A DNA stretch of 64,000 nucleotides from Crateriforma spongiae (GTDB lineage: Bacteria > Planctomycetota > Planctomycetia > Pirellulales > Pirellulaceae). Each line of letters begins with the position of its first letter. Position 1 is the first letter of the stretch. The notes under the pieces are model-generated. The model saw only the letters and a program-made list of their open reading frames with translations. It had not been told where the DNA came from and searched no databases. The translations under genes and the position numbers were made by a program. Positions 1 through 64,000 of this stretch are shown in pieces. The stretch is taken from positions 124,001 to 188,000 of the forward strand of contig NZ_JAAXMS010000001.1 of the NCBI RefSeq assembly GCF_012290005.1, in the 5' to 3' direction.

Positions 1-2531
1 ATCAGCTTGATCAGGATGTTTAGCGAGGGGCCCGTGGTATCTTTGAACGGGTCGCCCACCGTATCGCCGACAACACTGGATTTGTGGGCTTCGGACCCCT
101 TGCCACCGTGTTTGCCGGTTTCGATGTACTTCTTGGCGTTGTCCCAGGCACCGCCTGCGTTGCTCATGAACACCGCCATCGCGTAACCGGCACACAAACC
201 GCCCACCAGCAATCCCATCACACCACCGACGCCCAGCACCAGCCCGACGCCGACCGGAACCAGCACGGCCAGCAATGATGGACGCAGCATTTCCTTCTGG
301 GCACCCGATGTCGAAATCGCCACGCAACGTGCGTAGTCGGGGGTTCCCGTGCCATCCAAGATGCCAGGGATTTCATCGAATTGACGGCGAACCTCCAGCA
401 CCATTGCCATCGCGGCGCGACCAACGGCCTTCATCGTCATTGCTCCGAACACAAAGACCATCAAGACGCCTAGGAACACGCCGACCAATACCTTGGGGTT
501 CATCAGGGTGATCTTGTAATAGTCCATGTAGGCTTCGAGACCGGCCGGCGGCATGGCCGCGATCTGTTCTTTCAAGCTGGCATCGGCGGAAAGTTCGCCC
601 TCGGTGTTGTGACCGATCGCCGCGCCGGCGTGGTTGACGACCACATGAACCGGTTGGTCGTCGACCATGATTTCAATGGCGTTTTCCGAGTTGCTTTCGA
701 TCGCACTGACGGTGTAGTGATCGTTGTGTCTGCCATCGGCTGCATCACCACCGGGCAAGAACAGCCCGTACTTGCCGTGACCCAGCGGAACGATCGTGAA
801 ATCTTCCGTTTCGCTGTCCATGACTTCATAGGCCGCCGCAACTTCGCGGTGAATACCCACACGAACTTCTTCGACATAAGCGGCCAGCAAGGCCAGTGAC
901 GTCAGTGCAGCCGAACCGATGGCAAAGCCTTTGCCGATCGCCGCGGTCGTGTTGCCCAGCGAGTCCAAGGCATCGGTGCGCTCGCGGACTTGTTTGGGCA
1001 AGCCCGACATTTCAGCGTTACCGCCGGCGTTATCAGCGATCGGACCGTAGGCATCCGTGGCCAGTGTGATTCCCAGGGTCGACAGCATGCCGACCGATGC
1101 CATTCCGACGCCGTAAAGTCCCATGACCAAGTTTTCAAATCCATCGCACGCTGCAAAGGAAACCAGCATGCCAAGACTGACGGCCACGATCGGAATCCAA
1201 GTCGACAGCAAACCGGTCGCCACACCGTCGATGATCAGTGGGCCAGTGCCGCTGACCGCTTGATCGGAAATACCTTGCGTCGGTTTGTATTCGGCACTGG
1301 TGTAGTATTCCGTTCCGTATCCAATGATCAGACCGACGATCAAGCCGGTTGCCACTGCGATCACAACACCCCAGCAAACGCTGGACGGCAACAAAATTGG
1401 CATGATGATCATGGCAGCGATCAAGACCATGCCGCTGGAGCCCCAGATTCCTTTGTTCAATGCCATCATCAATTTTTTCATGGATGCGCCTTCTTCAGTG
1501 GCGACCAAGAAAATGCCTGCCAGCGAAAGCAGGATTCCCACACCGGCCAAGACCATTGGGGCACCCAGGAAGGCCAATTGCGCCGAGATCTTGTCGCCGA
1601 AACCTTCCGGAACGCCGCCCAAACTGACGGCGGCGACACCCAGTGCCATCGTTGCCAAGATCGAACCGGCGTACGACTCGTAAAGGTCGGCACCCATACC
1701 GGCCACGTCACCAACGTTGTCACCGACGTTGTCGGCGATCGTCGCGGGGTTACGGGGATCGTCTTCGGGGATTCCGGCTTCGACCTTGCCGACCAAGTCG
1801 GCACCGACGTCGGCGGCTTTGGTGTAGATCCCGCCACCGACACGAGCAAACAACGCTTGGGATGACGCACCCATGCCGAAGCACAGCATCACCACGGTGA
1901 TCGTTTCCAGGCTCATCGGCTGGCCACCGAACACGACGTGGTGGAATTTGTACAGATACAGGAACCACAGGCTGATATCCAGCATGGCCAGTCCGACCAC
2001 GGCCAGACCCATCACGCTGCCGGCGCGAAAGGCAATCTTCAGGCCACGGTCCAGCGATTCGCTGGCTCCCTGGGCGGTACGTCCCGACGCGTTGGTGGCG
2101 GTCTTCATGCCAAAGAAGCCGGCCAAGCCCGAAAAGAAACCGCCGGTCAGGAAAGCGAATGGAACCAAGCGGTGTTGGACTTCCAAACCGAACGCCATCA
2201 CGGCCAACAGGCTGCTGACGACGATGAAAAAGATGATCACCACCATGTACTGACGTCGCAGATAGGCGTAGGCACCTTCACGGACGTACTTGGCAATTTC
2301 CTTCATGCGGTCGTTGCCTTCGCTTTGTTCCATGATCCATCGATAGAACATGAAAGCGCTGACCAAGGCGACCGCGGCGGTGATCCAAGTCAAGTGCCAC
2401 CACAGCGGCAACGGGCGAGACTGGTCAAGAGCGGTTTCGACAATCTCGCCGGTGGCCTCAGACCCTGCCGCCGCAAGCGGCGGCAGTAACCAGTTGGAAA
2501 AAATGTCAGGGATGGAAGGAAGTACATGCAT
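1..2531 (-). CDS. hppA: Membrane-bound ion-translocating pyrophosphatase (3' end outside window)
   Basis: Hydrolyses cytoplasmic PPi and pumps H+ or Na+ outward. I translated the minus strand from the ATG at 2531-2529; the frame stays open to base 1 (about 843 codons) and the last residues read TSGPLLNILIKL, so only a short C-terminus is missing. The family substrate signature DNVGDNVGDVAGMGADL is intact, preceded by the acidic DVGADLVGKVE loop. The segment GNTTAAIGKGFAIGSA (about 912-959) has Ala where K+-independent enzymes have Lys, which by family rules predicts a K+-dependent pump. About 90-100 extra hydrophilic residues (about 500-875) separate two transmembrane helices that are normally close together. 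Family assignment is certain; Na+ versus H+ is not decided here. Confidence 0.95.
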   Translation of the reverse strand, partial: MHVLPSIPDIFSNWLLPPLAAAGSEATGEIVETALDQSRPLPLWWHLTWITAAVALVSAFMFYRWIMEQSEGNDRMKEIAKYVREGAYAYLRRQYMVVIIFFIVVSSLLAVMAFGLEVQHRLVPFAFLTGGFFSGLAGFFGMKTATNASGRTAQGASESLDRGLKIAFRAGSVMGLAVVGLAMLDISLWFLYLYKFHHVVFGGQPMSLETITVVMLCFGMGASSQALFARVGGGIYTKAADVGADLVGKVEAGIPEDDPRNPATIADNVGDNVGDVAGMGADLYESYAGSILATMALGVAAVSLGGVPEGFGDKISAQLAFLGAPMVLAGVGILLSLAGIFLVATEEGASMKKLMMALNKGIWGSSGMVLIAAMIIMPILLPSSVCWGVVIAVATGLIVGLIIGYGTEYYTSAEYKPTQGISDQAVSGTGPLIIDGVATGLLSTWIPIVAVSLGMLVSFAACDGFENLVMGLYGVGMASVGMLSTLGITLATDAYGPIADNAGGNAEMSGLPKQVRERTDALDSLGNTTAAIGKGFAIGSAALTSLALLAAYVEEVRVGIHREVAAAYEVMDSETEDFTIVPLGHGKYGLFLPGGDAADGRHNDHYTVSAIESNSENAIEIMVDDQPVHVVVNHAGAAIGHNTEGELSADASLKEQIAAMPPAGLEAYMDYYKITLMNPKVLVGVFLGVLMVFVFGAMTMKAVGRAAMAMVLEVRRQFDEIPGILDGTGTPDYARCVAISTSGAQKEMLRPSLLAVLVPVGVGLVLGVGGVMGLLVGGLCAGYAMAVFMSNAGGAWDNAKKYIETGKHGGKGSEAHKSSVVGDTVGDPFKDTTGPSLNILIKL

Positions 2532-3172
2532 GATGGGACCTCGGGTTCCTGCGTGTGGAAGGGGGATCGATGACAGGCAGTCGACCGTTGGGCCCGACGC
2601 GACGGTTAGGGCAGCCATCGTTCTGGGCCGAAGGGATCGCGGTCTTCGCGATGCATCGGAGCTTACCGATTCAACTTTTGATCTGCTACGCAACAGCACA
2701 CTCAAAACAGGCTGATGTGTGCGAGTGAGACGATTTGTCATCAGCTAGCAAACGCGTTGGCCATGAATCGCCACAACTTCAACGCACCGATAGGTTTTGG
2801 AGCGGTCATGATGCCGCCAAGAACGGGTGTCTACCGGACAATCTGTCGCTGAAGGCTGGGAAAATTCCCCGCACGCATTCACGAGATGCCGATCGGTTCA
2901 GTACCATTCGACTCGTTCCATCGGCCGACCGAACGTTCATCGTTTAGAGTGCCTCTGCGACACAGTGGCACACATTGGTTTCTGGTGGGACATGGTCAGT
3001 GTGGCGATTTGACGCAAATGGTTCTGTCGACCCGAACACAAGGTCGGCGCCTGAGTGACAGATCTCGACACATCGCCGAAAACGAATGTCGCAAACGCGA
3101 TGCGTCGTCGAAGCGAAGTTGACGACCTTTTCGCTTTCACTAATTCAAGCTACACGCCGAGGAGATTTCCCG
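2532..3172. other. Divergent intergenic region hppA / carboxyltransferase operon
   Basis: 641 bases between divergent starts, so it must hold promoters for both directions. The short reading frames here have no recognisable protein features. I see no tRNA-like fold, strong terminator or clear operator. A Shine-Dalgarno-like GAGGAG lies just before the ATG at 3173. Confidence 0.6.
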
Positions 3173-4669
3173 ATGACACGTCACGTGGATGTCACGGAAT
3201 TGGTACTGCGCGACGGGCACCAAAGCATTTTGGCGACCCGTATGGCGCTCGAAGACATGGTGCCGATCTGTGAGGAAATCGATCAGGCCGGTTACTGGAG
3301 TGTCGAGTGCTGGGGCGGGGCGACGTACGACTCCTGCATCCGCTTTTTGAATGAAGATCCATGGGAAAGATTGCGAACGTTTCGCAAACTGTTGCCCAAT
3401 AGTCGGCTGCAAATGCTGTTGCGCGGCCAAAACTTGTTGGGCTATCGGCACTACGAAGACACGGTCGTCGACCGGTTCGTGGACAAGTCGGCCGAAAACG
3501 GCATGGATGTCTTCCGCGTCTTTGACGCTTTGAATGACATTCGAAATCTAAAGCGTGCGATGGAAGCGGTTCGCCGGACGGGCAAGCACGCCGAAGGCAC
3601 GATCTGCTACACCACCAGTCCGCTGCACACCAACGACCATTTCGTCGAAATGGCCAAGCGGCTGCAAGACATGGGGTGCGATTCGATTTGTTTGAAAGAC
3701 ATGGCTGCCCTGCTGAAACCGCAACCCGCCTACGACATCGTCAAGGGCATCAAGGAAGCGTGTGGCGATGACATGTTGGTGCACGTTCACGTGCACAGCA
3801 CCACTGGCGTCACCTTGGTTAGCTTGATGAAGGCGATCGAAGCCGGTGCCGATATCGTCGACACCGCGATTTCCAGCCTCAGTCTGGGACCGGGGCACAA
3901 CCCGACCGAAGCTTTGGTCGAAATGCTGGAAGGCACCGGTTACACCACTTCGCTGGATAAGGAGCGGCTCAAGAAAATTAAACAGCACTTTGCAAAGATT
4001 CGACCCCGCTATGCCGAGTTTGAATCGAAATTCATCGGTGTCGAAACCGACATCTTCGACAGCCAAATTCCCGGCGGCATGATTTCCAACATGGAAAGCC
4101 AGTTGGCCCAACAAGGCGCCGCCGATCGGCTGCAAGAAGTGTTGGAAGAAGTGCCACGTGTTCGCGAGGTGTCCGGTTTCCCGCCCCTGGTCACTCCGTC
4201 CAGCCAGATCGTCGGGACACAAGCGGTGTTCAACGTTCTGATGGGACCCTACAAAGCGCTGACGGGTGAGTTTGCTGATTTGATGCTGGGGTATTACGGC
4301 GAAACCATCGCCCCACGTGATCCCAAGATCATCGAAGCGGCCGAAAAACATGCCAAGAAGTCACCCATCACCAAACGTCCGGCCGATTGTTTGAAACCGG
4401 AATGGGACGAACTTCGCGACAAAGCATCGGCACTGGACGGATTCGACGGTACCGACGAAGACGTGCTGACCTATGCAATGTTCCCGCAAGTGGCGCCTGG
4501 GTTCTTTTCGACTCGTGGCGAAGGACCAAAGAACCTAAGCAAAACCGCCGAACAGGTCGCTGAAGAAAAGGTCAAAGCCGAAGCGGCGCGGAAAGGCATC
4601 AAGTCCGAAGTCAATTATGAAGTCAAGCTTTACGGGAAGACCCATAAAGTTTCGGTAGAACCCGTTTAG
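3173..4669 (+). CDS. Carboxyltransferase subunit (5S transcarboxylase / OadA-like)
   Basis: Biotin-dependent carboxyl transfer domain of the pyruvate/oxaloacetate type (methylmalonyl-CoA carboxytransferase 5S or oxaloacetate decarboxylase alpha). It moves a carboxyl group between carboxybiotin and a 2-oxoacid. 498 residues from the ATG at 3173, chosen because GAGGAG precedes it; the frame extends 29 codons upstream without family similarity. Zn ligands are visible as Asp14 in LRDGHQS and the HVH pair near residues 206-208; the carbamylated lysine is Lys175 in CLKDMAAL. A conserved post-TIM-barrel domain follows. No biotinyl domain is fused; that is a separate gene 3' in the operon. First gene of a four-gene operon. 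No OadB-type membrane decarboxylase is present, so a soluble transcarboxylase is more likely than a Na+ pump. Confidence 0.92.
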   Translation: MTRHVDVTELVLRDGHQSILATRMALEDMVPICEEIDQAGYWSVECWGGATYDSCIRFLNEDPWERLRTFRKLLPNSRLQMLLRGQNLLGYRHYEDTVVDRFVDKSAENGMDVFRVFDALNDIRNLKRAMEAVRRTGKHAEGTICYTTSPLHTNDHFVEMAKRLQDMGCDSICLKDMAALLKPQPAYDIVKGIKEACGDDMLVHVHVHSTTGVTLVSLMKAIEAGADIVDTAISSLSLGPGHNPTEALVEMLEGTGYTTSLDKERLKKIKQHFAKIRPRYAEFESKFIGVETDIFDSQIPGGMISNMESQLAQQGAADRLQEVLEEVPRVREVSGFPPLVTPSSQIVGTQAVFNVLMGPYKALTGEFADLMLGYYGETIAPRDPKIIEAAEKHAKKSPITKRPADCLKPEWDELRDKASALDGFDGTDEDVLTYAMFPQVAPGFFSTRGEGPKNLSKTAEQVAEEKVKAEAARKGIKSEVNYEVKLYGKTHKVSVEPV

Positions 4670-4694
4670 TCCATACCGCAAAGGATCCCAAGCA

Positions 4695-6257
4695 ATGACG
4701 GCGAAAGAGAAAGATACAATGGATGACTTGGTCGACGACCTGCGGCAGCGTCGTGACACGGTCATGCTGGGTGGCGGTGAAAAACGCCTCGAAAAACAGC
4801 GTGATCAAGGCAAGATGACGGCACGCGAACGGGTGGACAACTTGGTCGATGATGCCAGCTTCGAAGAATTCGGCATTTTCGCCGAACACCGCCAAACTCA
4901 ATTCGGTTTGGGCGGTCGCGTCATCCCGGCCGATGGCGTGGTGACCGGTGCCGCATCCATCGATGGGCGTCTGGTTCACTTGGCCAGCCAAGATTTTACC
5001 GTGTTGGGTGGTTCCGCCGGCGAGGTGCATTCGCTGAAGGTCGCCGACGCGATGAAACGTTCGCTGAAGACGGGCAGCCCGTTCGTTTTCTTGAACGATT
5101 CCGGAGGTGCCCGGGTCCAGGAAGGTATTGATTCGCTTTCCGGCTACGGACAAGTGTTTCGATCCAACGTGTTGCTTTCCGGTGCCGTGCCCCAAATCAG
5201 TTTGATTTGTGGTCCTTGTGCCGGTGGTGCGGCCTATTCGCCGGCACTGACGGACTTTGTGATCCAAACTCGCAAAGCCCAGATGTTCATCACCGGTCCA
5301 CAGGTGATCAAACAGGTGACCGGCGAAGAAATCACGGCCGAACAGCTCGGTGGTGCCGATTCCCATATGATCCACTCTGGCGTGGTTCACTTTGTCGCCA
5401 GGGATGACGCGGATGCGCTTCACATCTGTCGTCGTCTGCTTAGTTTCCTGCCGTCGAACAACTTGGAAGATGCCCCCATCGTTCCCTGTGACGACAACTT
5501 GGAACCCAATCCCGAGCTGAACAACATTGTGCCCGTCGACCACAAAGCCGGTTACGACATCCGTGCGGTGATCGCCGAAGTCGTCGATCGCAAAGACTTC
5601 CTGGAGGTCCAGGCCGGGCACGCGACCAACATGGTGGTTGGTTTTGCTCGAATCCTGGGACGAACCGTCGGGATCATCGCCAACCAGCCGATGGTGCTGG
5701 CTGGTGCGATCGACAACCATGCCGCCAACAAGGCGTCACGGTTCATTCGGTTCTGCAACGCGTTCAACATCCCGTTGGTCACGATGGTCGACGTTCCCGG
5801 TTATCTGCCGGGCGTTGAACAGGAATACAACGGCATCATTCGAAATGGTGCCAAATTGTTGTTCGCCTATTCAGCGGCAACCGTGCCGATGGTTCAGCTG
5901 ATTTTGCGGAAGTCCTATGGTGGTGCCCACGTTGCGATGTGTTCACGTGATATCGGTGCCGATGCCGTGTTCGCATGGCCGACCGCCGAAGTGGCTGTGA
6001 TGGGTGCCGAAGGAGCCGTGGAAATCGTGTTCCGCAAAGAAATGGCCGAAGCCGAAGACCCGGTGGCCCGCAGGGCCGAATTGATTGCGGAGTATCGCGA
6101 AGCGTTTGCGTCGCCGTATGTTGCCGCTGGTCGCCGGTTGGTCGACGATGTGATCGAACCGGCCGACACGCGAAAACACATCGCGCGTGCGTTGGAATAC
6201 TTGCGAAACAAGCGAGACCAGCGTCCGCCAAAGAAGCATGGCTTGATTCCGCTGTAG
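4695..6257 (+). CDS. Acyl-CoA carboxyltransferase (12S / propionyl-CoA carboxylase beta-like)
   Basis: 520-residue crotonase-fold carboxyltransferase of the PccB/MmdA/12S family that transfers CO2 between biotin and an acyl-CoA, typically propionyl- or methylmalonyl-CoA. Both halves of the fold are present. The N-terminal half has the oxyanion-hole segment GGSAGEVHSLK and NDSGGARVQEGI; the C-terminal half has DVPGYLPG and the glycine-rich KSYGGAHVAM. Length is typical. It starts 25 bases after the 5S-like gene. With the 5S-like and carrier subunits it reconstitutes all parts of a methylmalonyl-CoA:pyruvate-type transcarboxylase. A propionyl-CoA carboxylase is an alternative but would need a biotin carboxylase encoded elsewhere. 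Confidence 0.93.
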   Translation: MTAKEKDTMDDLVDDLRQRRDTVMLGGGEKRLEKQRDQGKMTARERVDNLVDDASFEEFGIFAEHRQTQFGLGGRVIPADGVVTGAASIDGRLVHLASQDFTVLGGSAGEVHSLKVADAMKRSLKTGSPFVFLNDSGGARVQEGIDSLSGYGQVFRSNVLLSGAVPQISLICGPCAGGAAYSPALTDFVIQTRKAQMFITGPQVIKQVTGEEITAEQLGGADSHMIHSGVVHFVARDDADALHICRRLLSFLPSNNLEDAPIVPCDDNLEPNPELNNIVPVDHKAGYDIRAVIAEVVDRKDFLEVQAGHATNMVVGFARILGRTVGIIANQPMVLAGAIDNHAANKASRFIRFCNAFNIPLVTMVDVPGYLPGVEQEYNGIIRNGAKLLFAYSAATVPMVQLILRKSYGGAHVAMCSRDIGADAVFAWPTAEVAVMGAEGAVEIVFRKEMAEAEDPVARRAELIAEYREAFASPYVAAGRRLVDDVIEPADTRKHIARALEYLRNKRDQRPPKKHGLIPL

Positions 6258-6299
6258 GACGCCTTGCGGTCACACCGGTGTGGCCGTCTGGCGCGTCCA
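6258..6299 (+). other. Intercistronic imperfect hairpin
   Basis: Right after the stop of the 12S-like gene, an outer arm pair (GACGCC with GGCGCGTC) encloses an inner near-palindrome, GGTCACACCGGTGTGGCC. No U-tract follows, so a terminator is unlikely. It could protect or process the mRNA and set subunit ratios. Confidence 0.4.
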
Positions 6300-6336
6300 T
6301 CCGTCCAATGCGTTTCCAACTTCGGAATTCTATGTT

Positions 6337-6624
6337 ATGACCGACGATCAAAAGAATAACGATGAAATTGTCGCGATGCTGAAGTCGTTGCGGCAAGACA
6401 TTCAGGGACTGCAGTCGCGGGTTGCATCGCTTGAAAAGGCGATGGAATCCGTTGAAAACAGCAAGCCCCCAATTGACGAACAACGGCTGATGATCATCTC
6501 CAGTGCGATCGCAGCCTACTTGGGTGTTAAACCACAGATCCGACAAATTCGCCTGATCAGTTCTAAGACTTGGGCACACCAAGGTCGGGCGACCATCCAT
6601 GCTTCTCACGCCTTGGCACGTTAA
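6337..6624 (+). CDS. Small subunit of biotin-dependent carboxyltransferase/decarboxylase
   Basis: 95-residue protein. Residues 5-45 are heptad-like and charged (coiled coil, LKSLRQDIQGLQSRVASLEK). The C-terminus has IISSAIAAYLGVKPQIRQIR followed by a Trp-containing tail, resembling the short C-terminal segment of OadG/gamma and 'epsilon' subunits that sit between the carboxyltransferase and the carrier in related operons. No N-terminal transmembrane helix is visible, unlike true OadG. The ATG at 6337 is chosen because the upstream extension is unlike the family. Its role is probably structural, scaffolding the complex; this is inferred from context. Confidence 0.7.
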   Translation: MTDDQKNNDEIVAMLKSLRQDIQGLQSRVASLEKAMESVENSKPPIDEQRLMIISSAIAAYLGVKPQIRQIRLISSKTWAHQGRATIHASHALAR

Positions 6625-6642
6625 TTCATCAGGGAGATTCCA

Positions 6643-7032
6643 GTGAAACTAAAGATCAAAATTGATGGTGACGTGTACGAGGTTGAAGTCGACGTCGCCG
6701 AAGAAGAATCCCCGCAACCGGGGTTCGTTCCTGCCAGCGAAAGTTATCAAGCACCAGGCGTTGCTCCGCCGGCAGCGCCACCGTCCGGCGGCGGTGGTGG
6801 TCAAGTCGTCGAAGACGAAAGCAAGGTTTGCCGCAGCCCCGTTTCCGGTGTCGTGATCCGCGTGCCGGTTGAAGTGGGCGAAGAAATCGAACAAGACCAA
6901 GAATTGATGGTCTTGGAAGCGATGAAGATGGAAACGGTCATCACCGCGCCCATCGCCGGAAAAATCGCCAAGCTGAACGCTGAAGTCGGCGGCAGCGTCA
7001 AAGCGAATGATGTGTTGATTGAATTCGAATGA
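6643..7032 (+). CDS. Biotin carboxyl carrier protein (1.3S-like)
   Basis: 129 residues. An N-terminal strand region (1-20) is followed by a Pro/Ala/Gly-rich flexible linker (about 24-55) and a biotinyl domain (60-129). The biotinylation site is Lys95 in EAMKMET. The linker swings biotin between the two carboxyltransferase subunits. It begins 18 bases after the small subunit, with a GGGAGA ribosome-binding site, and closes the operon before a hairpin terminator. Confidence 0.95.
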   Translation: MKLKIKIDGDVYEVEVDVAEEESPQPGFVPASESYQAPGVAPPAAPPSGGGGGQVVEDESKVCRSPVSGVVIRVPVEVGEEIEQDQELMVLEAMKMETVITAPIAGKIAKLNAEVGGSVKANDVLIEFE

Positions 7033-7080
7033 TTCTTTGACCATCGATCGATCCGCAAGGAACGATCGCTAAGACAACCA

Positions 7081-7117
7081 AACACCGTGGCGTGCATCCA
7101 CACGTTGCGGTGTTTTT
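7081..7117 (+). terminator. Rho-independent terminator of the carboxyltransferase operon
   Basis: AACACCG (7081-7087) pairs with CGGTGTT (7108-7114), with possible further pairing inside, followed by a T run (7112-7116). It lies between the convergent carrier gene and sulfatase gene. Confidence 0.7.
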
Positions 7118-7191
7118 CGTGCGCATCGGTACCCCGCCCTGCTCCGCTACGTCGCGCGTCGTAGAATCGATCGGTATTTCACCGGCGTTTC

Positions 7192-8769
7192 TTAGGGCAG
7201 CCCCGGAGCCCTGGGCCAATCTGATTCAGAAATCCAGTGCGGCTTGTCACGGGTTTCCCACAGCCAACGTTTCGGATCGGCATGTGGATTTTGCGTCGGG
7301 ATGGGAGCACCCGTGCTGCGAATCCAATCGAACAAACGTCGACGCAGGTCGTCGGTCAGTTTGGGTCGCTCCGCTGCAAGGTCATGCGTTTCGGCAAGGT
7401 CCGCTTCCAAATCGTAAAGCTCCGTTCGCTGCCCGATTCGATATTGCCCCCTGGGGTCGACATGGTCGCCAAAAAACTCGATCAGTTTCCAGCGTCCCCG
7501 GCGAATGATCGCGGCCGGCGTGGCACCCCAGCGAAGATCGTATAGCGGCATGTACCAACACAGATCTCGCGTCGGAGCGACGTCACCTTGCAATACGGGG
7601 ATAACGTTTCGTCCGTCCAGAGTCACGCCCGCGTCGGTGCCACCTTGCGATCGATCGACATCCGCGGCGGCGATAAACGTGGTCAACCAGTCGGTCACTT
7701 GGACCGGCGCGTCGATCGTCTTCCCCGCCGGAATGGATCCCGGCCAACGGACCAGGCACGGAACTCGGATGCCACCTTCGTAAACGGAGCCTTTTCCGGC
7801 ACGCAACGGATCGCTATCAAATTCCTCCTTGTGGACGAGCATCGGTTGGCTGCCGTCAAGCGGCTGATCATTCCATTGGGGCAATGCAAGCTGGGTGTCG
7901 ACACCACCGTTGTCCGAAAGAAAAACAATCAATGTGTTGTCTTCTTCGCCAGATGTATGCAAATGATCAAGGATTCGCCCGATGGAACGGTCCAGGTGCT
8001 CGATGGCGGCAAGGTAGGTGGCATTGTTCATGCCTTCGGCGGGATGTCCGGCATTCAAATACTTTTCCACCAGCGCAGGCGGCGCGGAAACTTTGCCATG
8101 CAGTGTGTGGTGGGACAGGTAAAAGAACCACGGTCCGTCGCCCGAATCATCAATGAATCGAATCGTCTCATCCGTCAGATGATCGACCCATTTGTCGCCT
8201 TCGTTTTGGCTGCCCGGCCCCGGTGGTGCGACAAAATCAAACCCGAATTGATCCGCCGAGCCAGCTTTCAGGAAGGTGTAGTGACCGTGCTCGTTGTTGG
8301 TCAAATGCCACTTGCCCGCCATTCCTGTTCGGTAACCGGCGTTGCGAAGCCAGTGTGGCATGTGGCAGCTTTGCGGATCCAAATTCTCACGATACAGCGG
8401 TTCGATCACCGGCGCAAACGGTGTTCCATACCAACCGATGACGTGCCACATGCCGTTACGCGGTGGGGACTGGCCGGTCAAAAGCGCCGCGCGTGTGGGG
8501 GTGCACTGGGGCGTGACGTAGGCCGACGTCAAACGCACTCCTTCGGTGGCCAATCGATCGATCGCCGGTGTCGATACCAACGTACCGCCATAACACGACA
8601 GCGATGAACAGCTTTGGTCATCGGTCAGGATCAGCAAGATGTTGGGACGGTCGTTTTCGGCGGAACAGAAGTTCGTTGCCGCCAAACAACACAGGCACAC
8701 GGCGATCAATCGTTCCGCCTGCAAACGCCGGCGTAGTGACAGCAAAATCATTGTTGCGAACCCGAACAA
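7192..8769 (-). CDS. Secreted type I sulfatase
   Basis: 525-residue formylglycine-dependent sulfatase hydrolysing a sulfate ester, probably on a polysaccharide. It has an N-terminal hydrophobic signal region (about 20-36). The Ca-binding Asp50-Asp51 lies in LILTDDQS, and the sulfatase signature CTPTRAALLTG places the formylglycine Cys at residue 89. Further family motifs include GKWHLT and FLSDNGG. Last gene of a minus-strand trio: its start lies 3 bases after the stop of the Gfo/Idh/MocA gene. No formylglycine-generating enzyme is encoded in the window. Substrate cannot be told from sequence. Confidence 0.94.
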   Translation of the reverse strand: MFGFATMILLSLRRRLQAERLIAVCLCCLAATNFCSAENDRPNILLILTDDQSCSSLSCYGGTLVSTPAIDRLATEGVRLTSAYVTPQCTPTRAALLTGQSPPRNGMWHVIGWYGTPFAPVIEPLYRENLDPQSCHMPHWLRNAGYRTGMAGKWHLTNNEHGHYTFLKAGSADQFGFDFVAPPGPGSQNEGDKWVDHLTDETIRFIDDSGDGPWFFYLSHHTLHGKVSAPPALVEKYLNAGHPAEGMNNATYLAAIEHLDRSIGRILDHLHTSGEEDNTLIVFLSDNGGVDTQLALPQWNDQPLDGSQPMLVHKEEFDSDPLRAGKGSVYEGGIRVPCLVRWPGSIPAGKTIDAPVQVTDWLTTFIAAADVDRSQGGTDAGVTLDGRNVIPVLQGDVAPTRDLCWYMPLYDLRWGATPAAIIRRGRWKLIEFFGDHVDPRGQYRIGQRTELYDLEADLAETHDLAAERPKLTDDLRRRLFDWIRSTGAPIPTQNPHADPKRWLWETRDKPHWISESDWPRAPGLP

Positions 8770-8772
8770 ATA

Positions 8773-10146
8773 CTACACGTTTTCTGGAACAACAAAGGGG
8801 GCTCGCGGTGGCCGGGAAACCAATTGGTTGGCCTCCGCATCATCAACGAAAGTTTCCTTTTTCGGGTCAAAATTGACCGTGCGGTCGACCCGATAGGCGA
8901 TGTTGGCCAAGTGGCACAGCGACGACGACATGTGCCCTTGAAGGATCTCCGCCGACAAGTCCTCGGGATTGCGTGATCGCAGGCTGCTGACCCAGTTTTG
9001 GAAATGCGGCAAGTCGGAAATCGGGCTTCCCGGTTCCGACGCGTGAGGCCCCAGTTCACGGTCACGACCCAGGAAGGTGTAGTAGCTGGAATAGTCGGGG
9101 AAGATCATGGTCCCTTCGGAGCCAAGGAAAATCACACCAACGGGAAAGTCTTTTTGCACGAACGGGTACTTGTCGCGGAAACCAGCTTCGGCGTTGGTGT
9201 ACCAATCGCGAACAGCGAACTCGATCATTCGGCCATCGTCCCACTTCATGGAGGTGGATAGGACACCGGGGGTTTGGGCGCTGCTGTCATGGACTTCCTG
9301 TTGCATGAAGTTGGTGCCCACCGACGAAATCTGATTCGGATGATCGTCGATTTTGAGTCCCCAGCGAATGATGTCCATTTGGTGAACGCCCTGGTTCCCG
9401 ATTTCGCCATTGCCGTAATCCCAAATCCAGTGCCAACGACGAAGTTGGAAATTACTGAACTCATGGACCGGGGCAGGACCGCACCAAGCATTCCAATCCA
9501 ATCCATCCGGGACTGGACGCGGTGCGTGCTGGCCAAGATTGCCGCGGATCTTGTAGGCGATCCCCCGAGCGAAATAGACCTTGCCGATGATTCCGTCGTG
9601 TAATTGCCGAATGCCTTCGATAATGTTCTCGGACGAACGACACTGGGTGCCGTGCTGGACGATGCGGTCGTACTTTCGGGCCGCCTCCACCATCTTCCGG
9701 CCTTCGAAAATGTTGTGTGAACCTGGCTTTTCGACATAGGCGTCTTTCCCCGCCTGGCAGGCCAAGATGACACACAGGGAATGCCAGTGATTCGGGGTCG
9801 CAAAGGTCACCGCATCGATGTTTGGGTCATCGAAGACACGACGCATGTCGTCATAGGCTTCGATGCGATGGCCGGCCCGTTCGCTCCACGCCAACTGTGC
9901 CGACTTTCTCGGGCCTTCGTTGCAATCACAGACGCCCGCGAATTCGACGTTGGCCGAGGAGTCTTTTTCAAGTTCCACCAAACTTTTACCGTGCGCATTG
10001 GAACGCCCACCCATGCCGACCACGGCGATTCGGATCTTGTCATTCAAGTTTCGGCCGCGGACGACCGCGGGGGCGGATGCCGCACCGACCGCAAGCGTCT
10101 TCAGGATGCCGCGACGTGTCGGTTGGCGGGTGGGTTCATGCGTCAT
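8773..10146 (-). CDS. Tat-exported Gfo/Idh/MocA family oxidoreductase
   Basis: 457 residues. A twin-arginine signal (TRRGILKTLAVGAASA, about 10-25) is followed by a Rossmann NAD(P)-binding fold starting IRIAVVGMGGRS. The family EKP motif is present (VEKPGSHN). The C-terminal half matches the substrate domain of sugar or inositol dehydrogenases common in planctomycetes. Export through Tat suggests that it folds with its cofactor before transport. It sits between the DUF5722 gene (75-base gap) and the sulfatase (3-base gap), implying a shared role in sugar processing outside the cytoplasmic membrane. Substrate unknown. Confidence 0.92.
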   Translation of the reverse strand: MTHEPTRQPTRRGILKTLAVGAASAPAVVRGRNLNDKIRIAVVGMGGRSNAHGKSLVELEKDSSANVEFAGVCDCNEGPRKSAQLAWSERAGHRIEAYDDMRRVFDDPNIDAVTFATPNHWHSLCVILACQAGKDAYVEKPGSHNIFEGRKMVEAARKYDRIVQHGTQCRSSENIIEGIRQLHDGIIGKVYFARGIAYKIRGNLGQHAPRPVPDGLDWNAWCGPAPVHEFSNFQLRRWHWIWDYGNGEIGNQGVHQMDIIRWGLKIDDHPNQISSVGTNFMQQEVHDSSAQTPGVLSTSMKWDDGRMIEFAVRDWYTNAEAGFRDKYPFVQKDFPVGVIFLGSEGTMIFPDYSSYYTFLGRDRELGPHASEPGSPISDLPHFQNWVSSLRSRNPEDLSAEILQGHMSSSLCHLANIAYRVDRTVNFDPKKETFVDDAEANQLVSRPPRAPFVVPENV

Positions 10147-10221
10147 CGTGATTACTCCGCATCAAATGAATTTTGAGAATGGGGGGCGGTTTGAATGGAT
10201 GTGGGCTTTGGTGAACGTGGC

Positions 10222-12411
10222 CTAATGATTTCGACCCGACGGTTGCCAGTGCTGCTGAAAAGTCTGACGAAGTTGCATTTCCGCTTCGGTGCCCAGGGCT
10301 TGATAGGTCGACCAAGCCGGCTTTGCCGGACCCAGTGGATGCCGCTTACTGACCAAGCCACGCAATCCCAGACGCAAGCCACCTTCGTTCGGATGGTCGA
10401 TCGGTCGGTGATAGTCGAACGCGATGATCGACCCTAAATCACTTAGTTGCTTCCAAGTGTAAACCAAAGCGGCGCTTTGGCGTTGCAAGCTAGCGTCATC
10501 GGTTTCGGGGGCATGAAAACCTTGCTCGCTGCAGATGACTGGTCGAACGCGACCGGATGAATCCAACCATTCGGGCTGATTCAAGAAACGGTCCAGCACC
10601 GAAAGGTTTTTAACCGTGATCAACGGTGTGTCGAATGACTCGGTTGGCAAGTCATCATTCCAGGTATCCGATTCCCACAGGCTTTGTGGGTAGGGATGGT
10701 AGGCAACTCCCCACGGAAAGTCGCCTTCGGTTTGACCGTGTTTTTGCAACCACTGAAGCATCGCTTTGGGAGCATAAGTCTTGTTTTCCTGGCAATCCTG
10801 GGCGTTCCAGCGATGCGTCAGTGAAATGAAAACGCGGGCATTCGTGTTGAAGTGACGAACCACGGAATCAACCATCCGCATTGAACGAACGTAGTGGTCC
10901 ATGAAGATGTCCATGGGCTGGGGGCCCATATTGGTCCACTGCCATCCGTAGTCCACTTCGTTGTGGATGATCCAGTGGTCAATGGTGCCGGCATCGGAAT
11001 TTGATCCATAACGTCTGGCCAGTTCGATGACGACCGCGCGATAGGCCTGTGCGTGGGCTTGGTCGACCAAGTTCGGCATCGCATAGGTGCCGGCCAGATC
11101 GGCGTCAGGATGAACTAGTGGGGCGGTCGGCGAATTGGGAATAAGCAGAATGCCCGCCAATTGGATCCGGGCTTTCGATAGATAGGAAACCGTAGCATCC
11201 AGTCGCCGAAACCCGGCTTCGTCCAATTGATAGATTGCGTCGTCGCCGTTTCCGACTTGCCGCACGAGTGAATTCATGTTGATGTTGATGCTTCCGTGCT
11301 GCAGACCCAATTCGTCAAGCATCGTCATCGGAAACCGCGTCGTCAGGCATGTGAGCCCCTTCCGCACTTGGTGGTGTTCTTGTCCCGTTGGTGCCGATGC
11401 CACCGAAAGATCGGGGGAAAACCAGTGTGCCGCCGACAGTGGTGTGAAAGATTGGGGTGGGGCTTCTTGCCGAACAAGCTGGAATCGATCGCCCCACTGC
11501 GCTGCGCTACCAGCGGTGGCATTGGGAATGCGACATGTGAATGACTGTCCGTCATTGCCTTTTTGAACGATCCATCGATTGGCCAGTTCGTTCTGGGACG
11601 CCGCAAGGGCTGTGACCGAGTGAACGTTTCGACGAACCAAATAGACGGGGGCATCGGTCATGTCCACTGCAAACGATCCTTCCACGCGGATCGCATCTGG
11701 TTCCGCGCTGATGCGATCAATGCGGGCGGGCCAACTGCGTTGGTGGTAACCACGGATGGACGCCGCCAACGCCTGTTGTGCTTTCTTCTTGCCTTCGGAT
11801 TTCCTGCGAATGGCCAACTCGCGGTCCGACATGGGACGCGTCTGTAATCGTCGGATTTTAATGTGCCTGTTGGCACGCCTTCCCAGGTCGATTCGGATTG
11901 CCGATGTGTCCGTGCCCTTCGTGTTCTCGCGTCGCAACTGGTCTAAGTTGATCGCGTATGGCATCCAACCTTCGGCTTTGGCGAAAGATTCCAAGTCGAC
12001 CATCCCCGCCGCGCGAGCTTGGAGTCCCAAGTGCGCTTGCACGGAGTTGATCCCGTCTGGGCAGAAGTACTCCAAGCCAAGCATCCAATCGGTTTGCAAT
12101 TCGGGACGCGAGGGAAGCGAAAGCCAAAGGTAAGGATCGTTTCCCGTCGTTTGGATGATCACAACGTCGTCTTGAATCGTTAGATCAAGATCATGCCACG
12201 ACCTGATCGAACGGTTCGCATCCATGATCTTCGTTAAACTTGACCGATCAGGTGAAGCTTGTCGCGTTTCGTCGGAGCGACCACCAGCCGGCGTTTGCGC
12301 CTGGCACCACGCGTTCGCGCCGCAGCAACACAATAGACAGAGCACCAAGGCCAACATGCGGGGCCGACCATCGGCGGTGCCATGCCAATTCGGTCGAATC
12401 AAATCAGTCAT
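10222..12411 (-). CDS. DUF5722 family secreted protein (putative glycosidase-like TIM barrel)
   Basis: About 729 residues from the ATG at 12411, which gives a clean signal peptide (LALVLCLLCCCGANAWC). The frame extends further upstream to 12486 without a signal-like start. The N-terminal half looks like a beta-sandwich region. The C-terminal half has glycoside-hydrolase-like motifs typical of DUF5722: IIHNEVDYGWQWTNMG, SLTHRWN, GVAYHPYP and CSEQGFH. The Asn-Glu pair and the later Glu could be the acid/base and nucleophile of a clan-A-like TIM barrel; that is inference. First gene of the operon with the oxidoreductase and sulfatase. Catalysis is not demonstrated for the family. Confidence 0.85.
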   Translation of the reverse strand: MTDLIRPNWHGTADGRPRMLALVLCLLCCCGANAWCQAQTPAGGRSDETRQASPDRSSLTKIMDANRSIRSWHDLDLTIQDDVVIIQTTGNDPYLWLSLPSRPELQTDWMLGLEYFCPDGINSVQAHLGLQARAAGMVDLESFAKAEGWMPYAINLDQLRRENTKGTDTSAIRIDLGRRANRHIKIRRLQTRPMSDRELAIRRKSEGKKKAQQALAASIRGYHQRSWPARIDRISAEPDAIRVEGSFAVDMTDAPVYLVRRNVHSVTALAASQNELANRWIVQKGNDGQSFTCRIPNATAGSAAQWGDRFQLVRQEAPPQSFTPLSAAHWFSPDLSVASAPTGQEHHQVRKGLTCLTTRFPMTMLDELGLQHGSININMNSLVRQVGNGDDAIYQLDEAGFRRLDATVSYLSKARIQLAGILLIPNSPTAPLVHPDADLAGTYAMPNLVDQAHAQAYRAVVIELARRYGSNSDAGTIDHWIIHNEVDYGWQWTNMGPQPMDIFMDHYVRSMRMVDSVVRHFNTNARVFISLTHRWNAQDCQENKTYAPKAMLQWLQKHGQTEGDFPWGVAYHPYPQSLWESDTWNDDLPTESFDTPLITVKNLSVLDRFLNQPEWLDSSGRVRPVICSEQGFHAPETDDASLQRQSAALVYTWKQLSDLGSIIAFDYHRPIDHPNEGGLRLGLRGLVSKRHPLGPAKPAWSTYQALGTEAEMQLRQTFQQHWQPSGRNH

Positions 12412-12638
12412 TGTTGACGGAAGCATCAGTGCGGCTGGAACGATAGGTGGGCCGTGGGGTGGGACCCTAATTGTATCCTCGCCCACTCGGCTTTGCGCGA
12501 TCGATGATCCGGTCCGCTACAATCGGGCGAAACTCAAATGTTGATGTGGATCGCGGTGACGGCAATGGTCAGAGAGTGAGCGTTACTGATCAGATTGTTG
12601 ATTGTTGGCGGCATCGAAACCAAACTGGGACTTTTCGA

Positions 12639-14150
12639 ATGAACCGTAGATGGATGATTGGTTTGAATGCCTTCAGAAAACGTGGTTCCGGACATTCCGG
12701 CGACGCAACCCGAGCGGTGGTGATCACCGGGATTGTTTGTGTGCTGATTGGCGGTGTCGTTGGCAACGCAAAAGCGGACGAATCGCGTCGACCCAATTTG
12801 ATCTTCGTGCTCAGCGATGATGTCGCTCAAGGTGACCTTGGCTGCTATGGACAACAACTGATTCAAACGCCCCATTTGGATCAGATGGCGGCCGAAGGTA
12901 CTCGATACACGCAAGCCTATTGTGGGACCAGCGTGTGTGCCCCCAGTCGATCATCATTTTTTACCGGTCTACATTGCGGCCATTGTCCGGTCCGCGGCAA
13001 TTACGAGATGCCGCCGGAGGGACAGTTCCCTTTGCCCGACGAAACGGTGACGATTGCCGAAGTGGCCAAGGCGGCCGGCTACGCGACGGCAACATTCGGA
13101 AAGTGGGGCATGGGATTTTTCGATACGACCGGCAGCCCGATGAATCAGGGCGTGGACCACTTCTATGGCTATAACTGTCAGCGACACGCGCACAGCTATT
13201 TCCCGACGTATCTATTTGACGATGACCAGCCGTTTCGTTTGCCCGGCAACGATGGGCGGACGGTCGGTCAAACCTATGCACAAGAATTGATTCAGCAAGA
13301 CATGATCCGCTGGGTTCGCGATCACGCCGACCAGCCATTCTTTTTGTTCTACGCGGTGACCTTGCCGCACGGACGACATGAAATTGACGACCTGGGCATC
13401 TATGCGGACAAGCCGTGGAGCTTGAAGGAAAAATCCTATGCGGCCCAGGTCAGCCGGTTGGACAGCGACATGGGACAACTGCTGTCCGTGTTGAAAGAGA
13501 CAGGGATCGACGATGATACGCTGGTGTTGTTCAGTGGCGACAACGGTTCATCGTTCAGTCCGGATTCCGCCATGGGAAAACGATTTGAGCAAGCGTCCAA
13601 CGGTTTGCGCGGATTCAAGCGAGGCATGTACGAAGGGGCCCTTCGCCAAGCGGCTATCGCCTGGTGGCCAGGCACCGTGCCCGCCGGTCGGGTGACCGAT
13701 CAGCCTTGGGCGTTTTGGGATGTAATGCCGACCTTTGTTGAAATGGCCAGGGCCGAACCACCTGAGGGGTACGAAACCGACGGGCATTCGCTGGTGGACT
13801 TTTTGCGCGGCGGCGACGCACCCAAACGGGAGTACTTTTACTGGGAACTGCACGGTGGTCGTCCGATCCAGGCGGCGCGGTTCGGTGATTGGAAAGCGGT
13901 ACGTATAGGGGTGGATCGCCCCATTGAGATCTATGATTTGGCCCAGGATCCCGCCGAATCAAACGATTTGGCCGAAAGTCGGCCGGATCTCGTGGCAAAG
14001 GCCGCGGAAATTTTTTCCGAAGCACATCGCGAAAGTCCTCATTGGCCGCTGAGCGGAAAAACGCAACAACGGGTGGATCGGGAAAAAGCGGCTTGGCAGA
14101 TCACCCGACGAAGGAATGCGGAAACCTACGTGCCAGATGCGGCTCGCTAA
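12639..14150 (+). CDS. Secreted type I sulfatase
   Basis: 503 residues from the ATG at 12639; the open frame upstream lacks any sulfatase similarity. A hydrophobic signal/anchor segment (about 26-43) is followed by LIFVLSDDV (metal-binding Asp60-Asp61). The signature [11 protein letters not shown] has the formylglycine Cys at residue 100. GKWGMG and FSGDNGS follow. The Ser/Asn-rich active site resembles arylsulfatase A-like enzymes of planctomycetes. Divergent from the DUF5722 operon, with a roughly 230-base shared upstream region. Confidence 0.93.
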
Positions 14151-14356
14151 GTCTTTCGCTACCGCTAACGCGTACCACCCAGTCGCGTTTTCTTGGTTAA
14201 ACTAGTGGGCCTAGGCGACCGATCGTAAATTCAGTCCGGTGGAATCCATCGGGCGAAGCTCCCAACAGCGGACGTGCCAGGCTGAAATCCGCTGGCGTGA
14301 ACGATCGCGTCGTGGCAAACCCACCTTTCTTTCCTTCCCGTTGAAAGACCCCTGTG

Positions 14357-15685
14357 ATGACCAAAGATAACGCATCCAAATCCTCGGATCGGCGATCCTT
14401 TTTGAAGACGACCTCGGTCGCCGCAACCGGAGCGGCTTTGGCCGGCTCGGTGGCACGCACCGCACACGCGGCAGGTCTGGACGAAATCAAAGTCGTTTTG
14501 ATCGGTTGTGGCGGTCGCGGAAGCGGTGCCATCGTCAACCTGTTCAACACCGAAGGCAACGTCAAACTGGTTGCCGTCGCCGACGCTTTTCCGCAAAAGG
14601 CCGAAGGTCTGCTGAACTCGCTTCGCAAGCGTAAACAGTATGCCGAAAAGGTCGCCGTGACCCCGGAAAACATCTACACGGATCTGAACGGCTACAAGGC
14701 CGCAATGGATGTTGAATGCGATCTTGTCGTGATCGCGACACCGCCCGCCTTCAAACCGCAGCAATTCGAACACGCGGTCAAGAAGGGCCGGCACGTGTTC
14801 ATGGAAAAACCCGTCGCGTCCGATGCACCCGGCGTCCGTCGTGTTTTGGAATCCGTCAAGGAATCGAAGAAGAAAGATCTGTTGGTCGCGATCGGATTGC
14901 AACGACGTCACCAACCCAACTACCTGGAAACCGTTCGTCGCATCCACGATGGTGAAATCGGCGACGTGATTTCCCAGCAAGTTTATTGGAACGGCGGCGG
15001 GATCTGGTACCGCAACCGTACCGATGATCAAAACGAAATGGCGTTCCAGTGCAACAACTGGTACCACTTCAATTGGCTTTCGGGCGACCAGATTTGTGAA
15101 CAACACATTCACAACCTGGATATCGGTTGCTGGGTCAAGGGTGAATACCCGGTCGAATGCAACGGCATGGGTGGTCGTGGGCAACGAATGGATGGCGATC
15201 CCACCAAGTCACAAATCAACGATCACACGTTCTGCGAATTCACCTTCGCCGACGGCAGCAAGATGTTCAGCCAAGGTCGTCACCTGAAGGGTGCTTGGAC
15301 CCACGTCGGCGAACATGTGCAAGGTTCCAAGGGAACGGCCGATCCGAGCGGTTGGTTGGCTGGTGCGAACGAGTGGAAGTTCGATGGCCCGAATTTGAAC
15401 GGCCACCAACAAGAACAGCACGATTTGATCGCTGCGTTGATGCGAGGCGACATCTACAACGAAGGTGAATACGGCGCGCTGTCCACGTTCACTGCGATCT
15501 TGGGCCGCGAAGCCTGCTACAGCGGCAAGGTTTTGAAGTGGGACGAGTTGCTGGAAAATGGACGCAACTTGGCGCCCAACATCGACGATCTGACCCTGGA
15601 ATCGCAGGTGCCTGAAAGTGCACGTCCCGACGATGAAGGACGTTATCCGATTCCGGTCCCCGGCAGCTACAACCCATTTGCCTAA
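14357..15685 (+). CDS. Tat-exported Gfo/Idh/MocA family oxidoreductase
   Basis: 442 residues from the ATG at 14357; a GTG directly precedes it at 14354. Tat signal SDRRSFLKTTSVAATGAAL is followed by an Ala-rich region ending AHAAG. The NAD(P) fold begins VVLIGCGGRGSGA, and the EKP-type motif is MEKPVAS. Long C-terminal substrate domain with many aromatic residues (NGGGIWYR, NNWYHFNW). Monocistronic, closed by a strong terminator. Not a close copy of the oxidoreductase at 8773-10146. Substrate unknown; sugar or polyol dehydrogenase-like. Confidence 0.92.
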   Translation: MTKDNASKSSDRRSFLKTTSVAATGAALAGSVARTAHAAGLDEIKVVLIGCGGRGSGAIVNLFNTEGNVKLVAVADAFPQKAEGLLNSLRKRKQYAEKVAVTPENIYTDLNGYKAAMDVECDLVVIATPPAFKPQQFEHAVKKGRHVFMEKPVASDAPGVRRVLESVKESKKKDLLVAIGLQRRHQPNYLETVRRIHDGEIGDVISQQVYWNGGGIWYRNRTDDQNEMAFQCNNWYHFNWLSGDQICEQHIHNLDIGCWVKGEYPVECNGMGGRGQRMDGDPTKSQINDHTFCEFTFADGSKMFSQGRHLKGAWTHVGEHVQGSKGTADPSGWLAGANEWKFDGPNLNGHQQEQHDLIAALMRGDIYNEGEYGALSTFTAILGREACYSGKVLKWDELLENGRNLAPNIDDLTLESQVPESARPDDEGRYPIPVPGSYNPFA

Positions 15686-15737
15686 TAAGGTTCTTGAATG
15701 CGTTTGGAGCCGAACGCAACAAGATCAATCAAACAAG

Positions 15738-15779
15738 AGCCCCCGGTCGCAGCCGATGCGACCGGGGGCTTTGCTTTTA
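15738..15779 (+). terminator. Strong rho-independent terminator, probably bidirectional
   Basis: A perfect 14-bp stem, AGCCCCCGGTCGCA (15738-15751) with its complement at 15757-15770, a 5-base loop, then TTTGCTTTT. On the other strand the stem is followed by a T-rich CTCTTGTTTG, so it may also serve the convergent gene ending at 15860. Confidence 0.92.
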
Positions 15780-15859
15780 AATTCTGCACGTGAACCTATC
15801 AGGCGATTCCATTGGCGGAGAATCGGTGACCGTCGCAATGCGGTCGCCAATTCGATGGG

Positions 15860-17116
15860 TCACTGCAGGCAATACAGAGCGTCGTTGCTTCGCACAAGTA
15901 TTTCGGATCCTGCCGGCACGGGACTGGCGTTGACGCGACTGTCATCCAAGGCATCGTTGTGTTGAAGCATCTGAAATTCCGGCTTCGCGGCGATTACGAA
16001 TGTCCCGCTGTCACGGGTCACGACATAGTATTGGTCTTCCGCCAACAGCGGTGATCCGTAGACGGTGCCGGGACGCGGTGACAGGCGTTCGCGATAGACG
16101 ATTTCGCCATCTTCGGCGTTCAAGCAAAACGCCAAACCGCTGCGTTCATTCAGGAAATAAAGATGCCCGTCGTGATAGACCGGTGATGGAACGTTTGCGC
16201 CCGCACGTGCTTCCCACAGCGGTTCGACATCCCCACGTCCGCCTGCTTTGACGGCGACGGCGGTGTTGCGACGACCGCCGATGGCGTACACGATTCCGTC
16301 ATGGCTGATGGGCGTTGGGCAGATATAGTCGTCAACAAAGGGGCACGTCCAAAGTGTTTTCCCGGTGGATGGATCGAACCCGCGCAAACGTCCCTTGTCG
16401 GCGAGTACCAATTCTTGGGTTCCCGTACCGACGTCGACCAGTAATGGGCTGCTCCATGACCTTTGGACATCATCGACACGCCAGGCTTCGGTTCCGTCGC
16501 TCTTGTTCAGCGCAACCATGCTGCCGCTTTCCACGCTGGCGTTGACGATGACCAAATCGTCAAACAACACAGGTGATGTTCCTGATCCCCAACCGTGAAC
16601 ACCGTCGCCGACACTGACTTGCCAACGTTTCTGACCGTCTTTCGAAACCGCTGCGACGCCGGAACATCCCAGAAAAACATAGATGTCCTGGCCATCGGTG
16701 ACTGGCGTCGATGATGCATAACCATGCAACGCTTGGAAGCCTTCGAACGGTTTGTCACCACCATCGGATGGAAAGTCAACGGTCCACACGTGATCGCCGG
16801 TGGATCGACGGTACGCCGCAAGATGTCGTGATAGATCCTGGAGGTCGCCTGGCGAGTCTTCGTCGATTCCGTATCCGTCGTAGTACGTCACGACGACCAA
16901 GTCGTCCAAAACGATGGGGCAAGAACCGCCCGGTCCTGGAAGGTCCGTTTTCCACCGAACCGAAGTGGCCGCATCCCATTGGACAGGCAAGGAACCCTGT
17001 GAAGAGGTTGCCGAACCATCGTCACCGCGGAACTGTTGCCAGTCGTCGGACCATGCCAACGCACCGTGAAACAATAGGATCCAAACGCCAAAGATACGTG
17101 GGAATGTTCTGGACAT
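15860..17116 (-). CDS. Secreted PQQ-like beta-propeller protein
   Basis: About 418 residues from the ATG at 17116, chosen because it gives a short classical signal peptide ending ALAWSDDW. An upstream in-frame start at 17188 would add 24 residues with no signal character. The opening DDWQQFRGDDGSA and repeated blade motifs (VALNKSDGTEAWRV, LRGFDPSTGKTLWT, LNAEDGEIVY) mark a pyrroloquinoline-like or BamB-like eight-bladed propeller. No dehydrogenase catalytic residues or heme motifs are visible, so it is probably a binding or scaffold protein. Planctomycetes carry many such paralogues. Confidence 0.85.
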   Translation of the reverse strand: MSRTFPRIFGVWILLFHGALAWSDDWQQFRGDDGSATSSQGSLPVQWDAATSVRWKTDLPGPGGSCPIVLDDLVVVTYYDGYGIDEDSPGDLQDLSRHLAAYRRSTGDHVWTVDFPSDGGDKPFEGFQALHGYASSTPVTDGQDIYVFLGCSGVAAVSKDGQKRWQVSVGDGVHGWGSGTSPVLFDDLVIVNASVESGSMVALNKSDGTEAWRVDDVQRSWSSPLLVDVGTGTQELVLADKGRLRGFDPSTGKTLWTCPFVDDYICPTPISHDGIVYAIGGRRNTAVAVKAGGRGDVEPLWEARAGANVPSPVYHDGHLYFLNERSGLAFCLNAEDGEIVYRERLSPRPGTVYGSPLLAEDQYYVVTRDSGTFVIAAKPEFQMLQHNDALDDSRVNASPVPAGSEILVRSNDALYCLQ

Positions 17117-17703
17117 GAGGGCTGCTGTGGAAGGAGGGCGTGAAGGGGAGGCGGAAGACAAATGACCCAAGGCAAACTCGTTTTGCAAAGCTTCCGCTGT
17201 CGTCTCAGTAGTGATTGATCATACCGAGACGCGACCGCACGTTGTGTATCGGAAATGCACCGTTTTGCAGTGCGTCGTATCGTCGCGGATCGAAGGTGCA
17301 GATTCATAAAACGCCGCGATTAGCGTGCTTTCAACGCACAGCTCACGACACGTGCGACTGTTCGTCTGTGGCACACCTTGCGACGATCCGCCCATAATCG
17401 CTCGAAAGATAAGACAGCGGAAAGGATCACCGCCGAGCGATTCGTGTCGAGTCCTGGAATGTCAGGATGTTCCTGGTCCCCGGCCGAATCGTGTTGCACC
17501 AACAGCGGAACTGGAACCGTGAAACCATGCATTCAGTTTTTTGAACACGTTGACAACGGTCGGACGTCGAAATCCGGTGGACGCGGGCTTGAAGTGAATT
17601 CGCCGACGCGCCGATCGCATGCCTTCGATGTTGCGCGGCAATGGTTGTGGGTTCATAGCAACGGGTTGCTTCGTCGTTCCTTCAGTGATTTCAGGGCGGA
17701 GAC
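17117..17703. other. Divergent intergenic region upstream of the electron-transfer operon
   Basis: About 590 bases between two divergent PQQ-like propeller genes. No credible coding frame; only short, low-quality frames. It must contain the promoter of the eight-gene operon that follows. I see no FNR-type box, clear inverted repeat or strong -10/-35 pair. Confidence 0.5.
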
Positions 17704-19128
17704 ATGAAAGCCTCCGCTGTGGATCGTGGGACTTTGGGCTTGGTGGCTTTGTGCGCTATTGTCGTTGCTGTTGGTTGGATGGGCGTCCGGCCAAGTCAGC
17801 AGGTCCGCATGCGATTGCCGGGACAAGACGGCGCACCCGAGACGGTCAGTCTAAAAAGCGATGTGCTCGCCGTTCCGGTTCCTGGGCAACCGGTTGCGGG
17901 TGCCGGTGTGGCGGGCGTGACCGATGGAACGTGGACGGGATTCCGCGGGCCGGATGGCGGCAACGTCGTCATTGAAACACCGACGCTGCGGACCGATTGG
18001 TCGTCCGATGGTCCGGACAAGCAATGGGAAATCACCTTGTGTGAAGGATACGCCGGTGCGGCGGTTTCCAACGGTCGCGTGTACGTGTTGGACTATGACG
18101 AGGCGAATCAATCCGATGTGCTGCGCTGCTTGTCGTTGGCGGACGGACAAGAGATCTGGCGGAACAGCTATCCGGTTCCGGTGACGCGAAACCATGGCAT
18201 CACACGAACCGTCCCCACGATCACCGGCCCGCTTGTCGTCACCCTGGGACCCCGTTGTCATTTGGCCGTATGGGATGCAACCACGGGCAAGAATCTTTGG
18301 CTGAAAAGCTTGGTGGCCGAGTACCAGGCCGTCGAACCTCGCTGGTACGTCGGTCAATGCCCTTTGGTGGATGAAGGAAAGCTGATTCTTGGCGTGGGCG
18401 GAACCGCATTGCTTGTCGCTTTGGATATCAATACCGGCGATGTGATCTGGGAATCAGCCAATCCACGTCAGTGGGAAATGACGCATTCCAGTGTTGTGCC
18501 AATGAATGTTGGTGGAACACGCATGTACGTCTACTGCGGCAGCGGCGGGATCGCGGGCGTGGACGCCGAAGCGGGAAAAATCTTATGGGACACGACATCC
18601 TGGCCGGTCCAATTCGCCCACGCCCCATCGCCCCTTGTGCTGCCGGAAAGTCGATTCTTGGTATCCAGTGGTTACGGATCCAAGGTCGGAGCAATCTTGT
18701 TCCAGGTATCCGATGCCGCCGATGCAGTTGACATCGTGAAGGAATTCACTCCCAAGGAATTCAATTCCGAACAGCAAACACCGATCGTGTACCAACAACA
18801 CATCTTTGGAGTTCGCAAACGAGGTGGCGGCGTGTTGGTCTGCATGGATTTGGACGGAAACGAAGTTTGGTCCAGCGGGCGGGATCGATTCGGGCACGGA
18901 CCTTATCTGATTGCGGACAACAAAATTTGGTTGTTGGATGATCATGGCACATTGACGGCGGTTCAAGCCAATACCGAATCCTACGAGCCCATTGCGCGGG
19001 CCGAGATCTTTCCCGATGGACATGACGCTTGGGGGCCGATGGCGATCGTGGATGGAAAATTGATTCTGCGTGAAATGACTCGGATGGCGTGTCTGGACCT
19101 TTTGTCGGAATCCGAACCTCAGGACTAA
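17704..19128 (+). CDS. Membrane-anchored PQQ-like beta-propeller protein
   Basis: 474 residues with an N-terminal transmembrane anchor (about 10-28, LGLVALCAIVVAVGWMGV) and a periplasmic propeller beginning GTWTGFRGPDGG. Blade motifs include LSLADGQEIWRN, VWDATTGKNLW, ALDINTGDVIWES, GVDAEAGKILWD and MDLDGNEVWSS. No heme or metal motif is apparent. First gene of an eight-gene plus-strand set to 28323, with the next start only 15 bases downstream. Probably part of the periplasmic face of the predicted electron-transfer assembly; function not known. Confidence 0.82.
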   Translation: MKASAVDRGTLGLVALCAIVVAVGWMGVRPSQQVRMRLPGQDGAPETVSLKSDVLAVPVPGQPVAGAGVAGVTDGTWTGFRGPDGGNVVIETPTLRTDWSSDGPDKQWEITLCEGYAGAAVSNGRVYVLDYDEANQSDVLRCLSLADGQEIWRNSYPVPVTRNHGITRTVPTITGPLVVTLGPRCHLAVWDATTGKNLWLKSLVAEYQAVEPRWYVGQCPLVDEGKLILGVGGTALLVALDINTGDVIWESANPRQWEMTHSSVVPMNVGGTRMYVYCGSGGIAGVDAEAGKILWDTTSWPVQFAHAPSPLVLPESRFLVSSGYGSKVGAILFQVSDAADAVDIVKEFTPKEFNSEQQTPIVYQQHIFGVRKRGGGVLVCMDLDGNEVWSSGRDRFGHGPYLIADNKIWLLDDHGTLTAVQANTESYEPIARAEIFPDGHDAWGPMAIVDGKLILREMTRMACLDLLSESEPQD

Positions 19129-19143
19129 CCACGGGACAAAGTG

Positions 19144-20208
19144 ATGAATCGAATGCATGCTATCCCGATCGTTGTCGCCACCATCGCGATCGTCGGTGCC
19201 GCAGGCTACTTGGTGGTTGATCGACGCGTTAATCCCGACGTTCCGGGTTCCGCGTTTCAGCTGGATTTGGATCCACATCTGCGTCCCAGCGCTGAAGCAT
19301 TCGAGTGGAAACAGGTTCGTAAGATTTCATTGGCGTTGCAGGATCCCATTGCGATCGAGGTCTCCAGTGCCGACTTTATTCTGGTTCTCGGGCGTCGGCC
19401 TGATCAACAAGGCGACGTGGTATGGATGGATCAGGCTGGCAACGTACACGGCGCAATGGAACTGTCGTTTGTTCCGCAATGCGCGACGATCGATTCCGCT
19501 GCATCCGGCGAAGTGCCATCGATTCTGGTGGCATCGGCCAACCAAGTGCATCGCGTCGATTTCGCATCACGGCAGGTAACACCGTGGGCTTCGATGTCGG
19601 CCGACGCCAATATCACCGCCATCGCGATGTCTGATACAGGGGTTTATCTGGCGGATGCGGGACAACGATTGGTTCACCACTTTGATCATTCAGCGGGGCT
19701 GATCAACCAATGGGATGGGTCTGATCGCGTTCCCGATGGTCGGCATTTCAACGTTCCCAGCAATCATTTCGAATTGCTATCCTCAGGCGACGGTTTGTTG
19801 TACGTCGTCAATCCGGGACTCCATCGCGTGGAGACTTATTCGTCGGACGGAAAGTTTGAACTGGCCTGGGGCGAAAGCGGTGTCGATGTCGAAAGCTTTT
19901 TCGGTTGTTGCAACCCCGTCCATTTATCCCGTCTGCCCGACGGTAGGTTTTTGACCAGCGAAAAAGGCATTCCACGCATCAAGGTCTATACCGCCGATGG
20001 GCAGTTCGATGGCTTGGTGGCCGCGTCGCAGGACCTTCAGGTGGATTCCAGCCGACTGGGCGATCCTCGCACCGACATGACGCCGGCCATTTTCGATGTC
20101 GCATCAAATTCCGCTGGCGAGATTTTGGTTCTCGATCCGCTGCAGCACTGTGTCCGTGTCTTCGCGCAGGAACGCGTGGCTGACCAAAGGGAACTTGCAG
20201 GCAACTGA
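19144..20208 (+). CDS. Membrane-anchored NHL/six-bladed beta-propeller with Cys-Cys motif
   Basis: 354 residues from the ATG at 19144; a GTG codon directly precedes it at 19141. N-terminal transmembrane helix (about 5-24) followed by NHL-like repeats such as NVPSNHFELLSSGDGLLYVV. Near the C-terminus stand FFGCCNPVHLSRLPDG and SEKGIPRIKVYTADGQFDG. This pairing of a Cys-Cys element with SEKG-PR-KVY looks like a conserved functional site and recalls NHL proteins found beside NapGH-like Fe-S genes in other bacteria (recalled, not checked). The next gene starts 1 base after the stop. Role unknown; possibly electron transfer or metal binding. Confidence 0.8.
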   Translation: MNRMHAIPIVVATIAIVGAAGYLVVDRRVNPDVPGSAFQLDLDPHLRPSAEAFEWKQVRKISLALQDPIAIEVSSADFILVLGRRPDQQGDVVWMDQAGNVHGAMELSFVPQCATIDSAASGEVPSILVASANQVHRVDFASRQVTPWASMSADANITAIAMSDTGVYLADAGQRLVHHFDHSAGLINQWDGSDRVPDGRHFNVPSNHFELLSSGDGLLYVVNPGLHRVETYSSDGKFELAWGESGVDVESFFGCCNPVHLSRLPDGRFLTSEKGIPRIKVYTADGQFDGLVAASQDLQVDSSRLGDPRTDMTPAIFDVASNSAGEILVLDPLQHCVRVFAQERVADQRELAGN

Positions 20209-20209
20209 G

Positions 20210-20470
20210 ATGATTCCCATGAACGAGCGCAAACTGCAAACGGCCAATCATCCGAACTTGCGAGTCATTGATCGCCGGGAATGGTTCCGGCAATGGATGC
20301 GTGGTGGTGCGACGTTGGTGATTGCACTGATCGCGTACTTCCTTGTGCAGCGAAGAATGTCGGGACGTTGTATCGATCAGGGAACCGGCTGTGCCCAGTG
20401 TCGCCTAAGCGTGACATGTCAGATTCGCCAACCGTCATGGTCGGATTCACGTCCAAGGAGGCAGCGATGA
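20210..20470 (+). CDS. Small Cys-rich single-pass membrane protein
   Basis: 86 residues from the ATG at 20210, or 83 from the ATG at 20219. Basic N-terminus, one transmembrane helix (ATLVIALIAYFLV), then a short tail with four Cys in CIDQGTGCAQCRLSVTC. It begins 1 base after the NHL gene and overlaps the ferredoxin gene by 4 bases (ATGA), so it is translationally coupled and very likely real. The Cys spacing (C-x6-C-x2-C-x5-C) could bind a cluster or metal at the membrane surface. Not a named family to me; probably an assembly or electron-transfer partner of the NapGH-like proteins. Confidence 0.75.
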   Translation: MIPMNERKLQTANHPNLRVIDRREWFRQWMRGGATLVIALIAYFLVQRRMSGRCIDQGTGCAQCRLSVTCQIRQPSWSDSRPRRQR

Positions 20471-21111
20471 TGAACGCGGACCATCGCGAATCACGGCGTC
20501 AATTCGTCGGTGATATGACTCGGGCCGTTGGCGTTTTGGCGGTTGGTGCCGTTGCCGGCGGAGTGGCCGGACGCTCGGCAATCGGACAAGAAATGCGTTG
20601 GCAGATCGACCCGGATCGTTGCGTGGGATGCAGCGAATGTGCAACCGAATGCGTTTTGGATGAATCCGCGGTCAAGTGTGTCCAATGCTTTGACATGTGT
20701 GGGTATTGCGACATCTGCACGGGTTACCTGGATCCCAACTACACCGCCGTCGACACGGCCGCGGAGAACCAGCTTTGTCCGACCGCGGCCATCGAACGTC
20801 GATTCGTTGAAGAAAAAGCCGGCCAGAAGTTCTACGAATACACCATCGACCCCGAAGCCTGCATTGGTTGTGGAAAGTGCGTGAAGGGATGCGCGTTGAT
20901 GAACGGTTCGCTGTACCTGCAGGTCATGCAGGACAAATGTGTGAACTGCAACGAATGTGCGATCAGTCGTGCCTGTCCCACCGAAGCATTCCTGCAAGTC
21001 CCCGCCGACCGGCCGTATCTGTTGAAACGCCAGGCACAAGAGTTGTTGACCAATAGGCCGACACCCACGGATCAATCGAAGGCCCTTCTGCAACAGGTGA
21101 CGCTGCGATGA
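20467..21111 (+). CDS. Tat-exported polyferredoxin (NapG-like)
   Basis: 214 residues from the ATG at 20467, preceded by a strong AAGGAGG at 20454-20460; ATG at 20470 is also possible. Tat signal SRRQFVGDM plus a Gly/Ala/Val-rich hydrophobic stretch to about residue 37. The mature part has ferredoxin-type Cys clusters: CVGCSECATEC, CVQCFDMCGYCDIC, CIGCGKCVKGC and CVNCNECAISRAC with following CP. This fits three to four [4Fe-4S] clusters on the periplasmic side, as in NapG. It overlaps the NapH-like gene by 4 bases. NapG takes electrons from NapH in nitrate-reductase systems, but no NapA is encoded here, so the acceptor is unknown. Confidence 0.88.
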   Translation: MMNADHRESRRQFVGDMTRAVGVLAVGAVAGGVAGRSAIGQEMRWQIDPDRCVGCSECATECVLDESAVKCVQCFDMCGYCDICTGYLDPNYTAVDTAAENQLCPTAAIERRFVEEKAGQKFYEYTIDPEACIGCGKCVKGCALMNGSLYLQVMQDKCVNCNECAISRACPTEAFLQVPADRPYLLKRQAQELLTNRPTPTDQSKALLQQVTLR

Positions 21112-22415
21112 TTGAAACGGTGTTGGTGGCGGGCATTGGTGAATCGTCGGCGACGTTGCAAGCATTCTTGTTGGGAAATCTGATTCCCACGCCTCAGTTT
21201 TCCGATCACGCCATTCCGGTATCGGAACAACCGGCGGCCAGTGGTTTCTGGTGGGAATGCTTGGACTTGAGTCTGCTTTTGGTCGCGCTAGCCCTGGCCA
21301 GCTATTTCGCCCTGGTTTCTCGTTCGCGTCGGTCGCTGTTTGGGTTGTCCGCGTTTTCGCTGGTCTGGTTTGGTTTCATTCGCCAGGGCTGCGTTTGTTC
21401 GGTGGGTTCAGTACAGAATGTCGCCTATGCGATGACCGACGCGTCTTATGCCGTTCCGCTGACAGTGATCGGGTTTTTCTGTTTGCCGATTCTGTTCGCA
21501 CTCTATTCCGGGCGTGTCTTTTGCTCGGGCGTTTGCCCCTTGGGGGCGATCCAAGAAATGGTGGCTGTTCGAAACGTCCAGATTCCCAAATGGATCGACC
21601 ATGGTTTAGGGGTGGTGCCGTGGATCTATTTGGGAGCCGCGGTCATCTTTGCAGCCAGCGGAGGCATGTTTTTGATCTGTCGCTACGATCCGTTCGTCGG
21701 TTTTTTTCGCTTCAGCGGAAACGCTGGCATGATTCTGTTCGGAACGTTCTTGCTGCTTGTCGGCGTGTTTGTCGGCAGACCCTATTGTCGCTTTCTTTGT
21801 CCCTATGGTGCTTTGTTGTCCGCGTGTTCCGGCGTCGCGCGATCGAACGTGCGGATTCCACCGGGCGACTGTATTCGTTGCGGTCTATGTCGCGATGCTT
21901 GTCCCTATGGTGCGATCGAGCCACCTAGCGAAACGGCCACCGATCAAGAAACAGTTTCGGGGAAACGACGTCTAATATTTGTCTTCGCTGCCACCCCGGT
22001 GTTGATCATCGGCTTGGCAATCATGGGCTATCGCCTTGGACCGGCTCTTTCGGGTTTGGAATTTGATGTGCAACTGGCAAGTCAGTTGCAGCATGAAGCG
22101 GCTGATCCCCAGTGGCCAACCAACGACGCCAGTGACGCGTTTCGCGCAGCGCAGGGCGACGCCGATCAGCTGTTGTTGGACGCGGTCGAAACACAGCATC
22201 GGTATCGCTACGCCGGTGTGGGGCTTGGTGTCTGGATTGCACTGGTCGTCGTTGGCAAATCGGTTTCTTTGTGTCGCCGTCGACAGCAAGACGAGTTTGT
22301 TGCTGATCGATCGGCATGCGTTTCCTGTGGGCGTTGCTTTGAATTCTGTCCCGTCGAACATGCCAAACAAGGCGTCGTGGGATTGCCAACGATTCAGGGG
22401 GAACATCGTCCATGA
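21108..22415 (+). CDS. NapH/MauN-like membrane Fe-S protein
   Basis: 435 residues. At least five transmembrane helices carry the paired family motifs CSGVCPLG and CRFLCPYG, plus an early GCVCSVGS. These are followed by a ferredoxin-like CIRCGLCRDACPYGAIE. After a further helix and a periplasmic segment of about 80 residues, another transmembrane helix leads to a last Cys set, CVSCGRCFEFCP. The extra C-terminal helix and cluster motif are unusual for NapH. It probably oxidises quinol or passes electrons across the membrane to the exported ferredoxin. Start and stop overlap both neighbours by 4 bases. Confidence 0.9.
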   Translation: MIETVLVAGIGESSATLQAFLLGNLIPTPQFSDHAIPVSEQPAASGFWWECLDLSLLLVALALASYFALVSRSRRSLFGLSAFSLVWFGFIRQGCVCSVGSVQNVAYAMTDASYAVPLTVIGFFCLPILFALYSGRVFCSGVCPLGAIQEMVAVRNVQIPKWIDHGLGVVPWIYLGAAVIFAASGGMFLICRYDPFVGFFRFSGNAGMILFGTFLLLVGVFVGRPYCRFLCPYGALLSACSGVARSNVRIPPGDCIRCGLCRDACPYGAIEPPSETATDQETVSGKRRLIFVFAATPVLIIGLAIMGYRLGPALSGLEFDVQLASQLQHEAADPQWPTNDASDAFRAAQGDADQLLLDAVETQHRYRYAGVGLGVWIALVVVGKSVSLCRRRQQDEFVADRSACVSCGRCFEFCPVEHAKQGVVGLPTIQGEHRP

Positions 22416-24199
22416 ATCTGTTTCAGGTGTTCTATCGAAACCGCAACGGATTGTCGGTGGTTGCCACGTGGTTTCTGTTGTTCGTCGGAGTCGCGTTGTT
22501 CTTCGATTTCGGCGGCCGAATCATCGACCCGTATAGCGATTCAAAGTTGCAGCAATTGAAACTTGAATTGCGTGAACAACCGAATGACGATTCGCTGAAG
22601 CACCAGATCCGCGAACGTGATCAACATGTTCGACAACAGTATTTTCGTCGCAAGGCGTTCACTTGGTGGGGCGCACGGTTGTGTCTGGTCGGTGCGGTGA
22701 TTGTGTTCCTGGCATCGCGGCGTTTGGGACCAATGTCCGATCCGTCGCGAATCCAAATACAGGGTGGTGATCCGGAACCAAGTGACTTTCATCGCAATTC
22801 AACCTGGGGCATGTCTGCTGTCACCGTTCTGGTTGCGGCATGTCTGATGGTGGCGGTGTTGTTGCAAAGGAATGGCCAACAAGACCTGTCAGCGGCACTC
22901 GCTGCGTCACGTGCGGTCGAAGATTCTGCTATCGAACGCGATCAAGCTGACGGTGGGAAAGCTGCCAGCGCCCTGCCTGAGATCCAGAATGTAGTGACGC
23001 CGGTATCGGCAGAAGAATTTGCGAGCAACTGGTATCGATTTCGTGGGCCACGGGGTGATGGAACCAGTGCAATGTCGTCTTTGGATTTTCGCTGGGATGC
23101 AGATACCGGCGAAGGCATCCTGTGGAAGGTGCCGGTCGAATGTCCCGGCAATGGATCTCCGGTGGTGTGGGGTGACCGTGTGTTTTTGGCGTCGGCGGAC
23201 GAAACGCGACGTTGCGTTCAGAGCTTTTCGGTCTCCGATGGGACGCTGCTTTGGACGAAAGAAATAGAGCATCCGGATCCCACGCGTCCCCCCGTCGAAG
23301 TCAGTGAAGACACGGGCTACGCCGCATCGACGATGACCACCAATGGCCAATTGGCGTTCGCTATTTTTGCGGATGGATTGTTGGTGGCTCTGGATCGTGA
23401 TGGCAATGAAGTGTGGTTAAGGGATTTGGGCCCACTGGAAAACATTTATGGGCACGCTTCTTCCTTGGTGCTGTCGGGTGACCGATTGATCGTGCAGTTG
23501 GACCAAGGCAGCAAGTCCGACAACGCATCACGAATCGACGTGTTGAACGTTGCCACAGGCGACGCGGTTTATTCCATTGCACGAGAGGTGCCCGCGTCGT
23601 GGTCGACCCCGATCGTCGCCAATCGAGACGGGCAGGATGTGTTGATCGCTTGTGCGGATCCTTGGGTCATCGCCTACAACCTAAGCGACGGATCCGAATG
23701 CTGGCGCTGTGCAGCACTACGCCAGGATGTCGGTCCGTCTCCTGTTTTTTCGGACCAGCACGTGGTTGTCGCGAACGAATCGCCCGGAGCGACGGCAATT
23801 CGTTGGGGAGGCACCGGGGACGTGACCGAAACGCATGTTGATTGGACAGCGGAATACAGCATTCCGGACACAACCAGCCCGCTGATCGTCGGCGACCTTG
23901 TCTTGATGCTGACGTCCTATGGAACTCTTGCGGCATACGATGCCGGCGCCGGTGGTGAACCACTGTGGGAGATCGATTACGAGGACAACTTCCAGGCTTC
24001 CCCCACGCGTTTTGGTGACGACGTCCTACTGGTCGGCGAAACAGGATTGTGCTGGACGGTTCGTCCCAGCGAAGACGGGTGTGAAACGATCACCGAATCG
24101 AACTTGGGCGAAGACTGTGTGACCAGCCCCGCCGTCGCCAACGGCAAGATTTTCCTGCGAGGTCGTGAACACCTTTATTGTTTAGGACCCCAGAAATGA
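22412..24199 (+). CDS. Membrane PQQ-like beta-propeller with two-helix N-terminal module
   Basis: 595 residues. Transmembrane helices near 16-33, 85-102 and 132-151 flank charged linkers, including a coiled-coil-like segment (KLQQLKLELREQPNDDSLKH). The rest is a propeller opening NWYRFRGPRGDGTSA, with blade motifs VALDRDGNEVWLRD and AYNLSDGSECWRC. It resembles PQQ-like propellers elsewhere in the window but is fused to extra membrane helices. Four-base ATGA overlaps on both sides tie it to NapH-like and HydCB-like genes. Its place inside an electron-transfer operon suggests a structural or sensing subunit; no cofactor motif is visible. Confidence 0.82.
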   Translation: MNLFQVFYRNRNGLSVVATWFLLFVGVALFFDFGGRIIDPYSDSKLQQLKLELREQPNDDSLKHQIRERDQHVRQQYFRRKAFTWWGARLCLVGAVIVFLASRRLGPMSDPSRIQIQGGDPEPSDFHRNSTWGMSAVTVLVAACLMVAVLLQRNGQQDLSAALAASRAVEDSAIERDQADGGKAASALPEIQNVVTPVSAEEFASNWYRFRGPRGDGTSAMSSLDFRWDADTGEGILWKVPVECPGNGSPVVWGDRVFLASADETRRCVQSFSVSDGTLLWTKEIEHPDPTRPPVEVSEDTGYAASTMTTNGQLAFAIFADGLLVALDRDGNEVWLRDLGPLENIYGHASSLVLSGDRLIVQLDQGSKSDNASRIDVLNVATGDAVYSIAREVPASWSTPIVANRDGQDVLIACADPWVIAYNLSDGSECWRCAALRQDVGPSPVFSDQHVVVANESPGATAIRWGGTGDVTETHVDWTAEYSIPDTTSPLIVGDLVLMLTSYGTLAAYDAGAGGEPLWEIDYEDNFQASPTRFGDDVLLVGETGLCWTVRPSEDGCETITESNLGEDCVTSPAVANGKIFLRGREHLYCLGPQK

Positions 24200-26607
24200 G
24201 TGCGGTTGTCAAAGAAATGATTGGGGTGGATTCGCCAAAGACGGACGTGGATTTGGCATTCGTCGATGATGCCGTGCGTCGCATCGGACGTACCCCGGAT
24301 GCCGTCGTTCCGTTGCTGCAGTCCATTCAAAAGCATTATCGCTATCTGCCATCGTCTGCGCTTCAGCGCGTCTGTGAATTAACCGACATCACCCCCGCTT
24401 CGATCGCAGGAGTGTCCACGTTCTATACTCAGTTTCGGCATCGGCCGATGGGACGCCATCACGTTCAGGTTTGCTGCGGAACGGCATGCCACGTGAAGGG
24501 GGCTGACCTATTGATCGAAACGCTTCGAACTGATCTGGGGATGGATCCGACACAGGATACCGATCCAAACCAACAGTTTACGATTGAACCGGTGGCATGT
24601 TTGGGATGTTGTACCCTTGCACCGGTGGTTCAAGTCGACGACCAAGTCTTTGGGCGGCTTGCACCTGCCGAAGTGGCCAAGAAGGTTCGATCAGTGGATG
24701 CGAAAGCACCTGGATCAAAGACCTCAATTGCGATGCCGCATCGGATGCCCGAAGGTGCCGGCGAAATTCGCGTCGGCTTGGGGTCATGCTGTGTCGCGCA
24801 GGGAAGTCGACGCGTGTTCGACAAGGCCGCCGCGATTGCGTCCGAGTTGGGCGTGGATGCCAAAGTCAAAAGCGTCGGATGCGTGGGAATGTGTCACCAG
24901 ACGCCGCTGTTGGAAGTCTGCAAACGCGACGGCACGACCGAGACGTTCGCACGGGTGGTCGAAGCGGACGTCGATCGAATTTTGCGTTCAAGCTTTCCGC
25001 GGAAAAGCTTGCTGTCAAGATTTGCATCGGCCGCACACCACTTGTTGGATGTTGTTTACGAAGGAGAACCGCCGTCCGACGACGCAACGACACCGCTGGA
25101 AACCGAGTGTGGTCCGGTTTGTGATTTTCTGGGACCCCAGAAACGAATTGCCACTGATAACAGTGGTGCGATCGATCCTCTGGACCTTGCAGAGTACAAA
25201 CGGTTCGGTGGTTTTGAATCACTGCGACGCTGTGCACTCGAGCGATTGCCGCAAGAGATCATTGACCAGGTACGTGTGTCTGGACTGCGAGGGCGCGGAG
25301 GCGGCGGCTTTCCGTCGGCGGCGAAGTGGCAAATCGTTTCGGACACGCAATCCGATCAAAAGTATGTCATTTGTAACGGTGATGAAGGTGATCCCGGCGC
25401 GTTCATGGATCGTATGCTGCTGGAATCCTTTCCCTATCGCGTGATCGAAGGTTTGGCGATCGCCGCGCTGGCTGTCGGGGCTCGTCAAGGATATTTCTAT
25501 ATCCGCGCGGAATACCCACTTGCGGTGACGCGTATTCGCGAAGCGATTGGGCGGTGCAAGGAAGCAAACATCTTGGGGCCAAACATTCTGGGAAGCGACC
25601 ATTCGCTGGACTTTGAAATCAAAGAAGGTGCCGGCGCGTTCATTTGCGGCGAAGAAACCGCGCTGATTCATTCGATCGAAGGTGGTCGTGGAACGCCGCG
25701 TTTGCGTCCGCCCTACCCTGCCCAGTCGGGACTTTGGAAAAAGCCCACGTTGATCAATAACGTCGAAACCCTGGCGATGGTGCCATGGATTCTGCGTCAC
25801 GGCGGCGAACAATACGCTGGCGTGGGAACACCGGCCAGCAAAGGAACCAAGGTGTTCGCGTTGACCGGAAAGGTACAGCGCGGAGGGCTGATCGAAGTCC
25901 CGATGGGAATCACGATTCGCGAAATCGTGAACTCGATCGGCGGCGGCGTGCCCGAAGGCCGGACATTCAAGGCGGTGCAGGTCGGCGGACCGTCGGGGGG
26001 ATGTATTCCGGCGGAATTGGCCGACACGCCAGTGGACTATGAGGCATTGCGAGGTGTCGGTGCGATCATGGGAAGCGGTGGTTTGGTTGTTTTGGACGAC
26101 ACCGACTGCATGGTGGATATCGCGCGGTATTTCCTGCGTTTTACCCAGGACCAGTCATGCGGCAAATGTACGTATTGTCGTGTGGGGACCAAGCGTTTGC
26201 TTGAGATTTTGGATCGCATGTGCGAGGGGAAGGGAAAGAAGGCTGATCTGGCCACCCTGGAATCGCTTTGCGAAAGCGTCGCCCAAGGCAGCTTATGTGG
26301 ACTTGGTAAAACAGCCCCCAACCCCGTTCTTTCGACGCTGAAGTATTTCCGAGATGAATACGAAGCCCACCTTCGTGGTGTGTGTCCCTCGGGGCGATGC
26401 AAAAACTTGATCTCATACCAAGTTCAAGACAATTGCATCGGATGTACGCTTTGCAGCCAACAGTGCCCGGTGGATGCAATACCAATGACGCCCTATCGCA
26501 TTCATTCGATTGATGACAGTCGGTGCACACGATGTGACGCATGTCGAACGGTCTGTCCCGAAGATGCCATTCGAATCGTGTCGGGTCCACAAGGTGAATC
26601 GCGATGA
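24196..26607 (+). CDS. Fused HydC-HydB-type flavin/Fe-S subunit (NuoE-NuoF-ferredoxin)
   Basis: 803 residues from the ATG at 24196, which overlaps the previous stop. Domain order: NuoE/HydC-like [2Fe-2S] thioredoxin fold (1-165; Cys93, 98, 135, 139); a second [2Fe-2S] thioredoxin-like domain (190-265; Cys198/199, 229, 233); NuoF core with FMN/NADH motifs GRGGGGFPSAAKW and CNGDEGDPGAF; SLBB; N3-type [4Fe-4S] (Cys655, 658, 661, 701); a CPSGRCK pair (Cys730, 735) as in the zinc motif of HydB-like proteins; two C-terminal [4Fe-4S] clusters (Cys747-757 and 777-787). This is the composition of the HydB plus HydC pair of electron-bifurcating (Bfu-type) complexes in one chain. It probably oxidises or reduces NAD(H). 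Whether it bifurcates is inference. Confidence 0.9.
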   Translation: MSAVVKEMIGVDSPKTDVDLAFVDDAVRRIGRTPDAVVPLLQSIQKHYRYLPSSALQRVCELTDITPASIAGVSTFYTQFRHRPMGRHHVQVCCGTACHVKGADLLIETLRTDLGMDPTQDTDPNQQFTIEPVACLGCCTLAPVVQVDDQVFGRLAPAEVAKKVRSVDAKAPGSKTSIAMPHRMPEGAGEIRVGLGSCCVAQGSRRVFDKAAAIASELGVDAKVKSVGCVGMCHQTPLLEVCKRDGTTETFARVVEADVDRILRSSFPRKSLLSRFASAAHHLLDVVYEGEPPSDDATTPLETECGPVCDFLGPQKRIATDNSGAIDPLDLAEYKRFGGFESLRRCALERLPQEIIDQVRVSGLRGRGGGGFPSAAKWQIVSDTQSDQKYVICNGDEGDPGAFMDRMLLESFPYRVIEGLAIAALAVGARQGYFYIRAEYPLAVTRIREAIGRCKEANILGPNILGSDHSLDFEIKEGAGAFICGEETALIHSIEGGRGTPRLRPPYPAQSGLWKKPTLINNVETLAMVPWILRHGGEQYAGVGTPASKGTKVFALTGKVQRGGLIEVPMGITIREIVNSIGGGVPEGRTFKAVQVGGPSGGCIPAELADTPVDYEALRGVGAIMGSGGLVVLDDTDCMVDIARYFLRFTQDQSCGKCTYCRVGTKRLLEILDRMCEGKGKKADLATLESLCESVAQGSLCGLGKTAPNPVLSTLKYFRDEYEAHLRGVCPSGRCKNLISYQVQDNCIGCTLCSQQCPVDAIPMTPYRIHSIDDSRCTRCDACRTVCPEDAIRIVSGPQGESR

Positions 26608-26706
26608 GGAATACCGGCATTCGATTGATCGACACTTGGATCGTGAATTCATTGGGACGTCGATCCTGGAAACATGCGGGGCAAACAGCGATACAGGAGA
26701 TTAGGG

Positions 26707-28323
26707 ATGCCAACAATACGCATTGATCAGACGGATGTTGTGGTCGATCCCGGCACGACTGTCCTGGAAGCTGCCCGGTCGGTCGGGATTGAAATACCGA
26801 CGCTATGCTATTTGAAAGGCTATGACCCATCAGCCTCGTGCCAAGTTTGCCTGGTGCGCGATGTTGCCACCGGACGCATGGTTCCTAGTTGTGCAACCAC
26901 CGCGACCGATGGTCTGCAAATCGAAAGTGAATCGGATGAAGTCCACGCGGCGCGCCGGACGGCTCTGGAACTGTTGCTTAGCGAGCACGTGGGGGATTGT
27001 CTAGCGCCGTGCCACTTCGCCTGTCCCGCGCACATGGACATTCCATTGATGTTGCGTCAGATCGGTGATCAGGAATGGTCTGCAGCGATCGAAACGATCA
27101 AAAACGACATCGCATTTCCGGCCATTTTGGGACGCATCTGCACCAAGCCTTGTGAAAAGGGATGTCGACGAAACGCCGCAGATGACCCAGTCGCGGTGTG
27201 TCAATTGAAGCAAGTTGTTGCCGACAAAGACTTGGCGACCGGTGACGGTTACCAACCCGAACCAAGGATCGCATCTGGAAAACGTGTTGCCATCATTGGC
27301 GCTGGTTTGACCGGTCTGTCGGCAGCCTACTACCTGACTCGGCTTGGGCATCGATGCCAGGTTTTGGAGAAAGCGTCGCAGCCAGGTGGCCGGCTGCACG
27401 CATTGGGTGCCGATGCTTTGCCGCCAGCGGTTCTGGCATCAGAGATTCAGCGAGTTCGTCAGGTTGGGTTCGAATTGACCTGCGATCGAACGGTCCAGTC
27501 GGCGGATGAATTTACGACACTGTTGGACGACTTTGATGCGGTCCTGGTGGCTTGGGGCGAAGGCCAAATGCAGGCGGCACAGCGGTTGGGATTGAAGACG
27601 AACCGAAAAGGCATCCAGGTGGATCGTGCGACCTACGCCACGGATATCGATCAGGTATTTGCCGCGGGAAACGCCGTTCGTGGAAACGCACTCTTTGTAC
27701 GCAGCACGGCGGATGGGAAAGAAGCGGCTGTTTGCATCGATCAGTACCTGACCCTGGGAAAAACGACCGGAATCTCTCGGTCTTTTTCATCTCGGATGGG
27801 AAAGGTCGCACCCCAAGAACTGGGTCAGTTTGTACAAGACGCCGGACACGCACCCTTGGCCACGGAGCAATTGGTGGTGGACGAATCGACCGGTGGTGTG
27901 GATTCCGTCACAGCCGCGAAGCAGTCCGGCCGTTGTCTGGCTTGTGGGTGCGTGGCCCATGGAAACTGTCGATTGGAACATTGGGCATCAAAATACAATG
28001 CCGACCCGGGACGATTTGGATCTCGTCAAGCGACCTACGAAGTGGTGGGTCGCGGTGGCGACGTTTTGTTCGAACCCGGTAAGTGCATCAAGTGCGAGTT
28101 GTGCATTCAGATCGCCTCAAAGTCCAAATCAGATCTTGGGCTGTCATTCGTCGGCCGTGGTTTTGATGTTCGCGTCGGCGTTCCGTTTGACCGTTCCTGG
28201 GAAGACGCCGTTCGCTCGGTTGCCCAGGAATGCGTCGATGCCTGTCCGACAGGGGCCATCTATTTTCGCTGGCGTGATGTCGACGTGGTGGACTTGGGCG
28301 AATCAAAGACGAAATCCCAATGA
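26707..28323 (+). CDS. StnA/GltD-like FAD/Fe-S protein lacking the NAD(P) domain
   Basis: 538 residues from the ATG at 26707 (GGAGATTAGGG upstream). NuoG/HydA-like [2Fe-2S] ferredoxin (Cys34, 45, 48, 62), a His-Cys3 site (His94, Cys98, 102, 106), GltD-type N-terminal Cys set (145, 149, 153, 165), then an FAD fold (VAIIGAGLTGLSAAYYL, 194-210). FAD motif PGGRLHALG and the terminal AAGNAVRG are only about 95 residues apart. The middle NAD(P)-binding Rossmann domain of GltD/NfnL proteins (GGGN-type motif) is absent. C-terminal Cys sets (410, 413, 415, 421; 460, 463, 466; 509, 513) follow. Partner of the HydCB-like protein 99 bases upstream. Confidence 0.88.
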   Translation: MPTIRIDQTDVVVDPGTTVLEAARSVGIEIPTLCYLKGYDPSASCQVCLVRDVATGRMVPSCATTATDGLQIESESDEVHAARRTALELLLSEHVGDCLAPCHFACPAHMDIPLMLRQIGDQEWSAAIETIKNDIAFPAILGRICTKPCEKGCRRNAADDPVAVCQLKQVVADKDLATGDGYQPEPRIASGKRVAIIGAGLTGLSAAYYLTRLGHRCQVLEKASQPGGRLHALGADALPPAVLASEIQRVRQVGFELTCDRTVQSADEFTTLLDDFDAVLVAWGEGQMQAAQRLGLKTNRKGIQVDRATYATDIDQVFAAGNAVRGNALFVRSTADGKEAAVCIDQYLTLGKTTGISRSFSSRMGKVAPQELGQFVQDAGHAPLATEQLVVDESTGGVDSVTAAKQSGRCLACGCVAHGNCRLEHWASKYNADPGRFGSRQATYEVVGRGGDVLFEPGKCIKCELCIQIASKSKSDLGLSFVGRGFDVRVGVPFDRSWEDAVRSVAQECVDACPTGAIYFRWRDVDVVDLGESKTKSQ

Positions 28324-28327
28324 ACAG

Positions 28328-29149
28328 TCATTCGAAGGAAGGTGCCGATTCTTGAGACGCTAGAAATTTTCGCAAGCGTGCCAAGTGATCGGTGTTGATC
28401 AAGTCGACGTTTGCGTCGACAAGAACTTGCCATAGGTTTTGGTCTTCGGGAGTGGCCCAGAATCGAAGGGTGCGACCCGCACGATGAGCCTTGGTGACGA
28501 TCTGCTGCAGCTTTTGTTTGTCGTCATCTGCGATGGGGCCTGAACCCCGATAGGCGAAGTGGCTGGTCCATCGATCGCTGATCATTGGCATCAGGTGGGC
28601 GGGCATGTCGGAATCAAGGTCGCTCAGCCGACCATCAATTCCAGCGTAACGTGTCGACTGTTCAGCCATCATCTCGATCGGTCGGTTGCCGCTGATGACA
28701 ACACTGATCGCACCGGTGACTTGCTTTCCGTCTTTGACGTGAGTCAACATAAAAGCGTACTCGGACAACAATTCATGCAGCGCCGCATAGGTCGTTTCGC
28801 CATTGTCTTTGATGTCGACCAGCAAGATGAATTCGATGGGATGCTGGTAAACCGATCCTTGGAATTTTCGGACACGGCGACTTAGCGGATCCAGGTACAT
28901 TGACCTTAGCGTACGGTCGGGGCTGATCTGATCGGCATCGTGGGCCACCACCAAATCGCCGTCGCGCAGAAAGATGTCCGCTTCCACGCTTCCAAATCCG
29001 TTGGCCAGGGCATCCGTCAACGGCTGTGGGCGCGTGTAATCGTTGTGGGAATGTGCCGCCGGATAGACACGCTCCGGTGATTGCGATTCGGCGTTCTGTG
29101 GAGACCCGATCAGGGCAACGCACCATGACAAAATCAATAGGGTTCGCAT
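28328..29149 (-). CDS. AIM6-like / PI-PLC-superfamily phosphodiesterase, secreted
   Basis: 273 residues with a short signal peptide (LLILSWCVALIG). The TIM-barrel phosphodiesterase start HSHNDYTRPQPL and SVEADIFLRDGDLVVAHD match the AIM6-like branch of the glycerophosphodiester/PI-PLC superfamily. Two catalytic His and the acidic metal ligands (Glu-Asp, Asp in VDIKDN) are visible. Its stop lies 4 bases from the convergent stop of the upstream operon, with no terminator between. Substrate unknown. Confidence 0.85.
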   Translation of the reverse strand: MRTLLILSWCVALIGSPQNAESQSPERVYPAAHSHNDYTRPQPLTDALANGFGSVEADIFLRDGDLVVAHDADQISPDRTLRSMYLDPLSRRVRKFQGSVYQHPIEFILLVDIKDNGETTYAALHELLSEYAFMLTHVKDGKQVTGAISVVISGNRPIEMMAEQSTRYAGIDGRLSDLDSDMPAHLMPMISDRWTSHFAYRGSGPIADDDKQKLQQIVTKAHRAGRTLRFWATPEDQNLWQVLVDANVDLINTDHLARLRKFLASQESAPSFE

Positions 29150-29669
29150 CGAACAATCTCTACTTCATGAAATGATCACAAGATGTCGGTGCGCCGATAG
29201 AACACTCGGCCGCTGACATCCATCGGCACCTTAGCGATTGCCGATTGCGTGTGCGATCGGGCGCGGATGTTCACAAGCTATTTGACGGCATCGGTGATGC
29301 CGCACGCTGGCGGGACAGGCAGCTCGCCCAAGGCAGCTTGACTTTCGGTGAAAGAGAACATGCGAGTCGTGTCACCGGCGACCCACCACCCGATGTTCCA
29401 AGGCATTCGAGTGATGACGCGACGAGTTTTCGTCCGGTGTGATCATGACGACGCGGGGACACAGAAAACAGATCCACGCCGAATGCATCGAAACGCACGC
29501 GACCGACTCGAATGAGCCATTCAGACTAGTTGGCGGTGCAATGCCTTATGGGACGACCCATCGGCGAACATGGCAAAAATACTGCGGCGTTGGCCACGAC
29601 GTGACGGTTTGGAACGATTGGGCGGATCGCGAACCGCAAGTTTCCGACCAGCGTTCTAGCTAAACGAAG
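29150..29669. other. Intergenic region without recognised genes
   Basis: 520 bases between two minus-strand genes, holding the promoter of the AIM6-like gene. Two short frames (29245-29442 and 29439-29663) overlap by a few bases but show no recognisable features or composition bias; I do not call them. No tRNA, repeat or terminator seen. Confidence 0.5.
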
Positions 29670-30587
29670 CTAGCCCGCGATGATCGACCGTGATCGGATC
29701 TGCGGAACGATCGCGTTCGACGAATCCTGTTCCGCTTCGGCGGGAGGATCGCCCACCCAGTGACTCGATCGGCCTTGGATTGTGACCAGTCTTTTGAAGG
29801 GGTCGACGACCAAAGTGGCAAACAATGGATCTGCGTAGCTGACCCATTTTCGTGGTCCTCCCACCCAATGATACGAGGCCGAATTTACATGCAGGTACGG
29901 GATGCCACTGATCTCCAGCAGTTGGTCAATGTGCGTGTGTCCGTTCAAGCACAACACGACCTTGCGACGGTGAGCTTCAAGGATTTTACGAACAGCATCG
30001 GCATTGTCGACGGCGGCTCGTCCGGCAAGCGGTTGATGACTGCAAACGACGACGGGCCGGTCGGCGTCAGCCAAACTTTGGTCCAGCCATTCCAGTTGCT
30101 CGGGCCCGACGTAGCTCGGGTATCCACCATGTTGATCGTGTGTCGGAGAACCCTTGTCATTGCCGTCCAGCACCAGCACGCACAATGGGCCGACGTCATG
30201 GCGGTAAAAACGTCCAGGTATTCCCCACGATTCGACACAGGCGTCTGGCGTGTGTCCAAAATCCAGATCGTGATTTCCGATCACGTGAATCGGGTGCTTG
30301 GTGATCTCGTTGAACGAATCGACCAGCCGCTGATGGCGTGGCTCGGGGAAGGCAAAATCACCCAACTGAATCAGCGAATCGGGCGACGCTGTGGACATGC
30401 GATCCAGAAACATGCCTAGGCGATCTTGAGCATTTTTTGCCAACCCGACGTGCGGGTCGGCGATCAATCCAAAGGTGACCGGGGGACCGGCAACCGGTAC
30501 TTCGGACAAGGCGGATGATGCGATCGTGATGCTGCCGGCCGCAAGCACGGGGAATAATCGACGTCGCGAGAGGGCTGGGGAATGCAT
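29670..30587 (-). CDS. Calcineurin-like metallophosphoesterase, exported
   Basis: 305 residues with a Tat-like N-terminus (SRRRLFPVLAAGSITIASSA). All canonical motifs are visible: DPHVG, GDF, GNHD, a His in VCSHQPL, and GHTH near the C-terminus. This predicts a di-metal phosphodiesterase/phosphatase. Monocistronic. Substrate unknown; the nearby AIM6-like phosphodiesterase may share a phosphate-scavenging role, which is speculation. Confidence 0.9.
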   Translation of the reverse strand: MHSPALSRRRLFPVLAAGSITIASSALSEVPVAGPPVTFGLIADPHVGLAKNAQDRLGMFLDRMSTASPDSLIQLGDFAFPEPRHQRLVDSFNEITKHPIHVIGNHDLDFGHTPDACVESWGIPGRFYRHDVGPLCVLVLDGNDKGSPTHDQHGGYPSYVGPEQLEWLDQSLADADRPVVVCSHQPLAGRAAVDNADAVRKILEAHRRKVVLCLNGHTHIDQLLEISGIPYLHVNSASYHWVGGPRKWVSYADPLFATLVVDPFKRLVTIQGRSSHWVGDPPAEAEQDSSNAIVPQIRSRSIIAG

Positions 30588-30862
30588 GTGTTCGTTGCTC
30601 TTCGTCTGGAAACGATCGGCGTGTTGATCACGACGACATTGGAGGACGATCTGAGTTTGGCCGCCGCCGAGTGACGGAACAACGACTTCTTACGCAATCT
30701 TCATGGTTTCAGGGATGCTGGCGTCAGGAGTCGATATTCCGCCGCATTCCGAGTGGTAACGGTCGCTTCGGGTATGGCCGATGCGATGGATCGCCGACGC
30801 GATACAATTAACAGCACGTTTCAGTGATTCGCCAGGAAATTCGGACGACAAGGGTGACTTTG

Positions 30863-32530
30863 ATGGCAGCAAGCACGGCCGAAACGGCGTTTCCAAAGCT
30901 GAACGAGAATGAGATGGCGATCGTGTCCGAAGTCGGCGATCTTCGTGAGGTTGCCGATGGTACTGTGCTTTTCCGCGAAGGTGATCGTGAGTTTTCTTTC
31001 TTCGTTGTTCGCGAAGGAACCGTCCGCATCACTGAGGCGTCGTCGGGAAAACCAAACGAAATTGCGGTTCATGGCCCCGGGGAGTTTACCGGCGACGTAT
31101 CAATGCTGACCAATCGGCCTTCGGTGGTAACGGCCGTGGCGGTCGGGAATTGCCAGTTGATCGAAGTGCCGTATTGTCAGGTCCGCCAGATGATTGCGGA
31201 TCTTCCGGAATTGAGCGACCGTTTATTGGACGCCTTTCAGGTCCGTCGCCGAATGTTGGAGGAGTCTGGGTTTCTGGGAATCCGAGTCGTCGGCGCGGCC
31301 AATTCTGGTGAAACGTTACGCTTTCGCGAGTTCTTTTACAAAAACAAAGTGCCTTACACTTTTATCGATGTTGCCAGTCCCCAAGGGCAATCTGCGATCA
31401 AGGATTGGGACATCAAAGACGAACAAACACCCGTCATCGCATGCAGCCAGAATGTCATCCCGCGACCTTCGCTTGCAAAGGTCGCCGAGTGTTTGGGGAT
31501 CGCCAGAGATGTCCGCAGTCAGCCTTACGATGTGGTCATCGTCGGGGCCGGGCCGGCCGGTTTGGCGGCAGCGGTTTACGGTGCCTCCGAAGGTTTGGAA
31601 ACCTTGTTGGTCGATAGTGTCGGACCCGGCGGCCAAGCGGGGCAAAGTTCGCGCATCGAGAATTACATGGGGTTTCCGGCTGGTTTGCCGGGAACGGAAT
31701 TGGCCAATCTTGGATTTCTCCAGGCCATGAAATTCAATGCTGATTTCTTGGCTCCCGTTTCGGTCACCTCGGTCACTCCGACATCCGACGGCATGCATGA
31801 GGTGCAATTTTGTACGGGACAATCGGTCAGGACCAAAACGATCCTGATCGCCACCGGCGTTTCTTACCGACGGTTGCCCGTCGATGGTGCCGATCGTTTC
31901 GAAGGATCGGGGCTTTACCATTCCGCAACCACCGTCGAATCGCGGTCATGTCGGGATTCGATGGCGGTGGTGGTGGGAGGCGGAAATTCCGCTGGTCAGG
32001 CAGCGATGTATCTGTCGGGGCATGCCAGCGAAGTTCGATTGCTGATTCGCGGAGACAACCTACGCAAGAGCATGTCTGACTACCTTGCGCGTCGAATCGA
32101 ATCCAATCCGAACATTCACGTCATGTTGAATACGGAAATCGATCAGTTGGATGGTGAAGATTGCGTCCGGCAAGTTGTCGTTCGTAACAACCAAGATCAA
32201 TCATCCCAAACGCTTGGTTGCCAGGCCGTTTTTGTGTTCGTCGGTGCCAAGCCGCACACCGATTGGCTGGGGGATACGGTGGCACTGGATCGTCGTGGTT
32301 TCATTTTGACGGGGCCTGCTTTAAGACAGGCGGACGCGTGGTCGGCGTCGCGTGAACCCTGCGAACTGGAAACCAGCCGACCAGGAATCTTTGCCGCCGG
32401 TGATGTCCGCAGCGGAACGACAAAGCGTTGTGCGTTTGCCGCGGGTGACGGCGCACTGGGAATCACCTGTGTTCACCAATACCTTCAAAACCATGTCGAA
32501 CACTCGGCAACTTCGGATCACCCGAACTGA
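30863..32530 (+). CDS. Cyclic-nucleotide-binding / glutaredoxin-like / thioredoxin reductase-like fusion
   Basis: 555 residues from the ATG at 30863 (AAGGGTG upstream; a GTG at 30824 would add 13 residues). Domains: cNMP-binding fold (about 10-120, VLFREGDREFSFFVVREGTVRI), glutaredoxin-like fold (about 135-210) and a thioredoxin-reductase-like flavoprotein (about 215-540) with VVIVGAGPAGLAAAVYG, the second dinucleotide motif VVVGGGNSAGQAA and GIFAAGDVRSG. The CxxC of true thioredoxin reductase is replaced by SATT, and the Grx-like domain also lacks CxxC. It probably transfers hydride to something other than a standard disulfide. Confidence 0.9.
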   Translation: MAASTAETAFPKLNENEMAIVSEVGDLREVADGTVLFREGDREFSFFVVREGTVRITEASSGKPNEIAVHGPGEFTGDVSMLTNRPSVVTAVAVGNCQLIEVPYCQVRQMIADLPELSDRLLDAFQVRRRMLEESGFLGIRVVGAANSGETLRFREFFYKNKVPYTFIDVASPQGQSAIKDWDIKDEQTPVIACSQNVIPRPSLAKVAECLGIARDVRSQPYDVVIVGAGPAGLAAAVYGASEGLETLLVDSVGPGGQAGQSSRIENYMGFPAGLPGTELANLGFLQAMKFNADFLAPVSVTSVTPTSDGMHEVQFCTGQSVRTKTILIATGVSYRRLPVDGADRFEGSGLYHSATTVESRSCRDSMAVVVGGGNSAGQAAMYLSGHASEVRLLIRGDNLRKSMSDYLARRIESNPNIHVMLNTEIDQLDGEDCVRQVVVRNNQDQSSQTLGCQAVFVFVGAKPHTDWLGDTVALDRRGFILTGPALRQADAWSASREPCELETSRPGIFAAGDVRSGTTKRCAFAAGDGALGITCVHQYLQNHVEHSATSDHPN

Positions 32531-32927
32531 TCACGACTGTTCGGATTTCATCACCGGGCAGTGCTGAGGGATTTCTGAAACGCGTGCGCGAAGATACGGA
32601 CTCCGGTGTCAAGCGTTGTTGGTTCCACCGACGCAAGCCGCTGCGGTATTCGTTCGCATAGCGACCCATGCGGCGGGTGGGGGAAACGCTGTCCAAAGGT
32701 GGCGACTGCGACGATTTGCGTCAGCCACCGCGTGGCTGATTTCGGTGTGAAAGCCGCTATGGTGCAAGTTGGTCGATCGGCCCACGGCACTCGCCGGTAT
32801 AGGGCACTGCTCTGACCGCCGCCGCATTTTAACCGTCTTGGCGGAACGATCTTCCTTTCGGTCATTGATGGACTGAATGTGCGATATATCGTGATGTCGC
32901 GAGGTGTTTGTTTCGTGGAGTGTTCTG
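32531..32927. other. Intergenic region between TrxR-like fusion and TauE/SafE genes
   Basis: 397 bases. A short hairpin, CAGCCAC (32722-32728) with GTGGCTG (32732-32738), may terminate the upstream gene, but the T-tract is poor. Nothing else recognised; the promoter of the sulfur gene pair is presumably here. Confidence 0.4.
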
Positions 32928-33764
32928 ATGGATCCGCTGGCAATCGCGTTCGGTGCGGTCGTCGGATTGGCTCTTGGGCTGACCGGCGGCGGGGGCGGAA
33001 TATTCGCCGTTCCCTTGCTGGTTTATGGGCTGTCGGTTTCACCCAGGGAAGCCGTGGGGATTTCTCTGGCAGCGGTGGGGGGAACCGCATTGCTGGGCGT
33101 GGTTCAAAGAGTCATCCGGCACGAAGTGGAATTCCGAACGGGAATCCTTTTCGCCGTCGCGGGCATGATCAGTGCTCCGGTTGGTGCGTTTGTTGCAACG
33201 CGGTTGCCGGGCGAGTTGTTGTTGGTGTTGTTTGCGGTCTTGATGCTAGTGGTGGCTTGGCAACTGTGGCACAAGGCGACTCATGCACCGGATGTCGCAC
33301 CGAACAGTTGCCAGTCAGAAGACGGTGGTTCCGATCGCCGACGTTGCCAGCGGGATGCCGACGGTCAGCTTCGTTTGACTTCCCGGTGTGCACGCTTGTT
33401 GCTGCTGATCGGCCTGATGACGGGTTTCTTGTCCGGAATCTTTGGGATCGGTGGCGGGTTTGTGATCGTCCCGGCATTGGTCTTGGCCAGCGGTATGTCA
33501 ATCCACCGAGCCGTCGGGACATCGTTGTTGGTCATCGTCTTGATCAGCATTAGTGGCGTCACGTCGCATCTCGCCGGCGGCAACGACATCTCTCTCTCGA
33601 TCACATCCCTGTTCATCATCGGTGGTTTCGCCGGCATGTGGCTGGGAGGGGCGATCGGGAAGCACTTACCCGCAGCGTCACTGCAGAAGGTTTTCGCTGT
33701 CGCAATCGTGCTGGTTGCCATCTTTATCGTGTCGAAACAGATCGTCTTGCAAATGTCCCTTTAG
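32928..33764 (+). CDS. TauE/SafE family sulfite/anion exporter
   Basis: 278 residues from the ATG at 32928 (286 from a GTG at 32904). Two homologous halves with Gly-rich helix starts, GLTGGGGGIFAVPLLVYG and GIFGIGGGFVIVPALVL, are diagnostic for TauE/SafE (DUF81). About eight transmembrane helices flank a hydrophilic cytoplasmic loop of about 35 residues. Directly followed by a persulfide dioxygenase-rhodanese gene, so export of sulfite made from persulfide is the likely job. Confidence 0.9.
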   Translation: MDPLAIAFGAVVGLALGLTGGGGGIFAVPLLVYGLSVSPREAVGISLAAVGGTALLGVVQRVIRHEVEFRTGILFAVAGMISAPVGAFVATRLPGELLLVLFAVLMLVVAWQLWHKATHAPDVAPNSCQSEDGGSDRRRCQRDADGQLRLTSRCARLLLLIGLMTGFLSGIFGIGGGFVIVPALVLASGMSIHRAVGTSLLVIVLISISGVTSHLAGGNDISLSITSLFIIGGFAGMWLGGAIGKHLPAASLQKVFAVAIVLVAIFIVSKQIVLQMSL

Positions 33765-33779
33765 ACAGGAGTGTCCAAG

Positions 33780-35204
33780 GTGTTGTTGAAATATTTTTAC
33801 GATGACAAGCTGGCTCATGCCTCGTATCTGGTCGGGTGTCAGCGAGCCAACGTTGCTCTGATTGTCGATCCAGGGCGTGATATCGAACAGTATCTTTCCG
33901 TCGCCAAGTCCGAGGGGATGGAGATCACGGCAATCGCCGAAACACACATCCATGCCGATTATGTATCGGGCGCACGTGAACTTGCGGAACGAGTCAATGC
34001 GAAGCTGTATGTTTCCGATGAAGGGCCCAGCGATTGGAAATATCAATACGCTTCCCAGTATGACCATCAACTGCTTCACGACGGCGACGAATTCTTGATC
34101 GGCAATCTGAAGTTCACGGTCATGCACACGCCCGGGCACACGCCGGAAAGTTTGTCCTTTCTGCTAACCGACATGGGTGGTGGTGCCGATCTGCCGATGG
34201 GGATTTTTACAGGGGATTTTGTGTTTGTGGGATCGATCGGACGACCCGATCTTTTGGAGGAAGCCGCGGGCATCGCAGACACCGCGGAACCCGGGGCGCG
34301 CGATCTGTTCGCATCGATCGAACGGTTTCGTGCCCTGCCCGATTACCTGCAGGTATGGCCGGCACACGGGGCGGGTAGCGCCTGTGGGAAGGGATTGGGC
34401 GCGATCCCATCGTCGACCGTTGGGTATGAAAAGCGGTTCAATCCGGCGCTGCAGTATCAAGATGAACAAGAATTCGTTCGTTACATCCTGGCGGATCAAC
34501 CGGAGGCACCGAAATACTTTGCGGTGATGAAACGTGTCAACAAGCAGGGCCCTAAGGTTCTGGGGCCCAACCATCGGCATCAAATGCTGTCGGCGTCCGA
34601 GATTGAAGATGCCATTGCAACAGGAAATGTGGTCGATCTGCGTTCCGCCGATGCCTTCGCAGAAGCACACGTTCCTGGATCGATCAACATTCCCGTCGGA
34701 ATGCTTGCGGGATGGGCGGGGTGGTTGTTGGACTATGCAAAGCCGACCTATTTGATCACCGGTGAAGAAACGCTTGAGGAAGCCGCCAGGGTATTGCACA
34801 AGATCGGATGCGATCAAATCGCCGGTGGTTTTGATGCAAGAGAGTTAATCGTCGCCGGGCACGCATCGGAATCCTATCGCAATCAATCCGTCGATCAACT
34901 GAGTGAGGCGGTGTTGTCCGGAAAAGTCACATTGCTGGACGTTCGATCGGCCGACGAATGGAATGCCGGCCACATTGAAAACGCACGGCATCATTTTCTA
35001 GGACGCTTACCGGAAACGGTCACATCCGTTTCGGCGGATCAGCCCGTCGTGGTGCAATGTCGCAGCGGAGCTCGATCCGCGATTGCCGCAAGCGTGCTGC
35101 AAGCGGCAGGGATTAAAAAGGTAACGAACCTAGCAGGTGGCTATATGGCTTGGAAATCAGCCGGCTTGCCCACGACCACACAAGACAAATCTGTGCCCGT
35201 GTGA
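33780..35204 (+). CDS. Persulfide dioxygenase-like MBL fold with two rhodanese domains
   Basis: About 474 residues. The frame opens at GTG 33771, but the Shine-Dalgarno AGGAG (33767-33771) sits directly on that codon. GTG 33780 or TTG 33783 is better spaced and gives the typical start (V/M)LLKYFYDDKLAHASYLVGC. Metallo-beta-lactamase motifs THIHADYVSG, HTPGHTPES, GDFVFVG and WPAHGAG match ETHE1-like persulfide dioxygenases. The first rhodanese domain has no catalytic Cys (YLITGEE at its loop); the second has an intact VQCRSGARS. Probably oxidises glutathione or protein persulfide to sulfite, exported by TauE/SafE next to it. Confidence 0.92.
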   Translation: MLLKYFYDDKLAHASYLVGCQRANVALIVDPGRDIEQYLSVAKSEGMEITAIAETHIHADYVSGARELAERVNAKLYVSDEGPSDWKYQYASQYDHQLLHDGDEFLIGNLKFTVMHTPGHTPESLSFLLTDMGGGADLPMGIFTGDFVFVGSIGRPDLLEEAAGIADTAEPGARDLFASIERFRALPDYLQVWPAHGAGSACGKGLGAIPSSTVGYEKRFNPALQYQDEQEFVRYILADQPEAPKYFAVMKRVNKQGPKVLGPNHRHQMLSASEIEDAIATGNVVDLRSADAFAEAHVPGSINIPVGMLAGWAGWLLDYAKPTYLITGEETLEEAARVLHKIGCDQIAGGFDARELIVAGHASESYRNQSVDQLSEAVLSGKVTLLDVRSADEWNAGHIENARHHFLGRLPETVTSVSADQPVVVQCRSGARSAIAASVLQAAGIKKVTNLAGGYMAWKSAGLPTTTQDKSVPV

Positions 35205-35254
35205 TCGTCAGGGCTTACCCACCGACAGAACAAACCTGACAACTTCGATTGACG

Positions 35255-36325
35255 ATGAAAGAAAAAGAAACGATGGAAACCTTGGCTCGGTGCATGTCCG
35301 TTCGCGCCGTGACGTATTGTGGTTTGGTTTTGATGGCGACCGCTGTTTCCACATCCGCGTTTGCCCAAGACTTAGAACCGCTGCCCGATTCTGCAGCCTT
35401 ATCATCAGATACCGTTGCGAAAGTGCAATTGGGAAAGAAACTGTACTTTGATCCGCGTCTGTCGGTGACCGGTACCGTTTCTTGCAATACTTGCCACAAT
35501 CTGATGGAAGGTGGCGATGACGGTCGCATCAGTTCCATGGGCGTGCACGGGCTGACCGGAGCAAGAAATGCGCCGACGGTTTGGAATTCGGCTTTCCAAG
35601 GATCGCAGTTCTGGGACGGCCGAGCCCCGACGCTGGAAGAACAGGCCAAAGGTCCGCTGGTTGCGGATGTTGAAATGGGTATGGCGCACCATGATCAAGT
35701 GCTTCAGCGTATTCGTAAGATACCCAAGTACGTCGACGAATTTGCCAGCGTGTATGGATCCGGCGAAGGTGTCACCATTGAATTAGCGGTGGATGCGATC
35801 GCGGCATTCGAGCGTACGTTGATCACCCCTGGATCAGCCTTGGACCGATATCTAAAGGGTGATGCATCCGCGTTGACGCCCGCCCAAAAACGCGGCATGG
35901 AACTGTTCGATTCCGTCGGGTGCACCGAGTGCCATAGCGGCCCCGCTCTGAACGGATGGACGCCCGGCGAAGAGATCGAATACGCGGAGTTTCCGCGGTA
36001 TGTCGATTCGCCGCTGGTGGTAAGGTATGACTTGGCTTCCGACACAGGGCGTGGTGCACTGACCGAGGAGGCGTTGGACGAGAATATGTTCAAAACACCG
36101 ACACTGCGAAACATTTCACTGACTGCCCCTTACATGCACAATGGTCGCGTGCCGACGTTGGCCGAGGCTGTCGAAGTGATGGCAGTGACTCAGTTGGATA
36201 TGGAGTTGGACGAACAAGAAGTCACCGACTTAGTACGTTTCTTGGAAGCAACCGAGGGGCCGTTTCCGGAAATCAGTCTTCCAAGGTTGCCATCGTTGTC
36301 GGGCCAATCGATCGTCAAGGATTGA
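35255..36325 (+). CDS. Di-heme cytochrome c peroxidase (BCCP/MauG family)
   Basis: 356 residues from the ATG at 35255; ATG 35273 is an alternative. Signal peptide with a cleavable hydrophobic core ending AFAQD. Two heme sites, CNTCH and CTECH, spaced as in bacterial cytochrome c peroxidases, with the typical KKLYFDPRLS and MHNGRVPTL segments. Periplasmic H2O2 reduction using a cytochrome c donor. It starts about 50 bases after the persulfide dioxygenase gene, so co-transcription is possible. Confidence 0.93.
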   Translation: MKEKETMETLARCMSVRAVTYCGLVLMATAVSTSAFAQDLEPLPDSAALSSDTVAKVQLGKKLYFDPRLSVTGTVSCNTCHNLMEGGDDGRISSMGVHGLTGARNAPTVWNSAFQGSQFWDGRAPTLEEQAKGPLVADVEMGMAHHDQVLQRIRKIPKYVDEFASVYGSGEGVTIELAVDAIAAFERTLITPGSALDRYLKGDASALTPAQKRGMELFDSVGCTECHSGPALNGWTPGEEIEYAEFPRYVDSPLVVRYDLASDTGRGALTEEALDENMFKTPTLRNISLTAPYMHNGRVPTLAEAVEVMAVTQLDMELDEQEVTDLVRFLEATEGPFPEISLPRLPSLSGQSIVKD

Positions 36326-36399
36326 TCGGTCCAAAACAGCGTCTGTCGGCATGTTCAATCCGGTCCACGGGGAACCGGATACAATGAACGCGGCTTCGT

Positions 36400-37548
36400 T
36401 TGTTCCATTGTCTCAAGAGTACGTTTGCATTGACTGGTCGCCGGATTGTTTTGTTGGGCATCGGTCACACCAATGCCGATTTTGTCCGGCGTTGGATCGA
36501 TCATCCGTTGCCCGACGTGGAATTGGTCTGTGTCTCAAAGTTTGACCAGGCGACGTACTCTGGAATGCTACCCGGAACCTTGGGGGGGCAATTCCGTCCT
36601 GATCAGATGCAAATCGATTTGCATCGTTTGGTGGACGATGCTGGCGGCAGACTGATCACTGACAACGTGGTCGCGATGGATGCGACGGCCAAAGAGTTGC
36701 AGTTGGACGGTGGGGATCGTTTGCGTTTCGACGTACTGTCGATCGGTGTTGGTTCCATCCCGGCGGGGTGTGAAAACTACACGGATGTGTCGGGCTTTGT
36801 TCCCATCAAACCGATGCAGACGTTTCTGTCTCGCTTGCACCAGGCACTGGACCTTGATCGTGCTGCAAGGACGCCATCGATCGCCATCGTTGGTGGCGGG
36901 GTCGCCAGTGTGGAAATCGCCTTCTGTCTTGATCAATGGCTACGTTTGCGTTCGTCTCAATCGTCGGCACAACTTCAGATCTTTTGTGCCGATCAGCACG
37001 TTGCAAGCGGAATGTCGTGCCAGAGCGTCAAGCGATTGGAAGCATTGCTGGCGAATCGTGGAATCAGTGTCGTCCCCAACGCTCGAGTGACCGATGTCCA
37101 GACCGGCAAAGTCGTTGTAAATGATGAAAATTCTTTTGGCGCCGACATTGTGGTTTGGGCGACCGGGGCCGCGCCGCCTCACGTCATTCGATCCTTGGGG
37201 CTTCCGACCGATTCGCGAGGTTTTATTGCCACCCAGAAGACTCTGCAATCAACGGGCGACCCCGCCGTGTTTGGCGTGGGAGATTGTGGAACCGTGGTGG
37301 ATTCGCCACATCCCAAGGCAGGTGTCTATGCCGTCCGGCAGAGCCCGGTGTTGTGGCACAACATCCGCGCTTTTCTCGGTGGCCACACTTTGAAAGAATT
37401 TCGGCCGCAGAGTGACTTTTTGAAGCTGCTGAATACCGGCGACGGCAAAGCCTTGCTGGAGTATCACCGTTGGACGATTCATTCCCGGTGGTGTTTGTGG
37501 CTGAAAAATCGAATTGATCGAAGTTTCATCCGCGAGTTTCAACGCTAA
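36400..37548 (+). CDS. NDH-2/SelD-associated pyridine nucleotide-disulfide oxidoreductase
   Basis: About 382 residues from a TTG at 36400, or about 372 from the TTG at 36430. No ATG is available in frame, because a stop lies at 36385-36387. FAD motif IVLLGIGHTNADFVRRW, then TYSGMLPGTLGG, the hallmark of the flavoprotein fused or linked to selenide-water dikinase. Second dinucleotide motif SIAIVGGGVASVEIA and the terminal GVGDCGTVVDSPHPKAGVYAVRQ. No selD gene is next to it. Predicted membrane-associated NAD(P)H-oxidising flavoprotein. Confidence 0.82.
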   Translation: MFHCLKSTFALTGRRIVLLGIGHTNADFVRRWIDHPLPDVELVCVSKFDQATYSGMLPGTLGGQFRPDQMQIDLHRLVDDAGGRLITDNVVAMDATAKELQLDGGDRLRFDVLSIGVGSIPAGCENYTDVSGFVPIKPMQTFLSRLHQALDLDRAARTPSIAIVGGGVASVEIAFCLDQWLRLRSSQSSAQLQIFCADQHVASGMSCQSVKRLEALLANRGISVVPNARVTDVQTGKVVVNDENSFGADIVVWATGAAPPHVIRSLGLPTDSRGFIATQKTLQSTGDPAVFGVGDCGTVVDSPHPKAGVYAVRQSPVLWHNIRAFLGGHTLKEFRPQSDFLKLLNTGDGKALLEYHRWTIHSRWCLWLKNRIDRSFIREFQR

Positions 37549-37565
37549 GGCTGGTGTCGGCGCTT

Positions 37566-37602
37566 TTGGTTGAAATCGCACCGATCGGCCTTTTCAACCC
37601 AA
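37566..37602. terminator. Candidate bidirectional terminator between convergent genes
   Basis: TTGGTTGAAA (37566-37575) pairs with TTTCAACCCAA (37592-37602) with one bulge. Modest T runs flank both sides. Low-strength candidate. Confidence 0.4.
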
Positions 37603-37607
37603 GGCAT

Positions 37608-39068
37608 TCATGGTTGGGCGTAGTGAAGGCTGTGGTCGTCGTGAGGGTCATCGAACGGTGTGTTGCTGGCCAGCGGATTGGCTTTTCGATCATCCAAGTC
37701 GATGGTGCCCAGGGGATACCTTCCGCCGACCCAGTAATTGGTGTTGGCGAATCGGACCGCTGGTTCACCATTTGCGGGATCCAAGATGGCTATCGCCAGG
37801 GTATAGGATCCTTCCATCGCGGGAAGTGAAAACGTCTGGCTCACAGGAACCTTCTTTGGTTGGATTTTCCATCGGGATGCTTTCGATTCCCAGGTTCCGG
37901 CGATTCCCGGCCAATCATCGCTGGACATCCAGGTCGGAGCCGTCCACTGATCCCCGGGAAGCCACGACCGCAGATCGACGTTCGCAAAAACTTGTTTCCA
38001 AACAGGCTTTTTAGTATTCAGATCAAGTAGCGAGATTTCCAGTGGCCAAGGGTAGTAAAAGGGAGCGGAGCCCTCGTTGCGCACCTTCACGGAAAAATCC
38101 AGTTGATTGCTCGTAACGGAAAACCTGGCTTCGTCGATGACGAAACGATAGCCCAGTGCCTTTTGAACTTCTTCTGCACCGGCGTTCGCCCCCGGGGTGT
38201 CGGGGGCGTACTTGGCAATCCACTTCAGTTGGGTGCAATGCAGCCAACGTATGCTGTTGATCACGTGGTTTCGGTGGATCGGATCGACCACTGAATCGGT
38301 GGGCGAAATGCCCGGTTGAGTTTCGTAGTCACCCCAGTTGTAGGCCACCTCGCCACCGATGTAGGCGTGTTTCCATCGGCCATTCTGGTTCAGCTTTGCG
38401 ATCTCGTTTCCGTGCGGCCACATTTGCTGGATGTGCGCCCACGAATCCCAGTACGCACCGAACGGTTGGCTTTGAAATTCCGACCATGGATGTCGGACCG
38501 ATACCAGTTTGTCCGGGAATGCTTTTTGAAAAGCATCCGCGGCGATTCTTTGCATTCTAGGAGTGGGTGATGGCGAATGTTGCTCGCCCCATTTTCCAAA
38601 GATTCCTAGTTCGACGAACGCGACTCGTGGATCATTGTTCCAGCACTGCCCCAACCGCTTGATCAGCCGCCGAAGTCGTCTTTCAAACTGGGGACTTGTG
38701 TAGTCTCCGGCGGTCATGTCGGAAGGCCAAAACTTTTGGTCTTCCTTTTCCCAGTGCAAGTAAACCCTTGGAATTGCTTTGATGTTCTTTTTCTCAAAGC
38801 CCTCCCATTTTCGATTCGATACCACCATGATCCGATCGATGCCGTCCGATTCATGGTTCTCCAATTCGTTCCAACGAATATAGGTGTGTTGTAGCGTCTG
38901 CCATTCGCTTCCTGAAGTGAATCCTTTCAACGGGTTTCGAAGTGCACCGGGATAAGCGACCGGTCGGTAAACGACCTCCTGTGCCAACAGCGTTGGTGCC
39001 ATGAACGCCAATAGGAAGCAGGTGGCAATCGAATTGATCGGCCGGCGGTAGGACAATCGTTTCATCAT
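37608..39068 (-). CDS. Secreted DUF4832-type protein (putative glycosidase-like)
   Basis: About 486 residues from the ATG at 39068, which gives a signal peptide (FLLAFMAPTLLAQE); ATG 39065 is also possible. The motif YPGALRNPLKGF is typical of DUF4832/DUF4874 proteins. A TIM-barrel-like stretch (FVELGIFGKWGEQH) is followed by a C-terminal beta-sandwich (LGYRFVIDEA to TNYWVGGRYPLG). Second gene after the DUF5060 protein, so probably co-expressed in polysaccharide use. Activity unproven. Confidence 0.85.
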   Translation of the reverse strand: MMKRLSYRRPINSIATCFLLAFMAPTLLAQEVVYRPVAYPGALRNPLKGFTSGSEWQTLQHTYIRWNELENHESDGIDRIMVVSNRKWEGFEKKNIKAIPRVYLHWEKEDQKFWPSDMTAGDYTSPQFERRLRRLIKRLGQCWNNDPRVAFVELGIFGKWGEQHSPSPTPRMQRIAADAFQKAFPDKLVSVRHPWSEFQSQPFGAYWDSWAHIQQMWPHGNEIAKLNQNGRWKHAYIGGEVAYNWGDYETQPGISPTDSVVDPIHRNHVINSIRWLHCTQLKWIAKYAPDTPGANAGAEEVQKALGYRFVIDEARFSVTSNQLDFSVKVRNEGSAPFYYPWPLEISLLDLNTKKPVWKQVFANVDLRSWLPGDQWTAPTWMSSDDWPGIAGTWESKASRWKIQPKKVPVSQTFSLPAMEGSYTLAIAILDPANGEPAVRFANTNYWVGGRYPLGTIDLDDRKANPLASNTPFDDPHDDHSLHYAQP

Positions 39069-39151
39069 GACTTCTTGGGGGCAGATTCCCGGGATGGTGA
39101 TCCGGTAATGGATCGCCGGTGCTGTTCGACGCCCATGCAAAGGCTTGGCTT

Positions 39152-41017
39152 CTATGGGGCGTCACGTCGAACCAGAATCACCCAATCCTGATCAGGCTGT
39201 TCCGGTGGCAAACCGAGTCCTTGGGATGGGCCCCCTTTGACGGACGTGACGGTTCCGGTTTGTAATTCGCCTCCGTTTCGTGGATCGAACCATTGGATAC
39301 GGTAGGAGTTTTCCGAATCGGGAAGGTCGATGGCCAGCTTCGATTCAGATTCTTTGGCCGGTCGGTAAACCACGTAAAGGTCTCCCGGCTTGCACAGGCA
39401 GTAACCGTTGCCTCGAACGATCAAGGCATCGTCGCTGGAACAATCCAACAACGGCAACTTGGATTCGAAGAACTCTTTTGCGATTCGGGTCTGTTGCCAC
39501 AGGGATTCACGTGAACGCCAGTCTTCGGCCATCAGATCGTTGTGGTCGTATTCATAGCCGAAGTACCATTCGACGCCCGACGCACCGGCCATCAGGCTTC
39601 CCCACAGTACAGGCCCGCGGACTTGGTCGTGCATTGGATCGTCCACGTCGGGAACGGCGCCTCGTTTGGCTGGGCCGATTTCATCCATCGATTGAATCCA
39701 CGGGTGTCCTGATTCGGTCGACAAGTGTCGCCATTTCAAGACATCCGAATGGACCCGTTTGGGATCGCTTACTTGCAACGAAACACCGTCAAGCATGTCG
39801 TGACCCAGCAGTGGCTTCAAAATGTGTTCCTGGGCATCGCGGGCGGCGTGCGAGTGAATCAGTACCGGGTGGTCATAGGGATCCGCATCGGCGAAAAAGT
39901 CGGACATTGCCATTTCTTGTTGAGGTGTTTGCCCGATCGGCGAAAAGTTTGCCGGTCCGTTTTCTTCACCCAGATTCCAGACAACCGCCGGGTGATGGGC
40001 AAAGCGAGAGATCAATTCGTGGTAATACAGTTGTCGAAATCGTCCGGTATCGCCCTCGTCCAGTAGGGTCTCATTCTCCGTTTCTTGGGTAACGATGTGC
40101 AGCAAGATCCCCTTTCGTTGCATGTGTTCGAAAACGATTTCCCACTGGTCCAGCTTGCTGCAGTCAAAGCGGGAAAAGTCGTCCGGTGATCGGTAGGGCC
40201 ACACGTCTTTCCCATCGCCACCGATGTTCATGGTTAGGAAGTAGCACGAATTCATGCCCACCTGGGACAGGTAATTGAATGCGCCGATCAGTGACTTCCC
40301 CTTGCCGTCTTTCCAGGTCGGGTCCCCCGAAGTCCAGTCGGTCAAGTGTGCCGTGAATTGATGCAGATCTTTGGTCGTCTTTGCTTCGCCACGGCTTTCA
40401 CTCTTTGCCATGCGATAGGTGTCATCAAAGTCCGCGTAGGCCAGCAAATTTTCCGGCGAATTCGCACCGCACTTGAGAAAAACCTCACCGCCGGGGGACA
40501 TTCGAAAATAGTAGCCGTCGGAAATCACGCGGCCACGGCGGCGAAAATCAACGTCGTCGTTGTCATTCGTCGGCCAATCGGAAACCCGGATTCGACCGCT
40601 GGAGGAATCCAATGGTAACTCGGTTCCGGCACCGGGATCGGAGCGGATCGCGATCCAATCACCCCGCCGTAAACTGGCTTCATAGGTCCAGTCGCCCGGT
40701 TGGTCCAAGGTGACGCGGCATTGCCAGATTTGCCCGCTATCGGCGCTCGTTTCTGCGGCATCGCCGTCCGCCGCATAGAAGCCCCGGACGTTCAACTCCT
40801 GGTCTTCGTGTTGTAGTTTGACCAGCAAGCGTGTATCGGTGAACGGGTTGTCTTCGGCTGTTTCCGATGTGTCGGGGCCCTGGAAAGACAGTGTGATGGT
40901 CTCCAAGGTTCTTGCTTCCGACACGGAATCGGACGCTTGCCCGTGCGACAAACCGGTTAGGACAAAGACACCAAGAAGAAACGCGAGCTTGGGAAAACAG
41001 GAACGAGTCACGACCAT
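39152..41017 (-). CDS. Secreted DUF5060/DUF4038-like glycoside hydrolase-type protein
   Basis: 621 residues. Signal peptide (FLLGVFVLTGLSHGQA). N-terminal DUF5060-type beta-sandwich (about 40-145; RVTLDQPGDWTYEASLRRG). Central TIM barrel with VWNLGEENGP and QSMDEIGP, which supply a plausible acid/base and nucleophile Glu. C-terminal small beta domain (YRIQWFDPRNGGELQTG) resembling the putative collagen-binding domain of such enzymes. The DUF4832 gene follows. Likely an exported glycosidase; substrate not evident. Confidence 0.87.
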   Translation of the reverse strand: MVVTRSCFPKLAFLLGVFVLTGLSHGQASDSVSEARTLETITLSFQGPDTSETAEDNPFTDTRLLVKLQHEDQELNVRGFYAADGDAAETSADSGQIWQCRVTLDQPGDWTYEASLRRGDWIAIRSDPGAGTELPLDSSSGRIRVSDWPTNDNDDVDFRRRGRVISDGYYFRMSPGGEVFLKCGANSPENLLAYADFDDTYRMAKSESRGEAKTTKDLHQFTAHLTDWTSGDPTWKDGKGKSLIGAFNYLSQVGMNSCYFLTMNIGGDGKDVWPYRSPDDFSRFDCSKLDQWEIVFEHMQRKGILLHIVTQETENETLLDEGDTGRFRQLYYHELISRFAHHPAVVWNLGEENGPANFSPIGQTPQQEMAMSDFFADADPYDHPVLIHSHAARDAQEHILKPLLGHDMLDGVSLQVSDPKRVHSDVLKWRHLSTESGHPWIQSMDEIGPAKRGAVPDVDDPMHDQVRGPVLWGSLMAGASGVEWYFGYEYDHNDLMAEDWRSRESLWQQTRIAKEFFESKLPLLDCSSDDALIVRGNGYCLCKPGDLYVVYRPAKESESKLAIDLPDSENSYRIQWFDPRNGGELQTGTVTSVKGGPSQGLGLPPEQPDQDWVILVRRDAP

Positions 41018-41374
41018 GGAGCAAACCTGAACGATAGCGTGGGATCAATGTTGATCCCACCGATTGTATCCGTTCCGGGCGGCTAAAGATGGAGCGAAGC
41101 CAACCCTGGGACAGGTCGCCGGCAAAACGCTGCGAGACCGAGGTGCGCAACGTCACGTTCGCGATATGCCCTACAGGATTGGCTGTCTGTGTTTGGCATG
41201 GTGGCAGTCAGTGATGGCAAGAGGTGCGGCCAAGCAAATTTGCCCACCGAACGCCGTGCTCAGATGGTCGGGCGGCGCGGCTACACGCTTTCGGATGAAT
41301 GCACGACCTGAAAGCCAATCCACTACATTGCTCTACGTGGGAAATAAGTCTCGTATGTTGAGGAGGTATGGTTG
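41018..41374. other. Divergent intergenic region
   Basis: About 357 bases between the DUF5060 gene and the small membrane protein. Nothing recognised apart from the AGGAGG ribosome-binding site at 41361-41366. Confidence 0.4.
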
Positions 41375-41611
41375 GTGAAATTCTTCAAGTTACCGTTGGT
41401 CGTTACTGCGATCGTCCTGCCATTGATGCTGATTGTTGGCGTCCTGGTCATGATGTGGTTGGACGGCCAGGGGCTATCCAATCGTGAGTTGTCCGAACGA
41501 GCGTCCAGGCTGGGATCGGCGACCGCGGTCATCGGATGCATCATCATCGCACCCTTTTGGTTCATCGCTGCAGCAAAGTTTGGAAAAGCCAAACGCGAAT
41601 CGCGTCTCTAG
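41375..41611 (+). CDS. Small two-helix membrane protein
   Basis: About 78 residues. Start is GTG 41375 (8 bases after AGGAGG) or TTG 41372. An ATG at 41368 belongs to another, soon-closed frame. Two transmembrane helices (about 7-28 and 48-66) are joined by a charged loop. No known family; planctomycetes have many such small membrane proteins. It is kept as a real gene because of the strong ribosome-binding site and clear hydrophobic pattern. Confidence 0.6.
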   Translation: MKFFKLPLVVTAIVLPLMLIVGVLVMMWLDGQGLSNRELSERASRLGSATAVIGCIIIAPFWFIAAAKFGKAKRESRL

Positions 41612-41709
41612 CCGTTCACGCCGCTTGGACAGCAAAAACAACAACTACGAAATCGGCGTGATCCATGCTTTGCACATTCGTGATCAAGGCGTTGCGCCGA
41701 GCCCGACCG

Positions 41710-43497
41710 TCATGGCGAGCCAACCCGCTGGACGATCACCTGATGGGGGCCCTGATTTGTGTCCCCAAAGTCGACGTCAACGGAAAACGAGAACTTCCCG
41801 CCAGGCAAATCCATTCGGATTTTGTGACCACGGCGGTTTCCTGGTTCAATCGTTAGTGTTTTTGCGTAGTTGCCTGCTCGTACCGTGGCCTGACCGGAGC
41901 TTGGTGAGTCGGCGAAAACTAATTCAACGTCGTAGGTACCGGGTTTCATACTTTCCAACAACCAATGCCCGTTGGAATCGGCCGCCCAAGCTCGACCTTT
42001 GGTGTGACGCCAGTCTTGCCGGGTCAAGACCGTTGTCGGTTCATGATCAGTTCCGATGACGATCCGTGGTGGGGCATAATTGTTCGGACGCGTTGTACTG
42101 ACATCGGCGAACCAAGCCTCGTACGCCTCCTGCAAGCGGGCCTTCACTTCGGGGAATTCATCGGACACGTCACGCTGTTGCCGAGGGTCTTCGTGGAGGT
42201 TGTAAAGCTCCAGTTTGGGTGGACCCGAAAAAGTCTCTTTCCCAAAGCCGCTGGGATGGACCAGCTTCCATGGGGCTTCGTGCAGCGAAAAGTGATGATA
42301 CCGTTGCGGGACATCGCCACGGTGGGCTTGGATCACGACTTGCCGTTTTGGCCAATCTGCTTCGTCGTCCATCAGTAGCGGCAAAAAGCTACGACCGTCG
42401 ATTTGCAGATCTGATGGCAGGTCCACCTGACACGCATCCATCAGCGTCGGTAAAAGGTCGATGTGGGCACACAATTCATCTCGTTCAACGGGAGCGGCGA
42501 TCGCGGTTGGCCAGTGGAATACCAGTGGTGATCGCACGCCGCCGTCATCGACATGAGTTTTCATGCCTCGCATGTCGCCGACGTAACGCAGTGTGTTGGG
42601 GCCGTTGTCATTCAAGTAGATGACGATCGTGTTTTCACGGATCTTCAACTCGTCCAGCTTGCGCAACAACCGCCCGACGTTTTCGTCGATATTGGTGATC
42701 ATCGCCGCGATCCGCGCAAGTTTGTCGACCTCCGCTGACAATCGCTTTGGTGGAAGGTCTTTGACGAGGATCGGACCAAAATCGGCCGTCAAGTAGCTCT
42801 GGTAAAGTTCTTTCGGGACGTCATGGAATGGTCCGTGTGGCGCATTGGTGGCGATGTAGGTAAAGAAATGGTTCTCTTCGGCGACCGCCGATTCGATGAA
42901 CGACATGGCGGCATCGAAGTAGATGTCAGTGCAATAGCCTTTCATCGGGGTTTCGACCCCATTTTTGAACAGCGTCGGGTCGGTGTATTTGCCTTCGGCG
43001 CCGATTGGATCCGACGGTTGTCCGATACCGCCACCTCGATGCACCAGACAGTCTTGAAACCCTTGGTCCATTGGTCTCAAAGGGTAACTATCACCCAGGT
43101 GCCACTTGCCATAGATTCCCGTTTGATAGCCGGCGTTATGCAGCAATTCTGCGATCGTGACTTCCGCCGGATCCATCATTGCGCGTCCGACATAGGTGTC
43201 GATGCATCGGGTCCGATAGTTGTATCGACCGGTCATCAAGCTTGCCCTGGTCGGGGCACACACCGGGCTGACGTAGAATCGGTTCATCAGCGCGCTGCGT
43301 TGAACCAAGGCGTCCAATTCGGGGGTCTTGATGACTTCGTTGCCCATGAAACCGTAGTCGCCGACACCCTGGTCGTCACTCATGATGACAATGACGTTTG
43401 GACGTTCCAATGCCAATGCCGATGCCATCCAGGCAATCGACGTCAGTGTCAGCACGGCGGTCCGGAAAAACGCCCGATGGTGATCACCGACTTTCAT
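41710..43497 (-). CDS. Secreted type I sulfatase with extra C-terminal domain
   Basis: 595 residues. Signal peptide to about 30 (ASALALERPNVI). Metal ligands in VIMSDDQG, formylglycine Cys80 in CAPTRASLMTG, then GKWHLGD and YLNDNGP. The core ends near residue 475. The last ~120 residues (from ARLQEAYEAWFADVS) form an added domain with WLLESMKPGTYDVELVFAD, resembling a carbohydrate-binding-like beta-sandwich. Convergent with the small membrane protein gene. Confidence 0.93.
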   Translation of the reverse strand: MKVGDHHRAFFRTAVLTLTSIAWMASALALERPNVIVIMSDDQGVGDYGFMGNEVIKTPELDALVQRSALMNRFYVSPVCAPTRASLMTGRYNYRTRCIDTYVGRAMMDPAEVTIAELLHNAGYQTGIYGKWHLGDSYPLRPMDQGFQDCLVHRGGGIGQPSDPIGAEGKYTDPTLFKNGVETPMKGYCTDIYFDAAMSFIESAVAEENHFFTYIATNAPHGPFHDVPKELYQSYLTADFGPILVKDLPPKRLSAEVDKLARIAAMITNIDENVGRLLRKLDELKIRENTIVIYLNDNGPNTLRYVGDMRGMKTHVDDGGVRSPLVFHWPTAIAAPVERDELCAHIDLLPTLMDACQVDLPSDLQIDGRSFLPLLMDDEADWPKRQVVIQAHRGDVPQRYHHFSLHEAPWKLVHPSGFGKETFSGPPKLELYNLHEDPRQQRDVSDEFPEVKARLQEAYEAWFADVSTTRPNNYAPPRIVIGTDHEPTTVLTRQDWRHTKGRAWAADSNGHWLLESMKPGTYDVELVFADSPSSGQATVRAGNYAKTLTIEPGNRRGHKIRMDLPGGKFSFSVDVDFGDTNQGPHQVIVQRVGSP

Positions 43498-44001
43498 GCG
43501 AACGATCCTCTAGTTGGATGGATTTGGGGTTGGTCAATTTGGATTCAAAGATGAATGTCGTCCCTTGCGTTGGACGAACAAGTCGCCAAGCAGGATCCAT
43601 CCTTGATGTAACTTCCGTCTGGGGGACGGAGCGTGCAGTGTGACACGTTTGCCTCGCTCCTGGCACGACACGATGTCAAAGAGGACCAGCCGCGGATCTG
43701 CCAGAGCCGTAGCGATGGAAACACTCAATCGTTGCGTCGGCAAGTAGTATAGCGACCGGGGATTCAATCCGTTGCGTTTCGGACCGGGGTGACGCCATCA
43801 AGCCGACTGGATGGGGCAGCCGTTTGGGGATCGGAACATCGCGTGCCTTCAGGTGTTCGGATTCAGCCATCCATCGGGCTGGTTTGAAATTGCCGACAAA
43901 ATGCTTGCTTGCCAAAAAACGTACCGTTTTGGACCAATCTGACGCCTGCTACAGTGACATCAATTCGTTCTGTTTTCATCTTCTATGAATCGGGTTTCGT
44001 G
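43498..44001. other. Divergent upstream region of two sulfatase genes
   Basis: 504 bases. An imperfect inverted repeat, CCAAAA...TTTTGG around 43912-43932, lies about 70 bases before the plus-strand sulfatase start and could be an operator or leader hairpin. No convincing gene. Confidence 0.4.
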
Positions 44002-46356
44002 ATGTCATTTCGTTCGCCTGCGTTGCGTGTCGCGTTTGTCGTTTTGCTCATGGGATGGTTGTTTGCTGGCGAAAGGCATTTGAAGGCAACGGATCCAGAT
44101 CGCAGCAAGGTGCCGATGCGTTTAACTCCGTTTGAAGGTGAAATCGGCAAGACCTACAAAGACTCGGTATCCGACTGGCAAGGGCCCGTTGCCGCACCAG
44201 AAGGAGCCCCCAATGTTTTGTTGATCCTGTTGGATGACGTGGGGTTTGGCCAGACGTCCACGTTCGGTGGTTTGATTCCGACACCGAATTTGGACAAGTT
44301 GGCATCGGAGGGCATCAAATACAATCGATTTCATACGACGGCGATTTGTGGGCCTTCGCGTGCGGCGCTATTGACGGGCCGGAATCATCATCAATGCGGA
44401 AACGGATTTTTGATGGAGTGGGCTACCGGTTTTCCCAACTATTCCACGATGCTGCCAAAGAATACGGCAACCATCGCGGAGGTCTTGAAACATAACGGGT
44501 ACAACACTTGGTGGTACGGTAAAAACCACAGTACGCCTGACTGGGAAACCACCGTTGCCGGTCCTTTTGATCGCTGGCCGACGGGGATGGGGTTTGAGTA
44601 CTTCTACGGCTTTAATGCAGGAGAGACCCATCAGTACTACCCGGTCATTTTTGAGAACACGGTGCCTGTCGAGCCAAACAAGACGCCCGACGAAGGGTAC
44701 CACTTCATGACCGACATGACCGACCGCGCAATCGCTCGGATGAAGCTTGCCAAGTCGGTCGCCCCGGAAAAGCCGTTCTTCATGTATTTCGCTCCCGGGG
44801 CGATGCATGCACCCCATCACGTCACCGCGTCTTGGCGTGACCAATTCAAAGGCAAGTTTGACATGGGGTGGGAGAAGTATCGCGACCAGGTATTCCAGAA
44901 CCAGTTGCGGATGGGAATCGTCCCCCAAGGAACCCAGTTGACGCCACGTCCCGAGTGGGTTCCGGAATGGGAAAGCTTGAGCGATGAACAGAAAGACGTT
45001 TACTGTGCGTTGTTTGAGAACTTCGCGGGCTACTTTGCCTTTACGGATCACGAGGTAGGGCGGTTGTTGAATGCGGTGAAGGAGTTGCCCGATGCAGAGA
45101 ACACCCTGGTGATCTACATCGTTGGCGACAACGGAGCATCAGCCGAGGGTGGGCCGGATGGAACCTTGAACGAGATTCGCAACTTGAACGGGTTGCCGAC
45201 GGATTTGGACGAAGTTGCGACGCATTTGGATTTATTGGGTGGACCCGAGTCGGAGCCGCACTATCCCGTCGGCTGGGCATGGGCAGGCAACACCCCGTTT
45301 CAGTGGGTCAAGCAAGTGGCGTCCCACCTGGGCGGAACTCGAAACCCGATGGTGGTCAGTTGGCCGGCGAAGATTCAGCCCGATGAACGTCCCCGCGATG
45401 CATTTCTGCATTTGGTGGATGTTGTCCCGACAATTCTGGAAGCCGCAAACGTCCCGATGCCAGAACAGGTCAATGGAATCACGCAGCTTCCATTGGCGGG
45501 CAAGTCATTCATGGATAGTTTTGACAATGCCGGCTATCAGGGCAGGCAAAAACAATATTTCGAGATTTTCACCAACCGATCCATCTATGTCGATGGATGG
45601 AAAGCCAATGCCCAGCACACCATTCCTTGGCGACAAGATTTAGCACCGGGGAACTGGGATCAAGACCGTTGGGAGCTTTACAACTTGGAATCCGACTTTT
45701 CAGAAGCGAACGATTTGGCGGCGATGATGCCCCAAAAACTCGAAGAGTTGAAAGAACAGTTTGCTGCCGCCGCGGAACAGAACTCGGTTTATCCGTTCGA
45801 TGATCGCGGCGCCGGTCGATTGGCCATTCCCAAGCCATCGGTTCCGGGATGGGACCCCGAGTCAAAGACATACATTTATTACGCAGGTGCCACCCGGATC
45901 GCTGAACCGGCTGCTCCGCCCATGAAAAACCAAAGTTGGTCGTTGACGGCCAGCATCGATGTCAACGAGTCGACAGCCGAAGGCGTGATCATGGGATTCG
46001 GGGGTGTTGCCGCCGGAATGGTGCTTTACTTGAAAGACGGCGTCCCGGTATTCGATTACAACTTTTTCGAGGAGCACACGATCATTCAAAGTCACAGTCC
46101 GGTGCCGAATGGTAAATCGGTGATCAGAGTGGATTTTGATTATGACGGTGGCGGTGCCGGGAAAGGGGCGACCGTCCGGCTTTCGGTCGACGACCAGTTG
46201 GTTGATTCAGCCGTCATGTCGGCGACCGTCGGGGGCCGTTGTGGGATCGACACGTTTGGCGTCGGCGCTGATACCGGACAACCCGTAACCAAGGACTATC
46301 AGCCCCCATTCGAGATTGTTGGTTCGATTGACAAGGTTGTGATCGAGATTCGATAG
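44002..46356 (+). CDS. Large arylsulfatase (AtsA-like), exported
   Basis: 784 residues from the ATG at 44002. Signal peptide ([14 protein letters not shown]). The long arylsulfatase type: [12 protein letters not shown] (Asp ligands), [13 protein letters not shown] with formylglycine Cys116, [26 protein letters not shown] and [15 protein letters not shown]-terminal lectin-like beta-sandwich (from about 650: [36 protein letters not shown]) is usual in this class. Monocistronic. Confidence 0.94.
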
Positions 46357-46700
46357 CCACTGTTTTCCTGTCACGCGGTGATCGATGGGCGTACATCGCG
46401 TGAAAGGAAGGCACATCAACCATGTGCTTCGTTGGACGCGGATCGTGCCCGCTGTTTACGGCATTAAGGCTGGATCAGTCGTTTTCCTATGTCGTGCCGA
46501 TTGGCAAGGCATCGATTCTTGTCGGACGCATGGTGTTTTTGTTTGATAATGGTGCGTCACAGTTGCACACATCAGCGTCTCACCGGTTGCCAGGCTTGGC
46601 ACCGGTGGGCAGTCGGTGTGATGGCAGTGCAACCGTCCCGCTCAAAAGGTCGGCTTTGATGCGTTTTTGGCGGGCGGTTGCGGAATTCATCGGCGGCGAA
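46357..46700. other. Intergenic region with a long hairpin
   Basis: Between convergent arylsulfatase and hcp genes. TTCCTGTCACGCG (46365-46377) pairs with CGCGTGAAAGGAA (46397-46409) with one mismatch and a 19-base loop, just after the arylsulfatase stop. No T-tract, so it is only a possible terminator. The rest has no credible gene. Confidence 0.45.
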
Positions 46701-48023
46701 TCAAGCCAGTGATGCGGCACAGTCAGCTGCACCGTCGGGCCCGATCAGTTGCAGGTTGTAGGTGTCCTGCAATCGCTTCATGATGTTGGGCGAAATGAAT
46801 GCCGGCGCCGCAGGACCGATGCGGATGTTGGTGACCCCCAGCGACAGCAGGGTCAGTAAGACGGCGACGGCCTTCTGTTCGAACCAACTGAGGACAATCG
46901 TCAGCGGAAGATCGTTGACGGAACATTCGAATGCGTCGGCCAAAGCCGATGCCACCGCGATCGCGCCGAATGCGTCATTGCATTGGCCCATGTCCATCAG
47001 GCGGGGAAGGCCCAGGTGGGTGCCGTAATCAAAGCCATTGATTCGATACTTTCCGCATCCGAGCGTCAGGATAAAGCTATCGTGCGGCGTGGCTTGTGCA
47101 AAATCGCTGTAGTAGTTTCTTCCCGGCTCTGCGCCGTCGCAGCCGCCAATAAGGAAGAAGTGGCTGATCTTGCCTTCTTTGCATGCGGCGACGATCTCCG
47201 CGGCGCGGTCCAACAGGACTTCACGATGAAATCCGATGGTGCTGGTGCTGACCCAGTTGTCATCGCAGGGGGCACATCGCAATGCCGATTCGATGACCGG
47301 ACCATAGTCGTCACCGTCAATACGAACGCCCTCCGGGACCGCGGTGACGCGTGTGTGGAACAGGCGGTCTTTGTAGCTCTCGCGTGGCAGCAGCAGGCAG
47401 TTCGTTGTGGCCAGTACCGGTCCTGGAAATGCGGCGAACTCGGTTTTCTGTTTTTGCCAGGGGCCACCAAAATGCCCCGCCAAATTTGGGTGATCGCCAA
47501 GGATCGGATACATATGTGCCGGCAGCATTTCGCCGTGCGTGTAGACGTTGATGTTGGTGCCTTCGACCTGCTTCAACACATTCAGCAAGTCCAACATGTC
47601 GTGCCCGGTCACCAAGATTCCCGGCCCTTCGGCGGTGCCATGCTTCACCTCCGCGGGACGCGGGTGGCCAAACATTTCGACGTGTCCGCTGTCGAGCAAT
47701 TCCATGACGCGAAGGTTCATGCTGCCGCATTTCAGGACGAGTTCCAGAAGGCTGTCGACGTCGAAGTTGACGTTTGTCACTGTTGAAAACAGTGCTTCTT
47801 CGATAAACTCGCTAACCGATTCATCCGTCTTGCCCAGGCGGCGCGCATGGTGTGCGTAGGACGCCATGCCTTTGAGACCATACAGCAAGATCTCCTGCAG
47901 TGACTGAACATCCTCGTCTTTCCCGCACACGCCCGGGTGTTCGGCAATCATGCATCCACGCCCCTTGGAGGTTTGTTCGCATTGGTCGCACATCAGCGGC
48001 GGTCGGAATTCGTTCATCGACAT
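46701..48023 (-). CDS. hcp: Hybrid cluster protein (hydroxylamine reductase / NO reductase-like)
   Basis: 440 residues, about 100 shorter than class I/II Hcp, fitting class III proteins that lack the second helical bundle. N-terminal cluster ligands CDQCEQTSKGRGC and GVCGKDE (Cys12, 15, 24, 33). Hybrid-cluster motifs GGCDGAEPGR, LGCGKYR and GQCNDAF are visible downstream. Reduces hydroxylamine and NO and protects against nitrosative stress. Transcribed away from a Crp/FNR-family regulator, with an FNR-type box in the shared region. Confidence 0.92.
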   Translation of the reverse strand: MSMNEFRPPLMCDQCEQTSKGRGCMIAEHPGVCGKDEDVQSLQEILLYGLKGMASYAHHARRLGKTDESVSEFIEEALFSTVTNVNFDVDSLLELVLKCGSMNLRVMELLDSGHVEMFGHPRPAEVKHGTAEGPGILVTGHDMLDLLNVLKQVEGTNINVYTHGEMLPAHMYPILGDHPNLAGHFGGPWQKQKTEFAAFPGPVLATTNCLLLPRESYKDRLFHTRVTAVPEGVRIDGDDYGPVIESALRCAPCDDNWVSTSTIGFHREVLLDRAAEIVAACKEGKISHFFLIGGCDGAEPGRNYYSDFAQATPHDSFILTLGCGKYRINGFDYGTHLGLPRLMDMGQCNDAFGAIAVASALADAFECSVNDLPLTIVLSWFEQKAVAVLLTLLSLGVTNIRIGPAAPAFISPNIMKRLQDTYNLQLIGPDGAADCAASLA

Positions 48024-48097
48024 CGTTGGATTCCCATGGAAGGGTGAATGGCATCAGATTCCAAGCGGCCATTATGGAGCCCGCATTGGATTTGTCC

Positions 48098-48111
48098 TTG
48101 ACCAAGATCAA
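48098..48111. promoter_or_regulatory. FNR/DNR-type operator between hcp and crp-like gene
   Basis: TTGACCAAGATCAA matches the FNR/DNR consensus TTGAT-N4-ATCAA with one mismatch. It is centred about 81 bases upstream of the hcp start and overlaps the position just before the regulator's ribosome-binding site, so it could activate hcp and repress the regulator. Confidence 0.7.
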
Positions 48112-48123
48112 GGGAGCCACGCG

Positions 48124-48819
48124 ATGAAAGAAGTTTCTGATCCGCGGTCAGTTCGTGATGTGTTGGCCGCTTGCGGATTGTTTCAGGGGCTGGATGATCA
48201 GCAGATGTTGTTGCTGTGCGACATGGGGCGTCGGTGCCGATACCGGGCCGGTGAAACGGTGTTTCAACAACAAACGCCCTGCCCCGGCATCTTCGTTGTC
48301 GATCACGGGTTGGTGCGTGTTTTTCGCAGCGGACCTAATGGGCAACAACACGTGTTGCACCTTTGTGGCCCCAATCAAACGTTCGCCGAAGTTGCTGCTA
48401 TCGGTGGTTTTCCATTGCCGGCATCAGCCACGGCCGCCGAATCGACCGAATGTGTGTTGATTCCCACGGATCGGCTGCAAACGGAGTTGTCATCCAATCA
48501 TGCATTGTGTCACCAGTTGCTGACGGGGATGGCGTTCTGGGTGCGCCATTTTGTTCAGCTGGTGGAGGACATCGCTCTGCGTGACGCGATGTCGCGCGTG
48601 ACCCGGTTGTTGTGTGACCTGCCTTGCGACGCGAACGGCAGGATCGCCCTGCCCGGGTCCAAGAAAGACATCGCCAATCACCTGAACTTGACCAGCGAAA
48701 CGTTCTCGCGTGTGCTGCGTCGTTTAATGGAAAAACAGGTGATTGAATCGGAGGGAAGCCGGACGATTCGCGTGTTGGATGCGGATGCCTTGGGTGACAT
48801 CAGCGATCATCGAGAGTGA
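48124..48819 (+). CDS. Crp/FNR-family transcriptional regulator (DNR-like)
   Basis: 231 residues from the ATG at 48124. cNMP-type effector fold (about 15-125), long dimerisation helix (126-155), winged HTH (165-225). The recognition helix has ET-FSRVLRRL: Glu192, Ser195 and Arg196 form the E-SR pattern that reads TTGAT half-sites in FNR and DNR. It lacks the spaced N-terminal Cys quartet of oxygen-sensing FNR, so a DNR/NnrR-like NO or other signal is more likely. Divergent from hcp and about 2 kb from nrfHA; FNR-type boxes occur at both. Confidence 0.88.
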   Translation: MKEVSDPRSVRDVLAACGLFQGLDDQQMLLLCDMGRRCRYRAGETVFQQQTPCPGIFVVDHGLVRVFRSGPNGQQHVLHLCGPNQTFAEVAAIGGFPLPASATAAESTECVLIPTDRLQTELSSNHALCHQLLTGMAFWVRHFVQLVEDIALRDAMSRVTRLLCDLPCDANGRIALPGSKKDIANHLNLTSETFSRVLRRLMEKQVIESEGSRTIRVLDADALGDISDHRE

Positions 48820-48902
48820 GCAGCCACCCGGTCGGCTGGCCGAAACGCAACGCGGCTTGAGCAACAGGGCTCGCCGGCGAGTGTGATGGAATCGGGTGGC
48901 CA

Positions 48903-48924
48903 CACGGTTTGCTGCGAAACCGTG
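48903..48924. other. Perfect 8-bp hairpin between convergent genes
   Basis: CACGGTTT (48903-48910) pairs with AAACCGTG (48917-48924) across a 6-base loop, between the regulator and nrfA stops. No T-tract, so only possibly a terminator. Confidence 0.35.
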
Positions 48925-48964
48925 GTATCCATAAAGGCCGCAATGCGCGGTCGATTGACCCGCC

Positions 48965-50548
48965 TCAGTTCGATTCCGCAACGCTGGCCAGGCGGTCCGC
49001 TTCGTCGAATGTCTTAGCAACATCGGCTGGTGTCGACGATCCCATCAGCTTGTAGCACATGGCGATTGCTTGGCGACTGTAGTCGACCGATTCGGCCAGG
49101 ATGCGGGCGGCTTCCTGGCGGGCGTGGAATCCCTTGCTGTTTTCGCTGGCGATGTAATCCAGCCGCCACATGGCTTTACGTTGCAGGTCGCGAACCGGCG
49201 CCAAGTCATCGTCGGAAACGCCGGCTTCCTGGGCGGCGATGATCGCGTCCAGCATCTCGGTCATTGCCGCGGCGGCACGATCGATCAGCTGCTCGGTTCG
49301 GTCTTGAATCACGGCCACGCGATCCACGATTTCTTGCTCGGGAATGTTGTGGCACGTTTGGCACGCCTTGTTGATGTTCAACATCGGACTACGAACCCAG
49401 TGGCTGCTGACCTTGGTCGCACCCTTCTTTTCGTAGGGCATGTGGCAGTCGCTACAGCTGACACCGCTGCGGGCATGTATCCCTTGGCTCCAAAGTTCAA
49501 ACTCGGGGTGTTGTGCCTTGTAGACCTTCGTTCCCGTTTCCTTATGGACGTAGTCATAGAACTTTCCGCCTTCGGGGAATTCGGTGTTGTCCCATTCGGC
49601 TTCTAGTTGTTCCATCTTCAATCCGTTGCTCCACGGAAACGTCAGCGTCATCTTGTTGGCACAGTAGTACTCCACATGGCACTGGCCGCAGACAAACGAT
49701 CGCATTTCCTGGCGGGTCGCCATGGTGTTTGGATCGTAGTTGCCTTTGCTTCCTTTGTCACGCCATTCCTGGATGCTTGGCAGGTGCGGGACCGGTGCAT
49801 CGCTTTTGGCCAATTTGTCGATCCCCAAGATAAATCCCGGGCGGGTCACTCGGATCGACATTGTTTCCGGGTCATGGCAGTCGATACATGACACCGGGTG
49901 AGCGCCGCCCATGTGCGGATCGCCGTCCTCCGCTTTTGCGACACCGTCGGGGGTCTTGGTCAGTTCGGCGTGAACTTCCTCGTAATTCTTTTGACTGACC
50001 GCTTGGAACCCAGCCAAAACCGCGTCCCACTGGTAGCCTTCGGCCAGCGCTTCTTCAGTCGCTTCTTTGCCCATCGATTCCAAACCGATTCGTCGGTAAG
50101 TGGGAATGATCGAAGCGTGGCAGTGAAGGCAAGCGCCCGCTTGTTGAACCTCGGTGACGCGTTTGGTGACCTCTTGGTCGGACAGCATGTGGGCGTGGCC
50201 GCGTGCTTCGCGATAGTCAATGCTGAACGCATAGCCGGCGAACAATCGCTTCAGCCAAGGGTGCTTTTCCAGCTTGCTGGGCGGCAACGCGTGGTTGCCA
50301 CCAAAGTCGGTGTAATCGTCGTTCACCGTCTTTAAGTAATCTTCGTATTGCTGGGGGAAATTCAGTCCCCAGGGTTTGGGGTCGGTGCTGACCTCGGTGA
50401 CTTCGGCCACCTTCACGAATGGATTTCGGGCTTCCTGTTTCCGCTCGAAAATGTTCACCAACAATGCGACCACGCCGAAAGTGACCGCAGCCACGATCGC
50501 GGTTAATAGGGCCAGCCAGCCGAAACTGCGTTGGGTGTTCGATGACAT
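48965..50548 (-). CDS. nrfA: Ammonia-forming cytochrome c nitrite reductase, catalytic subunit
   Basis: 527 residues from the ATG at 50548; the in-frame 50596 start is less likely because the N-terminus ([17 protein letters not shown]) then sits deep. Pentaheme: CLHCH, CIDCH, CGQCH, CSDCH and CQTCH, with the family segment [12 protein letters not shown]. The first heme site, normally CXXCK in NrfA, is CLHCH here (Cys140, His144). Reduces nitrite to ammonium in the periplasm using electrons from NrfH. The N-terminal hydrophobic segment could be an uncleaved anchor. Confidence 0.93.
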
Positions 50549-50614
50549 GGTGATGCTGGATTCGTGAAGGAATGAAGAAAGAACAGTGAATGGCAATTCG
50601 CTTCGATCGGCGGA

Positions 50615-51145
50615 TCAACGACCCGCGTGTCCGACGTCGGCGTGGCAGTGAACACAAGATTGCATGTCGCGGCCGGCGGCGTCGGGCAACATGCTGTGTA
50701 CGACCGATTCGTGGCAGTGGATACAGGTGCCTTGCGTGACGCGACGATTGCGGGGTTTGATTCGGATCGGATCTTTGAAACCGCCCGTTGTGAATGCAAG
50801 AGAGTGAAAGAACCCGTTGTCAGCTTTGGTGACCCATTTGCCGATGGGGTGATGTGGCAAGTGACAATCGTTGCAAACCGCGACGTGGTGATGGCTGCTT
50901 TGCTGCCATGAATCCATGTGGCCCTGCATCACGTGACAGTTGACACACGTTTTGGGATCGTTGCTCAGATAGCTGGCTCCCTTGCCATAGCCGAAGGTGA
51001 ACGTTCCGACACCGGCAAGAAGTCCAAGACAGCCTGCGAACAAATAGGCACCGGGCCCGAACAATCGCTTGCGAGACGGCTTAGGTATTGTGGGATCGTC
51101 TGGTGTATCGGAGTCCGATGATGTTCCATCGTGATCGGATTGCAT
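50615..51145 (-). CDS. nrfH: Tetraheme cytochrome c NrfH (quinol-oxidising partner of NrfA)
   Basis: 176 residues. A hydrophilic, acidic N-terminal ~25 residues precede one transmembrane helix (YLFAGCLGLLAGVGTFTF). Four CXXCH sites: CVNCH, CNDCH, CIHCH and CVHCH, with the NrfH Met/His region CHVMQGHMDSWQQSSH. It sits directly 5' of nrfA. An FNR-type box lies about 141 bases upstream of its start. Confidence 0.93.
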   Translation of the reverse strand: MQSDHDGTSSDSDTPDDPTIPKPSRKRLFGPGAYLFAGCLGLLAGVGTFTFGYGKGASYLSNDPKTCVNCHVMQGHMDSWQQSSHHHVAVCNDCHLPHHPIGKWVTKADNGFFHSLAFTTGGFKDPIRIKPRNRRVTQGTCIHCHESVVHSMLPDAAGRDMQSCVHCHADVGHAGR

Positions 51146-51913
51146 TACCGCTGTCTCCCGCCCCGTTCGGCAATGGCGACTTGGAAATGGGCTACAAGAC
51201 GATTGGTACGCCCAAGGTCGGTCGCTGGTCTACGCAGAGTCTATCGAATCGGACGGCTGGATTCCATCAGTCACCGGGGCCGTGCTTGATCTAAGTCAAT
51301 TTCCTTGGTGGTCAGCGGCCTGTGGATGCCTGAATACCGTTGCTCTTCCAAACCACGCGAGCCATCCAAAGCGAATCATCTGGGATGCCCAGGCCTCATT
51401 CGCGTCAAAGTTCCGTTCGCAGGCCATCGAGACTCTGGATCACGCCTTACCGGCCGGCCATCGAATTCCGATGGCCACGAACCGCGGTTGCGGTGGCGTT
51501 TGATGGTCAAGCTTCTGGGGTCTCAGGTCGTGATCCCGTCAGGAGGTGGAGGGCGTGGATTTCTCCGGTGTGTTCGCCTGTCGCGGCATTCTACCTCTCG
51601 GCCTGCTCATTGTTCGCAGGTGGAAAAACGCAGTGTGCCCGCGACTTGGGCCGGGGTGCTTAGCTACTGCGCACTCAGAGCTCTCCGTGAAACTTTAGGG
51701 AAACGGCTTTGATGCGACTTTAGGGTTGCCTCCGGCCACCTTGTGTGCGTGTAGCGTTCGCGGTCACCGCCTTCGCTGAGAAAACGAGAAGGCTGCGACG
51801 TTCTGGCGCACTGCCTGCGATGTCAGCAACCAACGTTTCCGTCTCGGGCGCCTCGTTGCACCTGAGTCATTTCCAGTCTGCGGGGCGACGGCATCGATAT
51901 CAAGGCACAAGAG
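51146..51913. other. Long divergent intergenic region nrfH / nitrate operon
   Basis: 768 bases with no convincing gene; overlapping short frames are in a poor context. Contains the FNR-type box above and a 9-base direct repeat, ACTTTAGGG, at 51692-51700 and 51717-51725 (25-base spacing), about 190-220 bases before the first nitrate-operon start. It must hold the promoter of the nitrate operon and probably a long leader. Confidence 0.6.
51286..51299. promoter_or_regulatory. FNR/DNR-type operator upstream of nrfHA
   Basis: TTGATCTAAGTCAA matches TTGAT-N4-ATCAA with one mismatch. It lies about 141-154 bases upstream of the nrfH ATG and fits activation from a promoter with a roughly 100-base leader. 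Same type as the box at hcp. Confidence 0.7.
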
Positions 51914-53428
51914 TTGTTAAGCAAGATCAAGGGTCAGTTCGAAGAGTTAGGTCGCTGGTGTACGGCAAAGCGGTGGCGCACAGCGACCGTCGGGTGGGGC
52001 ATGACGCAGGCCGGTGTCGCGTTAACGGTTTTGGCGTTGTCCGGGTGTGCGCCCGATAGTGTCACATTGGAAGATTTGGAGGCTGCCGCAGCAAAGGTCG
52101 ATCTGGGCGACTTGGATGCCGAACAGTTGCTGCAAGAAAGTTCGACAAAGCTGGATTTGGAAAAGACCGACCTAAAGTTCGGCTTCATCAAGCTGACCGA
52201 TTGCGCGCCGCTGGTGATTGCTAAGGAGAAAGGCTATTTCGCCGACGAGGGCTTGAATGTCGAAATTGAAGCCCAGTCGAACTGGAAGGTTCTTCTGGAT
52301 CGGGTGATTGACGGGCAGTTGGACGGTGCTCACATGCTGGCCGGCCAGCCCATTGGTGCGACGATTGGTTTCGGTACGAAAGCCGACATCATCACCGCCT
52401 ATAGCTTGGATTATAACGGAAACGGCATCACGGTCAGCAACGAGATCTGGGCCAAGATGCAGGAGAACGATCCAAAGTTGGCAGTCGACCAACCGGAGCA
52501 CCCCATCACGGCAGATTCGCTGAAGCCGATCGTTGAAGAATATAAGCAGGCCGGCAAAGACTTCCAAATGGGAATGGTCTTCCCGGTCAGTACCCATAAT
52601 TACGAAATACGATACTGGTTGGCTTCATCCGGAATTCATCCGGGCATGTACACCGCCCAAGATATCACCGGGGTGCAGGACGCCGATGTGTTACTTTCGG
52701 TTACCCCGCCGCCGCAAATGCCGGCAACTCTAGAAGCCGGCACTATCTTAGGGTACTGCGTGGGTGAGCCCTGGAACCAGCAGGCGGTTGTCAAAGAAAT
52801 TGGTGTTCCCGTCACCACCAATTATGACATTTGGAAAAACAACCCGGAAAAGGTGTTCGGGGTGACGCAGCAATGGGATCAGCAGCATCCGAACACGCAC
52901 GTTGCTGTTGTCAAGGCATTGATGCGAGCGGGCAAATGGCTGGATGCCGTTGATGAGGACGGCGTCTTTCTGAACCGCCAAGAAGCCTGCGAGATCTTAA
53001 GCCGAAAAGACTACGTCGGTGCGGACGCTGATGTGATCGACAACAGCATGACGGGCACGTTCGTGTTTCAAAAAACGGACGTCCGGCCCATGCCCGACTT
53101 CAATGTCTTCTTTAAGCACAATGCGACCTTTCCGCACTACAGCGATTGCGTTTGGTTTTTGACGCAAATGCGCCGCTGGGGCCAGATTACCGAATCAAAG
53201 CCGGCCCAGTGGTACGACGAAATGGCCAAAAAGATCTATCGGCCTGACATTTATCGTCAAGCTGCAGATCTGTTGATCAGTGAAGGAAAGCTGGATCCCA
53301 ATGAGATTCCGGCGCCGGATTATGACGGCTATCGCGCGGCGTCCACCGATTTCATTGATGGGAAATCCTACGACGGCAAGGACCCACTGGGGTATTTGGC
53401 TAGCTTTGAGATCGGCCACAAAGAATAG
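51914..53428 (+). CDS. nrtA: Nitrate/bicarbonate-type ABC transporter solute-binding lipoprotein
   Basis: 504 residues from the TTG at 51914 (AAGG 8 bases before). ATG 52001 would give 475 residues with a lipoprotein signal LTVLALSGC; the longer form adds a basic stretch. The mature protein has [21 protein letters not shown], the opening of NrtA/CmpA and related SsuA/TauA-like binders. An inserted C-terminal region suits the large NrtA class. Context (nitrate and nitrite reductases downstream) supports nitrate/nitrite over bicarbonate. Start uncertain. Confidence 0.85.
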
Positions 53429-53518
53429 CGTGTTTGGTAGCGATTTTTGACGGGCACGCGTTGTTCGTTGTCACGGAAGTCTGGTGCCGCAAGGATCGCG
53501 GCTGATCAAAAAGCGACG

Positions 53519-54679
53519 ATGGTCGCATTCGATGACCACCTTTCAACAGATAAGAAGATAGTGATGAATTGGCGCGGAAACGCATTGCGGTTTTGCAACG
53601 TTGCGGGGTTACCCGTGTTGGAACCGTTCGTTCGGCTTGCGGCCGGCGAAGACCCGAAAGAACAGATGGCGGGGATTGCCAAGTTCATTTTGCTTCCCAT
53701 CGTGACCGTCGGCATCTTTTTGGGGCTCTGGTCGTTGGCAGCGAAAACCATCGTCACAGGAAGTGCCAAATTGCCCGGGCCGGCGGCGACCTGGAACGCC
53801 GGTGTGGAACTGTTTGAGATGCATCAAACGCAAAAAGCGGCTGATGCTGCGATGCGTCAGGAAAAGCTGAATCAAGCCGTGGTGGCGATGGCCAAGGCAC
53901 GCTTGATGGACGAGGCTGCGGCAAAGTCCAGCGGTGAAGAAGCGGAGAAGTACCTGGCTTCAGCCACGGCATTTCGCCAGGAGGCCGTGCGTGCGGCCAA
54001 TTTTGTGCCTTCCAGTGCACCAACTTTTGTGGATCAAATCCTGACCAGCCTGAAGACCGTGTTTTTTGGCTTTGCCATCGCCACCTTGATCGCGGTTCCA
54101 CTGGGTGTGTTGTGTGGTATGAGTCCCTGGTTCAACGCAGCCATGAACCCGTTCATACAGGTTTTCAAGCCGGTCAGCCCGCTGGCTTGGCTACCCTTGG
54201 CGGGGCTGGTCATTATCTGGGCGTATTCGGGGTCGACAGCGGGAGAGACGTTTTTCGAGAAGGCGTTTTTGATTTCTGCGGTGACCGTTTCCTTGTGTTC
54301 GCTGTGGCCCACGTTGGTGAACACCACCCTTGGTGTCGCAAGCGTTGATAAGGATTACATGAACGTTGCGAAGGTGTTGAAGCTTTCGTGGTCACAGCAA
54401 TTGTTCAAGATCATCCTCCCGGCCAGCCTGCCTTTGATGTTCGCCGGGCTTCGTATCAGCCTTGGTGTTGGTTGGATGGTGCTGATCGCCGCCGACATGT
54501 TGGCCCAAAACCCCGGTTTAGGGAAATTCGTTTGGGATGAATTTCAAAATGGCAGCAGCCAGACGTATGCACGAATCGCGTTCAGCGTGATCATCATCGG
54601 CGTGATCGGGCTGGTCCTGGATCGCATCATGATCTGTCTGCGAAACATGGTCAGCTTTGGGAATCCTTCCCCTGCATGA
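53519..54679 (+). CDS. nrtB: Nitrate-type ABC transporter permease with coiled-coil insert
   Basis: 386 residues from the ATG at 53519; ATG 53564 is an alternative. One N-terminal helix (about 53-73) is followed by an unusual ~65-residue Ala/Glu/Lys-rich coiled-coil insert (about 98-165), then the BPD-type permease core with about five helices and an EAA-like loop. The end AARIAFSVIIIGVIGL-type helix and the LGVGWMVLIAADML segment match NrtB/TauC. Partner of the two ATPases downstream. Confidence 0.88.
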   Translation: MVAFDDHLSTDKKIVMNWRGNALRFCNVAGLPVLEPFVRLAAGEDPKEQMAGIAKFILLPIVTVGIFLGLWSLAAKTIVTGSAKLPGPAATWNAGVELFEMHQTQKAADAAMRQEKLNQAVVAMAKARLMDEAAAKSSGEEAEKYLASATAFRQEAVRAANFVPSSAPTFVDQILTSLKTVFFGFAIATLIAVPLGVLCGMSPWFNAAMNPFIQVFKPVSPLAWLPLAGLVIIWAYSGSTAGETFFEKAFLISAVTVSLCSLWPTLVNTTLGVASVDKDYMNVAKVLKLSWSQQLFKIILPASLPLMFAGLRISLGVGWMVLIAADMLAQNPGLGKFVWDEFQNGSSQTYARIAFSVIIIGVIGLVLDRIMICLRNMVSFGNPSPA

Positions 54680-54777
54680 TGCCTTGTGCGCATCCGCTAT
54701 CCGTTTCATCTGAAGATTTTCAACGAGACTGCACCTTTCATCCGCGTCGCTTTGCTTGATGCCTGGACGGAGAACCA

Positions 54778-55746
54778 ATGAGTATTGCAACCAGTTCGGA
54801 GATAACGGCCGATCAGTTGGCTGTCATTCCGAAGTCCGTCGAGAAGCAGCCTCCGGCACCCACGCCGATCATGGCGGTGCGGAATGTCAGCAAGGGCTAC
54901 GGAAGTGGCGCGACACGCGTGGGTGTGTTGAACGGGATCAATCTGAACCTGCGGGAAGGCGAGTTTCTGGCTGTCGTGGGTTTCTCCGGCAGCGGAAAGA
55001 CCACCCTTGCACAATTGTTGGCAGGGCTGGTCAAGCCGGATTCCGGTGAGATCACGATGGATGGCGAACCGGTCACTGGCCCGGGGCCGGAACGGGGGTT
55101 GGTGTTCCAGAACTATTCGCTGCTTCCCTGGTTGACGGTCCGTGGGAACATCGCGCTTTCGGTCGACCGTGTCTTTCAGACTTGGTCCAAGGCGCAACGC
55201 CGTGAGCACGTCGATCGATTTGTTGAATTGGTGGGTTTGACACACGCCATTCATCGGCGGCCGCATGAATTGTCCGGCGGGATGCGACAACGCGTTTCGC
55301 TCGCACGGACATTGGCCATGAAACCAAAGGTTTTGTTGCTGGACGAACCGCTGTCGGCGTTGGATGCACTGACACGAAGCGTCATGCAGGATGAGATTTT
55401 GAAGATCTGGCAGGAGGAGAAACAGACCTGCCTGATGATTACCAATGATGTGGATGAGGCAATCTTGGTGGCCGACCGGATCGTACCACTAAATCCGGGG
55501 CCCAATGCCGGCTTGGGACCGGCGTTCACCGTTGGCTTGGATCGGCCCCGAGATAAGACCGAGCTAAATCATAACGAACGGTTCAAGCACTTGCGAAACG
55601 CAGTGACTAACTATTTGGTCGCCGTTCGGCAAAGGGCACGATCCCGAGACGCGCAAAAAGGCGGCGTTGTGGAGATTCAGCGTCCCGACATCCAACCGGT
55701 GGATCTGACGTTGCCTCGAAAAGCAATACTGAATTCACCCATCTGA
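54778..55746 (+). CDS. nrtC: ABC transporter ATPase, H-loop His replaced by Asn
   Basis: 322 residues. Walker [10 protein letters not shown] (69-76), Q-loop [10 protein letters not shown], signature LSGGMRQR (from 165) and Walker [13 protein letters not shown]. The switch position is MITNDVDEA, so the catalytic His is Asn223. A C-terminal tail (about 60 residues) follows the NBD. It resembles NrtC/TauB ATPases. It lies 31 residues after a Pro-rich N-terminal extension. Confidence 0.9.
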
Positions 55747-55760
55747 AAAGGCGGCTACCG

Positions 55761-56612
55761 ATGAAGGAATTTGTAGAGATTTTCAATCTCGGAAAAACAT
55801 ATGATACTCCCAATGGGCCGGCAGTCATCGTCGAGCAATTCAACCTGAAGATGGCTCAGGGCGAATACGTTTGTGTCTTGGGGCACAGTGGATGCGGGAA
55901 GAGCACCGTTTTGACGATGGTGGCAGGGTTGAACTCGATCACCACCGGTGGTGTGGTGATCGCCAATCGTGAGATCGATGGCCCTGGTCCCGACCGTGGG
56001 GTGGTGTTTCAATCACCTTGCTTGATGCCGTGGATGACCGCGATTGATAACGTTCTTTTGGGAGTGGATCAGGTCTATCCCCATGCGAAAAAGAGTGAGC
56101 GTCATGACATCGCTGCGTACTACCTGTCTCTGGTCGGCCTGGGAAGCTCGTTGCACAGTCGCGCGGCGGATCTAAGCCAGGGCATGCAACAGCGGGTCGG
56201 GATCGCACGAGCGTTTGCGCTCCGTCCAAAGATGCTGTTGTTGGACGAACCATTTGGCATGCTGGATTCGCTGACGCGGATGGAGTTGCAAGAAATCTTA
56301 TTGGAGATCTTGGTCAAGGATCAGGTGACCACGATGATGATCACGCATGACGTCGACGAGGCACTATTCATGAGTGATCGCGTGGTGATGATGACCAACG
56401 GGCCGCGGGCACGCGTCGGTAAGATCTTTGAAGTTCCCTTTGATCGTCCTCGGGTGCGAACGGAGGTGCTGGAGCATCCTGATTACTACGACTTGCGCGG
56501 CGACATGATCGGATTCTTGGAAGAACAGGATCATAAGAAACTGGTGGCCGATGCTGCCAAGCGAGAGCAGGCCAAAGCGTCGGAAGAACAACAGATGGCG
56601 TCGGTGGGATGA
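55761..56612 (+). CDS. nrtD: ABC transporter ATPase (canonical)
   Basis: 283 residues. Walker [11 protein letters not shown]-loop [10 protein letters not shown], signature LSQGMQQR, Walker [12 protein letters not shown] and canonical H-loop MITHDVDEA (His196). Starts 14 bases after the other ATPase, implying a heterodimeric importer NBD pair. C-terminal tail is Lys/Glu-rich ([15 protein letters not shown]). Confidence 0.91.
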
Positions 56613-56655
56613 TTCACCGATTCGTCAGTCGCGAAAGAAATGGGGGAGACACTCG

Positions 56656-57549
56656 ATGAACCAAGTCGCAACCTTGTCGTTGCCGCCGCACAGCTTTCTA
56701 ACCGACGCAGTGGTGGCCAACGTCTCGGCTGAGGGTGTTTGTACCTTTGGCGACCTGAAACTAGATGCTGCCGCCGCCAAGTGCATTGCCGATCGCAATG
56801 CTCTGGTGGTCAAACAGTCTTCGGACTTGCCCGACGCTGTCGCGTCAGCGGTCTTCATCCCCGTTTTTGTGGAACAACGCATCACGTCACTGGTGATGTT
56901 GATGTCCCGCGATCAGATGCCCGCGGATTCGGAGGTTCCCGAGCCCGTCGGTGTGTTTGAAGTTTGGGAACCTGTGGGGCCGTACGAAGAAGTGGCGCTG
57001 TCCGGCGGTTACTACGGAAAAATGGAGCGATTTGAGAACGTCAGTTCATTCGTTCGTTTCGAACGCGGTACCGGTTTGCCCGGTCAGGTTTGGGAAAAAC
57101 TGACTGCGGTCATCCACGACGATCTGGGGAATCACCCGGGGTTCCTGCGGGCCGCTGGTGCATCGGCCGACCTGCTTCAAACCGCGGTCGGCATCCCGGT
57201 GGTGGATCAAGACTTTGTATCCAGTGTCGTGTTGATCAGTTCCCATCGGTCGCCGATCTTTCGTGGTGTCGAAGTATGGCAAGCGGCGTCCGACGGATTT
57301 GACTTACTAGGTGGTGCATACGCTGACTTTCCCGATTCCATGCGGTTGAACCCTCCCGTACGTATCGCGACTGATGAAGGATGGCCCAAATTGTTGTCCG
57401 ATGCGAAGGCGGCGGTTTCGAGCCTGGATGCTGGAGTGATTTATCCAGGGCGTGATGTGGGGGCTAGTGAAGGGCTACCGGATTCTGCAATCGCGATCCC
57501 TCGGTTCGACGGACAAGCACTTCACAGCTTTATCGTCTTGATGTTTTAA
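56656..57549 (+). CDS. GAF-like protein in the nitrate operon
   Basis: 297 residues from the ATG at 56656. Two or three alpha/beta modules of GAF character: VFIPVFVEQRITSLVMLMSR, GIPVVDQDFVSSVVLISSHRSP and IAIPRFDGQALHSFIVLM, each with beta strands in the pattern of GAF ligand-binding folds. No output (HTH, kinase or GGDEF) domain is visible. Placed between the transporter ATPases and the redox genes, so it may sense nitrate/nitrite or regulate transport or reductase activity. Function not established. Confidence 0.72.
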   Translation: MNQVATLSLPPHSFLTDAVVANVSAEGVCTFGDLKLDAAAAKCIADRNALVVKQSSDLPDAVASAVFIPVFVEQRITSLVMLMSRDQMPADSEVPEPVGVFEVWEPVGPYEEVALSGGYYGKMERFENVSSFVRFERGTGLPGQVWEKLTAVIHDDLGNHPGFLRAAGASADLLQTAVGIPVVDQDFVSSVVLISSHRSPIFRGVEVWQAASDGFDLLGGAYADFPDSMRLNPPVRIATDEGWPKLLSDAKAAVSSLDAGVIYPGRDVGASEGLPDSAIAIPRFDGQALHSFIVLMF

Positions 57550-57563
57550 GGTTGCCGTCCACT

Positions 57564-59372
57564 ATGCACGCGACAGACGTCACGACTGAATCAGAAACAG
57601 CCGGCGAATCAACGTTTGATTTGGTTGATCTGTTGTTGGAGGAGCAACAGCAGTTGTCTGCGGTCGAACTGTTTGCACGCCAAAAAGAAAGTGGGCACTG
57701 TGAATTGCCCGCCGACCGTGCTCCAGATCAAGCAAAGTACTATCGGTCATTGCTACCTGCGTCGTCGCCCACGCCTGAGCAGCAGTTCGCTTTCGAGGTG
57801 GACTTAGACGCCTGCAGCGGTTGTAAAGCGTGCGTTGTCGCCTGCCACACATTGAACGGTCTTGAGGAAGATGAGACTTGGCGATCGGTGGGTGGTGTGA
57901 TTGCAGCCGAATCGGCACCGGCGTCCGGTGCGGCGACCGACGGTTTGCCGATCGCCATTGGTGTACGTCACGTCACGACCGCGTGCCATCATTGCGAAGA
58001 TCCCGGGTGTTTGAACGGTTGTCCTGTCAAAGCCTATGACAAAGATCCCGTAACAGGGATTGTTCGTCACTTGGACGATCAGTGCATCGGTTGCAAGTAC
58101 TGCACGATGATGTGTCCATACGAAGTTCCCAAATACAGCAAGCGTTTGGGAATCGTTCGTAAATGTGACATGTGTTACAACCGGTTGGCGGTGGGCGAAG
58201 CGCCTGCATGTGTGCAGTCTTGCCCCAACGAAGCGATCGAGATACGTCTGGTCGATCGCAGCCTTACCGAAGCCGACCGAAAGGCGGCTGGTTCGCGAAC
58301 GATGGTTGCAGGCGCTCCATCGTCGTCACTGACCCTTCCCACGACGCGGTATGTCAGTCAAGCGGAATGGAATGGTGCCGCGGCGATGGATTTGGGCATC
58401 GATGAAGTGTCCGAAAGCCACTGGCCGCTAGCGGCACTGCTGGTTGCAACACAGATCGGTGTCGGGATGGTGTTGTGGGACCGGGTTAGTGCCCTGATTA
58501 GTCTCGTTGCCGGCAATGATATTTCAGGTGGTGCAACGCCGGTTTTGGCTTTGGTTGCCTTGCTGGTCAGTGGGATCGGATTGAACTTGGCTCCGCTGCA
58601 TTTGGGGCAACCACTTCGCGCGTGGAGAGTCTTTTTGGGATTGCGAACCAGTTGGCTTTCTCGTGAGGCCGTGGTGTTGGGGAAATTCGTCGGGGCACTC
58701 GCGTTGGCGTGTCTGTTGATAAGCTTGCCGTCGATCCAGGCCTGGTTGCCCGAGAGTATTAACGAATCCATCGAAAATTACATTCCAACGTGGGCCGGTT
58801 CGGCGCTTCTGTGGGCAAGTTTGCCATTGGGCGTTGTTGGGCTGTATTGCAGCGCGATGATTTACATCGCAACGGGCCGGATTTGGTGGCGATTTGACCG
58901 AACGATGGTTCGCTTCGCCGGCACCTTTATCGTCGTGGGATTGATTGGGACCTTGGCGGTTGCCGCATTGATGCAGCTTGTCCGGAATGACGCGGATGTC
59001 GAGGCATCATCTTTGGCGTTGATGCTAGGATCCATCGCTGCGCTGGGGCTGGTGACCGCAAAGTTTGTATACGAGTGGCGTGTTCAATTGGCGCCGTCAC
59101 GAAGTACCGATGATGCGATCGACCTGCGTTCACGACGATTGACCATCCGCTCGCTTTCCAAGCTACGGGGGGCACGAATTTTGGCGTTCGGTATCTCAGC
59201 GGCATCGCTGTTGGTCGCGACGATCGTGATTGTCACTGCTGATGCACCCACACCGCTGGTCGGGATGGCATTGGGAACTGCTTTAGTAGCGGCGGCAGGC
59301 GGCGACATGGTTGAAAGATTGCTGTATTTCATGGCCGTCGTCCATGATCGGATGCCGGGGATTCATAGGTAA
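57564..59372 (+). CDS. DmsB-DmsC-type fusion: Fe-S protein with quinol-oxidising membrane anchor
   Basis: 602 residues from the ATG at 57564. N-terminal ~75-residue extension. Ferredoxin domain (about 80-230) with four [4Fe-4S] motif sets: CSGCKACVVAC, CHHCEDPGCLNGCP, CIGCKYCTMMCP and CDMCYNRLAVG...CVQSCP, as in DmsB/NrfC. After a linker, eight or so transmembrane helices of the DmsC/NrfD-like type (LLVATQIGVGMVLW, PLHLGQPLRAWRVFLGL). Likely passes electrons from menaquinol to the nitrate reductase encoded next (12-base gap). Confidence 0.9.
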   Translation: MHATDVTTESETAGESTFDLVDLLLEEQQQLSAVELFARQKESGHCELPADRAPDQAKYYRSLLPASSPTPEQQFAFEVDLDACSGCKACVVACHTLNGLEEDETWRSVGGVIAAESAPASGAATDGLPIAIGVRHVTTACHHCEDPGCLNGCPVKAYDKDPVTGIVRHLDDQCIGCKYCTMMCPYEVPKYSKRLGIVRKCDMCYNRLAVGEAPACVQSCPNEAIEIRLVDRSLTEADRKAAGSRTMVAGAPSSSLTLPTTRYVSQAEWNGAAAMDLGIDEVSESHWPLAALLVATQIGVGMVLWDRVSALISLVAGNDISGGATPVLALVALLVSGIGLNLAPLHLGQPLRAWRVFLGLRTSWLSREAVVLGKFVGALALACLLISLPSIQAWLPESINESIENYIPTWAGSALLWASLPLGVVGLYCSAMIYIATGRIWWRFDRTMVRFAGTFIVVGLIGTLAVAALMQLVRNDADVEASSLALMLGSIAALGLVTAKFVYEWRVQLAPSRSTDDAIDLRSRRLTIRSLSKLRGARILAFGISAASLLVATIVIVTADAPTPLVGMALGTALVAAAGGDMVERLLYFMAVVHDRMPGIHR

Positions 59373-59384
59373 CGGAGCGATTCG

Positions 59385-61652
59385 ATGAGTCTAGTGCCAC
59401 CGGATTCCGTTTCGGCGGATCTAACCAAGGGATCGGACGAGGGTTTCCGATTCCAGTTGCCTCAGTTTTTGCAAGCTCGAACCGGGACGATGACCCGGGA
59501 ACTGCTGTTGCAACCGGGCAAGCATGGTCTGGGAATGACACCGGATTCATTGCTTGCAGACACAACCACAACCGCCACGTGTGGTTACTGTGCGACCGGA
59601 TGTGGTTTGCGATTGCATCTTCGCGACGGGGAAGCGGTCGGCTTGACTCCCGAAACCAACTATCCGGTCAACATGGGAATGGCATGTCCGAAAGGATGGG
59701 AGGCACTGCGGGTATTGGATTCGGAACACCGGGCCACACATCCATTGATGCGTGATCCGTCCGGGGAGTTGGTGGAAACCGATTGGAGTGACGCACTTCA
59801 GAAATTTTGTGATGGATTTCGGAAGGTTCAGCAGAACCATGGGCCTGAATCCGTCGCGTTTCTATCGACGGGCCAGATCGCCTGTGAAGAAATGGCATTC
59901 CTGGGGGCGTTGGCCAAATTCGGAATGGGGATGCGGCATGGTGACGGAAACACGCGTCAATGCATGGCGACTGCAGTCACCGCGTACAAAGAATCGTTCG
60001 GTTTTGATGCCCCGCCTTTCACTTACGCCGATTTCGAACAGAGTGATTGCCTGGTATTCGTCGGGGCCAACCCGTGCATCGGTCACCCGATCATGTGGGA
60101 ACGCGTGCTTCGCAATCCCAATCAGCCCGACATCATCGTGTTGGACCCGCGACGCACCGAAACCGCGAATGCAGCCACGCAGCACCTGCAGCTTCGTCCA
60201 AAGTGTGATTTGAAAGTTCTTTATGCGATCACGAATGTTTTGATTGTCGAAGGTTTCGTTGATCATGAATTCGTCAACGCGCACACCAGCGGGTATGACG
60301 ATCTGGTGCGTTGTGTTCGGGACTTCTCGGTGGAATCGGTTGCCGAAGAATCAGGGCTGGACGCCGAACGCATTCGAGAAGCTGCACGCACCATCGGTCG
60401 ATCCGGCGCGGTGTCGTTGTGGTGGACGATGGGGGTCAATCAGAGTTATGAGGGCGTGCGAACGGCACAGGCCATCATTAACATCGCACTGTTGACTGGA
60501 AATATTGGACGACCTGGGACAGGTCCCAACAGCATCACGGGGCAATGTAATGCGATGGGGTCACGGTTGTGGAGTAACACGACCAATTTGTTGGGGCATC
60601 GCAAGTTTGAATGCGAACAAGATCGAGTGGACGTCGCCGACATCCTTGGGATTGATGTCGCCCGTATCCCAACGGAAGGAAGCTGGGCGTACGACCGAAT
60701 CATCGATGGAATTAGAAACGGCGAAATCCGTGGGCTGTGGGTGATTGCGACCAATCCGGCCCACAGTTGGATTCAAAGAAACGAGCTGCGCGAATTGTTG
60801 GGGCAGTTGGATTTTTTTGTCGTTCAGGACATGTATCGCAACACCGACACGGTGGCACATGCTGATTTGGTGCTTCCCGCGGCAGGTTGGGGCGAGAAGG
60901 ATGGGACGTTTATAAACAGCGAACGGCGGTACGGGCGCATCAAGAAAGTGAAGCGAGCGCCGGGACTGGCGTTGGCGGATTTCCAAATCTTTCGCGCGAT
61001 TGCCCACGCTTGGGGATGCGGCGACATGTTTCGCGGTTGGACCGATCCTGAAAGCGTCTTCCAGATAATGAAACGACTCAGTGCGGGCCGACCTTGCGAT
61101 ATCACCGGCATCGAGGGGTTTGAACAACTGGATCAATGCGGCGGAATCCAGTGGCCTTGGTCAACCGAGGATGCCCAACGCGGTGCGCCCGAGCAAGAGC
61201 GGCGACTTTTTGCCGACGGTGTTTTTTGTACCGAAGATGGTCGTGCCAAACTGATCGTCGACCAAATCACTCCAACGCCCGAAACGCCCTGCGACGACTA
61301 TCCATTTTGGTTGTTGACCGGGCGTGGTTCGGTCAGTCAGTGGCATACACAAACCCGCACCGACAAAAGTCCGGTTCTGCGGAAGCTTTATCCCAACCAG
61401 CCCTACATCGAAATCAACCCGAGCGATGCGGCCCGATTGATGATCACCAATGGTGGGCTTGTCAGTGTTCGTTCACGACGTGGGGAAGTCACTGTGCGAT
61501 CCGCCGTGACGACCTCCGTTGCCGCCGGGCAGCTATTCATGCCGATGCACTATGAAGAAGCCAATGTGCTGACGCTTTCGCATTTCGATCCGCATAGTCG
61601 CCAACCTAGCTATAAGGATTGTGCCGTCGATTTGGAACCTTTGAAAGACTAA
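59385..61652 (+). CDS. nasA: Assimilatory molybdopterin nitrate reductase (NasA/NarB type)
   Basis: 755 residues. N-terminal ~60-residue extension, then [4Fe-4S] ligands Cys66, 69, 73 and 101 ([14 protein letters not shown]). Mo ligand Cys193 in [21 protein letters not shown]. The four-domain Mo-bis-MGD fold is complete, with [20 protein letters not shown] and the C-terminal [19 protein letters not shown]. No NADH flavin domain, so electrons come from the DmsBC-like partner. Reduces nitrate to nitrite in the cytoplasm. Confidence 0.92.
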
Positions 61653-61658
61653 GACGCG

Positions 61659-63479
61659 ATGTCAAACATGAACGGTTTTACGGAAGAACAAAAACAGTAC
61701 CTTGCCGGCTTTACGATGGGCAGCGACGTCGCGCGTGCCGTCAACGGTTTACCTGTGGTCTCCGGAAGTGGCGCGACGGCTTCGGCAATCCGTATCGGAT
61801 CTGGCGGAGCGTCAGTTGATGGGCAGCCTCTGGTTGCTGGACCCGATCAGTTGGCGTTGGAGGCCCAGGATCGCTTCACCGCTGCGGGGCAGAAGTTGGC
61901 AAAAGAAGAACAGGCGAAGCGGGACAAGAACCCGTTGGATATGTGGGACGAAATCATCGCACGCAGCGACGCGGGAGAGTTTCCGAAAGGAACCGATGTG
62001 TTTCTCCACAAATTCCACGGCATGTTCTACGTGACACCTGCGCAAGACGCATACATGATGCGTTTGCGAATTCCCGGAGGCATGCTTCGCGGGTGGCAAT
62101 TGACCGGTCTAGCTGATTTGGCGGACCGATCTGCAGGCGGCTATTTGGACATCACAACTCGCGCGAATCTGCAACTGCGAGAGATCCCTGCTGACCAAGC
62201 CCGCAGCGTCTTGTACGGCGTTCGCGAACTGGATTTGGTCAGTCTAGGCAGCGGGGGGGACAACATTCGCAATTGTACGGCCAGTTGTCTTTCGGGAATC
62301 GACCCAGACGAATTGGTGGAGACGATTCCTTTTGCTCGCCGAATGCACCACTACATTTTGAATCATCGCGAGATGTATGGTCTTCCCCGGAAATTCAATA
62401 TCGCTTTTGATGGCGGCGGACGCATCGCATCGTTGGACGACACCAACGACATTGGGTTTCGCGCCGTTCGTGTGCCGGAGTCCAGCGAGGGGCCCGATCT
62501 GCCCGCGGGTGTCTATTTTCAACTGACCTTGGGCGGTATCACGGGGCACCGCGATTTTGCACGGGACACCGGGGTCTTGTTGACGGGTGATGAAACCATG
62601 GCCGTTGCCGGTGCGATTGTCCGTGTCTTCGTCAAGAACGGTGATCGAACCGACCGCAAGAAGGCACGCTTGAAATACCTATTGGATGACTGGGGTTTTG
62701 ACAAGTTCTTGGAAGAGGTTGAAGCCGAATGGGGCCAAAAACTTCGGCGAGTCGACGACGACCGCGTCGAGGCGGTGGACCATGAAGATCGCTTTGCGCA
62801 TGTGGGGGTCCACCCGCAACGGCAAGTCGGCAAAAGCTATGTCGGCGTCGTCTTTCCCGTGGGGCGAATGACCAGTGAACAAGCGAGGGTTCTTGCCCGG
62901 TTGGCGGACCGCTACGGGAATGGAGAGATCCGATTGACGGTTTGGCAAAACCTGATTCTGCCGAACATCGACGATGCTGATCTTCCGGCAGTCTTGCAGG
63001 GGATCCGCGATTGCGGTTTGGAGTGGCAGGCCAGTTCGGTCCGAGCAGGATTAGTTGCGTGCACAGGGTCGGCGGGCTGTAAGTTTGCCGGCGCCGACAC
63101 CAAGGCCAACGCTATGGAGTTGGCGACACATCTGGAGTCGCAATTTGACTTGGATGTTCCGATCAATATCCATCTGACTGGTTGTCACCACAGTTGTGCA
63201 CAGCATTACATCGGTGATATCGGATTGATTGCATGCAAGGTTGAGAAAGGTGATGACATGGTCGATGGCTATCACATCGTTATCGGCGGAGGTTGGGGAA
63301 GTCGGCAAAAGATCGGAAGGCAAATCTATGAATTCGTCCCTTTTGAAAACGTTCCGGCTGTTGTCACCGCGGTGATCGCCGCATACATGGAAAGACGAAG
63401 CCAGGGCGAGTCGTTTGATCAATTTGCCGCCCGCCAAACGGATGATGAATTGAAAGGAATGGCCGTGGCCGTCAACTAA
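61659..63479 (+). CDS. nirA: Siroheme-Fe-S nitrite reductase (NirA/ferredoxin-nitrite type)
   Basis: 606 residues. Siroheme/[4Fe-4S] ligands in [10 protein letters not shown] (Cys468, 474) and GCHHSCAQH (Cys509, 513), with ferredoxin-nitrite/sulfite reductase half-repeats throughout. The N-terminal extension opens [16 protein letters not shown], a motif also at the start of the next gene. Starts 6 bases after nasA. Reduces nitrite to ammonium in the cytoplasm. Sulfite reductase is a theoretical alternative, but context favours nitrite. Confidence 0.9.
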
Positions 63480-63538
63480 CTGCTGTTGTTCTAGCATTTC
63501 CTATTTCAGATTCTTCTACTCGAGATTCAATACAAACG

Positions 63539-64000
63539 ATGTCCAGCTTTATTCCTGATTCGGCACCCTTTAACGAAGAACAGCGTGCTTGGTTGAATGG
63601 ATTCTTCGCGGGACTGACGGGGATTCAGGGGGATGCCGGAGCGGTCGGTCAAGCCGTGCTTTCCGGTGTCGATCAAGCCGCAATCACGGCTTCAACTGTG
63701 GAGGAACAGGATGACGATTGTCCCTGGCATGATCCTTCGCTTCCGATCGTCGACCGAATGGACATGGCGGCGGATCGCCCATTGAAGCGAAAGCTGATGG
63801 CCGCGATGGCGCAATTGGATTGTGGGTCGTGTGGCTATGTGTGTGAATCTTATGCCGAGGCAATTGCATCGGGCGACGAATCAAATCTGTCGCTCTGCAG
63901 TCCCGGCGGCAAAGAAACCAAACAGATGATCAAGAAGTTGTTGGCCGATGCGCCCGCAGAGACCAATGGGGCACCGTCGGGAAATGGCAGCGCGAAGTCA
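63539..64000 (+). CDS. Flavoprotein reductase (CysJ-like diflavin), 5' part
   Basis: Opens at ATG 63539 and runs off the right edge in frame (154 codons visible). N-terminus FNEEQRAWLNGFFAGLTG matches CysJ/diflavin reductase starts and repeats the EEQ-L-GF motif of the preceding NirA. A following Cys set, LDCGSCGYVCESYAEAIASG, with CSPGGKETKQMIKKLL, is a small Fe-S-type domain sometimes found in such reductases. Probably delivers NADPH electrons to NirA. The FMN/FAD/NADPH domains lie outside the window. Confidence 0.8.
   Translation, partial: MSSFIPDSAPFNEEQRAWLNGFFAGLTGIQGDAGAVGQAVLSGVDQAAITASTVEEQDDDCPWHDPSLPIVDRMDMAADRPLKRKLMAAMAQLDCGSCGYVCESYAEAIASGDESNLSLCSPGGKETKQMIKKLLADAPAETNGAPSGNGSAKS

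Follow-up and report, generated by a model that had tools for sequence, protein, structure and literature searches.

Does the run of eight genes at positions 17704-28323 of a 64,000-nucleotide stretch of Crateriforma spongiae (Pirellulaceae) DNA, hereafter the window, encode a single electron-transfer machine, and in which direction would its electrons flow? The first-pass annotation had proposed an operon here that joins a Bfu-type flavin complex to a NapGH-like periplasmic relay and propeller proteins. A check of the open reading frames of the window bore out the eight genes (A to H) at this place and on one strand (+). The overlapping or nearly touching starts that had been described were also found: ATGA overlaps occur at the C/D, D/E, E/F, and F/G junctions, and A and B are 12 bases apart. 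The starts of D, G, and H were revised to better ones (20467, 24196, and 26707, respectively); with its start at 26707, which is preceded by AGGAG, H lies 99 bases from G. The genes are as follows.

A, 17704..19128, + strand: PQQ_2-type beta-propeller with an N-terminal anchor, presumed periplasmic (PF13360, 86.5 bits; 46-93% identity to relatives).
B, 19141..20208, + strand: NHL-type six-bladed propeller with an N-terminal TM helix and an invariant GCCNP + EK/R site (profile, model, fold search, alignment).
C, 20210..20470, + strand: 86-aa TM protein with a Tat-like RRxW start and CxxCx5C (no family match; motif conserved).
D, 20467..21111, + strand: Tat-type ferredoxin with 16 invariant Cys (Fe-S domain match; alignment).
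E, 21108..22415, + strand: polytopic Fe-S protein of the NapH/NosR-like kind, with an additional cluster motif at the C-terminus and invariant C95, C97, and C191 (NCBIfam and Pfam matches, alignment).
F, 22412..24199, + strand: N-terminal TM segments followed by a PQQ_2-type propeller (domain match, relatives).
G, 24196..26607, + strand: HydC(BfuC)-HydB(BfuB) fusion with a predicted FMN/NADH module, B2 ligands, and a C-terminal 2x[4Fe-4S] ferredoxin domain (domains, solved-structure matches, ligand alignment).
H, 26707..28323, + strand: StnC/BfuA-like Fe-S arm with an FAD-type domain and without the NAD(P)H domain (domains, solved-structure alignment, relatives).

The Pfam and NCBIfam searches of G detected 2Fe-2S_thioredx, Complex1_51K, NADH_4Fe-4S, and Fer4, and the profile search gave StnB-type and HydB chains as its best matches among solved structures. 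A HydC-like region spans residues 24-163, the N-terminal part of StnB aligns from 188, and Fer4 lies at 742-791; the N-terminal thioredoxin-like [2Fe-2S] domains and the C-terminal 2x[4Fe-4S] ferredoxin domain that characterize Bfu enzymes are both present. According to section 6 of PMC9304861, from which the ligand positions were taken, the B2 cluster is held by Cys/(Cys or Thr)/His/Cys/Cys around the B1 motif, and these ligands are absent from non-bifurcating NuoF. Among the 79 aligned rows, two were incomplete; in the 77 comparable sequences, four ligands were kept without exception and the fifth was C or T in 73, the number in which all five published ligands are kept. Furthermore, G scored 456.5 bits against the NuoF cut-off of 558.65 (TIGR01959), no Nuo subunits lie beside it, and no match to the complex I 49-kDa subunit was found in its own genome. 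We accordingly keep the HydCB fusion of the earlier annotation, on the structure matches and the B2 ligands, and assign G by sequence as a fused BfuC-BfuB core.

H had been called a StnA-like flavoprotein. The Stn-type likeness stood, but not the name, since the GltD-type subunit is called StnC, not StnA, in the available text of PMC10482914; from its sequence, H is best described as a StnC/BfuA-like arm. It consists of Fer2_4, Fer4_20, an FAD domain, and Fer4_Nqo3 (Pfam/NCBIfam). StnC-type chains align to it along the 2Fe-2S, Fer4_20, and FAD parts and along the second Fe-S part, and its Fe-S Cys residues are conserved across relatives. However, H (538 aa) has neither the FdhF-like C-terminal domain of StnC (1172 aa) nor the NADP(H)-binding Rossmann domain of StnC/BfuA, a feature of the Stn/Nfn-Bfu type 1 enzymes. 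The alignment indicated that the NAD(P)H-binding domain is missing from 62 of the 63 H sequences, a loss that the earlier annotation had missed and that shows the re-plugging of a bifurcating core in evolution. The one sequence found on reading to keep the domain (L159) is possibly a half-way form of this loss. GxGxxG was kept in all 18 family sequences, yet the flavin-binding Asp was D in only 5 of the 54 aligned; because this residue is replaced, FAD binding by H may be weak or absent.

The small Cys-rich TM gene C proved to be real. It had no family match in Pfam or NCBIfam, and inspection by eye showed a similarly built ORF (RR, TM segment, CxxCx5C) between B and D in 20/20 relatives, with CxxCx5C present in all 50 sequences matched by, or used for, the C profile. 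In D, the 16 Cys were invariant in 85/85 sequences and leave room for four [4Fe-4S] clusters. A Tat ferredoxin with a four-cluster pattern adjacent to a polytopic Fe-S protein recalls NapGH, NosGH, and MauMN. In contrast to these pairs, E carries a further C-terminal cluster motif and an N-terminal CxC, the genes are coupled to a Bfu core, and NapA, NosZ, and MauA are lacking. Both proteins were also far under the family cut-offs: D had 20.3 bits versus 269 for NapG (NF007012), and E had 53.4 versus 213 (TIGR02163) and 42.1 versus 234 (NF007013) for NapH. Because the structure model of E was poor (mean pLDDT 59.5), its topology was read from charges and helices; this reading would place C95, C97, and C191 near the periplasmic face.

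The propellers fall into two types. A and F are of the PQQ_2 type and scored only 28.7 and 23.5 bits, respectively, against the PQQ-dependent dehydrogenase cut-off of 480 (TIGR03075). A full F was lacking from three relatives: the F of L046 is without its propeller, and no F was detected in L158 or L159. B had no Pfam or NCBIfam match at E <= 0.001, and its profile matched NHL domains of solved structures; the model (mean pLDDT 82.6) was nearest to the TRIM/Thin/Brat NHL propellers, and the fold search returned only general NHL and other propellers. Its GCCNP...EK...R site was strictly invariant, with both Cys in 79/79 sequences. The first-pass annotation had stated that no terminal catalytic subunit is present. 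The operon indeed contains no dehydrogenase, hydrogenase, or formate-type subunit, but the statement was perhaps too strong, given that this site could make B a candidate for such a subunit.

Subsequently, the question is whether the two halves belong together. Lack of co-occurrence in relatives had been set beforehand as the refutation test, and the genes do co-occur (149 genomes; several families; two further groups). Of the 149 family (Pirellulaceae) genomes, 23 had E, and exactly these also had H (23/23; p about 1e-27, uncorrected for kinship), and no genome with only one half was seen among the 149. G and H do not adjoin A-F in 2/20 family stretches, and E and H are both present in G054 and G075 despite the separation of the halves there. 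The order A-B-D-E-F-G-H was observed in 14/20 family stretches, 16/21 elsewhere in the phylum, 9/13 in the group reached via records titled Armatimonadetes, and 9/11 in that reached via records titled KSB1, and is common to what look like three bacterial phyla. Because of the conserved order and the identical E/H genome sets, it is confirmed that the gene set is more than chance neighbours, and the sequences support the proposed union of a Bfu-like half with a NapGH-like/propeller half in one conserved unit.

Our preferred reading, drawn from sequence evidence throughout and given a probability of about 0.45, is that the eight products form one inner-membrane complex, a new kind of membrane-anchored Bfu-type bifurcating enzyme in which the NADP arm is rewired across the membrane to the periplasm. 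G would be the bifurcating core, where NADH/NAD+ would react at FMN and ferredoxin at the Fe-S domain of the C-terminus. H would be the arm for the third substrate; with its NAD(P)H domain gone, it would no longer serve NADP and would exchange electrons with E. These would cross the membrane via the cytoplasmic-side clusters of E, and perhaps also via one close to the outer face (C95/C97/C191). In the periplasm, D and C would accept them on a platform of the propellers A, B, and F, the putative docking place of the acceptor; the strongest candidate for a contact or cofactor site is GCCNP of B. The flow would probably be outward, with NADH and reduced ferredoxin merged into electrons near -400 mV. 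The host genome encodes RnfC, D, G, E, and A homologues beside a large PFOR-like protein; therefore, reduced ferredoxin is plausibly available. A second NuoF-like protein was not detected in this genome at E <= 1e-40, nor was a complex I 49-kDa match.

The Rnf complex also links NADH/ferredoxin to membrane carriers. The operon differs in having no RnfD/E/A-type membrane subunits, and the Rnf-like set of the genome is separate from it. StnABC of Sporomusa ovata and the Nfn-Bfu enzymes (type 1) share the BfuB/BfuC core and the ligands seen in G, whereas here HydC is fused to HydB and the core is linked with a module of membrane and periplasmic proteins. In the NiFe-, Nuo-, and Mbh-Bfu enzymes (types 2 and 3), as described in the available text of PMC9304861, a Bfu core likewise feeds extra subunits, and two of these systems are membrane-bound; the extras of the present operon are instead NapGH-like Fe-S proteins and periplasmic propellers, without Nuo, Mbh, or hydrogenase parts. 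No description of the eight-gene set was found in the open-licence PMC literature, and neither "periplasm" nor "Tat" occurs in the available text of PMC9304861. If the preferred reading is true, a bifurcating enzyme can drive ferredoxin-strength electrons across the inner membrane of cells, a role that this text ascribes to no Bfu enzyme.

The same complex could run inward, a low-potential periplasmic donor being oxidised via D/C/E and H while G bifurcates to NAD+ and ferredoxin. Known Bfu enzymes do work both ways (PMC9304861 and, for Stn, PMC10482914, in the available parts). We nevertheless consider this direction unlikely, as the operon holds no dehydrogenase, hydrogenase, or formate-type subunit and none is constant in the flanks. 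A and F are far below the cut-offs for PQQ-dehydrogenases, which would in any case be too oxidising as the donor. The search for an enzyme partner that would explain the periplasmic half, as the first-pass annotation had envisaged, gave none that was constant, either among the family neighbours (grouped by similarity, 15 read) or at 77 loci outside the family, where 472 flank ORFs yielded recurrent groups. The ABC transporter after H in genus g41 (L036-L038) was confined to three stretches and is not a general partner.

Somewhat less probable is a NADH/ferredoxin:quinone oxidoreductase, in which E would reduce the quinone pool and the role of the periplasmic parts would be structural or regulatory. 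E is related to NapH/NosR-type proteins, and no complex I 49-kDa match was obtained in five of the seven genomes tested, the host's among them. However, the 16 invariant Cys of D are difficult to account for if the electrons go no further than the membrane, two NqrB/RnfD homologues of the host already serve NADH, and G302 has the operon together with 49-kDa matches.

We similarly doubt that the relay feeds an outer-face reduction maturing an exported isoprenoid or glycolipid, made by a pathway of SHC-like cyclase, DUF116-polyprenyl synthase fusion, radical SAM enzymes, GT4, and FtsX-type ABC exporter. Outside the family, such genes are repeatedly found next to the operon, and some deep-lineage copies adjoin genes of the isoprenoid, radical SAM, glycosyltransferase, and FtsX-type ABC kinds. 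A particular radical SAM gene occurred in 14/121 genomes, 13 of them operon-positive (p about 3e-10, uncorrected for kinship), and lay on other contigs than the operon in 6 of these 13. The DUF116-polyprenyl synthase was found in 17/31 operon-positive genomes outside the class versus 5.1 expected, again uncorrected for kinship. On the other hand, neighbours of these kinds were absent on reading at the window's locus and in 20 family stretches, 7/56 DUF116 hits covered the polyprenyl half only, and almost all Planctomycetia in the sample have the DUF116 gene but not the operon, on which ground this gene was rejected as an obligatory partner. An extended form of the preferred reading is equally doubtful: a new, ancient, membrane-bound, periplasm-facing bifurcating class, in which an Fe-S wire through the membrane took the place of the deleted Stn NADP domain and leads to a platform of three propellers, a redox cofactor or acceptor of a new sort sits at GCCNP, and the complex, in its original setting, powers the exported isoprenoid/radical-SAM lipid pathway.

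Two unrelated units adjacent by chance, which the separate halves in G054 and G075 might suggest, are hardly credible, since E and H are identically distributed over 149 genomes and the order is conserved in distant ones.

The operon was also found in cultured Pirellulaceae (records titled Rhodopirellula rubra, R. sallentina, Aporhodopirellula aestuarii, and Stieleria sedimenti), so that deletion is feasible and the acceptor question directly testable.

Eight ORFs, all on the + strand, occupy 17704-28323 of the window. Adjacent reading frames share an ATGA overlap at four junctions (C/D, D/E, E/F, and F/G), and gaps of 12 and 99 bases separate A from B and G from H, respectively.

Table. Genes of the operon (17704-28323, + strand) and the propeller gene ahead of it.
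A, PQQ_2-type propeller (domain search)
B, NHL propeller by profile and model (no family by domain search)
C, 86-residue TM protein
D, Tat-type Fe-S protein (domain search)
E, NapH/NosR-like polytopic Fe-S protein (domain search)
F, PQQ_2-type propeller (domain search)
G, HydC-HydB fusion (domain search)
H, StnC/BfuA-like Fe-S flavoprotein (domain search)
15860-17188, - strand, another PQQ_2-type propeller, divergent to A and ahead of it (domain search)

An extra propeller upstream of A was also present in several relatives. ORF and domain searches bore out all eight gene identities of the first-pass annotation; its naming of the last product as StnA-like was corrected, as the GltD-type subunit is called StnC in the structure paper (PMC10482914). 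None of the operon proteins reached the NapG, NapH, NuoF, or PQQ-dehydrogenase cut-offs. The operon is a real, conserved system, a variant of the Bfu kind of electron-bifurcating flavoenzymes, and an undescribed one as far as literature searches go.

Judged by sequence, G belongs to the Bfu family. Its best matches among solved chains were StnB-type and HydB chains. According to Schut et al. (PMC9304861), bifurcation is tied to the B2 cluster, whose ligands in the A. mobile enzyme are C438, C476 (or Thr), H525, C531, and C536. The corresponding residues of G are Cys, Cys, His, Cys, and Cys with spacings of 0, 38, 87, 92, and 97, which is one residue shorter than the A. mobile enzyme ahead of the last two ligands. 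Among the 77 of 79 G sequences covering all five columns, every ligand but the second was invariant (77/77), and the second position was Cys or Thr in 73. G-like genes were also seen outside the operon at three loci (L171, L172, and L055), where separate HydC/HydB-like genes adjoin a gene with a weak match to H; these are probably ordinary HydABC-type sets.

The operon does not belong to the NADP-linked Stn/Nfn-Bfu type, since the NADP domain is absent. StnC has two Rossmann folds, which accommodate FAD and NADPH (PMC10482914), and H aligned with StnC-type chains to about residue 290 and again past the nucleotide domain. Between the GG of the FAD domain and the conserved Cys that follows lie 131-206 residues in 62 of the 63 H sequences; the sole exception, at locus L159, had 338 residues over this span and a GGGNTAMD motif. 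This divergent copy (genome G413, 9405-15362) may be a half-way form, because its H keeps the NAD(P) domain, HydC and HydB are split, and F is absent. Each main Fe-S Cys position of H was conserved in 51-55 of 55 sequences, whereas the flavin Asp was present in only 5 of the 54 sequences that aligned, which counts against a working FAD.

Co-occurrence of the operon genes in relatives had been put forward by the first-pass annotation as a check on its reading. In the family sample, full-length matches to E with at least 47% identity were found in 23 of 149 genomes, own genome counted, with a clear gap separating them from the match below (E 8e-126 versus 6e-16). A separate search with H (E <= 1e-60) also returned 23 of 149, and the two genome sets were identical (p about 1e-27, kinship ignored). 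The distribution was patchy inside genera; for example, 3 of the listed genomes of one genus (g41) were positive. Among 20 fetched family stretches, 14 had A, B, D, E, F, G, and H in order, three were interrupted by contig ends (L038, L040, and L048), one (L046) kept only the TM part of F, and two (L039 and L052) had A-F without G/H. In both genomes behind the latter two G/H were found elsewhere, about 90 kb from A-F in G075 and on a different contig in G054 (listed contamination 8%), so that the two halves go together even when unlinked.

Beyond the family, E was found in 36 of 392 genomes of the phylum sample (E <= 1e-40). A scan of named genomes with D gave 52 loci, one of which (L106) matched only weakly and carried none of the eight genes. 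Some of the loci belong to Rhodopirellula rubra, R. sallentina, Aporhodopirellula aestuarii, and Stieleria sedimenti; others come from records bearing the titles KSB1, Nealsonbacteria, and Armatimonadetes. In the Armatimonadetes-titled and KSB1-titled groups, 24 of 121 and 16 of 82 genomes, respectively, gave matches at E <= 1e-30; from their record titles, both groups are taken to be phyla other than Planctomycetota. The gene order held outside the family: where the stretch extended at least 4.5 kb ahead of E and at least 7 kb beyond it, and ignoring C, the exact order A-B-D-E-F-G-H was read in 16/21 (phylum sample), 9/13 (Armatimonadetes-titled), and 9/11 (KSB1-titled). The tree of G largely separated the sequences according to source. 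The exceptions were some Planctomycetota sequences that fell with the Armatimonadetes-titled ones and a single KSB1-group sequence placed within Planctomycetota. This pattern points to an old operon with a degree of transfer or mis-binning. The operon was also seen in a KSB1-titled record (L091) and a Nealsonbacteria-titled one (L089); the latter may be mis-binned Planctomycetota sequence.

In the periplasmic half, D had 16 Cys in 85/85 sequences, and two more in the D of the window were variable (71/85 and 20/85). B retained CCNP and K275 (79/79 each), E274 (78/79), and R279 (77/79), and C had CxxCx5C in 50/50, its first Cys being not alignable. In E, C95, C97, C139, C143, C191, C227, C231, C258, C261, and C265 were each present in 87/87, C255 in 85/87, and the C-terminal CxxCxxCxxxC in 84/84. 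From helices and charges, C139/C143/C227/C231 and both ferredoxin motifs are predicted to lie inside, and the predicted position of C95/C97/C191 is close to the outer face, a topology kept provisional because the model of E is poor.

In the simplest wiring, NADH and ferredoxin would meet at G, and electrons would pass through H and E to D/C on a platform of A, B, and F. Electrons near -400 mV result when NADH is merged with reduced ferredoxin (PMC9304861). Inward flow through the same wiring is less preferred than outward flow, because no periplasmic dehydrogenase is present. In the own genome, homologues of RnfC, D, G (under its cut-off), E, and A are flanked by genes for an FNR-like protein and a PFOR-like protein of 1416 residues (L208, contig C11, 1201-10968, - strand); no RnfB was seen, and the genome had two NqrB/RnfD matches. 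Neither a match to the complex I 49-kDa subunit nor, at E <= 1e-40, a second NuoF-like protein was found in this genome (97.8% complete); operon and 49-kDa matches occur together in genome G302.

The recurrent flanking genes outside the family offer a lead to operon function.

Table. Flank groups (single linkage) among 472 ORFs at 77 loci, some stretches being too short for flanks.
FtsX-type permeases, 17 loci (FtsX hit just under the cut-off, 25.2 of 25.5 bits)
ABC ATPases, 15 loci (loose group)
GT4, 14 loci
SHC-like cyclases, 9 loci
B12-type radical SAM, 6 loci
DUF116-polyprenyl synthase fusions, 6 loci
Ferredoxin-like protein, 6 loci
Second radical SAM, 4 loci

In the Armatimonadetes-titled group, the B12-type radical SAM gene was carried by 14 of 121 genomes. 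Thirteen of these belong to the 24 operon-positive ones (p about 3e-10), with the gene on the same contig as the operon in seven and on other contigs in six. By hand counts from listings, the DUF116 gene was present in 56 of 340 Planctomycetota genomes outside the class and in 17 of the 31 operon-positive ones against 5.1 expected (15 against 4.5 without seven hits to the polyprenyl half only). However, in the sampled Planctomycetia almost every genome has this gene while lacking the operon, and none of the recurrent neighbours is present at the locus of the window. In the own genome, a DUF116-polyprenyl synthase fusion adjoins an SHC-like gene on another contig (L210, contig C5, 6631-11148, - strand).

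The window also holds a row of genes that presumably resembles a sulphide or persulphide cluster:
30824-37548, + strand, TrxR-like protein with cNMP domain, TauE, metallo-beta-lactamase plus rhodanese, di-haem peroxidase (MauG type), and Pyr_redox_2
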